Shown here: positions 1 through 30,491 of the stretch, in pieces
Layout: each line of letters starts with the position of its first letter
Position numbering within the stretch: the first letter of the stretch is position 1
From: a virus
Virus record (IMG/VR): IMGVR_UViG_3300023179_000356
Span: 1 to 30,491 of that record
Strand: one strand, 5' to 3'
Length of the DNA: 30,491 nt
The notes under the pieces: generated by a model
What the model was told of the DNA's origin: nothing
Database searches by the model: none
Seen by the model: the letters and a program-made list of their open reading frames with translations, nothing else
Program-made: the position numbers and the translations under genes

Positions 1-1
1 T

Positions 2-1090
2 CAGAGTTTATACTATACTCAATGGGATAATAGTGGTAGTGAGGCTGCTACAGCTACTGTACTACCTGCAACCGGTGTTGTAACAACTAGTAACTTAGCT
101 AATGGTACATCAGCAGTATATTTTAGATTATATACTACTGCCAATAAAGCTTTAAAACTAGATGAAGAAACAATACCAGTTAATTTAAAAGGTACTCCAG
201 GAACTAATGGTACAAACGGTACAAACGGTACAAACGGTACAAACGGTACAAACGGTACAAACGGTACAAACGGTAGAGACGGTAGAGACGGTACAGACGG
301 TACAAACGGTACAAACGGTACAAACGGTACAAATGGTATAAGTCCCCCACTTTTAACTGCAAGCGCAACTGCCCTTACTTTTACATATGATGCTGTCGGT
401 GGTACCCCTAATCCTGTAAATTCTACAGTTACAATTACTCCCACTAATTTTACTGTACCATATTATTGGACATATACTATAGGTAGTGGTAGTGAATCTG
501 CAACATCTAGTGCTGTAGCTGCTACAACTGCTGCTACATACAATTATACCCCACAAAGTCTATATAGTAATATGCCTCAAACTATTACGTTCAAGGCATA
601 TACCGCTTCTAGTGGCGGAACTCTTATAGCATCTTGTTCAATACCTATGAGTGCTACAAAAGTGGGCCCACAAGGTTCAGGAACATCAGGAGCCAGTGTA
701 TTTAAAGCATATACAAAAACTACTAGTACTAGTACTAGTTGGGTAGCTGGTACAAATTATGCTGCAACTACAACTAGTGGAGCAGTTCCTACTGCTGGTT
801 CTCAAACTTGGACAACCACGCCACCAACACTATCAAGTGGAGAAGTTCAGTGGGAAAGTGATGGTACACAGTCAGCCGGTAGCACTACTACAAGTTGGGG
901 TATTCCTTATTTAAGCTATTTCAAAGTAGCGCAGTTAAGTGCTATAGCAGCAGATATGGGCACTATTACTGCTGGTACTATTCAATCAATATCTGGAAAT
1001 GCAGCAGTTTATATAACTGTAAATGGTATGAAAGTAATAGATAGTAGTGGTAATCTACGAGTTAGAATTGGAAATTTAAGTAATTGGTAA
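2..1090 (+). CDS. Tail tip / central fibre protein (J-like C-terminus), partial
   Basis: The reading frame is open from the left edge to a TAA at 1088-1090, so only the last 362 residues are visible and the start lies outside the window. Two similar beta-rich modules are each followed by a glycine-triplet linker. The first linker is a 17-triplet collagen-like G-T-N/G-R-D stretch; the second is a short GPQGSGTSG. The C-terminus reads AQLSAIAADMGTITAGTIQS and then DSSGNLRVRIG. This matches the end of lambda protein-J-like tip attachment proteins and central tail fibres. The likely role is host recognition at the tail tip, with the collagen-like segment forming a trimeric stalk. The adhesin gene starts 24 bases downstream with an AAAGG ribosome site, suggesting one transcript. 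The family match is from recognition of the C-terminal pattern; the modular structure is seen directly. Confidence 0.8.
   Translation, partial: QSLYYTQWDNSGSEAATATVLPATGVVTTSNLANGTSAVYFRLYTTANKALKLDEETIPVNLKGTPGTNGTNGTNGTNGTNGTNGTNGTNGRDGRDGTDGTNGTNGTNGTNGISPPLLTASATALTFTYDAVGGTPNPVNSTVTITPTNFTVPYYWTYTIGSGSESATSSAVAATTAATYNYTPQSLYSNMPQTITFKAYTASSGGTLIASCSIPMSATKVGPQGSGTSGASVFKAYTKTTSTSTSWVAGTNYAATTTSGAVPTAGSQTWTTTPPTLSSGEVQWESDGTQSAGSTTTSWGIPYLSYFKVAQLSAIAADMGTITAGTIQSISGNAAVYITVNGMKVIDSSGNLRVRIGNLSNW
191..343 (+). repeat. 9-bp tandem repeat encoding collagen-like Gly-X-Y linker
   Basis: Seventeen consecutive 9-base units, each beginning GGT or GGA, encode glycine triplets. Most units are GGTACAAAC (Gly-Thr-Asn), with three Gly-Arg-Asp/Gly-Thr-Asp variants at 272-298. 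Because the unit is a multiple of three, gain or loss of copies keeps the frame and changes only stalk length. Confidence 0.92.
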
Positions 1091-1114
1091 TTAAAATATT
1101 AAAGGTATTAAATA

Positions 1115-4100
1115 ATGGCATACGGTATTAAAGCATGGAGCACTTATTCAAATAATTTATTTCCTAGCCCTACTAATATATATGCCTGGTTAGGTACTGC
1201 TTCTACTAATAATTGTACTCTTTCTGCTGATACAAGTACTGCTGGTGCAATTAGCGGTAGCATACCACTAAAAATGAGTATAACAGGTGGTGATCCTTAC
1301 GCAGCTTGCTATAATGCCAAACAATGGACTCTAGATATAGCAGAAATTGGTGATACATTCACCCTAAGTTGTTATATAAAGGGTAGCCAGGCAGGCATGG
1401 GCACATGTCAGTTATTTATTTTTGGTGCTGATGATAGTGGTGGAGTATTTAGCTCCCCAGATTATAGTGCAGGAGCTGTAAGTATAACTACTAGTTGGAC
1501 ACGTTTAAGTTTTACCTACACTATGACAAGTGCGGCTACTAAAGGCGTTCAAATTAGACTTGACGGTCCTGATAGCGGCCCTGCAGGAACTAGTGTATGG
1601 TTTGATGGTCTACAACTAGAACGAAATAGTAGCGCAACTGCATTTACTAGCACTCCTGCTAATCCAGTACTTATAAACAATATGATAGGTGGTAGAGTAT
1701 TTATAGAGTTATTAGAGTTAGCCCCAGTTCCAGGAACTATAGGTGATATTCCTGTTTATAATTCTGCTTCTATTACTTATACTAATATACCAGGAGCACA
1801 ATATTTAAAATATTATACTCTACAAGCTGGCCCATATAGTGTTACTACTAGTACTAATGCTTATAATCAAGCGGTAATTACTTTTACTAGACGATATGCT
1901 TTTCAACTTCCAGCGTTTGGTAGTAATGTAACCGTACTTGCTATTTTTGCTACAAGAACTACAGATCCAAGTTATGGCTTAATGGTTACTAATAGTAATG
2001 GCGACAGATTAGTTTCTAATAATTATCCAGTTCCAGTATTTAGAGGAAAAATAGTTTTTAATAGTGCACCTGATTATACTATTGGATTAGTTAGATACCA
2101 TGAAAAAACGATTAGTTATGGAGATGTTAATTCTGATAAATTAATAATGTACACTATACCAGAAAGTACAGATGTTTGGTTTACTGGCGATAGTTTTATA
2201 GGTGCCGGTTCAAGTCCATATATAGTACAAACTAGTTATGTAACACCTTCAGCAGGTGCTGCATATAGTTTAGCAGAAGGATATGTATTTCAATTAAACA
2301 ATATTAGTCAGAGTAGTGATAATTATGGTCTAAGGGTTTGGGATAGTAGTGCTACACAAAAATTAACTTTTGATAGTGGATTACAGCATGTAAATATTGC
2401 TGGTATACAGGAATCTCCATTAATAAGTTATAATGATAACGAACAAAGCATTACAAATAACTCATTATATGGGCCGTATTCTGCACTAGTTATACCACAA
2501 TTTCAACAAGAAATAGTTAGTGGTATACCAAATACAGTGAGTTCTACTGTTAGTAGTTATCGTGGTGTATTTAGACGTCAAAATAGTACTATATATTATA
2601 AAATAGTAGCAATTGAGACTGGATTTGAAGATGCATATTATAATTATACTAGTACTAATGGTAGTCAATACGACAATACTATTTTTATTGTAAATACTCA
2701 ACTATTGGGTGGTAATAGTAGTGGTGGATCAGGCTCAACTAATAATTTAACTCTAACTATTAGTCCAGGGGCTGGGAGCGAGACTTGTACTTATAGCAGT
2801 AGTTATAGCACTAGTTGTACTACTACTAAGATTTATAATGTAACAACAAGTGGTGGCGATGGTACAGCAATTACCTACAATTGGACAATTATTGAAAATA
2901 GCGGTAATTTTACACTAACTACTGCTAGTAATTTAACCTATGCTACATTATCTCAATCTGGTAGTAGTGGTACTTATGTTTGTATATTACGTTGTACAGC
3001 AACTCAAAGCGGAATACAACAAATTAAAGATTATCCTGTACAACATACACACAGTACTGCTGCTGCAACCTATAGTATTACTCCCAATGTAACTAGCATA
3101 AACGAAGGACAATCAGTAACATTTACAGTAACTACTACAAATGTACCAAATGGTACAGTTTTATACTGGACCCTAAACAACGTAGCCGGGGTAGACTTTA
3201 CGCCTAGTCAAAATCAAGGTACTATTACAATAGGCTCAGGTAATACATTTACTCTTACTACTTTTGCAGACCAACTAACTGAAGGTAACGAAGCTTTTAC
3301 AATTAGTTTAAGAACTGATGGCTATACAGGCACAGTAGTAGCAACAAGTGCACAAGTAACTATAGCTGATACTAGTACTGCAGGTACTAATTGGACATTA
3401 CGGTTAAAAAATGGTAGTGACACTACAATAACTTCACTAAATGGCGGAACTAGTCAAATACTAGAATTTATTTATACTGATCCTGCTGTGGGTGTAGCCC
3501 CTCCACTGCCAACCTATAGTTTTACTAGTAGTAACGTTAATTTAACTATTGCTAATGCTACAGGTACTATGAGTGGAACACTAGATACTGAACAGGGCTC
3601 TCCTAGCTATAATAAATATGTAGATTTATACAAAGAAGTAATAGTTACAGCAGCAAATATTAGCTCAGGAAATCAAAGCGTTACTATTAATGCCTATAGT
3701 CCGAATGGTACAACTTTAAGAAACACAATAAATATAACAATAAATGATATTAGTGCGCCAACAGTAACACTTACACCAGCAAATAATTCTATAAATACAG
3801 GTGCAACTACAACGGTTACAGTTACTACTAGTAAAAACACTACAAATTTGGTTAGTGGAGATATTTCAGTTAGTGCAGGTAGTATTAGTAGTTTTAGTGG
3901 TAGTGGTTCAAGTTATAGTTTTACTTATACAGCTCCAGCTACAGCAGCTACAGTTACAATTAGTATAGCTGCAGGAGCTTTTACTGATAGTAATGGTAAT
4001 AGCAATAGTGCTGGAAGCACTACTATTACAGTATTAGCTAGCTATACTAATCCAGTTGTAAGTAATGTAACAGTATCACCTACTACAATAGATGAAAATA

Positions 4101-5422
4101 GCAATAGTTCAGTAACATTTACTTTTGATTTAACTGATAACACTAGTAGTGGGGCACCTAGAACTATCTATACTTCAGTAGAAGGTAGTGCAAATGTAAC
4201 TGCTGCTGATTTTGTTGGTAGTTTAGCTCATTCTCACACTAGCGCTGATGGTACTGTAAGTAGAACTAAATCAATAACTATTGCAGCAGATCTTACTACA
4301 GAAGGTTCAGAAACATTTAGAATAAATTTCTATTCTGCGACTGCATGGAATACCGAACCAAAAGGAGCTCCATACTATCAAACAGGTTTATATACTATTA
4401 ATGATACTAGTGTTCCAGCAGCTCCAACATATAGTGTTACTCCAAGTACAACAACAGTAAATGAAGGTAGTGCAGTTACATTTAATGTAACAACAACTAA
4501 CGTTGCTAATAGCACTACATTATATTGGACTAATGCTGGTACAACAGTGGCGGCTGATTTTCAAGAAAATGTCAATAGTGGAAGTTTTACAATAACCAGT
4601 AACGCAGGTTCAGTTACATTGACGTTGTCTGCTGATTCAACAACAGAAGGTGGCGAAACTATTGATTTTAAAGTAAGAACAGATAGCACCAGCGGAACTA
4701 TTGTAGCAACAGCTACAACAGTAAGCGTATCTGATACTAGTACTACACCAGTAGCAGCTATTAAATTAACTAGTATTGGTTTAAGTCCAAATCCTGCTAA
4801 ATCATTTCAGAATTATACTATAACAGTTTATCAAAATACAACTAGTACTAGCGCTAATGCTCTAGCATTTACAATTGATCAAAGAACACCCAATGTTTTT
4901 AAGGATACTTGGTATCAAGGAGGACTTATAAGTATAGCAGCAGGACAAACTAGTGGTAGTTTTAGTGGTACTATTGCTGGAGGTACTATGCGACATAACG
5001 CACTTTTTACAGCAACTAGTGCTCTTGGCGAACTTAATACTGTTACTGCATGGGGAATAGTAGGTGGTGCTAATAGTAATGGTGTAACATTAATAGCATT
5101 TGATGTTGGTGCTACTAATAATGCTACAGAAAATACTAATAATACTGTTATATTTTTACGTCAAGGTCAAGTTATAGAATTTGGTACATGTAATGCAGGA
5201 AGCTTAACAGGAACAAGTATAACTTCTCCTAATAAAGATACATATTTACGAATTGTTAAAATAGGTGCTGGTACTACAGTTGCTGAAAATGATGATTATA
5301 CTGGTTATGGTACGGCAAGTTATATTAGTTGGCAAGTTACAGAAGATGGAGATTATCTGTTAAGAATAGGCGGATATTTAACTTCTTATGCAGCAGGTGT
5401 AGCAGCATATTATTTTGCCTAG
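1115..5422 (+). CDS. Giant multidomain adhesin (CBM-like, Ig-like, Calx-beta)
   Basis: A 1435-residue, Thr/Ser/Asn-rich virion protein. Residues about 1-180 form a jelly-roll carbohydrate-binding-like domain (motifs FTLSCYIKG, SFTYT, VQIRLDGP, WFDGLQLE). A Gly/Ser linker near 535 leads to an Ig-like domain. Calx-beta-like domains lie at about 650-755, 985-1105 and 1104-1210, each with an E-G/E-N-S near the start, a T-E-G-x-E core and an I-x-D-T-S end; the first and third are close copies. A bacterial Ig-like domain lies near 885-980. The last 110 residues resemble a pre-peptidase C-terminal (PPC-like) domain. These domains usually bind glycans or form extended rods, so a receptor-binding or decoration fibre is likely. 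It is the last gene before a strong terminator. No enzymatic motif was seen. Confidence 0.75.
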   Translation: MAYGIKAWSTYSNNLFPSPTNIYAWLGTASTNNCTLSADTSTAGAISGSIPLKMSITGGDPYAACYNAKQWTLDIAEIGDTFTLSCYIKGSQAGMGTCQLFIFGADDSGGVFSSPDYSAGAVSITTSWTRLSFTYTMTSAATKGVQIRLDGPDSGPAGTSVWFDGLQLERNSSATAFTSTPANPVLINNMIGGRVFIELLELAPVPGTIGDIPVYNSASITYTNIPGAQYLKYYTLQAGPYSVTTSTNAYNQAVITFTRRYAFQLPAFGSNVTVLAIFATRTTDPSYGLMVTNSNGDRLVSNNYPVPVFRGKIVFNSAPDYTIGLVRYHEKTISYGDVNSDKLIMYTIPESTDVWFTGDSFIGAGSSPYIVQTSYVTPSAGAAYSLAEGYVFQLNNISQSSDNYGLRVWDSSATQKLTFDSGLQHVNIAGIQESPLISYNDNEQSITNNSLYGPYSALVIPQFQQEIVSGIPNTVSSTVSSYRGVFRRQNSTIYYKIVAIETGFEDAYYNYTSTNGSQYDNTIFIVNTQLLGGNSSGGSGSTNNLTLTISPGAGSETCTYSSSYSTSCTTTKIYNVTTSGGDGTAITYNWTIIENSGNFTLTTASNLTYATLSQSGSSGTYVCILRCTATQSGIQQIKDYPVQHTHSTAAATYSITPNVTSINEGQSVTFTVTTTNVPNGTVLYWTLNNVAGVDFTPSQNQGTITIGSGNTFTLTTFADQLTEGNEAFTISLRTDGYTGTVVATSAQVTIADTSTAGTNWTLRLKNGSDTTITSLNGGTSQILEFIYTDPAVGVAPPLPTYSFTSSNVNLTIANATGTMSGTLDTEQGSPSYNKYVDLYKEVIVTAANISSGNQSVTINAYSPNGTTLRNTINITINDISAPTVTLTPANNSINTGATTTVTVTTSKNTTNLVSGDISVSAGSISSFSGSGSSYSFTYTAPATAATVTISIAAGAFTDSNGNSNSAGSTTITVLASYTNPVVSNVTVSPTTIDENSNSSVTFTFDLTDNTSSGAPRTIYTSVEGSANVTAADFVGSLAHSHTSADGTVSRTKSITIAADLTTEGSETFRINFYSATAWNTEPKGAPYYQTGLYTINDTSVPAAPTYSVTPSTTTVNEGSAVTFNVTTTNVANSTTLYWTNAGTTVAADFQENVNSGSFTITSNAGSVTLTLSADSTTEGGETIDFKVRTDSTSGTIVATATTVSVSDTSTTPVAAIKLTSIGLSPNPAKSFQNYTITVYQNTTSTSANALAFTIDQRTPNVFKDTWYQGGLISIAAGQTSGSFSGTIAGGTMRHNALFTATSALGELNTVTAWGIVGGANSNGVTLIAFDVGATNNATENTNNTVIFLRQGQVIEFGTCNAGSLTGTSITSPNKDTYLRIVKIGAGTTVAENDDYTGYGTASYISWQVTEDGDYLLRIGGYLTSYAAGVAAYYFA

Positions 5423-5439
5423 TATTACTTTAAAAATTT

Positions 5440-5532
5440 GGATTGATCAAATTACCCTCGACTGAGCGATCAATTTCACTAAACCAAAACGGAAATCACA
5501 GTCGACACGAAAGCTAAAGCTGTAAAGTTTCC
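5440..5532 (+). ncRNA. Candidate structured RNA (possible H-type pseudoknot) in 3' UTR
   Basis: This is the left part of the 300-base gene-free stretch 5423-5722. Stem A pairs ATTGATC (5442-5448) with GATCAAT (5468-5474). Inside its loop, TCGACTG (5458-5464) is perfectly complementary to CAGTCGA (5499-5505) downstream, giving pseudoknot topology. A competing nested fold is possible: GGAAA (5491-5495) with TTTCC (5528-5532), and ACAG with CTGT. By my count 5455-5520 is about 45% GC, clearly above the surrounding AT-rich genes. It ends just before a terminator, so a stable 3' RNA product or 3'-UTR element is plausible. I recognise no known RNA family, and it is not a tRNA. Confidence 0.4.
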
Positions 5533-5535
5533 TTC

Positions 5536-5574
5536 AATACCTTGCTCAAAAACGGTTTGAGCAAGGTATTTTTT
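5536..5574 (+). terminator. Strong intrinsic terminator after the adhesin gene
   Basis: A perfect 15-bp stem (5536-5550 with 5556-5570) closes the 5-base loop AACGG and runs into a T tract (TTTTTT, 5569-5574). It should stop rightward transcription leaving the adhesin gene. Confidence 0.93.
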
Positions 5575-5578
5575 ATAG

Positions 5579-5607
5579 TTGAAAAGTTTTTGCTCTTATG
5601 TTATAAT
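5579..5607 (+). promoter_or_regulatory. Sigma70-type promoter for the downstream fibre operon
   Basis: TTGAAA at 5579-5584 (one mismatch to TTGACA), a 17-base spacer, and a perfect TATAAT at 5602-5607. Transcription would begin near 5614 and leave a leader of about 109 bases. It lies five bases after the terminator T tract, so the two form a stop-and-restart unit. Because it looks like a host vegetative promoter, this operon may be readable by unmodified host RNA polymerase. Confidence 0.8.
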
Positions 5608-5693
5608 ATGTAAGAATGGTAAAAGCTACAAATATTTTTATTTAAAGGTTACAAAGCCAGTAACAGTAGATATTAGTTGCCTAAAATTAATAG

Positions 5694-5716
5694 TGGTAAC
5701 AACATACCATAGAGGA
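5694..5716 (+). promoter_or_regulatory. Leader hairpin abutting the ribosome binding site
   Basis: TGGTA (5694-5698) can pair with TACCA (5705-5709), directly before the purine-rich ribosome site AGAGGAAA (5711-5718) and the ATG at 5723. A second small hairpin, GTTAC with GTAAC, lies near 5649-5665. These stems are short, so a regulatory role is only a possibility. The ribosome site fixes the start at 5723 rather than the longer frame opening at 5579, which overlaps the promoter. Confidence 0.35.
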
Positions 5717-5722
5717 AATATA

Positions 5723-6550
5723 ATGGCAAATGTTAGAATTATTTATGATAATGCAGCTGAAAGAGCATCTAATATAACTGCTAGTACAACTGTAACAAAC
5801 GGATTAGCTGCCACAAGTCTAGCTACTAATACAAAAAGTTTAGCTCATCGTAGCACAGGCACTACAGTAACCTATACACTTAGTTGGCCTAGTTCTGAAC
5901 AAATTAATGGAATAATTTTACCAGCAACAAACTTAAGTAGTAGTGCTACAATTAGTGCAGTAGTAAATGGAATAACTACTATTAGTGCAATTAATGCTTG
6001 TACTAGTACTACTTTAGACAACTATTCAGGTGTTAAAAATGTAAATAGCTTTCCTTATGGTGGTTTAAGCAAAACAGCTCTTTGGTTTCCTAGCACATAT
6101 AATGTTACAACCTTAACTATTAATTTAGCAGATAACGGAAAAACTACTATAGGAAATCCAGCATATCCAAGCTATATTGATTGTAGCAGAATAGTATGTG
6201 GTAAATATTGGGAACCTAGTTTAGGTGTTAATAAGGATGGTTTAGAACTTACTATAAGTGATACTACACAAACTAGTCGTAGCGATGCTGGAGATTTATA
6301 CGCGGATCGTGGTACTATACATGATCAATTAAATTTTAATTTAGGTGTTCTTAGCAAAACAGATAAGCAAGAATTAATAAAAATTATTAAATATGTAGGT
6401 AATTATAGAAATATAGCAGTAAGTGTATTTCCTGAAGGAAATAATAGAAATGAACAAGATTATATTATTTATGGTAAAAGAGAAATCAGTAGCATAAGTT
6501 ATTTAGTGCACGATTTTTATTCAAATAGTTTTTCTATTATAGGCTGGTAA
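5723..6550 (+). CDS. Putative virion structural protein
   Basis: A 275-residue protein with no signal peptide or membrane segment. The first 120 residues are Thr/Ser-rich beta-type sequence. The second half contains SRIVCGKYWEPS, a polar G-D-L-Y-A-D-R-G region and a C-terminal part with a regular alternation of hydrophobic and polar residues (NFNLGVLSKTDKQELIKII, then NIAVSVFPEG). Proteins of this shape are common near tail-fibre genes, where they are annotated as hypothetical virion proteins, and position as first gene of the new operon supports a structural role. The ATG at 5723 was chosen because AGAGGAAA stands just before it and the upstream part of the frame overlaps the promoter. I cannot assign a specific structural position. 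Confidence 0.65.
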   Translation: MANVRIIYDNAAERASNITASTTVTNGLAATSLATNTKSLAHRSTGTTVTYTLSWPSSEQINGIILPATNLSSSATISAVVNGITTISAINACTSTTLDNYSGVKNVNSFPYGGLSKTALWFPSTYNVTTLTINLADNGKTTIGNPAYPSYIDCSRIVCGKYWEPSLGVNKDGLELTISDTTQTSRSDAGDLYADRGTIHDQLNFNLGVLSKTDKQELIKIIKYVGNYRNIAVSVFPEGNNRNEQDYIIYGKREISSISYLVHDFYSNSFSIIGW

Positions 6551-6559
6551 GGAGAAATT

Positions 6560-6904
6560 ATGGAGTCTATTGAAAATCACGGCTTAGTACAAACCATATC
6601 GGTTGCTGCAATGGCTATAATTGCGCTAGGTGTAGGTATTCAAAAACTTGTAAAAGAGTGGAGAACTACTAATGCAGAAACTACAGTTATAGAAATGATG
6701 CATAAAGAATTAGAGCGTATGGGCACACAAAATGCTAAACTTACCGAAGAATTAACTAAACTGCAACTAGAAATAGTTGAGCTAAATAATCAACTAACTA
6801 AATTAAGTATAGATAATAATAAACTACAAGAAGAAGTAAGTGCATTAACATTAGAGCTTAATAGTTTTAAAAAATTAGCTGCTCTTAGAAAAATAAAGGT
6901 GTAA
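6560..6904 (+). CDS. Small membrane-anchored coiled-coil protein
   Basis: A 114-residue protein. One hydrophobic segment (about residues 9-28, VQTISVAAMAIIALGVGIQK) is followed by a long predicted coiled coil (about residues 45-105) with leucines and isoleucines at heptad spacing and many Lys/Glu/Asn. An AAGGAG ribosome site precedes the ATG. It sits between structural genes in the operon. Possible roles are a tail-associated oligomeric protein or an inner-membrane factor; the sequence does not decide. It resembles the TM-plus-coiled-coil layout of i-spanins, but a better spanin pair lies downstream at 21846-22510. Confidence 0.65.
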   Translation: MESIENHGLVQTISVAAMAIIALGVGIQKLVKEWRTTNAETTVIEMMHKELERMGTQNAKLTEELTKLQLEIVELNNQLTKLSIDNNKLQEEVSALTLELNSFKKLAALRKIKV

Positions 6905-6906
6905 AT

Positions 6907-7503
6907 ATGACACCAGCAAAACTTAATTATAAAATTTATCAAGGCAGTACATTTTTTGAAACTTTTCGATGGGAATCACAAACTAAACAATATGCACAAA
7001 TTAGTACAATTGCTAAAAGTGCTCCTTGTGTTATAACTACTAGTGCTAATCATAATATACCAGTTAATTGGAGATTTCGAGTAACTGGTGTTAGTGGAAT
7101 GAAAGAGATTAATCAAATAGGCGACGATGAATACTACTTAGCAACTAGTGTAACGAGCAATACCCTAACAATAAATCAATTAAATAGTTCTAATTTTACA
7201 GCTTATACTAGCGGTGGTGTTGTAGAGTGGAATACACCTATACCTTTGGTCGGATATACTGCTCAAATGCAGATAAGAGAAACATTAGACAGTGCTACAA
7301 CAATATTAGAGTTAACTAGTAGCAATGGTGGAATACTTATTGATAACACAAATTATACTATTAGCATAAATATTCCTGCTAATCAAACAAGATTGTTTAC
7401 TTTTGCTACAGCAGTTTATAGCTTAGAATTAACCGATTCTAGCGGAATAGTAGAAACTTTTCTTACAGGTAATTTAACACTAGTTCAAGAGGTTACAAGA
7501 TGA
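6907..7503 (+). CDS. Putative tail/fibre-associated beta-sandwich protein
   Basis: A 198-residue protein beginning two bases after the previous stop. The N-terminal KIYQGSTFFETFRW and the later GYTAQMQIRE, FATAVYSLEL and LVQEVTR follow a pattern seen in small phage structural proteins that lie upstream of fibre genes. These are often compared to the N-terminal domain of baseplate/upper receptor-binding proteins. An insertion of about 60 residues rich in Thr/Ser/Asn (about residues 35-95) interrupts that pattern. The stop overlaps the next start by four bases (ATGA), which suggests translational coupling. The structural role is inferred; no enzymatic motif is visible. Confidence 0.65.
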   Translation: MTPAKLNYKIYQGSTFFETFRWESQTKQYAQISTIAKSAPCVITTSANHNIPVNWRFRVTGVSGMKEINQIGDDEYYLATSVTSNTLTINQLNSSNFTAYTSGGVVEWNTPIPLVGYTAQMQIRETLDSATTILELTSSNGGILIDNTNYTISINIPANQTRLFTFATAVYSLELTDSSGIVETFLTGNLTLVQEVTR

Positions 7504-7739
7504 CAACTGAAACTATTGTAACTGAAAAACATAATACTGTAGTAATAGAGAAAAAAGAGCCTAAAGTTGTAGTAGCTGGAATGATAGGTCCACAAGGGGT
7601 AACAACTTTACAAGGTTTAAGTAATGTAGATGTAACAAATTTAACAAATGGTGGTATACTAGTTTATAACCAAACTGTACAAAAATGGGTAGCAACAACA
7701 ACGCTTGATGCCCAAAATATGGAAGGTGGCTACTATTAA
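7500..7739 (+). CDS. Short fibre linker protein
   Basis: A 79-residue protein overlapping the preceding gene by ATGA. It has a charged start, a brief collagen-like GMIGPQG, then LSNVDVTNLTNGGILVYNQT and KWVATTTLD. The second half is the typical L-x-x-V-D-x-x-x-L...G-x-x-L-x-Y...W motif found at the base of marine phage tail fibres. It ends MEGGYY, as such proteins commonly do. It probably joins the fibre to its attachment protein. It is followed 13 bases later by the long fibre gene. Confidence 0.7.
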   Translation: MTTETIVTEKHNTVVIEKKEPKVVVAGMIGPQGVTTLQGLSNVDVTNLTNGGILVYNQTVQKWVATTTLDAQNMEGGYY

Positions 7740-7752
7740 TCGGAGATAATAT

Positions 7753-10635
7753 ATGGCTTCAGTTATTCGTATCAAGCGTTCTAATACTGCTGGAGATCCA
7801 ACCACACTAGGTAGTGGAGAGTTGGCATACTCAGCTTTAACAGGAACACAAGCAAATGGTGGTGACAGATTATATTTAGGTTTTGGTACAGAAACTGCTG
7901 GTAATGCTGCAAATCATTTTGTAATTGGTGGAAAATATTTTACAGATTTATTAAAACATACGCATGGTAGCTTAATAGCTAGTGCTGGTGTAATTGTAGA
8001 TAGTAATAAAAAAATTGATCAGTGGAATGTTGATAACATTACTATTGATAGTAACACAATTAGTAGTACAGATACTAATGGTAATATATTATTAGATCCA
8101 AATGGCACAGGTTATGTAAGCATTATAGGAACTAATGGAGTAGTAATACCAGTAGGAACAACTGCTCAGCGTGGACCAGCAATTCAAGGAACTATTAGAT
8201 ATAATAATGATACTAGTCAATTTGAAGGTTATAGTGGCACAAATTGGGGATCTCTAGGAGGAGTAAAATCTGTAGATGGATATACTTATATCACTGCAGA
8301 AAGTAGTCCTGCAGCTAGTGATGGAATTATTCATTTTTATGCAGAAACTGCAGCAGGTACAGCTTCTGTAGAAGTTGCTCAACTAGACAGAACTAAATTA
8401 AGTTTATTACAAAGTACAACTAGTACAAGTGCTTCTACAGGTTCTTTAGTTATTACTGGTGGAGCCGGAATCAGTGAGAATCTTAATGTAGGTGGTACAG
8501 CTACAGTTACAGGTAATGCTACATTTAATAGTAATTTAACTATTATTGGATCAGATACTCCTGCTACAGAATATTTTAAAATAAAGAATGGCACTGGTAC
8601 AGATAAATTTATTGTTGATAGTTCAAGTGGTGATACTACTATTATTGGTGATTTAGCTGTTAATGGCGGTGATATTACTACTACTGCTACAACATTTAAT
8701 CATATTAACACTACTGCAACAACTATAAATGCTTTTGGAGCCGGTACTACAATAACTATTGGTGCTGCTAATACTGGTACAACAACTATTCGTAATGCAA
8801 CAGTAGCTATTACTAATGCTGCAACAGTTGGTAGTACACTAGGTGTTACAGGTGTTGCTACACTAAGTTCTAATGCAACTGTTGGCGGTACCCTAGGTGT
8901 TACAGGTGCTACTACACTAAGTAATACACTAGGTGTTACAGGTGCTGCTACATTAAGTAGTACCCTAGGTGTTACAGGTGCTGCTACATTAAGTAGTACA
9001 TTGGCAGTTACAGGTGCTGCTACATTAAGTAGTACACTGGCTGTTAATGGCGGTGATATTACTACTACTGCTACAACATTTAATCATATTAACACTACTG
9101 CAACAACTATAAATGCTTTTGGAGCCGGTACTACAATAACTATTGGTGCTGCTAATACTGGTACAACAACTATTCGTAATGCAACAGTAGCTATTACTAA
9201 TGCTGCAACAGTTGGTAGTACACTAGGTGTTACAGGTGTTGCTACACTAAGTTCTAATGCAACTGTTGGCGGTACCCTAGGTGTTACAGGTGCTACTACA
9301 CTAAGTAATACACTAGGTGTTACAGGTGCTGCTACATTAAGTAGTACCCTAGGTGTTACAGGTGCTGCTACATTAAGTAGTACATTGGCAGTTACAGGTA
9401 CTAGTACTTTTAATACTGCAACTGTTCATAATGGGGGTATAACAACTAATCCAAATAATAATTTAAGTATTAGTTCAGGAACTGGTAATACTACTATAAA
9501 TCTTACTCCACAAGGAACAGGTACAGTAGATGTTGCTAGTAAGCGTATTACAAGTGTAGCTGATCCTACACAGGCACAAGATGCAGCAACTAAAAATTAT
9601 GTAGATGCTGTAAAAACTGGTTTAGACGTTAAAGAATCAGTACGTGTTGCTACTACTACTAATTTAACAGCTACCTATTCAAATGGTACTAGTGGTGTTG
9701 GCGCAACACTTACAAATAGTGGAGCATTAGCAGCAATAACAATTGATGGAGTAAGTTTATCAGTTGGAGAAAGAATATTAATTAAAGATCAAACTGTTGG
9801 CTTACAAAATGGTATTTATACTGTTACAACAGTTGGTAGCGGTGCTGCTGCCTGGGTGTTAACAAGAGCTACAGATGCAGATGCAAATAGTCCAATAGTA
9901 GAAGTTGGTCCTGGAATGTTTACATTTGTGGAAGAAGGCACAACTAATGCTGATAATGGTTTTGTTTGCACAAATAATGGTACTATTACAATTGGTACAA
10001 CAGCAATAACTTGGGTACAATTTAGTGGTGCTGGTCAAATTACTGCTGGAGCTGGTTTAACAAAAACCGGCAATACACTAGATGTTGGAGGTACAACAGA
10101 TAGAATTACTGTTGCAGCTGATAGTATTGATATTGCTGCCACTTATGCTGGTCAAAATACAATAACTACAGTTGGTACTATAGGTACAGGTACTTGGCAA
10201 GGTTCAGTAATTTCTGGACAGTATGGTGGAACAGGTATAAATAATAGTGGTAAAACAATTACACTAGGTGGAAACCTTACTACTAGTGGTGCATTTGCTA
10301 CTACATTAACGGTGACGGCTGCTACAAGCGTTACTTTACCAACAGCAGGTACATTAGCTACATTAGCTGGAACCGAAACTTTTACAAATAAAACACTTAC
10401 TAGTCCTACTATAAATAGTGGAGCACTAAGTGGCACATTTAGTGGAAATTTTACGCTTTCAGGCATAGTAACTTTAAGTAATACAACAGATTCTACCACT
10501 ACTGCTACTGGAGCATTAGTAGTTGCTGGAGGTATTGGTGTTGCTAAATCTATGTATATTGGAGGTAACTTAACAGGAGCCGGAGCTGCAGTATCTATAT
10601 TAGATGGATTTACTATAGATGGCGGAACTTACTAG
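7753..10635 (+). CDS. Long repetitive tail fibre protein
   Basis: A 960-residue fibre. The N-terminal region (about 1-120: VIRIKRSNTAGDPTTLGSGE, later GDRLYLGFGTE) is the attachment module common in marine phage fibres. Residues about 215-600 are low-complexity Ala/Thr/Gly/Ser repeats of the type LGVTGAATLSST and include a 120-residue segment present twice (302-421 and 430-549). Residues about 605-780 hold a widely shared fibre module (DAATKNYVDAVKTGLDVKES, GVSLSVGERILIKDQT, QNGIYTVTT). The C-terminal part repeats the TGALVVAGGIGVAKSMYIGG motif also found in the 570-residue fibre. The ribosome site CGGAGATA precedes the ATG. It is likely a homotrimeric fibre shaft; the receptor-binding tip is probably supplied by other proteins. 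Confidence 0.85.
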   Translation: MASVIRIKRSNTAGDPTTLGSGELAYSALTGTQANGGDRLYLGFGTETAGNAANHFVIGGKYFTDLLKHTHGSLIASAGVIVDSNKKIDQWNVDNITIDSNTISSTDTNGNILLDPNGTGYVSIIGTNGVVIPVGTTAQRGPAIQGTIRYNNDTSQFEGYSGTNWGSLGGVKSVDGYTYITAESSPAASDGIIHFYAETAAGTASVEVAQLDRTKLSLLQSTTSTSASTGSLVITGGAGISENLNVGGTATVTGNATFNSNLTIIGSDTPATEYFKIKNGTGTDKFIVDSSSGDTTIIGDLAVNGGDITTTATTFNHINTTATTINAFGAGTTITIGAANTGTTTIRNATVAITNAATVGSTLGVTGVATLSSNATVGGTLGVTGATTLSNTLGVTGAATLSSTLGVTGAATLSSTLAVTGAATLSSTLAVNGGDITTTATTFNHINTTATTINAFGAGTTITIGAANTGTTTIRNATVAITNAATVGSTLGVTGVATLSSNATVGGTLGVTGATTLSNTLGVTGAATLSSTLGVTGAATLSSTLAVTGTSTFNTATVHNGGITTNPNNNLSISSGTGNTTINLTPQGTGTVDVASKRITSVADPTQAQDAATKNYVDAVKTGLDVKESVRVATTTNLTATYSNGTSGVGATLTNSGALAAITIDGVSLSVGERILIKDQTVGLQNGIYTVTTVGSGAAAWVLTRATDADANSPIVEVGPGMFTFVEEGTTNADNGFVCTNNGTITIGTTAITWVQFSGAGQITAGAGLTKTGNTLDVGGTTDRITVAADSIDIAATYAGQNTITTVGTIGTGTWQGSVISGQYGGTGINNSGKTITLGGNLTTSGAFATTLTVTAATSVTLPTAGTLATLAGTETFTNKTLTSPTINSGALSGTFSGNFTLSGIVTLSNTTDSTTTATGALVVAGGIGVAKSMYIGGNLTGAGAAVSILDGFTIDGGTY
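8656..9015 (+). repeat. Direct repeat copy 1 (360 bp) inside fibre gene
   Basis: These 360 bases recur at 9040-9399 with an offset of 384, and I see no mismatch when comparing by eye. Both copies are in frame and encode the same 120 residues, from AVNGGDITTT to SSTLAVTG. A 24-base piece (GAATLSST-type unit) separates them. Confidence 0.9.
9040..9399 (+). repeat. Direct repeat copy 2 (360 bp) inside fibre gene
   Basis: Second copy of the 360-base direct repeat that begins at 8656. Identity at synonymous positions as well as in protein indicates a recent duplication or ongoing gene conversion rather than an old repeat kept by selection on the protein. Confidence 0.9.
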
Positions 10636-10644
10636 GAGTAAGTT

Positions 10645-11121
10645 ATGGCAAACCGAATTAAACTAAAACGTAGTGGTACTACAGGAACTGTACCTACAGC
10701 TGCATCACTAGAATTTGGTGAAATAGTTATAAACTATGCTGATGGTATACTATACTATAAAAAATCTGATGGTACTGTAGGCACCATTAGTACTGGTAGT
10801 GGTGCTCAAGGCGGTAGTGGTGGTAATCAAGCCAGATCGCTGTATGAAACAACGGCTACAGCTAGTCAAACTACTTTTAGCATACCAGGAGGATATCCTG
10901 TTGGTTTTATAGATGTATACTTAAATGGTGTAGCTTTACAAACAAGTGACTTTACTGCTAATAATGGAACCAGTGTAGTTTTAGCTGAAGCATGTATTAT
11001 TGGCGATGTTTTAAAATTTATTACGTATTATGCAGCTAGTTTAGTTAATGCTTATACAAAAGCCGAAACAGATACTTTAGTTACTGATCAAAGTATTATA
11101 GCTGCAATTGCATTGGGGTAA
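10645..11121 (+). CDS. Fibre attachment/neck-like structural protein
   Basis: A 158-residue protein. The N-terminus RIKLKRSGTTGTVPTAASLE followed by FGEIVINYADGILYYK is the same attachment-type module that starts the long fibre, in the shorter form usual for fibre connector proteins. After a Gly/Ser/Gln linker (about 52-65) comes a beta domain (QTTFSIPGGYPVGFIDVYLN, then GDVLKFITYYAA) found in many phage appendage proteins. The C-terminal 25 residues (AYTKAETDTLV) are helical and may trimerise. The ribosome site GGAG overlaps the end of the long fibre gene, suggesting coupling. The role is inferred from these shared modules. Confidence 0.75.
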   Translation: MANRIKLKRSGTTGTVPTAASLEFGEIVINYADGILYYKKSDGTVGTISTGSGAQGGSGGNQARSLYETTATASQTTFSIPGGYPVGFIDVYLNGVALQTSDFTANNGTSVVLAEACIIGDVLKFITYYAASLVNAYTKAETDTLVTDQSIIAAIALG

Positions 11122-11124
11122 ATT

Positions 11125-11448
11125 ATGGCAGCAGAATTTAAAAGTGCAATAAAAACTGGTATTGGACTTACAAATGTAACTGTATTTACTCCAAGTTCAA
11201 AAACAGTAATTATTGGTTTAATAGCAACAAATGTTTATGGTTCGGTATTACCAATTACTATAAAAATAAATAAAAGTGGCGGTACTTCAGCACATATAGC
11301 AAAGGCTAGACGTATTGAAGCAGGAGCCTATATTGATTTTATATCTGGTAATAAATTAATATTAGAAGTTGGAGATACTATTAGCGCTAGTGCTAGTGAT
11401 AATAATGCATTTGAAATAGTATTATCCTATTTACAAGGAGTATCATAA
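11125..11448 (+). CDS. Small virion protein, beta-sandwich type
   Basis: A 107-residue protein without signal or membrane segment. The sequence alternates hydrophobic and polar residues (SSKTVIIGLIATNVYGS, then LPITIKINKSGG, KLILEVGDTISASASDNNAF), typical of a small beta-sandwich. Such proteins commonly lie beside fibre genes and are thought to be virion or decoration components. Its stop and the next start share one base in a TAATG junction, so the two are likely made in fixed ratio. No specific function can be assigned. Confidence 0.65.
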   Translation: MAAEFKSAIKTGIGLTNVTVFTPSSKTVIIGLIATNVYGSVLPITIKINKSGGTSAHIAKARRIEAGAYIDFISGNKLILEVGDTISASASDNNAFEIVLSYLQGVS

Positions 11449-11705
11449 TGGCTGGTGGAATTTATGCAGGATACAATGCTACTACTGGACATGATTATGC
11501 AGACAAAGCTTTCTATGGCTTTCGCATGGATGCTCCAAATGGTCAGCTATATTTTGATTTTGATAATGGTGTAGATGGTACTACAGTATATCTACCTGAC
11601 GAATATGCAACAAGTGCACAAGACTATTTAATATATTTTTGGTCAAGCGACACTATAAAATTTAGTGTTACAAGCAATGGCCGATTATTAATGGAGTACA
11701 AGTAA
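11448..11705 (+). CDS. Small structural protein of unknown function
   Basis: An 85-residue protein linked to both neighbours by one-base TAATG overlaps, at 11448 and 11705. It is rich in aromatic residues (YAGYNATTGHDYADKAFYGF, then LIYFWSSD) and acidic residues (DFDNGVDG), with no Cys and no membrane segment. The close coupling to the preceding beta-sandwich protein and to the large adhesin suggests a minor virion component or a fibre accessory protein. I do not recognise the family. Confidence 0.6.
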   Translation: MAGGIYAGYNATTGHDYADKAFYGFRMDAPNGQLYFDFDNGVDGTTVYLPDEYATSAQDYLIYFWSSDTIKFSVTSNGRLLMEYK

Positions 11706-14700
11706 TGGCTCAAATTTTAGATTTAGGTAAGATTAGATTTCAGTTTAAAGGCACTTGGAGCTCTACTACTGAATATCAATTTAATGATGTAGTGTTTTAT
11801 AAAGGTAATGGCTATGTATATATTAGCACAGCCAAAACTACTGGTACCCTAACTAGTAACACCCAATTCTGGGGATTGCTAGCTAGTGGACTATTCTGGG
11901 AAGGAGCTTATAGTTCTGCTACAGAATATGGACGTGGTAGTACTGTACTGTACAATGGCAGTATATATCAATATATAAATAGCGCTCCTAGTACAGGTAA
12001 TGTACCAACAAATACAACTTACTGGAATATTTTATTACTACAAAATACTGCTAGTGCTAATGTTTATTATGTTGCATCACATGGAGCTGATAGTGCTGGT
12101 CAAGGTAATAGTTTAAGTACTCCCTATTTAACCTTAAAATATGCCTGTGCCAATGTACCTACTGGTAGCACTATTTTTGTTAAAAGTGGTACTTATAATG
12201 AGCAATTACCAATTACAGTTCCTAGTAATGTAGCTATTGTAGGCGATAATCAACGTACAGTTATTATTCAACCTAAAAGTGGTAATAGTGATGATGGAAC
12301 AACGCCCAACGCTCAGGCTACTATGTTTTATATGTCAGATGGATCTATTTTAAACAAAATGACATTTAAAGGCATGACTGGATGGGTTACAGGAACAACT
12401 GCTCAAGATATTACTACTAGTACTATTAAAGGTGTTGTAGCTAGACTTAATCCTAATATCACTGTTACTACTAAATCTCCTTATATATTGGAATGTACTG
12501 CAATCGGTAGTGGTTGTATAGGTGCACTTGTAGATGGTAGCGTGCATGCTAGTGGCTATAAGTCTATGATATTTCATGGATACACAGTTATTAGCGATAA
12601 TGGTGTGGGTTATTGGGTTAAAGACGGTGCTAAAGCAGAAATAGTTAGCTGTTTTACTTATTATTGCTATTTTGGTTACGCTTGTACAGGCGGTGGACAT
12701 ATACGAGCTTTAAATGGCAATAATAGTTATGGAACTTATGGTGCTTATAGTAGAGGATTTGATGGTAGTGAAACTGCTATAACGGCTCAAGTACTAGGTA
12801 GTCAACTAAATTTCTTATATAGTGGTGGTAATATTAGTGCTGGTGATACCTGCACAAGTAATAGCGGAGCAACTGGTATAGTTACAAATGTACAATACAG
12901 TGCTAATAAAGTTTATTTGCGTAATACAACTGGTACATTTACAGTAGGCAATACTTTAACATTTACTAGTGGAGGTACTGGTACAGTAACAACAGGAGCT
13001 TTAGAAGGCCAAAAAGGTTTTGTACTAGTATTAAATACATTAACTGCTGCTCCAAAACCCGGCCAAAGTCTTCAACTAGGTGACGATAGTAATGCTTATG
13101 TAATTCAAAGCTATACTGGAACATATACAGATTCAAATAGTATTATAGTTGTAGTACTTGCACAAGAAAAAACAAATAGTAGTCCAGCTACAACTGTAGT
13201 AACCTTACGTTCAAAATACTCACAAATTAGACTAACTGGACATGATTTTTTAAATATTGGTACAGGTGGTATAACTACTACAAATTATCCTGGCACACCA
13301 ACACAAAGTCCTAGTCAAGGAAATGAGGCAAAACAAATATTTCCAGGAAGAATATTTTATGTTAGTACGGATCAAGACGGTAATTTTAGAGTAGGAGATT
13401 ATTTTAAAATTGATCAAGGTACTGGTAAAGCAACACTAAATGCAAGTGCTTTTGATTTAGCAGGTTTAAGTAGCTTAAGACTAGGTAGTATAGGTGCACA
13501 ATTAGGCGAATCTATCAATGAATTTAGCAGTGATGGTACTATGAGTGGTAATAGCAATTTAGCTGTTCCTACTGAAGCTGCTGTAATAACTTATGTAGGA
13601 ATTAAAACAAACTCTGTAGCTGGACCTAGTATTATATACCATCAAACTTCTCTTACTAAGACTGTTCAATATGATGTTTTTTCTGCTGCTGTTGCAGGAA
13701 CTCCTAATTATAGCTTAATAGGAACTGTACCTAGCGGGGTTACAATTAATGGCAGCACAGGCTTGTTAACTATTGGAAGTGGTACTAGTACTGGTACATA
13801 TAGTGCATTTAGTGTTCAAGCAGCATTTACTACTGGTGAGACATTAAAAAAGAGTATTACTCTATATGTAAATGCTGCTGTACCAGTATTTAGCACAGCT
13901 AATATAACAACAGGTATACCAACTAATACAGCATTTAGTTCAACAGCTACACAAGCAACTGCAGCAACTGGTACAGTAGTACATACAATTACTGAAGGTG
14001 CTTTACCTACTTGGGCAACTCTTGCATCAAATGGTACGCTATCCGGAACTACTCCTAGTACAGGATCTGGAACTTATATTGGTCCCTATAGTTTTACAGT
14101 AACTGCTACTAATGGTATTTATACAGCTACAAGAAGTTATACATGGTTAGTTTACTTAGGCCTAATTCAAGGACAGAATGCATACACAAGTCCAGGAACT
14201 TATAGTTGGACTGCTCCTAGTGGTGTTACTAGTGTTAGTGTTGTTGCCGTAGGCGGTGGTGGTGCTGGTCAAGATGGTTGGGCTAATCCTGCAGGTGCTG
14301 GTGGCGGTTTAGGTTGGAAAAATAATATTTCAGTAAATCCTGGACAGAGTTATACAGTAGTTGTTGGTAGTGGTGGAGTAAGCTCTAATGGCAATAATGA
14401 TTCACTAATTGGTGGTAATAGTTATTTTAACTCACTTACTACAGTAGCTGGCTATGGTGGTACTAACGCTAATAGAGGAGTTGGTGATCGTGGTCCAAAT
14501 AGTAATGGTTATGGTGGTGGTTATGTAGGTGATGGTGGTGGTGCAGGTGGCAACGCTAGTAACTGGACTTCTGCAGGTGGCGCTGGCGGTTATACAGCTC
14601 GTGGATATAATCAACAAGAGACCTGGAATGCTAGTTTAGATGGTGGAGGTGGTGGCGCATACTATAGCAGTACTTATGGAACTGGTGCTGGTGGTGGCGT

Positions 14701-15034
14701 AGGTATTTTGGGTAAAACAGGATATCCAAGCCCAGGTAACCCATTCTATAATCCATTTCAGGGCTATAACAATAGTCCAAGTACTGGTAGCGGTGGCAGT
14801 GGTGCTCATGGTGGTAGCAATGGTGGCTATGGCGAAAATCCATTTAGTAGTACTGCTCAAAGTAGTACTAATATTCCAGGAGGTAATTATGGAGGTGGTG
14901 GTGGTGGCCCAGGAAGTGGTTGGCCTAGTGCTAGTGGAGAGGGTGGTAGTGGAGCAGTTAGAATTATGTGGGGTAGCAATCGTAGTTATCCTAATACTAA
15001 TGTTGCTGATGTCTCACCAAGTGGCCCAAGCTAG
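11705..15034 (+). CDS. Large tail adhesin: beta-helix, Ig-like, glycine-rich tip
   Basis: A 1109-residue fibre/adhesin. Residues 5-110 contain two copies of a W-x(n)-Y-x-x-x-D/S-x-V-x-Y/F carbohydrate-binding-like repeat (FKGTWSSTTEYQFNDVVFYK and WEGAYSSATEYGRGSTVLYN). From about 120 a right-handed beta-helix of the DUF1565/pectate-lyase-like type begins (YYVASHGADSAGQGNSLSTP, TIFVKSGTYNE), as in glycan-degrading or glycan-binding tailspikes. Residues about 500-640 match a segment shared by marine phage fibres (IFYVSTDQDGNFRVGDYFKI, SSLRLGSIG). Two putative Ig-like domains lie at about 655-815. The last 280 residues are a glycine-rich domain beginning SPGTYSWTAPSGVTSVSVVA, like the polyglycine tips of T4-type adhesins. 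A chaperone gene follows directly. No catalytic residues can be assigned safely. Confidence 0.82.
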   Translation: MAQILDLGKIRFQFKGTWSSTTEYQFNDVVFYKGNGYVYISTAKTTGTLTSNTQFWGLLASGLFWEGAYSSATEYGRGSTVLYNGSIYQYINSAPSTGNVPTNTTYWNILLLQNTASANVYYVASHGADSAGQGNSLSTPYLTLKYACANVPTGSTIFVKSGTYNEQLPITVPSNVAIVGDNQRTVIIQPKSGNSDDGTTPNAQATMFYMSDGSILNKMTFKGMTGWVTGTTAQDITTSTIKGVVARLNPNITVTTKSPYILECTAIGSGCIGALVDGSVHASGYKSMIFHGYTVISDNGVGYWVKDGAKAEIVSCFTYYCYFGYACTGGGHIRALNGNNSYGTYGAYSRGFDGSETAITAQVLGSQLNFLYSGGNISAGDTCTSNSGATGIVTNVQYSANKVYLRNTTGTFTVGNTLTFTSGGTGTVTTGALEGQKGFVLVLNTLTAAPKPGQSLQLGDDSNAYVIQSYTGTYTDSNSIIVVVLAQEKTNSSPATTVVTLRSKYSQIRLTGHDFLNIGTGGITTTNYPGTPTQSPSQGNEAKQIFPGRIFYVSTDQDGNFRVGDYFKIDQGTGKATLNASAFDLAGLSSLRLGSIGAQLGESINEFSSDGTMSGNSNLAVPTEAAVITYVGIKTNSVAGPSIIYHQTSLTKTVQYDVFSAAVAGTPNYSLIGTVPSGVTINGSTGLLTIGSGTSTGTYSAFSVQAAFTTGETLKKSITLYVNAAVPVFSTANITTGIPTNTAFSSTATQATAATGTVVHTITEGALPTWATLASNGTLSGTTPSTGSGTYIGPYSFTVTATNGIYTATRSYTWLVYLGLIQGQNAYTSPGTYSWTAPSGVTSVSVVAVGGGGAGQDGWANPAGAGGGLGWKNNISVNPGQSYTVVVGSGGVSSNGNNDSLIGGNSYFNSLTTVAGYGGTNANRGVGDRGPNSNGYGGGYVGDGGGAGGNASNWTSAGGAGGYTARGYNQQETWNASLDGGGGGAYYSSTYGTGAGGGVGILGKTGYPSPGNPFYNPFQGYNNSPSTGSGGSGAHGGSNGGYGENPFSSTAQSSTNIPGGNYGGGGGGPGSGWPSASGEGGSGAVRIMWGSNRSYPNTNVADVSPSGPS

Positions 15035-15046
15035 GAGAATAATTAA

Positions 15047-15496
15047 ATGTTATATATAAAACTTGATAATAACGGTAACCCAATAAATCATCCACTAACT
15101 GGAGATAACTTAAAGTATGTTTTAGAAGAATCTATTTTAACTGAAGATGTATTAAAAAAATATGGTTATGCTAAATTTGAGTTTACACCACTTCCAGCAA
15201 ATGCTGTTAGCCAAGCATTGCCAGAATATTTTATTGATATAGACGGAATTGTTCGCAATAGAATTACAATTCGCGAATTTACTCACGAAGAATTAATAGA
15301 TAAGTTTATCAGATCACGTAGAAGTTATTTGCTAGTTGAATCTGATTGGACTCAAACTATAGATAGCCCACTTTCTGCTGAAAAAAAGGCTGAATGGGCA
15401 GCATATAGACAAGCTTTAAGAGATTTACCTAATTTATACTTAAATACACAGATTCAACAACAAAGCGATATTGAATGGCCAACCAAACCAAGCTGA
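15047..15496 (+). CDS. Tail fibre assembly chaperone (Phage_tail_APC type)
   Basis: A 149-residue protein. The C-terminal half has the signature of tail-assembly chaperones: RSYLLVESDWTQTIDSPLSA, then EWAAYRQALRDLP and a terminal WPTKPS. The N-terminal half is a small beta domain (LYIKLDNNGNPINHPLTGDN). Such proteins fold or attach the distal fibre encoded just upstream, here the glycine-rich adhesin that ends 12 bases before. The ribosome site AGGAGAA precedes the ATG. The end overlaps the start of the first 2OG oxygenase gene by 22 bases, so the non-structural cassette that follows is probably on the same transcript. Confidence 0.82.
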   Translation: MLYIKLDNNGNPINHPLTGDNLKYVLEESILTEDVLKKYGYAKFEFTPLPANAVSQALPEYFIDIDGIVRNRITIREFTHEELIDKFIRSRRSYLLVESDWTQTIDSPLSAEKKAEWAAYRQALRDLPNLYLNTQIQQQSDIEWPTKPS

Positions 15497-16137
15497 CAAA
15501 TCAATTTCTACAAAATATTTTTCAAACACCACTATTAGTTGGTTATAGTGATAGTAAACATATACAAGAAAAAATATGTACTCTTGCTTATAAGTTTATA
15601 GAAACAGCCTCCAATGCGGGGCTTGTTTCTGAAGGCTGGAATTATGCTAAACGTTCATCTTCTAAAGAAGATTTTAATAACTATGGTGTTACATCTTTTA
15701 ATTCTAATTCTTTACTTGATTTACCAGAGTGGAAAGAAGTAATTGATTTTTTATATGATTTTGCAAATACTATGATATCCACTGTAAATGACAGTAATAA
15801 AAATATTAAATTTGTAAATAGTTGGGTTACAATATATCCGCCTAAAACTTATGTGCCAGAGCATATACACTCTAATTCTCTTTTAAGTGGCGTATTTTAT
15901 GCTAAAGTTTCTAATAACTGTGGTAATTTAATATTTAAGGATCCCGCAGCTGTTGCTAAAACAATGTGTATAGCAGATATAAATTATTTTCCAACTGTTA
16001 AAACAATCTATACGCATATAGTTGAACAAGGACAAATGATTATTTTTCCTTCTTGGCTACCACATTTAACAGAACAAAATCATTCTGATAGTGATCGTAT
16101 AATGGTTAGCTTTAATATTGACTTAGATAAAAATTAA
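15475..16137 (+). CDS. 2OG-Fe(II) oxygenase, TIGR02466-like
   Basis: A 220-residue protein resembling the putative 2OG-Fe(II) oxygenase family TIGR02466/PF13759. The core VNSWVTIYPPKTYVPEHIHS carries the expected metal-binding motif in H-x-H form (His130, His132), followed by SLLSGVFYAKV. The distal part FPSWLPHLTEQNHSDSDRIM supplies His197 and the 2-oxoglutarate-binding Arg208, followed by VSFNI. Enzymes of this fold couple decarboxylation of 2-oxoglutarate to oxidation of a target; the target here is unknown. The gene begins inside the chaperone gene (22-base overlap) and is followed 11 bases later by a second oxygenase of a different subfamily. Modification of a virion protein or of a host molecule are both possible. 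Confidence 0.8.
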   Translation: MANQTKLTNQFLQNIFQTPLLVGYSDSKHIQEKICTLAYKFIETASNAGLVSEGWNYAKRSSSKEDFNNYGVTSFNSNSLLDLPEWKEVIDFLYDFANTMISTVNDSNKNIKFVNSWVTIYPPKTYVPEHIHSNSLLSGVFYAKVSNNCGNLIFKDPAAVAKTMCIADINYFPTVKTIYTHIVEQGQMIIFPSWLPHLTEQNHSDSDRIMVSFNIDLDKN

Positions 16138-16148
16138 AAATATATTAC

Positions 16149-16688
16149 ATGAAACCAATTTATAAGTATTATCATAATTTTTTAACTGAACAAGAGTGCA
16201 ATTATTTGATCGAAAATAATACGATCAAGTTAGAATCAGCAAAGATTTCAAATAATAAAAAACCAAGTATGTTAATAAGAAAAAGTAAAGTTAGTTGGAT
16301 CGCCAAAGATGTTGATAGCAAATCTGATGAAATTATACAAAAAATAGTTGACTTAATGTTTTGGGAAAGTAAGGAAACACATGATATAAAGCTAACATCA
16401 GTAGAACCAGTACAATTTGCTAAATATGGGCTACTAGATCACTATGCAAAACACATAGACATAGGAACAAATGATAGTAATTATAGAATACTAAGTGCTG
16501 TTGTAGAATTAACTAATCCAAATAATTATTTAGGCGGTGGGTTAAATATTTATATTGCTAATCAAGTACATAAAATGCCATTTAAACAAGGAACTGTAGT
16601 TTTATTTCCTTCTATATTAACACATAAAGCAAAACCTGTATTCTATGGTACAAGGTATTCTCTTAGTTTATGGGGATGTAAAACTTAA
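16149..16688 (+). CDS. 2OG-Fe(II) oxygenase, prolyl-4-hydroxylase-like
   Basis: A 179-residue oxygenase of the P4H/PKHD type, smaller than and clearly different from its neighbour. The metal triad is complete: H102-x-D104 in YAKHIDIG and distal His159 in PSILTHKAKPV, with Arg169 (GTRYSLSLW) for 2-oxoglutarate binding. NPNNYLGGGLNIYI matches the usual Y-x-G-G-x-L strand. Proteins of this type occur in many marine phages, but substrates are unknown. The gene ends one base before the heme oxygenase start, so the four-gene cassette is probably co-translated. Both 2OG and heme oxygenases use O2 and reductant, but I see no direct biochemical link. Confidence 0.87.
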   Translation: MKPIYKYYHNFLTEQECNYLIENNTIKLESAKISNNKKPSMLIRKSKVSWIAKDVDSKSDEIIQKIVDLMFWESKETHDIKLTSVEPVQFAKYGLLDHYAKHIDIGTNDSNYRILSAVVELTNPNNYLGGGLNIYIANQVHKMPFKQGTVVLFPSILTHKAKPVFYGTRYSLSLWGCKT

Positions 16689-16689
16689 T

Positions 16690-17211
16690 ATGCTTACTCT
16701 AAAAGAGCTAACTAGTGAAAACCATAAAATTGCTGAAAATCATGTTTTTACCAAATTATTGCTTAGTGGTAAAATCACCAAACAAATATATGCAACCTAT
16801 TTAGCTAATCAATTACAGCAATATAGTATACTAGAATCTAAAGCGGTAAGTTTATTAAATAAACTACCTGGTATATACCGCACTCATTTAATTTTACAGG
16901 ATTTAGTAGAGTTAAATACATCAGCTATTGTTTTTCAAACTACTGTTGAATATTTTAATCGTATTATAAAACTAAATAGTAATGAGTTATGGTCGCATAT
17001 ATACACTAAACATATGGGTGATTTATATGGTGGCCAAATAATTAAAAGTAAAGTGCCAGGAAGTGGCAAAATGTATCAGTTTAATAATAGATTAGATCTA
17101 ATTAACAATTTACGTTCAAATTTAGATTTAAACATGGCTACTGAAGCTAATTGGTGTTTTAAATCAACAATAGATCTTTTTGATAATATAGCTAATGAGT
17201 ATAATCTTTAA
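16690..17211 (+). CDS. ho1: Heme oxygenase (biliverdin-forming), compact phage type
   Basis: A 173-residue heme oxygenase, which opens heme to biliverdin, CO and Fe(II) using O2 and electrons. The proximal heme ligand is His12 in LTSENHKIAEN, matching the T-x-x-x-H-x-x-A-E motif. The distal-helix signature is HMGDLYGGQ (Gly110, Asp111, Gly114, Gly115). The helical pattern between them fits the all-alpha HO fold. It is shorter than typical cyanobacterial HO1 (about 230 residues) because the C-terminal tail is reduced. The ATG at 16690, just after the oxygenase stop, is preferred over an upstream in-frame ATG at 16645 that would add 15 residues unrelated to HOs. The product biliverdin is the substrate of the next gene, which overlaps by 17 bases. 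Confidence 0.9.
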   Translation: MLTLKELTSENHKIAENHVFTKLLLSGKITKQIYATYLANQLQQYSILESKAVSLLNKLPGIYRTHLILQDLVELNTSAIVFQTTVEYFNRIIKLNSNELWSHIYTKHMGDLYGGQIIKSKVPGSGKMYQFNNRLDLINNLRSNLDLNMATEANWCFKSTIDLFDNIANEYNL

Positions 17212-17854
17212 TAGACTAAAACAACACGAAAAAGCCTTAGAAGAAATACTATCCTCTAAGGCTTTTTCAATACCTGACAAAAACATCTATACCTGGACTA
17301 ATAAAGTTTTTAGTAATAGTTATATAAGACGTGCCCACTTAGATTGTATAGATGCTATAACCACAAAAAAATTATACATGATGCATCTATGTGTATTTCC
17401 AAACACTAAACTAAATGCACCTATATATGGTTTTGATATTATTGCTGGCCCAAATAAGGTAACCGGAGCATTTTTAGATATTAGTCCTATAGACCCTAAA
17501 CATCCTATGTGTAATTGGTATAAAGATCTAGTAAAAGATCTTGTTTGGTCAAAGCCTAGACAGTTGCCTGAATGGGCACAAAAAATATTTAGTAGTAATA
17601 TGATTGCTGCTGGAAATATTAGTAGTGAAGCAGAATTAAGTGTTATATTAGAGCTAAGTATAACAATGTTAAATAAATATTTAGATTTAGTAGAATTGAG
17701 TACAAGTAGTGTGGATTATACTAATAAACAAAACTACTACTGCAAGCAACAAAAATGTAATCCACATACGCCAAAAGTTTTAAAAAGCATTGGTTTTAGT
17801 GAGCAATTAATCAATGACTTTATCAATAATTGTTTATTTCCAGAAGTGGTTTAA
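17195..17854 (+). CDS. pcyX: Ferredoxin-dependent bilin reductase, PcyX-type
   Basis: A 219-residue member of the FDBR family, closest in pattern to PcyA. The core reads RRAHLDCIDA, MMHLCVFPN, then YGFDIIAGPNKVTGAFLDIS. Against cyanobacterial PcyA the catalytic His88 and Asp105 correspond to His64 and Asp81, whereas PcyA Glu76 is Asp50. That Glu-to-Asp change is the reported hallmark of PcyX, a phage-only clade that makes phycoerythrobilin from biliverdin by four-electron reduction. The C-terminal YYCKQQKCNPHTPKVL also fits the PcyA/PcyX end. Electrons would come from ferredoxin of host or phage; none is encoded here. It overlaps the heme oxygenase gene and ends with tandem TAA stops. PcyX is preferred over PebS and PcyA; product identity is inferred. 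Confidence 0.87.
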   Translation: MSIIFNRLKQHEKALEEILSSKAFSIPDKNIYTWTNKVFSNSYIRRAHLDCIDAITTKKLYMMHLCVFPNTKLNAPIYGFDIIAGPNKVTGAFLDISPIDPKHPMCNWYKDLVKDLVWSKPRQLPEWAQKIFSSNMIAAGNISSEAELSVILELSITMLNKYLDLVELSTSSVDYTNKQNYYCKQQKCNPHTPKVLKSIGFSEQLINDFINNCLFPEVV

Positions 17855-17858
17855 TAAA

Positions 17859-17886
17859 TATATAGAAATATTATCTACTCTATATA
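17859..17886 (+). promoter_or_regulatory. AT-only inverted repeat between pcyX and the next fibre gene
   Basis: TATATAG (17859-17865) is complementary to CTATATA (17880-17886) across a 14-base loop, in the 54-base gap after pcyX. The stem is weak and has no following T run, so it is not a convincing terminator. It could be an RNA processing site or lie in a phage-specific promoter. The next gene has its own GGAG ribosome site. Confidence 0.25.
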
Positions 17887-17908
17887 TAGGCAAATAATTG
17901 GAGCATAT

Positions 17909-19621
17909 ATGACTAGAGCAACAGTATTAGCAAGATTAGTATCTACTGGCAAACAGCTAGAAGATGGCATAATGACTGCTAGCGATATTGGTACCATAGG
18001 CGGATTTGATACTACCCAAGTGTTAAATATTAGCAATACCACTGATTCTACGGGCCCAACTACTGGAGCCATAGTAGTTGCTGGTGGCATAGGCATAGCT
18101 AAAAAATTATATGTGCATCAAGGATTTGATATAGGTAGTGCAACGGGCGGAACCGGTAGCAGTATTATAACACTTAGAAGTTCATTAACATATCCTAGTG
18201 GACTAACGGCTTTAGAAACTAAAAATTTAAGTAGTGATACCATTTTAGGTTTAACATTAACTAATAGTACGCACAGTGGTAAAATATATCAAGTAGCCAA
18301 TGAGTTAATAATTAGAGATAATACTAATGAAACACTACGATTAGGTTCAGCAACTGGATTAAAGATTCCTTTTAGTATAGCCTCAACATCCACAACTACA
18401 GGATCATTAATAGTTAGTGGTGGAACAGGTATAGCAGGCAATACATATATTGGCGGTATTTTAAATGCGACCAATACTACTGCTTCTACTTCTTCAACTA
18501 CAGGTGGCTTAGTTATTAGTGGAGGATTAGGTATAGCTGGTTCTATTAATTCAGCAGGAAATATTACTGCCGTATCTCTAGAAAATACACCAATAGGAAG
18601 TACAACAGCAAATACTGGTAGATTTACCAGTGTTAATATTATAAATGCAACTGGTTCAACTAGTAAAACTAGTGGTGCTTTAATTGTTGGCGGTGGTGTT
18701 GGTATAAATGAAAATCTATATATTGGTGGCATTTTAAATGTAGAGGGTGCTGTAACAATAACTGGAAATTTAACGGTTAATGGTACAACTACTACCGTTA
18801 ATACTAGTACATTAAATATTGCAGATAATATAATTACATTAAATAGCGATGTTCTATCAGGATCACCAACTCAAGATGCTGGTATAGAAGTATTACGTGG
18901 TACAAGCGCTACGGTTGGTATAAAATGGAATGAAACAAGTGATGCATGGGAAATGTCTGATGCAACTGGAGCATATTCTAAAATAGCTACCAATGCTTTT
19001 AGCAAAATAACTGTTAATGGACAAAGCGATGTAGATGCTGATACTAACGCAGATACTTTAACACTAGTTGGTAGTGGTATTACTATTACTACTAATGCTA
19101 CCACAGATACAATAACTTTTACTAGTACTGGTATTACTAGTGTTAGTGGTACAACTAATCAAGTTACAGCTAGCACTACCAGTGGTGCTGTAACACTAAG
19201 TTTGCCCCAAAGCATTAACACAGCAGCCAGCGTTCAGTTTGGATCGCTAGGTGTAGGCACTGCAGCTAGCGGTACTGCGGGTGAACTTAGATGTACTGGC
19301 GATATTACAGCTTATTATTCCGCTTCTGATATAAGAGTTAAAGAAAATGTTAATAATGTATCAGGAGTATTAGATAAAATTAATAATTTAAACTTATATA
19401 GTTTTAATTATATAAATAATCCTAATAAGAAAATGTTAGGATTAATGGCACAAGAATTAATTAATCAGTTTCCAGAGCTGGTTTATGAAACAAAGCCTTT
19501 TGATGATTCTGTTAAACTAGATAAAATATATGCCGTAAATTATTCATTAGTATCTGCAGTTTTGGTACAGGCTATAAAAGAGTTAAATAAAAAATTGGAT
19601 AATTTAATAGGAAATATATAA
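17909..19621 (+). CDS. Tail fibre with S74 self-cleaving chaperone domain
   Basis: A 570-residue fibre. Residues about 55-270 hold four to five copies of a repeat of the form T-T-G-A-L-V-V-x-G-G-x-G-I-A-x-x-L-Y-I-G-G, also present at the end of the 960-residue fibre. After a beta-rich segment (NLTVNGTTTTVNTSTLNIAD), the C-terminus is an intramolecular chaperone of the Peptidase_S74/endosialidase type: SDIRVKENV, then LNLYSFNY, LGLMAQELINQFPELV and YSLVSAVLVQAIKELN. By homology the chain should be cut just before Ser473, with Lys478 as partner (the Ser/Lys spacing of five matches the known dyad), releasing about 98 residues after trimer folding. The stop shares a base with the next start (TAATG). 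Confidence 0.88.
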   Translation: MTRATVLARLVSTGKQLEDGIMTASDIGTIGGFDTTQVLNISNTTDSTGPTTGAIVVAGGIGIAKKLYVHQGFDIGSATGGTGSSIITLRSSLTYPSGLTALETKNLSSDTILGLTLTNSTHSGKIYQVANELIIRDNTNETLRLGSATGLKIPFSIASTSTTTGSLIVSGGTGIAGNTYIGGILNATNTTASTSSTTGGLVISGGLGIAGSINSAGNITAVSLENTPIGSTTANTGRFTSVNIINATGSTSKTSGALIVGGGVGINENLYIGGILNVEGAVTITGNLTVNGTTTTVNTSTLNIADNIITLNSDVLSGSPTQDAGIEVLRGTSATVGIKWNETSDAWEMSDATGAYSKIATNAFSKITVNGQSDVDADTNADTLTLVGSGITITTNATTDTITFTSTGITSVSGTTNQVTASTTSGAVTLSLPQSINTAASVQFGSLGVGTAASGTAGELRCTGDITAYYSASDIRVKENVNNVSGVLDKINNLNLYSFNYINNPNKKMLGLMAQELINQFPELVYETKPFDDSVKLDKIYAVNYSLVSAVLVQAIKELNKKLDNLIGNI

Positions 19622-21231
19622 TGTCATATTATTCTGTATTCAATTTGAGTAATGGTGCTGTAAGTAATACTTCTATATCTACACTAGCCAACGAGCTTAC
19701 AGGATCTTCTACCAATCAAATTAATTTTGGTGGAAGATACATAGGACCATTACTAGCTGGAGGTGCGCCAGCACTAACTGGAGATACTTCAATAACTAAT
19801 ATTAGTATTAGTAAATTAGCAGGTAAAGGTACAGATTATTGGATACCTACTAATAATAGTAATACATATACTGCATTAGCACCTAACGATAATTTATCTT
19901 ATGCATCAGGTAGTCATAGTGTGGGTTATGTTACTAATGATACTAGTAAATGGTATCATTCTTATTCTTATAGAGTATTTGCACCTGGAAAAACTTCTGT
20001 TGACTATATTGGATGGAATCAAGATCCTGCCAATATATTATGGGATGATCCTTATGTTACTACTGCTGGTTCAGGAATAATTAGTAGATATGATGCTGAT
20101 TATTGGGTAAACAATACAAATATATCCAAATTGCCACTTAAAATATATCAAATACCACCAAATTGTACTACAGTAACAATACAAGCATGGGGTGGTGGCG
20201 GTGGTAGTGGTGGTAGTTGGTATGATTCCTATGGTGGTTATGGTGGTGCTGGTGGTTATGCTACTACTACTTTAACAGTTAATTCAACAGTTAACCCTGC
20301 TACTGGTAGAACGGTTAGAGTTGGAGATTTATTATACTGTTGGATAGGTTTAGGTGGGGGTGGAGCTACAGATCTATGGACTGCTGGTGTAGGAGGAATG
20401 GGAACTGCAGTATGGTTATTAAGTGGACCTAGCTATGGAGCTGTAGGTTATCCTAAAACTACTGGTGGTAAAAGTTTATATAATAGTGCATGGTCTGAGT
20501 GGCAAGGTGCTACCGTTGGTGGAGGTGGTTTTTTAACTGGTCTTACACAAAAATATTTTAGAGAAGTTTTTGGGGGGGAAGGCTACTTCAATCAAACTAA
20601 TCTTGCTAAAGATATTTGTGTATTAATAGCTGGCGGAGGTGGGGGTGGTGGATCTGTAAACGCGAGTGGAGGAATTTCTGGAGCTGGCGGTGGTAGCGGT
20701 GGTAGTGATGGAGCAAGTGCTCCACTTATTTCGGCTAGCGGTACTGGAGCCACTACTACTGCTCATGGTTTAGGTTCGGTTACAGCATCTGGCTCAGTAA
20801 CTAGTGTAGAACAAGCAGGTAGATGGTCTAATACAAATCAAAATACTATTAGAAATACCAGTGATGTTCCAGAAGCAACTATAATTGGATTATTTCCAGA
20901 AATAAATATTGGACATGATTCATTAGCAAGTGCCGGTCTTTCAAGCTATGCTAATTCAGGTGGTGGTGGTGGCGGAGCATTTCGAGGAAATATTGGGCCA
21001 AGAATCACGTCGGATCAAAGTAGTAATAATCGTGGACGTGGTGGTGGTGGCGGAGCAAATAAAGTATATCTTGGATCAGGAAGTACTAGTAGTAGTGGAG
21101 TATCTAATAGTCCTCCTAATAGTGATGGTACTCATGGAATTGGTGGTACACCAAGGTATGCTGTAAGAGACTCATATTATTGGCGAGGCGGACCTGGAAG
21201 AGCAGGAAAAGTAGTAATGCAATTTAATTAG
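19621..21231 (+). CDS. Glycine-rich tail adhesin
   Basis: A 536-residue protein in which roughly the last 360 residues are glycine-rich. They contain polyglycine blocks (WGGGGGSGGSW, AGGGGGGGSV, SGGGGGGAFRG, RGRGGGGGANK) between aromatic strands, and end GRAGKVVMQFN. This resembles the polyglycine type II sandwich tips of T4-like adhesins and the C-terminus of the 1109-residue adhesin upstream. The N-terminal NGAVSNTSISTLANELTGSS is a short attachment motif seen in fibre-linked adhesins. A run of seven G at 20572-20578 is the longest I noticed in this AT-rich window and lies early in the glycine-rich part. A chaperone-like gene follows. The likely role is receptor recognition. Confidence 0.78.
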   Translation: MSYYSVFNLSNGAVSNTSISTLANELTGSSTNQINFGGRYIGPLLAGGAPALTGDTSITNISISKLAGKGTDYWIPTNNSNTYTALAPNDNLSYASGSHSVGYVTNDTSKWYHSYSYRVFAPGKTSVDYIGWNQDPANILWDDPYVTTAGSGIISRYDADYWVNNTNISKLPLKIYQIPPNCTTVTIQAWGGGGGSGGSWYDSYGGYGGAGGYATTTLTVNSTVNPATGRTVRVGDLLYCWIGLGGGGATDLWTAGVGGMGTAVWLLSGPSYGAVGYPKTTGGKSLYNSAWSEWQGATVGGGGFLTGLTQKYFREVFGGEGYFNQTNLAKDICVLIAGGGGGGGSVNASGGISGAGGGSGGSDGASAPLISASGTGATTTAHGLGSVTASGSVTSVEQAGRWSNTNQNTIRNTSDVPEATIIGLFPEINIGHDSLASAGLSSYANSGGGGGGAFRGNIGPRITSDQSSNNRGRGGGGGANKVYLGSGSTSSSGVSNSPPNSDGTHGIGGTPRYAVRDSYYWRGGPGRAGKVVMQFN

Positions 21232-21240
21232 AGTTAAAAT

Positions 21241-21846
21241 ATGACAACATCAACAATACCTAATACTGGTGGTCCTAGTTCTGTACCATATCAACCAGCA
21301 CGATGGGTTTATATAAACCCTGATAATACTCTAACAGAAATATCGTATTTAAATAATTTTATTTTTAATAATATAGAGTATAATACACAAGAGCTATTTT
21401 TAAAGTCCGAACAGAAAATAAAAGATTTAGGCTTTTACAAAATAATTGTAAATTATCCTATTATTAATTCTTTTCAACATGTAGTTACTAATCCAGATTT
21501 AGCTGTTGCTACTATAAATCACGGTGAAAAAAATATTTATGTAAAACTTGAAGTTAATAGTCATACTTGGTTACATATAAAAGATGTAATAAATAGTGAA
21601 ATAAGTAAACAGCTTGATAAGTTTGCACAGCAGCGTGGATACGACAATGTAGTATCTTGTGTATCTTATGCTAACTCTACTAATATTACTTATAAAGAAG
21701 AAGCATTATACTGTATGCAATTACGCGATCAAGTATGGGCAATTATAACAGATTGGATAAATAAAGTAGATAACTACGAAATAGAAATGCCTGGTTCAAT
21801 GGAACAAATATATAAAAAGTTACCTGAATTTGTTTGGCCAACATAA
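21241..21846 (+). CDS. Tail fibre chaperone-like protein (DUF4376-like C-terminus)
   Basis: A 201-residue protein. The N-terminal half is a beta domain (QPARWVYINPDNTLTEISYL). The C-terminal half contains KQLDKFAQQRGYDNVVSCVS, EEALYCMQLRDQVWAIITDW and the final LPEFVWPT. An Arg/Asp-containing helix followed by W-x-x-I and a C-terminal L-P-x-x-x-W-P is the usual ending of DUF4376-type tail fibre chaperones. It follows the glycine-rich adhesin by nine bases, mirroring the adhesin-chaperone pair at 11705-15496. It is probably dedicated to that adhesin. Its stop forms a TAATG junction with the inner spanin. Confidence 0.7.
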   Translation: MTTSTIPNTGGPSSVPYQPARWVYINPDNTLTEISYLNNFIFNNIEYNTQELFLKSEQKIKDLGFYKIIVNYPIINSFQHVVTNPDLAVATINHGEKNIYVKLEVNSHTWLHIKDVINSEISKQLDKFAQQRGYDNVVSCVSYANSTNITYKEEALYCMQLRDQVWAIITDWINKVDNYEIEMPGSMEQIYKKLPEFVWPT

Positions 21847-22253
21847 TGTTTATATTAAATTTTATTCCTAGTTGGTTTTTTCCAACCTTAGCTATACTAG
21901 CCTTGTTAGTATTTTTAATAAGCAGATACATAAAACTAGCACAAGCTCAATTAATACACTATGCTAGTATTGTAGTATTTTCACTAGCAATATTTATGAC
22001 TGGTGCAAATTGGAATAATGATCACTGGTTGGCTAAAGTTAAAGAGGTAGAAGCCAAATTAGCGGTAGTTGAAGCTAAAAGCGCTAAAGAAAATACTAAG
22101 ATAGTAGAAAAAGTAGTTACTAAACGTGAAATAGTACGTGTGCAGGGCAATGAAATTGTAAAATATATAGATCGAGAAAAACTGGTAATAGATGAAAATT
22201 GTAAAATACCAGAATCAGTTGTAGAAGCGCATAACAAGGCTGTAAAACAATGA
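21846..22253 (+). CDS. Inner-membrane spanin (Rz-like) with two TM segments
   Basis: A 135-residue protein. Two hydrophobic segments (about residues 7-28 and 39-57) are joined by a positively charged loop (SRYIKLAQ). They are followed by a long charged helical region (KVKEVEAKLAVVEAKSAKEN, IVEKVVTKREIVRV) expected to form a periplasmic coiled coil. It overlaps a short lipoprotein by ATGA and precedes the endolysin, the order expected for i-spanin, o-spanin and lysin. The TAATG start at 21846 is chosen over an in-frame ATG at 21834 inside the previous gene. Most Rz proteins have one TM. With two, and with the positive loop inside, both ends would be periplasmic, which still allows spanin function. 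Confidence 0.7.
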   Translation: MFILNFIPSWFFPTLAILALLVFLISRYIKLAQAQLIHYASIVVFSLAIFMTGANWNNDHWLAKVKEVEAKLAVVEAKSAKENTKIVEKVVTKREIVRVQGNEIVKYIDREKLVIDENCKIPESVVEAHNKAVKQ

Positions 22254-22510
22254 AATATGTTATTACATTAGCACTAATACTAGGGGGCTGTGCTACGACG
22301 GTTCCAGTAACACAACGCTTTCCAGACGCACCTAAACCGCTACTAGAGCATTGTAAGCCGCTTAAAGAAGCACCACAAGCTGTACAGCTAAGTGAGCTTA
22401 CTAAAATTATAGTAGATAATTATATGGAATATCATATTTGCAGTGGCAATAATAGTGCATGGATAGAGTGGTATACAACACAGCAACGTATATTTAACAA
22501 GGAGAAGTAG
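22250..22510 (+). CDS. Outer-membrane spanin lipoprotein (Rz1-like)
   Basis: An 86-residue lipoprotein. The signal peptide ends in a lipobox, LALILGGC, with Cys14 as the predicted lipidated residue. The mature part has Pro-containing FPDAPKPLLEHCKPLKEAPQ and a C-terminal segment NYMEYHICSGNNSAWIEWYT. This N-Y-x-x-Y-H-x-C...A-W-x-x-W-Y pattern is typical of Rz1-like o-spanins in phages with separate spanin genes. It would sit in the outer membrane, pair with the inner spanin across the periplasm and fuse the membranes at lysis. The start overlaps the i-spanin stop (ATGA), and the stop overlaps the GTG start of the endolysin. Confidence 0.8.
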   Translation: MKYVITLALILGGCATTVPVTQRFPDAPKPLLEHCKPLKEAPQAVQLSELTKIIVDNYMEYHICSGNNSAWIEWYTTQQRIFNKEK

Positions 22511-23121
22511 TGGAACTAACAGAACAACAATTACAGCAAATTATTCCTAAAAACAAATATGTTAGCTACTGGTATACTGCACTACAACAATTATTACCAC
22601 AATATGAAATTAACACACCAGATCGTATAGCAGCTTTCTTAGCACAATGTGCTCATGAATCTGGTGGTTTTGTTTTTATTAAAGAGAATTTGAACTATAA
22701 ATGGGCAAGCCTGCGTAAAGTTTTTCCTAAGTATTTTCCCACAGATGCATTGGCACAGCAATATGAGAAACAACCTGAAAAAATTGCTAACAGAGTTTAC
22801 GCTAATCGTATGGGTAATGGTCCTGAAGAATCAGGAGATGGTTGGCGATTTTGTGGGCGTGGATTAATACAAGTAACTGGTAGAGAGAATTATAGTTGGT
22901 TTGCTGCTAGTTTACAGATTAGTCCGGAAGAGGCTAGTGAATATATGGAAACCTTTGAAGGTGCTGCACAGTCGGCATGCTGGTTTTGGGAATCAAACAA
23001 TTTAAATCAGTGGGCTGATAAGCAGGATATAGTTACACTTACAAAACGCATTAATGGTGGAACAATCGGATTAGAGGATAGAAAAAAGCATTACGAACAT
23101 TGCTTGCATATATTAAGCTAA
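22510..23121 (+). CDS. Endolysin, GH19 chitinase-like muramidase
   Basis: A 203-residue glycoside hydrolase family 19 endolysin that cuts the peptidoglycan glycan backbone. The first catalytic Glu is Glu50 in AQCAHESGGF, the second is probably Glu59 in KENLNY, and substrate-cleft motif CGRGLIQVTGRENY follows. The later SACWFWESNNLNQWAD and TKRINGGTIGLEDRKKHY complete the family pattern. No signal peptide or SAR domain is present, so release probably needs a holin. It starts at GTG (22510), which shares its G with the preceding TAG; a strong AAGGAG ribosome site at 22499-22504 supports this start. It is the third gene of the lysis block. Confidence 0.92.
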   Translation: MELTEQQLQQIIPKNKYVSYWYTALQQLLPQYEINTPDRIAAFLAQCAHESGGFVFIKENLNYKWASLRKVFPKYFPTDALAQQYEKQPEKIANRVYANRMGNGPEESGDGWRFCGRGLIQVTGRENYSWFAASLQISPEEASEYMETFEGAAQSACWFWESNNLNQWADKQDIVTLTKRINGGTIGLEDRKKHYEHCLHILS

Positions 23122-23138
23122 AATAAGGGGCGTATATT

Positions 23139-23297
23139 ATGCCAACCAAGTCTGTAAAAGCACCTGAACAATCAGCTACACCACCAGCAGATAAAAAAAT
23201 TCATACAGCTGGGTTAGGCTTTGTTTTACTTATACTAACAAATTATCAGGCTGAAGTAAAACAAATATTACAAGTTATTATGAAATGGATAACATAA
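23139..23297 (+). CDS. Small protein of unknown function (52 aa)
   Basis: A short frame from ATG at 23139 to TAA at 23295-23297, preceded by the purine-rich AAGGGG at 23126-23131. The first 20 residues are polar and Pro/Lys-rich (APEQSATPPADKK). The rest is moderately hydrophobic and may form one membrane helix (GLGFVLLILTNYQ), ending ILQVIMKWIT. It fills the gap between the endolysin and the sensor-like gene and joins the latter by TAATG, which supports it being real. The position next to the endolysin makes a holin-type or lysis-regulating role possible but unproven. Confidence 0.6.
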   Translation: MPTKSVKAPEQSATPPADKKIHTAGLGFVLLILTNYQAEVKQILQVIMKWIT

Positions 23298-24016
23298 TGA
23301 AAATAATTAATAAAATTTTAGATTATTCTAAAACGCCTTTTATATTAGCAGCAATTATTTTTATATGTAGTTTAATTTTATTGAGTATTTTTAAAACTGC
23401 TGAAACACAATTAAATCATTTAAATAATGCTATGGTTATAGCAAATGAAATGTCTGATAGTAGTGATAATCTTACTAATTATGCTAGATATTATGTTACT
23501 ACAAAAGATGAGCAGTGGAAAAAAAGATTTGAAAATATTATTAAAATAAGAAATGGTGAAGAAGCAAATAAAGATAATGTAAAAATTAGTTTTAAAGATA
23601 AAGTAAAAGCATTTGGATTTTCTAATAATGAATTAGATCTTATACTTAAATCGGAAAATTTAAGTAATAATTTAGCCATACTAGAAGTGAAAGCATTTGA
23701 TTCTATAAGTCAAGGTAAAATAGAACAAAATTGGGATGTACAACAATTTCATTATACACAAGCTCAAATATTTATGTTTGGAGAAGATTATACTAAACAT
23801 AAAAATGAAATAATGAATACTATTGATAAATTTACAAAAAATGTTTATACTAGGCTAGAGCATGATTATCAAATTAGCATGAAATTAGCATGGATATTAA
23901 TAACTATAATTAATGTATCTTTAATAATTTTAGTTATATCTGTGCAACATCATAATAAAACAATATTAATGTCTAGTGCAAAAGTTTCTACTAGTAAAAG
24001 AAAAGTAAAGGGCTAA
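23297..24016 (+). CDS. Membrane protein with chemoreceptor-like sensor domain, no output domain
   Basis: A 239-residue protein with two TM helices (about 14-32 and 196-215) flanking a periplasmic helical domain of about 160 residues. Near its start the domain reads SSDNLTNYARYYVTTKDEQW and continues FENIIKIRNGE. This closely follows the S-S-D-D-L-T-x-x-A-R-x-Y-V-x-T-G-D...I-x-x-I-R-N-G-x pattern found in sensor domains of some methyl-accepting chemotaxis proteins, histidine kinases and GGDEF proteins. A later GFSNNELDLILKSENLSNNL fits the same family. After TM2 only about 24 residues remain, Lys/Ser-rich, with no HAMP, methyl-accepting, kinase or GGDEF domain. It could interfere with host receptors by mixed dimers, or act as a holin/antiholin-like membrane protein. 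The TAATG start at 23297 is preferred to 23285. Confidence 0.7.
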   Translation: MKIINKILDYSKTPFILAAIIFICSLILLSIFKTAETQLNHLNNAMVIANEMSDSSDNLTNYARYYVTTKDEQWKKRFENIIKIRNGEEANKDNVKISFKDKVKAFGFSNNELDLILKSENLSNNLAILEVKAFDSISQGKIEQNWDVQQFHYTQAQIFMFGEDYTKHKNEIMNTIDKFTKNVYTRLEHDYQISMKLAWILITIINVSLIILVISVQHHNKTILMSSAKVSTSKRKVKG

Positions 24017-24019
24017 ATT

Positions 24020-24232
24020 ATGCCATTAATATTACTAATTATAAGTTTATTTTTAGTTAGTTGTAGTGATATGTATCGTTATCCATGTCAAAATCCAGAT
24101 AATTGGGAACACAAAGTATGTAAAAAACCTTACTGTAATGCTAATGGTACGTGCCCGGAAGATTTAACACCTTATGAAAAAGAACGTATTAGCAATAATC
24201 AATGGCGACCAAAGCAAAAGGATTGTAAATGA
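24020..24232 (+). CDS. Small Cys-rich lipoprotein
   Basis: A 70-residue lipoprotein with signal peptide LILLIISLFLVSC. The lipobox Cys is residue 15. The mature part contains MYRYPCQNPDNWEHKVCKKP, then CNANGTC and a charged end (YEKERISNNQWRPKQKDCK), with five more cysteines that may form periplasmic disulfides. Similar short lipoproteins with a Y-R-Y-P-C-Q-x-P-x-x-W core occur in marine phages near lysis and membrane genes; their function is unknown. The gene overlaps the next one by ATGA. Superinfection exclusion or lysis modulation would be reasonable guesses only. Confidence 0.75.
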   Translation: MPLILLIISLFLVSCSDMYRYPCQNPDNWEHKVCKKPYCNANGTCPEDLTPYEKERISNNQWRPKQKDCK

Positions 24233-24675
24233 TTAAAGATTTATGGAGTGGTCCACGTTATACTGAAGACGAGTTAATGGCTCGACTTAAATTTTTTATA
24301 GGTATGACACTAGCCTTAACATTATTTGGTATTGTGTTTGTTGTACTTTACAGTTTAATATTTGTAACTCAACCAATGAATGGTATGAGTCCTGTAGATA
24401 ATAAATTTTTTGAACTTATAATTCCTATTGCTACATTTTTAACAGGTACACTTAGTGGTATTATGTTAGCACATGGGGATAAAGAAGCACAAAAAGAAGC
24501 ATTAAAATCTGCAAACAAAGGTTGGGATCGTCCACCTAGCCCATCGCCTACAACAATGCCTACAATTACAGTTGGTAGTACTGGTGTTAATATAGGTACA
24601 AATGGTGGTAATCAAGTAAGTGTTGGTTTTGGAGGCAAACCACAGCCACCACAACCACAATTTCCAGAAATATAA
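24229..24675 (+). CDS. Two-TM membrane protein, holin candidate
   Basis: A 148-residue protein with two predicted membrane helices (about 22-46 and 61-81) separated by a short loop (VTQPMNGMSPVDN). A Pro-rich, then Gly/Val-rich polar tail follows (RPPSPSPTTMPTITVGSTG, PQPPQPQFPEI). The second helix IPIATFLTGTLSGIMLAH is rich in small residues. Two TMs with a short loop fit class II holin topology, and the lysis genes lie about 1.1 kb upstream with no other clear holin. The tail is longer than in usual holins, so this remains a hypothesis. It is coupled to the lipoprotein by ATGA overlap. Confidence 0.6.
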   Translation: MIKDLWSGPRYTEDELMARLKFFIGMTLALTLFGIVFVVLYSLIFVTQPMNGMSPVDNKFFELIIPIATFLTGTLSGIMLAHGDKEAQKEALKSANKGWDRPPSPSPTTMPTITVGSTGVNIGTNGGNQVSVGFGGKPQPPQPQFPEI

Positions 24676-24686
24676 AGGTTGTAAAT

Positions 24687-24962
24687 ATGTCAAAAACTTT
24701 ATTAGCAATACTAGTATCAACTTTTTTAGTAACTAATACATTAGCATCAGAAACTATTGTTAAAAAAGAAGAAAAACCTCCTACTAAAAAAGAAGAAAAA
24801 GCTCCTAGTAAGAAAGAAGATGCTAAAAAAGAAAAAGCTTGTATTGATAAAGTAAAGGATGGTAAACCAATTTTAAATAAAGAAGGTAAGCCGGAACAAG
24901 TTTGTAAGGAAGTTAAGATTCATGAGAAATTAGAAGGTAATAAAGTACCGGATAAGAAGTAA
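24687..24962 (+). CDS. Secreted lysine-rich protein
   Basis: A 91-residue protein with an N-terminal signal peptide (TLLAILVSTFLVTNTLASE, probable cleavage after Ala20). The mature part is extremely rich in Lys and Glu, with repeats of the type KKEEKPPTKKEEKAPSKKED. Two cysteines in a C-x-D/K...V-C pattern (KACIDKVKDGKPIL, EQVCKEVKIHEKLEG) may form one disulfide. The composition suggests an unfolded, highly charged periplasmic polypeptide. An AAGGTTG sequence precedes the ATG. Function unknown; it belongs to the membrane/periplasm gene group between lysis genes and phoH. Confidence 0.65.
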   Translation: MSKTLLAILVSTFLVTNTLASETIVKKEEKPPTKKEEKAPSKKEDAKKEKACIDKVKDGKPILNKEGKPEQVCKEVKIHEKLEGNKVPDKK

Positions 24963-24989
24963 TCTTTGACTAACTTAATAGGAATTAAT

Positions 24990-25661
24990 ATGGGCAAAAG
25001 CAGTGCAAAAAAGCAACGTAATGTAATACCCATAGATTTTGGTTTTAGAGATATAAAACCATTGAATTATATTCAAGAAACTTATTTACAGGCAATACAT
25101 AATAATGATATAATTTTTGGTATAGGTAGTGCAGGTACAGGTAAAACATATATTGCAGCAACCTATGCAGCCGGTGAACTATATCACAGACGTATAAGAA
25201 AAATTATATTAACTAGACCAAATGTTGAAACTGGTAAAGGATTAGGATTTTTACCTGGTACATTAGAAGAAAAATATTTACCATACTTAGAACCATTTAA
25301 CGAAATATTTACTCGTAGTTTAGGAGCTGGATTTTATGAATATGCACTTAATAAAGGTGATATAGAACCTAAGCCATTGGGATTTATGCGAGGAACTACT
25401 TTTGATGATTGCATAGTCTTACTAGACGAAGCACAAAATGCTACTTGTGAAGAAATGAAAATGATCTTAAGTAGAATAGGTAAAAACTGTAAAATAATAG
25501 TTAGTGGAGATCAGGAGCAAAGTGATATTCATAATAGCGGACTAGAAGATGCTGCTAAAAGACTAGAACATATTAAAGGTATAGAAGTTGTTAGATTTAT
25601 GGATCATGATATTGTTCGTAGTAAATTATGTAAAGATATTATAATGGCCTATAGGAATTAA
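24990..25661 (+). CDS. phoH: PhoH-like ATPase
   Basis: A 223-residue PhoH-type P-loop protein. Walker A is GIGSAGTGKT (Lys52), followed by the PhoH-typical KIILTRPNVETGKGLGFLPG, EEKYLPYLEPF, Walker B CIVLLDEAQNAT, and SGDQEQSD. Family members bind and hydrolyse ATP and some act in RNA metabolism. The gene is a frequent accessory gene of marine phages; its role in infection is not settled. The ATG at 24990 has AGGAA (24980-24984) five bases upstream and is preferred to a TTG at 24966 in the same frame. It follows the membrane gene group, and a small TM protein gene follows seven bases after its stop. Confidence 0.93.
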   Translation: MGKSSAKKQRNVIPIDFGFRDIKPLNYIQETYLQAIHNNDIIFGIGSAGTGKTYIAATYAAGELYHRRIRKIILTRPNVETGKGLGFLPGTLEEKYLPYLEPFNEIFTRSLGAGFYEYALNKGDIEPKPLGFMRGTTFDDCIVLLDEAQNATCEEMKMILSRIGKNCKIIVSGDQEQSDIHNSGLEDAAKRLEHIKGIEVVRFMDHDIVRSKLCKDIIMAYRN

Positions 25662-25667
25662 ATAATT

Positions 25668-25844
25668 ATGGAAACAGTTACAGAAGCAGTAGGTAAACTA
25701 TGGTTTTTAGGTGCTGGAATAGTTGCAATAGCTGCCTATGCAGTTACACTAAAAGTAAGATTAGATTATTTAGAAAAAAACTACGATAGACAAATAACTG
25801 CTCTCTGGGACCAAGTAAATAAATTATTAAAAGAACCTAGATAA
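25668..25844 (+). CDS. Small single-TM protein (58 aa)
   Basis: A 58-residue frame from ATG at 25668 to TAA at 25842-25844, filling the gap between phoH and the cyclase gene. One hydrophobic helix (about residues 11-29, LWFLGAGIVAIAAYAVTLK) is followed by a charged amphipathic tail (RLDYLEKNYDRQITALWDQ). AGGAATT precedes the start by a few bases. It lies three bases before the cyclase ATG, so the two are likely co-translated. It could be a membrane anchor or partner for the cyclase, or a small holin-like protein. Codon use and close packing support it being a gene. Confidence 0.65.
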   Translation: METVTEAVGKLWFLGAGIVAIAAYAVTLKVRLDYLEKNYDRQITALWDQVNKLLKEPR

Positions 25845-25847
25845 ATT

Positions 25848-27083
25848 ATGAATACTAAATTAGCAACAATTATATGTAGCGATGTAATTGGTTATAGTAG
25901 TTTAATGCAAAAAGATGAAATAGGCACACTACAAAAACTAGATAAATGTCGTGAAAAAATAGACTTATTAATTAGTAAGCATAGAGGAAGACTATTTAAT
26001 ACTGGTGGTGATAGCGTATTAATTGAATTTAGTAGTGCTGTTGATGCTGTTAAGTTTGGAGTAGAAATGCAAAATGAAATGCATACTTTAAATAATGGTA
26101 TGCGTTGGCGTATAGGCATACATATAGGAGAAGTTTGGATTTATGGAACTAATCTTATGGGTGATGCTGTTAATCTTGCTGCTCGTACAGAAAGCTTAGC
26201 AGATTATAGTGGTGTTACTATGACTGAAGCAGTTTATAGTCTAGTAAAAGGTAAATTAAAAGAATACGAATATATTAGTCGTGGTAAACAAGAATTTAAA
26301 AATGTTGATCCAATGGAAATATGGAGTATAGTACTCCCTTATGCAGAACCTAATCCTAATTTAAATAAAGCACCAAAAATTAAAAATAATACAGCAGCTA
26401 AAAGTCATAAAGAACTTGTAGCTGCTGTATTAAATGATCAGGCGGCTAGAAATAAAACTCTAGCCGATGCTCAAAATTTTAAACGTAATAAAAACTTTGG
26501 TCCAGCTACTAGAGTATTAATGTGGCGAATAACTAAGCAAGATAAATCTGCATTAGATGAACTTATTAGTATTGGTTTAAAAGATTTAATTCCTCAAGAA
26601 CTACAAGCCTATGTTGTAGCAATATTTAAAGAGTTTTGTTTTAAAGTTGATAGTGATCAAGCTCTAAATATTGCTGATTTATGCGAAAAATATAATAACT
26701 ACTCTACAGCATTAGAATTTGTAAAAAATGCTGCCAAAGTAAACGAAAAAGCCCAAGAAAGATATGCTATAATGATTTTTAATGATCCTACTAGTAGTCC
26801 ACAAGAAATAGATAATATATTAAACGATTTAAAAGAAGCGGGTATGAAGAAAAATGTTAGTGCTATGTTAAAACTTGGAGAATATTATCTTAAAACTAAT
26901 GATAAAAAGAACTCTTTTAGATGGCTGTATGCTGCTAGAGCACAGCATAATTCAACAGCTCAAAAATTACTAGAAGATCTTAATAAAACTATTAGTAAAG
27001 CAGAGTTTCAAAATTTTAAAACCGATGCTGATGCTCTTGTAGATCAAATAAAATTTATGGATGATAATAGGATGAAACAATAA
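25848..27083 (+). CDS. Class III nucleotide cyclase with helical/Sel1-like C-terminus
   Basis: A 411-residue soluble protein. Residues 1-165 form a class III cyclase catalytic domain: LATIICSDVIGYSSLM with metal-binding Asp12, RLFNTGGDSVLIEF with metal-binding Asp55, and MGDAVNLAARTES with transition-state residues Asn109 and Arg113. These suggest an active enzyme making a cyclic nucleotide from an NTP. The two residues that select adenine in classical adenylate cyclases (Lys and Asp in mycobacterial Rv1625c) are Asn51 and Asn102 here, so the substrate cannot be assumed to be ATP. Residues about 180-411 are helical and include a Sel1/TPR-like unit (SAMLKLGEYYLKTNDKKNSF, WLYAARAQHNSTA), probably for protein contact. 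No membrane segment is present. The next gene starts one base after the stop. Confidence 0.88.
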   Translation: MNTKLATIICSDVIGYSSLMQKDEIGTLQKLDKCREKIDLLISKHRGRLFNTGGDSVLIEFSSAVDAVKFGVEMQNEMHTLNNGMRWRIGIHIGEVWIYGTNLMGDAVNLAARTESLADYSGVTMTEAVYSLVKGKLKEYEYISRGKQEFKNVDPMEIWSIVLPYAEPNPNLNKAPKIKNNTAAKSHKELVAAVLNDQAARNKTLADAQNFKRNKNFGPATRVLMWRITKQDKSALDELISIGLKDLIPQELQAYVVAIFKEFCFKVDSDQALNIADLCEKYNNYSTALEFVKNAAKVNEKAQERYAIMIFNDPTSSPQEIDNILNDLKEAGMKKNVSAMLKLGEYYLKTNDKKNSFRWLYAARAQHNSTAQKLLEDLNKTISKAEFQNFKTDADALVDQIKFMDDNRMKQ

Positions 27084-27084
27084 T

Positions 27085-27717
27085 ATGGCTAAAACTTATA
27101 AACCAACCAGCGGCATGGCTAGTGCTGCTCGTCGTGCACTTAAGTGGAAAGAAGAAGGTAAGCCTGGAGGTACGCTTGTTGGCCTAGCCAGGGCTAATCA
27201 ACTAAAAGATCGCGAACCCTTATCAGCTAGTACAGTATTACGTATGTATAGTTTTTTTAGTAGACATGAAGTAGATAAACGTGCAACTGGATTTAATAGT
27301 GGTGAAGACGGATTTCCTAGTAAAGGTCGCGTAGCTTGGGATCTTTGGGGTGGAGATGGCGGTTATAGTTGGAGTAGTGCTAAACGTGATCAAATTATGA
27401 GAGAGCGTGAATCAAAAGCACTACAATTAGTAAAATTGGCTCAAAAAGGTATTATTCCACATACAGATAGAATGATTATTGCACAAGTAATAGAAGATTA
27501 TGCGAACAATAATATTAGCGAAGAACTAGAGGCATTTGGTCAGTTTATGTATCATGCTGAATTATTGCGAAATGATCACTTAGATGTTTACTTGTTTGAT
27601 TTACATATGGTAGATCAACCTTACCGTGATATATTAATTGATGTATTTGGTCAATTACATGATATGGGTGATATGACAATTGATGAACAAGATAGTTTAT
27701 TAGATACTACACTATAA
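27085..27717 (+). CDS. Phage protein with conserved N-terminal domain, unknown role
   Basis: A 210-residue protein. Residues about 1-100 contain a conserved phage domain: SGMASAARRALKWKEEGKPG, then GLARANQLKDREPLS, RMYSFFSRHEVDK and GRVAWDLWGGDGG. I have seen this A-R-R-x-L...R-x-x-S-F-F-x-R-H-E...A-W-x-L-W-G-G-D pattern in many phages, alone or attached to head-maturation and portal-associated proteins, but its biochemical role is not established. The C-terminal half is acidic and helical (EELEAFGQFMYHAELLRNDH), without a known motif. It is the last rightward gene and runs into the shared terminator. A DNA-binding or structural function is possible. Confidence 0.7.
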   Translation: MAKTYKPTSGMASAARRALKWKEEGKPGGTLVGLARANQLKDREPLSASTVLRMYSFFSRHEVDKRATGFNSGEDGFPSKGRVAWDLWGGDGGYSWSSAKRDQIMRERESKALQLVKLAQKGIIPHTDRMIIAQVIEDYANNNISEELEAFGQFMYHAELLRNDHLDVYLFDLHMVDQPYRDILIDVFGQLHDMGDMTIDEQDSLLDTTL

Positions 27718-27747
27718 AAAAAGCCCGCTAAATGCGGGCTTTTTTTA
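27716..27747. terminator. Bidirectional intrinsic terminator between convergent operons
   Basis: The GC-rich stem AGCCCGC (27722-27728) / GCGGGCT (27734-27740) with loop TAAAT is flanked by an A run on the left and a T run on the right. It therefore works as a hairpin plus U tract on either strand. It separates the rightward block ending at 27717 from the leftward RNR operon, whose last stop codon lies at 27745-27747, at the edge of the T run. Confidence 0.93.
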
Positions 27748-27954
27748 TTTTACTACTTCTAAAGTTGGAGCAGAATCTTTATCAGATTCTTCATCTTTAT
27801 TTAGTTCTTCTAATTGTTCATTAGCTTGAATCTGTATCTTTCTAGTTAATGGATTACAAATTTTAGCCGGTAATTCTTGAAGAGACACTAATATACTATT
27901 AATCTCGTTTACAGTTAATCTTAGTGTTAAAATTTCTTTATCTGTATCAATCAT
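27745..27954 (-). CDS. Small conserved RNR-linked phage protein
   Basis: A 69-residue protein starting at 27954, where its ATG overlaps the RNR stop as ATGA; an in-frame ATG 27 bases further upstream lies inside the RNR gene and is less likely. The first 50 residues (EILTLRLTVNEINSILVSLQ, ELPAKICNPLTRKIQIQA) follow an L-x-L-x-V-x-E-I-N-x-I-L...L-P...L-x-x-K-I-Q pattern that I recognise from small proteins in many phages, often called hypothetical. The C-terminus is acidic and probably disordered (LNKDEESDKDS). It is the last gene before the bidirectional terminator. Function unknown. Confidence 0.75.
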   Translation of the reverse strand: MIDTDKEILTLRLTVNEINSILVSLQELPAKICNPLTRKIQIQANEQLEELNKDEESDKDSAPTLEVVK

Positions 27955-29915
27955 TTTACGGGGCAAACTCCAGTAGCACATTCATCATCTAACAATTCGT
28001 CAAAACTGTTAGCACTTTCTATATCAATTGTTTTTAGATTGTAAATATAATCTTTATATGTTTTCTCGTCCACAACTTCTTGTGGCAGATATAAATAACC
28101 TAAATCTTGAGCAGTTTTAGTAGGATCAGTTCTATAAATAAAACTTACACCTACATAGCAGTCCCAGTTATTTAGCAACCAATCTATAATTTCTGTAACC
28201 TCACTAGGATCATAACTAATAGTTACACTAGTATTTTGTTGTGTCCAGCTAGTTTGTAATAATTTATATCTTTCTAGCTGATAAACAGCACTTTCAAGAT
28301 TGACTTCTTTATTACCATCTTTATGAAAAGGCACATCTTTCCACTCTACTGGAAAGGTTACTAAGACGCCAGTTGGATCTGTAGGATGATTAATTACCCT
28401 ATAACCAGCATCTCGAAGTATAGGAATCATTGGATCGTATGTACTAAATTGCACATTGTTAAAAATGTATTTACCTAGTGGTTTGTGTACACCTTCTGTA
28501 CAATCCATGATTTTGCTAAGCGTACCAGATGGCTTAATACAAGTAACATTTTTAGGTCTTGGTAAGCCTAATTCATCTGCCATTGAAATGGCACTTGATG
28601 TGGCTGTGCGCTTTAAATATTCATAGTCATAGCTAGTCATATCAGGACGCATTGCAATACCTGTTAAACCTACTCCACAGAGACGTAAGAAATAGTTGTT
28701 AAGGTGCCAAGCTTCTTGTAAGATCCCGTCTTTAAGATTAACACAGGTCTGACGATAATTTGCCCTGGCAGCCAATCTGATCGCATCGTGTAATCCTGCG
28801 GTGTCACCTTTAAACTTGGAGATATCCGTTTCCGTAAGGTTACAGAAGGCTTTGTTACCCAACAAGATTTCAACACAGGGATTTGCTCCTTTAAACCACG
28901 GAGCACGTCTAAGAGCTTCTTGTTCATTAATAAATCCTGGCTCACTGCCACCAGCCTCTAGCATAAGATTAAAAATCTCTTTTAGCTCTTGACGTGTTGG
29001 CTTTTCTTTAAATACTAAACTGTTATTTGATTGCTGACGATGTTCGCGATTATATAGCCAAAAATCTTTTTTAGCTATGGCAAATTCTTGCCATTCCGGC
29101 TGACCATAGTCAAAAAGAGCGATTTCAGCCGATCTACGACTAGATAATATCGTTCCAAGATGATTAATAATGTCAAGAATATCCATCCTAGTAAGAAGGC
29201 TGTCAGCCCTACCATTAAGTATGTTGGCAATTGCAACATAAGCTTTTGAGATAGCACTGTCACCACTGCTAATCCATCCATATCCTTTTAACCTTTCTCC
29301 AGCTGGTCTTAGTTGACTAAAATCAAGTACAAGAGTAGTAGCAGGATACTTGCCCGCAAGAAGCTTTCCAATAGACTTGGCCCACGCTTCTGCGCTGTCT
29401 CCAACCTGAATTGTCCAAGTTTTTGTTGTTGGATCCCAAGTTTCAACATTGTGTTCAAGTCCTCCTTTAGCAGTTCGTTGGCTCTTAACAACTTGAATAT
29501 TTTTAATTGGTTTTGAGAATCCATTTAGTGTGCCTACAATAGGTTTAAATCCAACTCCACAACCCTGTAATAATAACCATAAACAATCTACTACATCGTA
29601 TACTGTTTCTACTTGTGTAAAACTACAGTTAAATTGACTGGCTTCACGAGTTTGTGCCACTGTAGTACCACCTAGCCAAAGTGTTCGTCCGGCCATTAAT
29701 ACCTTGCGCTCTAGCATTAGCTTTTCTAGTTGATCTAGTTCTTCTACTTCATTGAAAAAGAGCTGACGTCCTACAGCTCGCTCCCATAACCAGTGTTGAT
29801 GATCTTTAACTCGTCTAACAGTTTGTTGCCAGTTTTCAAATTGTTTACCATCATCACTAGTAGGACGATTATAAGTTCGTCTAGTAATTACTTGTGCGCG
29901 TGTGCTTACTTGCAT
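27951..29915 (-). CDS. nrdJ: Class II (adenosylcobalamin-dependent) ribonucleoside-triphosphate reductase
   Basis: A 654-residue monomeric RTPR, which converts NTPs to dNTPs with a cobalamin-generated thiyl radical. Key residues are visible: Cys97 (SQFNCSFTQ) and Cys358 (KAFCNLTE) as the active-site disulfide pair, and radical-site Cys347 with Asn345 and Glu349 in GANPCVEIL. The 11-residue spacing of Cys347 to Cys358 equals that of the Lactobacillus enzyme. The C-terminal relay pair is Cys646/Cys651 in ECATGVCPVK. CIKPSGTLSKIMDC matches the phosphate-binding loop. It is somewhat shorter than the 739-residue Lactobacillus protein. GGAGAAATT precedes the ATG. No radical activator is needed, but the host must supply B12. 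It lies downstream of dut, eight bases apart. Confidence 0.94.
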   Translation of the reverse strand: MQVSTRAQVITRRTYNRPTSDDGKQFENWQQTVRRVKDHQHWLWERAVGRQLFFNEVEELDQLEKLMLERKVLMAGRTLWLGGTTVAQTREASQFNCSFTQVETVYDVVDCLWLLLQGCGVGFKPIVGTLNGFSKPIKNIQVVKSQRTAKGGLEHNVETWDPTTKTWTIQVGDSAEAWAKSIGKLLAGKYPATTLVLDFSQLRPAGERLKGYGWISSGDSAISKAYVAIANILNGRADSLLTRMDILDIINHLGTILSSRRSAEIALFDYGQPEWQEFAIAKKDFWLYNREHRQQSNNSLVFKEKPTRQELKEIFNLMLEAGGSEPGFINEQEALRRAPWFKGANPCVEILLGNKAFCNLTETDISKFKGDTAGLHDAIRLAARANYRQTCVNLKDGILQEAWHLNNYFLRLCGVGLTGIAMRPDMTSYDYEYLKRTATSSAISMADELGLPRPKNVTCIKPSGTLSKIMDCTEGVHKPLGKYIFNNVQFSTYDPMIPILRDAGYRVINHPTDPTGVLVTFPVEWKDVPFHKDGNKEVNLESAVYQLERYKLLQTSWTQQNTSVTISYDPSEVTEIIDWLLNNWDCYVGVSFIYRTDPTKTAQDLGYLYLPQEVVDEKTYKDYIYNLKTIDIESANSFDELLDDECATGVCPVK

Positions 29916-29923
29916 AATTTCTC

Positions 29924-30415
29924 CTATTGTCCGGTACTACCAAATCCTCCAGTACCACGTTTTGTATCGTTCCAACTGTCAACAAAATCACAAATAATTA
30001 CTGGAATAATTACTAGTTGTGCAATTCTATCGCCAATATTAATTTCATACTTGTCATCACTAATATTTTTTAGTGCTACTTTTATATTTCCACGATAATC
30101 ACTGTCAATAACGCCTACTGAATTAAGTAAAATAATTCCCTTTTTACCTTGTCCCGATCTGTTAAATACGAACCCAGCAAAGCCTTCTGGAATTTTTACC
30201 GCTACACCAGTATCAACAAGTTTTGTTTCATTTGGATAAATATCTAAATTTTCGGTACTGCGTAGATCTGCACCAGCATCAGTAGGATTAGCACGTTTTG
30301 GTAAGTAGGCTGCGTTGTTTACTCTACACTCTACTACTTGTTGTAGATTGCTATCACGATTATGATGATCATAGCTACGATTGATATTTGTAAATTCTGT
30401 TATATATTTTTTCAT
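29924..30415 (-). CDS. dut: dUTPase (deoxyuridine triphosphatase)
   Basis: A 163-residue trimeric-type dUTPase that hydrolyses dUTP to dUMP, keeping uracil out of phage DNA and feeding thymidylate synthesis. All five family motifs are present in order: PTDAGADLRS, DTGVAVKIPEG, NRSGQGKKGIILLNSVGVID with DYRG, GDRIAQLVI, and C-terminal RGTGGFGSTGQ with the Phe that stacks on uracil. The start at 30415 (MKKYITEF) is preferred to one 45 bases upstream, which would add an unrelated extension overlapping the preceding gene. Its stop TAG merges with the ribosome site of the RNR gene, so the two are translated in succession. Confidence 0.95.
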   Translation of the reverse strand: MKKYITEFTNINRSYDHHNRDSNLQQVVECRVNNAAYLPKRANPTDAGADLRSTENLDIYPNETKLVDTGVAVKIPEGFAGFVFNRSGQGKKGIILLNSVGVIDSDYRGNIKVALKNISDDKYEINIGDRIAQLVIIPVIICDFVDSWNDTKRGTGGFGSTGQ

Positions 30416-30419
30416 TTTA

Positions 30420-30491
30420 TTACCACGATTGTGTTGCAAGATCAATATTATAAACACCAATAAAAGTAGTAACTAATTGTGACCAATTATT
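30420..30491 (-). CDS. C-terminal end of an upstream gene of the dut-nrdJ operon, partial
   Basis: On the minus strand a frame is open from the right window edge to tandem TAA stops (30420-30422 and 30417-30419), giving 23 residues, SQLVTTFIGVYNIDLATQSW being the last twenty. The stops lie one base before the dut ATG, the spacing expected for adjacent operon genes. The peptide is too short to assign a family. Chance openness over 72 bases is quite possible, so confidence is moderate. Confidence 0.5.
   Translation of the reverse strand, partial: NNWSQLVTTFIGVYNIDLATQSW

Follow-up and report, generated by a model that had tools for sequence, protein, structure and literature searches.

The 30,491-nt stretch of viral DNA analysed here in full (IMG/VR record IMGVR_UViG_3300023179_000356, positions 1 to 30,491; hereafter the window) carries a haem oxygenase (HO) and a bilin reductase of the PcyX type. 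From the nature of the enzymes and their setting, it is most likely that a T5-like siphophage carries the pair as optional cargo in its fibre-lysis slot, a reading to which we assign a probability of about three in four. An earlier note on this DNA had proposed a HO-PcyX bilin cassette carried as cargo in a phage fibre locus, and both the gene identities and the setting have borne this out. The phage HO-PcyX cassette was already known from T4-like ocean phages, while its sharing by unrelated kinds of phage is new. That a pair with intact active-site residues and under purifying selection occurs in T5-like siphophage contigs and in contigs related to two other kinds of phage suggests a benefit for unrelated phages. 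HO would open host haem to biliverdin IXalpha, Fe2+ and CO, and PcyX, together with host ferredoxin, would then convert biliverdin to phycoerythrobilin (PEB), a pink pigment. The pair would have been exchanged among phage lineages and kept by purifying selection.

The bilin genes in the fibre-lysis slot

The genes from the tail-fibre chaperone to the S74 fibre all lie on the plus strand, as judged from the open reading frames of the window and their Pfam and PHROG profile matches (Table 1). The four non-structural genes described earlier between chaperone and fibre keep their coordinates and strand, with only the HO start amended. As listed, the HO reading frame begins at 16645; an ATG at 16690, 2 bases past the OG2 stop, is most likely the true start because homologues start there. 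The HO and PcyX reading frames overlap by 17 nt in the window, and the pair is probably translationally coupled. On the lysis side, the variable slot is bounded by the endolysin and the spanin-like genes. A tRNA scan of the window found none.

Table 1. Features of the fibre-lysis region, in window coordinates
Feature	Position	Strand	Matches and remarks
Large tail-fibre gene	11705..15034	+	Upstream of cassette; 7e-75 to Mosig putative tail fibre; 72% over 517 aa to G007 fibre
Tail-fibre assembly chaperone	15047..15496	+	PF16778 1.5e-16; phrog_4912 6.7e-15
OG1, 2OG-Fe(II) oxygenase 1	15475..16137	+	PF13759 2.3e-20; phrog_81 7.8e-39
OG2, 2OG-Fe(II) oxygenase 2	16149..16688	+	PF13640 1.2e-12; phrog_61 1.1e-26
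HO, haem oxygenase, 173 aa	16690..17211	+	PF01126 1.6e-16; start by alignment
PcyX-type ferredoxin-dependent bilin reductase (PEB synthase), 219 aa	17195..17854	+	PF05996 6.1e-22
Tail fibre with S74 endosialidase-type chaperone	17909..19621	+	PF13884 1.2e-12; downstream boundary of cassette
Glycine-rich fibre-like protein	19621..21231	+	No family match among Pfam and PHROG profiles; homologue 49% in L003 contig
Spanin-like genes	21834-22510		Weak Rz-like spanin match at 22250-22510
Endolysin	22510..23121	+	phrog_181 1.3e-78; 70-97% conserved in relatives

This gene order is not unique to the window; uniqueness would have spoken against the earlier proposal. The L002 contig repeats the succession chaperone-OG1-OG2-HO-PcyX, and at the downstream junction the L003 contig has HO-PcyX followed by homologues of both the S74 fibre, at the same place, and the glycine-rich fibre-like gene. 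A misassembly or misjoin at either edge of the cassette was considered and rejected, and a chance or chimeric arrangement is ruled out because both junctions recur in these independent contigs.

The haem oxygenase has the hallmarks of the canonical HO-1/HmuO type, with a proximal histidine (His12, kept in 70 of 71 relatives) and a GDLYGGQ distal helix. Its AF2 model (pLDDT 95.5) has the all-helical HO fold and is matched by Foldseek to HmuO (1.5e-07) and to HO-1. By homology to the characterised vHemO, the enzyme is expected to cleave haem.

Sequence, fold and diagnostic residues likewise agree that the reductase is PcyX rather than PcyA, as the earlier note had it. The PF05996 score of 78.8 bits, against a cut-off of 31, identifies a ferredoxin-dependent bilin reductase (FDBR) domain, and the protein's match to PcyX 5owg (2.3e-52) is stronger than that to cyanobacterial PcyA (7.4e-14). 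Its AF2 model (pLDDT 92.3) shows the FDBR fold, with matches to PcyA and PcyX structures at ~1e-12. Asp50, His64 and Asp81 are the equivalents of PcyX Asp55, His88 and Asp105. Where PcyX has Asp55, which has been called PcyX-specific (PMC11480375), PcyA has Glu76, a residue absent from PcyX (PMC10151467). Among 52 distinct viral relatives, the PcyX-type aspartate is kept in 47, the window included, and the equivalents of His88 and Asp105 in all. Homology to characterised PcyX suggests that the window enzyme reduces biliverdin to PEB, presumably with electrons from host ferredoxin. Divergent pairs of HO and reductase, with Glu or Ser at the position of the PcyX aspartate, occur in L055, L062, L053, L068 and L071, and by their sequences are possibly PcyA-like, as in phage CB_2; in L071 a DnaK-like gene lies near the pair.

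That the fibre-lysis interval is a cargo slot follows from its varying contents among T5-like relatives. An endolysin scan retrieved such relatives, the nearest to the window being L099-L124. HO-PcyX is present in six of them, two of which are contigs already counted, and absent in 16 that have at least 4 kb of upstream sequence. In slots that lack the pair, L102 and L111 hold only fibre and chaperone, L108/L110, L113 and L116 hold glycosyltransferases of families 2 or 25, and L117 holds a 2OG oxygenase. In L121, L123 and L124 a sugar-epimerase-like gene stands ahead of HO.

Linkage, spread and inheritance of the pair

The window PcyX, used as query against IMG/VR, returned 74 loci, which together with the isolate Pelagibacter phage Mosig EXVC030M and the window make 76; counts per locus take in near-identical contigs. 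HO lies upstream of PcyX on the same strand in all 74 loci with room for it, mostly overlapping the PcyX reading frame, and a single gene is interposed in L032/L033, L040 and L054/L058/L061. A HO-centred scan, a weak test of HO without PcyX, gave 10 loci, most of them on contigs already in the set. A genome-contig scan for bacterial PcyX, also a weak test with short window-specific peptides as query, returned only a Prochlorococcus MAG (29%). After dereplication, 33 loci have 5 kb or more of upstream sequence; in 20 of these, a gene homologous to the fibre or chaperone genes of the window lies no further than 5 kb upstream or 3 kb downstream. Loci without such a neighbour include the divergent cassettes whose aspartate position holds Glu or Ser.

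PcyX is under purifying selection, with dN/dS of 0.04-0.28 between relatives. The T5-like rows form one clade of the PcyX tree (SH-aLRT 99), nested in a larger one that also holds four T4-like rows (98), and a single T4-like clade is rejected (p-AU 0.012), which implies at least one PcyX transfer between T4-like and T5-like phages. Comparison of the window with L002 bears on the more recent history: many backbone proteins are 81-97% identical, whereas OG1, OG2, HO and PcyX are only 47-73% identical. A swap of the cassette by recombination between these two was considered and found no support, since its synonymous divergence, HO excepted, does not fall below or clearly exceed the backbone values (PcyX 0.68, backbone 0.53-1.18, HO higher). 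Because the synonymous divergence of PcyX resembles that of the backbone, the pair was probably inherited vertically in the T5-like lineage, with its proteins evolving faster than those of the backbone. Elsewhere, L030 (9463-10660) and L036 (9487-10660) have PcyX proteins that are 95% identical and HO proteins that are only 54% identical, from which it appears that HO and PcyX can recombine apart though always adjacent.

The carrier phage and related cassettes

The window, at 30 kb, is without genes for TerL, protease-capsid, major tail protein and tape measure and is tied to a T5-like lineage by backbone genes shared with sister contigs. Through these contigs it is probably to be placed in a distant lineage of siphophages related to the Demerecviridae (T5) rather than among T4-like phages. 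T5-type TerL, protease-capsid, major tail protein and tape measure are present in the sister contigs G007 and G031. In G007 (58 kb) the order of the major tail protein and tape measure matches that of Demerecviridae Vibrio phages such as Pogseptimavirus PG07. The likeness to these phages thus extends to TerL, protease/capsid and gene order, but the identities are only ~50% for TerL and ~36% for the fused protease-capsid, and the lineage, unlike PG07, carries HO-PcyX cargo. G031 (102 kb, locus L124) has TerL 78% and capsid 68% identical to those of G007, and carries on the same contig both HO-PcyX and the lysis, PhoH and ribonucleotide reductase backbone of the window. The lysis and other backbone genes of the window also recur in L002-L009, L011, L012 and L070, with no gp13 beside the cassette. 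On other backbones, HO-PcyX shares a contig with a KPP25-like capsid protein in G011 and with a Rhizobium-TM27-like portal in G008.

The window backbone itself appears mosaic, because its ribonucleotide reductase (27951-29915, minus strand), a class II enzyme of the cobalamin-dependent type, is podovirus-like, with its closest relative (69%) in the podovirus metagenome record MW202615, and so differs in affinity from the T5-like capsid genes. A podovirus placement based on this gene was dropped once TerL and capsid had been found in the T5-like sister contigs. The domain of the large upstream fibre is common to T4-like, T5-like and podovirus-like contigs. In addition, the fibres of G008 (38193-41105, locus L090) and G007 (32744-38830, locus L086) are 79% identical over 536 aa amid otherwise unrelated structural genes, a likeness that points to fibre exchange between phage types.

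Earlier work on the viral hemO-pcyX cassette is reportedly due to Ledermann and colleagues. The cassette, hemO-pcyX(-valaS), has been tied to T4-like pelagimyophages through gp13, and its purpose has been called enigmatic (PMC11480375). The isolate Mosig has, in order, a fibre gene, six 2OG-like genes, HO, PcyX and a neck protein. As in this pelagimyophage cassette, HO of the window is directly followed by PcyX near 2OG oxygenases and fibre genes. The window differs in its probable T5-like backbone and in having fibre and lysis genes rather than gp13 downstream, and neither valaS nor ferredoxin was found in its contig; the T4-like backbone marked by gp13 is thus not that of the window, and backbone is no measure of function. 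The PcyX proteins of the window and Mosig are ~42-45% identical. Since Mosig is an isolate with the same cassette in a similar neighbourhood, it makes the role of phage PEB testable. EBK42635 (PDB 5owg), the characterised phage PEB synthase PcyX, shares with the window protein its fold and an active site with Asp, His and Asp, but the window protein is distant from it within the family and 5owg groups with Mosig PcyX. The PebS and PcyA enzymes of cyanophages, also phage-borne, belong to the same superfamily on separate branches. A literature search covering papers outside subscription found none that treats pcyX together with a siphovirus.

What haem breakdown may serve

Late transcription of the cassette with the structural genes, as suggested earlier, fits its position, with fibre and lysis genes flanking it on both sides on one strand, but gains nothing from promoters: in the window, the T4-like late promoter TATAAATA was found 12 times against 10.3 expected, and sigma-70-like sites 62 times against 61.3, both at the level of chance. 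From position we infer late co-transcription.

The purpose of the pair is the least certain part of the analysis. Our first choice, held tentatively and at somewhat less than even odds, is a late breakdown of haem as a source of iron, in which PcyX draws the HO reaction onward by using up biliverdin. The possibility that the hemO-pcyX cassette has a role in iron supply has been discussed (PMC11480375), and 2OG-Fe(II) enzymes adjoin the cassette in the window. Against this purpose, HO would suffice to release iron and still PcyX is always retained, which the iron idea must explain by product removal. Nor does the cobalamin-dependent type of the window's ribonucleotide reductase add any demand for iron. 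Motifs of the HxH kind have been noted in phage tail proteins that bind iron. None was found in the fibres beginning at 11705, 17909 and 19621, which also counts against the iron purpose and leaves iron-loaded fibres on the cassette side without direct support.

The constant retention of PcyX, and of its characteristic aspartate across phage lineages, fits with PEB itself acting as chromophore or signal for a host or phage protein, for example a phytochrome-like sensor or a bilin-binding globin, and so altering host physiology while infection proceeds. Phytochrome or globin ligands have been suggested for the PcyA product of phage CB_2 (PMC11480375). This second choice, for which we would allow about one chance in four, has to contend with a product whose identity varies, because Glu or Ser stands in place of the aspartate in some cassettes and CB_2 makes PCB. 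In addition, neither GAF nor phycobilisome proteins were seen in 32 virus records, although most of these are fragments and the host might supply the receptor. A search of 31 metagenomic virus records, again mostly fragments, found no ferredoxin, phycobilisome, GAF or AlaS-type aminotransferase domain, an absence that weighs little because the contigs are fragments; Mosig has a ferredoxin.

As a third and less probable choice, the pair may detoxify haem that is freed late in infection or protect against redox damage, with the bilin as antioxidant or electron sink. HO and PcyX jointly consume haem, O2 and reducing power, and the position beside late genes would suit such a role, but nothing else in the locus hints at oxidative stress.

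The two 2OG oxygenases raise the question of whether HO and its neighbours form one functional unit, for example with iron from HO feeding fibre hydroxylation by the 2OG enzymes. The density of 2OG genes is higher near the pair (32 in 440 kb within 3 kb of HO-PcyX against 12 in 561 kb further away, near-identical contigs included), six 2OG-like genes precede HO in Mosig, and the gene between HO and PcyX in L032 and L040 is a 2OG gene. However, a 2OG gene was detected within 3 kb in 24 of 76 loci and none in the other 52, and the L117 slot holds one without HO or PcyX. OG1 and OG2 belong to different Pfam families, and the HxD...H motif of OG2 is intact. The earlier note had left the pairing open between function and shared cargo; the evidence favours the latter, and the 2OG genes are best seen as co-cargo of the fibre locus because they are optional whereas HO and PcyX are always together. 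A common functional unit is accordingly unlikely.

In Mosig, two genes at L076 8249-9531 (Mosig_00059 and Mosig_00058) are annotated as 'ferrochelatase' and 'DNA endonuclease V', names that are also those of phrog_3531, phrog_2297 and phrog_274. Both names look wrong because the proteins have 2OG-oxygenase-like HxD...H motifs.

PEB is a cyanobacterial antenna pigment, and upkeep of light harvesting in a cyanobacterial host was reportedly proposed earlier for cyanophage PebS and PcyA. PcyX can indeed pigment phycobilisomes when expressed in Synechococcus (PMC13197396). Nevertheless, Pelagibacter is the host of the nearest cassette-bearing isolate, the backbones are T5-like, KPP25-like and Rhizobium-TM27-like, and the window showed no photosynthesis gene. 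Given the Pelagibacter isolate and the other, unrelated backbones, an antenna role is improbable as a general purpose, and the spread over phage types argues against any purpose bound to a single type of host. Least credible of all is that the enzymes of the slot (glycosyltransferases, 2OG oxygenases and HO-PcyX) modify the virion or its interplay with the receptor, with PEB or haem iron in or on the fibres, which if true would amount to a pigmented or metal-loaded phage tail.

Far from the cassette, the window encodes at 1115-5422 a virion-like protein of 1435 aa with two HxH motifs, against 0.02 expected by shuffling.

Follow-up and report, generated by a model that had tools for sequence, protein, structure and literature searches.

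A phage cassette of heme oxygenase and PcyX-type bilin reductase genes, most likely from a T5-like phage whose host is not a cyanobacterium

Phage-borne ferredoxin-dependent bilin reductases (FDBRs) of several kinds have been described. PcyX_EBK42635 (PDB 5owg) is a metagenomic phage phycoerythrobilin synthase, and characterised PcyX converts biliverdin to phycoerythrobilin via 15,16-dihydrobiliverdin (PMC6755814, PMC11480375). Glu76 of PcyA is absent in PcyX (PMC10151467), and the Asp at this position, numbered Asp55, is PcyX-specific (PMC11480375). Published marine PcyX contigs have been placed with pelagiphage myoviruses. The 141-kb T4-like Pelagibacter phage Mosig EXVC030M (MT647606), which has a Gp23 capsid, carries a heme oxygenase (HO) gene that overlaps its PcyX gene, with 2OG-Fe(II) oxygenase genes upstream of the pair. 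The freshwater phage enzyme CB_2, an HO-linked PcyA of the AX group, is missing the PcyX-specific Asp and makes phycocyanobilin (PMC11480375). Cyanophages carry PcyA, with a Glu-His-Asp active site, and PebS, with Asn for His, on other branches of the FDBR tree and together with psbA.

The window, which is the whole stretch of 30,491 nucleotides analysed here, is an IMG/VR fragment of an uncultured, probably aquatic phage. Its reductase shares with PcyX_EBK42635 the clade, the Asp-His-Asp triad, the checked pocket residues and the fold, but lies in another sub-branch of the clade. It resembles Mosig in gene arrangement and CB_2 in HO linkage and AX grouping, and it differs from the cyanophage enzymes in active site, tree branch and psbA association. 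The enzyme belongs to the known PcyX family, whose occurrence in marine phages has already been published. We regard it as highly probable that positions 16690-17854 form a phage auxiliary metabolic cassette leading from heme through biliverdin to phycoerythrobilin; its carrier is most likely T5-like and infects a host outside the cyanobacteria. The features of the region are as follows.

15475..16137, plus strand: second 2OG-Fe(II) oxygenase gene (PF13759, E 2e-20)
16149..16688, plus strand: 2OG-Fe(II) oxygenase gene directly upstream of the heme oxygenase gene (PF13640, E 1e-12)
16690..17211, plus strand: heme oxygenase gene, 173 amino acids (PF01126, E 1.6e-16; motifs; co-occurrence with the reductase)
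17195..17211, plus strand: 17-base overlap of the heme oxygenase and reductase genes (sequence)
17195..17854, plus strand: pcyX-type FDBR gene, 219 amino acids (PF05996, 5owg match, tree, AlphaFold model)
17342..17344, plus strand: codon of Asp50, PcyA Glu76 position (sequence, alignment)
17378..17380, plus strand: codon of Met62, PcyA Ile86 position, covarying with Asp50 (alignment)
17384..17386, plus strand: codon of His64, PcyA His88 position (sequence, alignment)
17435..17437, plus strand: codon of Asp81, PcyA Asp105 position (sequence, alignment)

The reductase gene is a clean open reading frame from ATG to stop. Its product contains the FDBR domain, matching Pfam PF05996 (Fe_bilin_red) with 78.8 bits (E 6e-22) against a cut-off of 31. 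Among proteins of solved structure PcyX_EBK42635 is the closest (E 2e-52), the best PcyA match being at 7e-14, and the NCBIfam PcyA equivalog model NF002760 gives 96.2 bits, far below its cut-off of 206. For an AlphaFold model, 32 window and locus sequences were used; its mean pLDDT is 94.4, and it matches all FDBR structures (Z 25.9 for PcyA and 23.8 for PcyX 5owg). It superposes on 5owg with an rmsd of 1.2 A over 171 residues, at 41% identity in the structural match, and on PcyA with 2.2 A over 213 residues. As expected of PcyX, the gene is phage-borne, lying in a virus record, and linked to a heme oxygenase gene. The start of the latter was set at the ATG at 16690, a longer open reading frame opening at 16645, and its product contains a proximal-His motif, NHKIAE (HxxAE type), and a distal-helix motif, GDLYGGQ. 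The overlap is consistent with co-expression of the two genes as one unit, and a neighbourhood survey found the heme oxygenase gene paired with the reductase gene in 77 of 80 loci. Neither this overlapping gene nor the two adjacent 2OG-Fe(II) oxygenase genes were mentioned in the original prediction, which was made from the DNA letters of the window.

Additional sequence lies between the two genes in six other loci (L032, L033, L040, L054, L058 and L061), the first three of which have a 2OG-Fe(II) oxygenase gene there; the cassette can therefore gain genes while its linkage is kept. 5-ALA synthase as a third cassette gene was not found in 47 records. PcyX-type reductases with Asp-His-Asp and a heme oxygenase gene are also encountered on four contigs binned as bacterial MAGs (L083-L086), which are either mis-binned phage contigs or a true bacterial copy. 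One of these, L085, is a 335-kb contig labelled Neomarinimicrobiota, with a nitrilase-like gene between the heme oxygenase and reductase genes and IMPDH and Hsp20 genes nearby.

The prediction had equated Asp50, His64 and Asp81 with PcyA Glu76, His88 and Asp105, and the translation and an alignment to Synechocystis PcyA (E76=D50, H88=H64, D105=D81) bear this out. The three residues lie within RRAHLD, MMHLC and GFDIIAG, respectively, and D63, H77 and D94 of the 5owg chain (tag-shifted numbering) occupy the same columns. The catalytic Glu76 of PcyA is absent from the window enzyme, which has Asp50 instead. At all PcyA pocket positions checked, the window enzyme is identical to PcyX_EBK42635; this includes the PcyX-type Met62, Cys66, Pro190 and His191, where cyanobacterial PcyA has other residues. 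Position 50 was counted in 76 sequences of the phage group, namely the window (once), the Mosig FDBR and 74 IMG/VR relatives, with cyanophage PcyA left out: 60 possess Asp, 14 Glu and 2 Ser, and His64 and Asp81 are invariant. The triad had been offered as evidence for the PcyX clade. This stands insofar as the literature describes the Asp as PcyX-specific, but the triad alone is weak evidence, since the 14 Glu and 2 Ser sequences among the 76 belong to the same phage group. One PebS (P-RSM6) also aligns Asp at the Glu76 column, but there Asn replaces His64.

The two Ser-His-Asp proteins, same-clade phage FDBRs at L053:5869-6543 and L071:5962-6660, represent a third active-site state, and both loci have kept the heme oxygenase gene. 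An FDBR-like fragment with Thr at the Glu76 position (L092:4872-5309) is found on a Bacteroidetes MAG contig. In the non-redundant phage-type set, Asp50 is accompanied by Met62 in 43 of 43 sequences, and all five sequences without Asp have Ile, Val or Leu. Because the covariation is perfect, position 62 (PcyA Ile86) is a second marker, one that the prediction did not contain. Asp50 is a lineage marker and at most a putative determinant of the product. Ledermann et al. (FEBS J, 2018) reportedly found that PcyX can do without this Asp in catalysis and that restoring the Glu did not make PcyX a PcyA; Asp50 alone could therefore not fix the product.

Phylogenetic analysis was performed with IQ-TREE on 66 rows from which the position-50 column had been removed. 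The window enzyme falls inside a phage clade of 46 rows together with PcyX_EBK42635 and the Mosig FDBR (support 99/99). The sister of this clade is PcyA of Roseomonas-type alphaproteobacteria (100/99), and such a grouping of phage and alphaproteobacterial PcyA matches the AX clade of PMC10151467. PebS forms a separate branch (100/100), and cyanophage and Synechocystis PcyA stand outside the clade, cyanobacterial PcyA being represented in the tree by one PDB sequence fragment and the cyanophage copies. Long branches are found mostly in the PebA/PebS/HY2 part and in cyanophage PcyA, and the end branch of the window enzyme measures only 0.27. Forcing it together with cyano-type PcyA gave a tree 27.8 log units worse (p-AU 0.04), and a cyanophage-PcyA placement is rejected by tree and residues alike. 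In the first tree, the Glu and Ser phage sequences are nested among the Asp-bearing ones; constraining the Asp sequences to one clade gives an equally good tree (p-AU 0.64), so a single origin of Asp is possible. The predicted placement in the PcyX clade thus agrees with the FDBR phylogeny that had been proposed as its check, in which the enzyme groups with neither PebS nor cyanobacterial or cyanophage PcyA. As the tree was built without the Asp50 column, the clade assignment is firmer than the triad.

The phage origin and the shared product class might suggest a PebS-type phycoerythrobilin synthase, yet in PebS the position of His64 (PcyA His88) is occupied by Asn, and the loop of its C-terminal helix contains an Asp-Pro (Asp206) where the window enzyme has Asn189-Pro; the two are also separated by branches of 100/100 support with about 18-20% identity. 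A PebS identity is rejected on the tree and on His64 and Asn189, and its probability is negligible.

The substrate, product, order of steps and electron donor are proposed here by analogy with characterised relatives. The heme oxygenase would convert host heme to biliverdin IXalpha, Fe2+ and CO. The PcyX-type reductase would then take single electrons from host ferredoxin and reduce biliverdin in two two-electron steps, the first at C15=C16 to give 15,16-dihydrobiliverdin and the second in the A-ring to give phycoerythrobilin, with His64 and Asp81 as the probable proton-handling pair. A plant-type ferredoxin gene, which Mosig possesses, was found neither in the window nor in the IMG/VR relatives that were searched; the donor would therefore come from the host or from the unsequenced part of the phage. 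Since the window enzyme shares residues and clade with characterised PcyX, phycoerythrobilin is the expected and likely product, although the characterised PcyX belongs to another sub-branch, the identity in the alignment being 48% to PcyX_EBK42635 and 42% to the Mosig enzyme. FDBR phylogeny and regiospecificity at times correlate weakly, and structure/function relations are not reliably predictable (PMC13193486). Together with the alphaproteobacterial PcyA as nearest cellular relatives in the tree and with CB_2, an HO-linked phage FDBR near the clade, this leaves some room for an enzyme with PcyA function, whose product would be phycocyanobilin. The window enzyme, however, possesses the PcyX-specific Asp that is missing in CB_2 and the Met62 that goes with it, and it scores far below the PcyA equivalog cut-off, and such a function appears unlikely. 

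The carrier can only be inferred, because the window itself holds no core gene: genes for a T5-like capsid, portal and DNA polymerase are found not within its 30 kb but in the collinear relatives G001, G003 and G008. With bases 1-25000 as query, no nucleotide-level match was found among 50,697 phage records, and there is no isolate close enough to name the host of the window phage. Two relatives, G001 and G002, are nearly collinear with the window, their class II ribonucleotide reductases being 95 and 91% and their PhoH proteins 90 and 81% identical to those of the window. Beyond the extent of the window, G001 has genes for a helicase, for an SbcC-like nuclease subunit and for a family A DNA polymerase that shares 48% identity with those of T5-like Vibrio phages, and G002 has open reading frames of matching size and order. 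An HK97-type portal is found in G003 and G008, and the fused protease-capsid protein and portal of G003 are closest to those of T5-like phages (30-39%). A T4-type capsid gene is present in Mosig, which differs in this from the relatives of the window, and in four other records. To judge from these collinear relatives, the carrier is most likely T5-like, with a host other than a cyanobacterium. The published contigs having been assigned to pelagiphage myoviruses, a T5-like lineage as PcyX carrier looks new, and no combination of a T5-like phage with a PcyX cassette was found in the limited collection of literature searched.

Two further genes lie in the right-hand part of the window. The product of 25848-27083 (plus strand) contains a class III nucleotidyl cyclase domain (PF00211) and a long C-terminal part, is kept at 64-68% in two relatives and might make a phage-derived cyclic-nucleotide signal. 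Positions 27951-29915 (minus strand) encode a class II ribonucleotide reductase of the B12-dependent kind, which shares 60-69% identity with those of roseobacter phages and uncultured aquatic phages. No tRNAs or Rfam families were detected in the window.

The prediction had left the use of the pigment open, no phycobiliprotein or lyase gene being visible; a search of the window likewise found neither a phycobiliprotein nor a lyase (CpeT) gene. The PcyX-type phage set was extended to 41 records (the window, Mosig and 39 from IMG/VR; 1.64 Mb), Glu- and Ser-type relatives included. CpeT, phycobiliprotein genes and psbA, of which about 8 would be expected at cyanophage density, are each found in 0 of the 41, most of which are fragments and not a random sample, so that the absence of psbA and CpeT is not conclusive. 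Among cyanophages with PcyA or PebS, psbA is present in 6 of 6 and CpeT in 4 of 6. In cyanophages, pebS/ho1 have been proposed to supply the host phycobilisomes, and the window holds a tail-fibre gene (11705-15034) with cyanophage relatives; tail-fibre genes flank the cassette on both sides. That the phage infects a cyanobacterium and feeds its phycobilisomes with phycoerythrobilin is nevertheless very unlikely, given the missing psbA and CpeT and a sole isolate that infects Pelagibacter. A light-harvesting role is therefore unlikely, and the release of iron, or the bilin as a signal or cofactor, are candidate roles.

The first of these would leave the chemistry unchanged: the point of the cassette would be heme-iron release, with the reductase drawing off biliverdin and the bilin as a by-product. 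An iron role has been discussed (PMC11480375), light-harvesting genes are lacking in all 41 records, and iron-dependent enzymes are encoded nearby, namely by the two 2OG-Fe(II) oxygenase genes that adjoin the cassette. A homology search, however, found such oxygenases near the cassette in about one third or fewer of the loci. Their genes are common among aquatic phages in general, and a four-electron reductase with an intact active site suggests that the bilin itself matters. Iron release is a substantial possibility, though we would not favour it. It is also conceivable, at somewhat less than even odds, that the HO-PcyX cassette has spread over unrelated T4-like and T5-like phages of non-photosynthetic bacteria and that the Glu76 position has diversified there (Asp, Glu, Ser), so that the bilin made would differ between phages and would serve some end other than light harvesting.

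The enzyme type itself is not new, and the value of the locus lies in its carrier and in the sequence set assembled around it. With a T5-like lineage, the known carriers of the cassette would no longer be pelagiphage myoviruses alone. The naturally occurring Asp, Glu and Ser variants, with Met62 as the partner of Asp50, provide a ready test of product choice in FDBRs, and the missing photosynthesis genes sharpen the question of what bilins are for in phages whose hosts are not cyanobacteria.

Follow-up and report, generated by a model that had tools for sequence, protein, structure and literature searches.

A phage-encoded class III cyclase family with an asparagine pair at the base-selecting positions and a C-terminal helical solenoid

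The cyclase gene, its neighbours and its predicted fold

The window, by which we mean the whole stretch of viral DNA that was analysed (30,491 nucleotides of IMG/VR record IMGVR_UViG_3300023179_000356), carries a gene for a soluble class III cyclase that continues into a C-terminal helical solenoid. The gene, its closest neighbours and the residues that matter for catalysis and base choice are located as follows.

24966..25661, + strand, PhoH-like ATPase, upstream (Pfam PhoH, E 6e-69)
25668..25844, + strand, 58-aa protein with a hydrophobic stretch and a charged tail (ORF, ending 3 nt before the cyclase)
25848..27083, + strand, soluble class III cyclase with C-terminal helical solenoid, whole gene, 411 aa (ORF, ATG start)
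25848..26342, + strand, class III cyclase homology domain, aa 1-165 (Pfam and fold match)
25881..25883, + strand, Asp12, metal ligand (profile alignment)
25998..26000, + strand, Asn51, first base-selecting position (profile alignment)
26010..26012, + strand, Asp55, metal ligand (profile alignment)
26151..26153, + strand, Asn102, second base-selecting position (profile alignment)
26172..26186, + strand, Asn109 to Arg113, transition-state pair (profile alignment)
26367..26396, + strand, low-confidence linker, aa 174-183 (pLDDT <50)
26397..27080, + strand, all-helical TPR/Sel1-like solenoid, C-terminal, aa 184-411 (pLDDT 93 when folded alone, weak Foldseek match)
27085..27717, + strand, phrog_2859-like gene, starting 1 nt past the cyclase (PHROG match)

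The Pfam family Guanylate_cyc matches aa 6-160 with an E of 9e-12 (45.4 bits compared to a curated cut-off of 21.9), and both hallmarks of class III, the two metal-binding aspartates (D12 and D55) and the Asn/Arg pair (N109 and R113), are present. In most adenylyl cyclases the first base-selecting position is occupied by Lys and the second by Asp or Thr. The protein encoded here has neither this canonical pair nor that of guanylyl cyclases (Glu with Cys or similar), but Asn51/Asn102 instead. An earlier, sequence-only reading of this DNA had put D12, N51, D55, N102, G105, N109 and R113 at exactly the positions to which the profile alignment assigns them, Gly105 included; it had also considered the catalytic residues Asp12, Asp55, Asn109 and Arg113 to be intact and the pair to be neither the adenylate Lys/Asp nor the guanylate Glu/Cys combination, and the alignment agrees on both points. 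The interval 25848-26342, to which it had confined the cyclase, does hold the catalytic domain, but the protein reaches as far as 27083, its remainder being a helical domain of some 230 aa that is kept across the phage family.

An AlphaFold2 model of the monomer, computed from 17 phage homologues, reached a mean pLDDT of 88, and its residues 1-164 match solved class III cyclase folds. The top Foldseek structure for the cyclase domain is 1ybu, the cyclase domain of Rv1900c (TM 0.90 by target, rmsd 1.7), and VIA-align gave a Z of 25.0 and an rmsd of 1.8 over 160 residues, several adenylyl cyclases being tied at Z values of 24-25. When the solenoid was modelled separately, the best Foldseek rows were TPR and Sel1 proteins at a weak E of 4e-3; no Pfam family scored above the cut-off in this TPR/Sel1-like tail of the phage protein.

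Since the gaps between neighbouring genes are very small, the PhoH-like gene, the 58-aa ORF, the cyclase and the downstream gene are probably expressed as one transcript. PhoH homologues were found near the cyclase in 14 loci, and phrog_2859-like homologues also lie near it in L174 and L178. For the 58-aa protein, Pfam and PHROG-type profile searches returned no family match. In many phages, homologues of this protein and of a second small one at 24229-24675, both with hydrophobic stretches, adjoin the cyclase and are encoded in either orientation. An endolysin is encoded at 22510-23121 (phrog_181, E 1e-78), so that a lysis gene lies within a few kb of the cyclase. The reductase and a tail gene had their matches in phage records among varied phages, with no host indicated.

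The asparagine pair in phages and bacteria

The phage cyclase family comprises at least 48 contigs of up to 400 kb, and searches of INPHARED and PHROG returned no relatives and no PHROG for the cyclase, respectively. Scanning single proteins in IMG/VR with patterns that spare positions 51 and 102 yielded 9 relatives that are 76-98% identical, and Asn/Asn is present in all 9; the same holds for 17 of 20 phage representatives. Wider viral scans returned 48 and 64 loci, and 55 distinct, well-covered viral ORFs divide into N/N (47), G/N (3), K/D (3), N/D (1) and K/E (1). Because the pattern of the second viral scan contained NLMGDAV, which biases it toward Asn102, the conservation of the pair is claimed here on the position-avoiding patterns and on pattern-free genome searches.

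Among 10 close homologues, all 7 catalytic and base-pocket positions that were checked are invariant. A set of 13 phage homologues is under strong purifying selection (dN 0.12 and dS 1.1 for the cyclase domain of the window compared to that of L003), with the cyclase domain more conserved than the solenoid. Moreover, both Asn codons switch synonymously between AAT and AAC in the 13 phage genes with the residue constant, which, together with the purifying selection, argues that the pair is not due to chance. Aligned at positions 51 and 102, the phage homologues keep Asn/Asn as a family trait; a local neutral change, which the sequence-only reading had named as an outcome that would undo it, is rejected by the fixation of the pair among close phage relatives.

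Lys-bearing IMG/VR contigs (L189, L190, L191 and L192, with Lys/Asp or Lys/Glu) group with bacterial sequences in the tree, and for L189, L190 and L192, the three examined over their full length, the TolB/TPR layout is the one known from bacteria. On account of this tree position and layout, these Lys-bearing viral contigs may be host DNA or prophage flanks.

The pair is found in bacteria as well. In 102 well-covered cellular domains from GTDB loci, K/D (32), N/N (25), N/D (21) and G/N (13) prevail next to a few others, so that roughly one in four of the closest bacterial cyclases in the survey has Asn/Asn, in a scan of which one of the two patterns permitted only N or D at position 102. A pattern-free search of five genomes gave 36 matches (K/D 19, N/N 7, N/D 6 and others), and pattern-free searching of a 240-genome class sample gave 30 domains from the best-match loci (G/N 8, N/D 8, K/D 7, S/D 3, N/N 1 and others). 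The symbiotic plasmid of Sinorhizobium meliloti BL225C encodes a cyclase domain with Asn/Asn that is 40% identical. The states at both positions appear coupled in the cellular loci L058-L137 and L198-L263, where Lys51 nearly always occurs with Asp102 and Gly51 mostly with Asn102. Judged from these sequences, enzymes with Gly/Asn or Asn/Asn seem to make up a large branch within class III.

In the phylogeny, the phage non-Lys cyclases are monophyletic (20 representatives, SH-aLRT 99), and their clade retained an SH-aLRT of 98 after removal of long branches and of the two trait columns. On the tree of 103 rows built without these columns, Lys versus non-Lys requires 2 changes and position 102 requires 9. 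The phage clade groups with the non-Lys bacterial branch, deep branches being weakly supported, and constraining all non-Lys rows to one clade gave a p-AU of 0.385, by which the constraint is neither rejected nor proven. On this tree, the non-Lys state is an old trait of a rhizobial-type branch, the deep placement of which is weakly supported. The bacterial Asn/Asn cyclases and the two-change tree rule out Asn/Asn as a phage-specific invention.

The sequence-only reading had taken the pair as a pointer to an unusual product. This part of it is not supported, because Asn/Asn, like Asn/Asp and Gly/Asn, is ordinary among the bacterial relatives, because the two-change tree has the phage clade in the non-Lys branch, and because Rv1900c (LipJ, structures 1ybt/1ybu) of Mycobacterium tuberculosis, which we take to be an adenylyl cyclase, has Asn at the Lys position, like Asn51 of the phage protein in the sequence alignment. 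Showing the pair to be ordinary averts a false lead.

Predicted product and mechanism

The aquatic phage carries an enzyme of bacterial type, the probable role of which is to produce a cyclic nucleotide messenger while the host is infected. The explanation we favour, with a confidence slightly better than even, is a working soluble purine cyclase that would produce mainly cAMP and act on host receptors, and that would bind a partner through its solenoid. In support of it stand the intact catalytic residues, the fold match to active adenylyl cyclases, the purifying selection, the grouping of the phage clade with non-Lys bacteria, the presence of Asn/Asn in bacteria too, the lack of a PF00027 match and the precedent in Pelagiphages. 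The gene would have come to the phages from rhizobial-type (alphaproteobacterial) cyclases, namely from their non-Lys branch. Bacterial class III cyclases act as homodimers, and by analogy the phage cyclase would do so too. Its main reaction would be the conversion of ATP to cAMP, perhaps with some use of GTP, since both base-contacting side chains are amides, which can be hydrogen-bond donors or acceptors; the activity is thus possibly a mixed ATP/GTP one. For the TPR/Sel1-like solenoid, the likely task is to bind another protein, by which the enzyme would be positioned or regulated. A protein with the cyclic-nucleotide-binding family PF00027 was found in none of the 49 phage records, which are mostly incomplete and in which a diverged receptor could escape the search; control genomes were matched. 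Because of this lack of a receptor in the phage records, the product would most likely act on host receptors of the CRP/Clr type, shifting host transcription in the course of infection.

The Asn/Asn pair alone cannot predict the product, given that the effect of the base-selecting positions in Ma1120 depended on the surrounding pocket (PMC4215837) and that we found no assay in the literature for any Asn/Asn cyclase or for the branch of Gly/Asn and Asn/Asn enzymes. In a rival reading, Asn51 and Asn102 could flip their amides and pair with either adenine or guanine, resulting in comparable amounts of cAMP and cGMP, which we regard as possible, though on the unlikely side. Sinha and co-workers reportedly found in 2005 that Rv1900c can dispense with its Asn at the Lys position and its His in place of Asn109, and that it acts mainly as an adenylyl cyclase, its guanylyl activity being minor. 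The neutral amides at both positions fit such a relaxed enzyme, as does the purported adenylyl and guanylyl activity of Rv1900c with its Asn at the first position, but the source of the latter ties the dual activity to the missing Asn109 (PMC4886424), a residue that the phage cyclase possesses. Rv1900c moreover differs at two more positions, having Asp at the second base-selecting position and His for Asn109, and is fused to an alpha/beta hydrolase. On the receptor side, S. meliloti, for which a strain devoid of all 28 annotated cyclases has been published, has in Clr a receptor of cAMP as well as cGMP (PMC10127613), which would suit a mixed product.

A catalytically dead scaffold, with the cyclase fold and solenoid serving as a binding platform only, is very unlikely: the solenoid does suggest partner binding and no activity is known for the phage cyclase, but the invariance of the catalytic and base-pocket positions and the strong purifying selection, with the cyclase domain conserved beyond the solenoid, argue against it. 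We regard as highly improbable a non-purine or decoy cyclase that makes cCMP or cUMP and interferes with Pycsar-type defence, for although the class III fold is common to the phage protein and PycC, in which the residues of the pocket differ greatly from clade to clade (PMC11224242), the best hit to the PADLOC PycC models is not significant (E 0.006), PADLOC matched no defence model in three neighbours of the cyclase, the 49 records, fragments for the most part, yielded no cyclic-nucleotide-binding protein, and Asn/Asn is common in ordinary bacterial TolB/TPR cyclases. The sequence-only reading's idea that the product may flood or imitate a host signal or a defence pathway is a conjecture.

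By its existence, the phage family suggests direct control of host second-messenger signalling by some phages. As a conserved and, by prediction, messenger-making enzyme of this spread, outside both PHROG and INPHARED, the phage family deserves attention. Its Asn/Asn relatives, that of S. meliloti included, raise the question of which features govern base choice across this large class III branch.

Relation to rhizobial-type and Pelagiphage cyclases

The rhizobial-type cyclases, such as those of SAR116, Microvirga and the S. meliloti plasmid, which combine a cyclase with a TolB-like region and TPR, have a catalytic domain that is 40-50% identical to that of the phage proteins, with which they have the metal and transition-state residues in common, and Asn/Asn, Asn/Asp and Gly/Asn pairs are common among them. 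The phage proteins differ in that they are without the TolB-like region and have a shorter TPR/Sel1-like tail instead.

The phage records contain one cyclase each, except for L173, L179 and L181, where the soluble cyclase is closely preceded by another, longer one. In L179 (2819-6230) the first member of this tandem is a CHASE2 membrane cyclase of 684 aa, which is followed on the same strand, after 127 nt, by the soluble Asn/Asn cyclase; the spacing is equal in L173, and the tandem of L181 is known from the record coordinates. The CHASE2 cyclase of L179 has a Lys/Thr pair, as assigned by motif spacing. ORFs resembling PstS, TerC and a fatty-acid desaturase, judged by eye, stand beside the L179 cyclase (197-1210, 1640-2368 and 6199-6924).

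CsgG and FecR occur together in 3 of the 49 records, the same L173, L179 and L181 records. In that of L179 they are accompanied by CsgF and a curlin-repeat protein (L268:2659-6090), about 15 kb from the cyclase. The other 46 records, that is the window (a fragment) and 45 relatives, gave no match to CsgG or FecR. Since just 3 of the 49 records, fragments for the most part, have CsgG and FecR, the cyclase does not look like a general component of curli modules. We consider it clearly unlikely that a dedicated aquatic-phage cyclase lineage floods host signalling with mixed cAMP/cGMP under the guidance of a solenoid specific to phages, and that some of these phages couple it to curli secretion genes and a CHASE2 receptor cyclase of their own.

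In the literature on phage-encoded cyclases we found only one report, in which uncultivated Pelagiphages possess a curli module that includes FecR together with an adenylate cyclase (PMC9599517). The adenylate cyclase of that module is phage-encoded too, and the likeness noted here is one of gene content. As a difference from the Pelagiphage module, the soluble cyclase of our records with CsgG and FecR lies about 15 kb off the curli genes, next to the CHASE2 cyclase.
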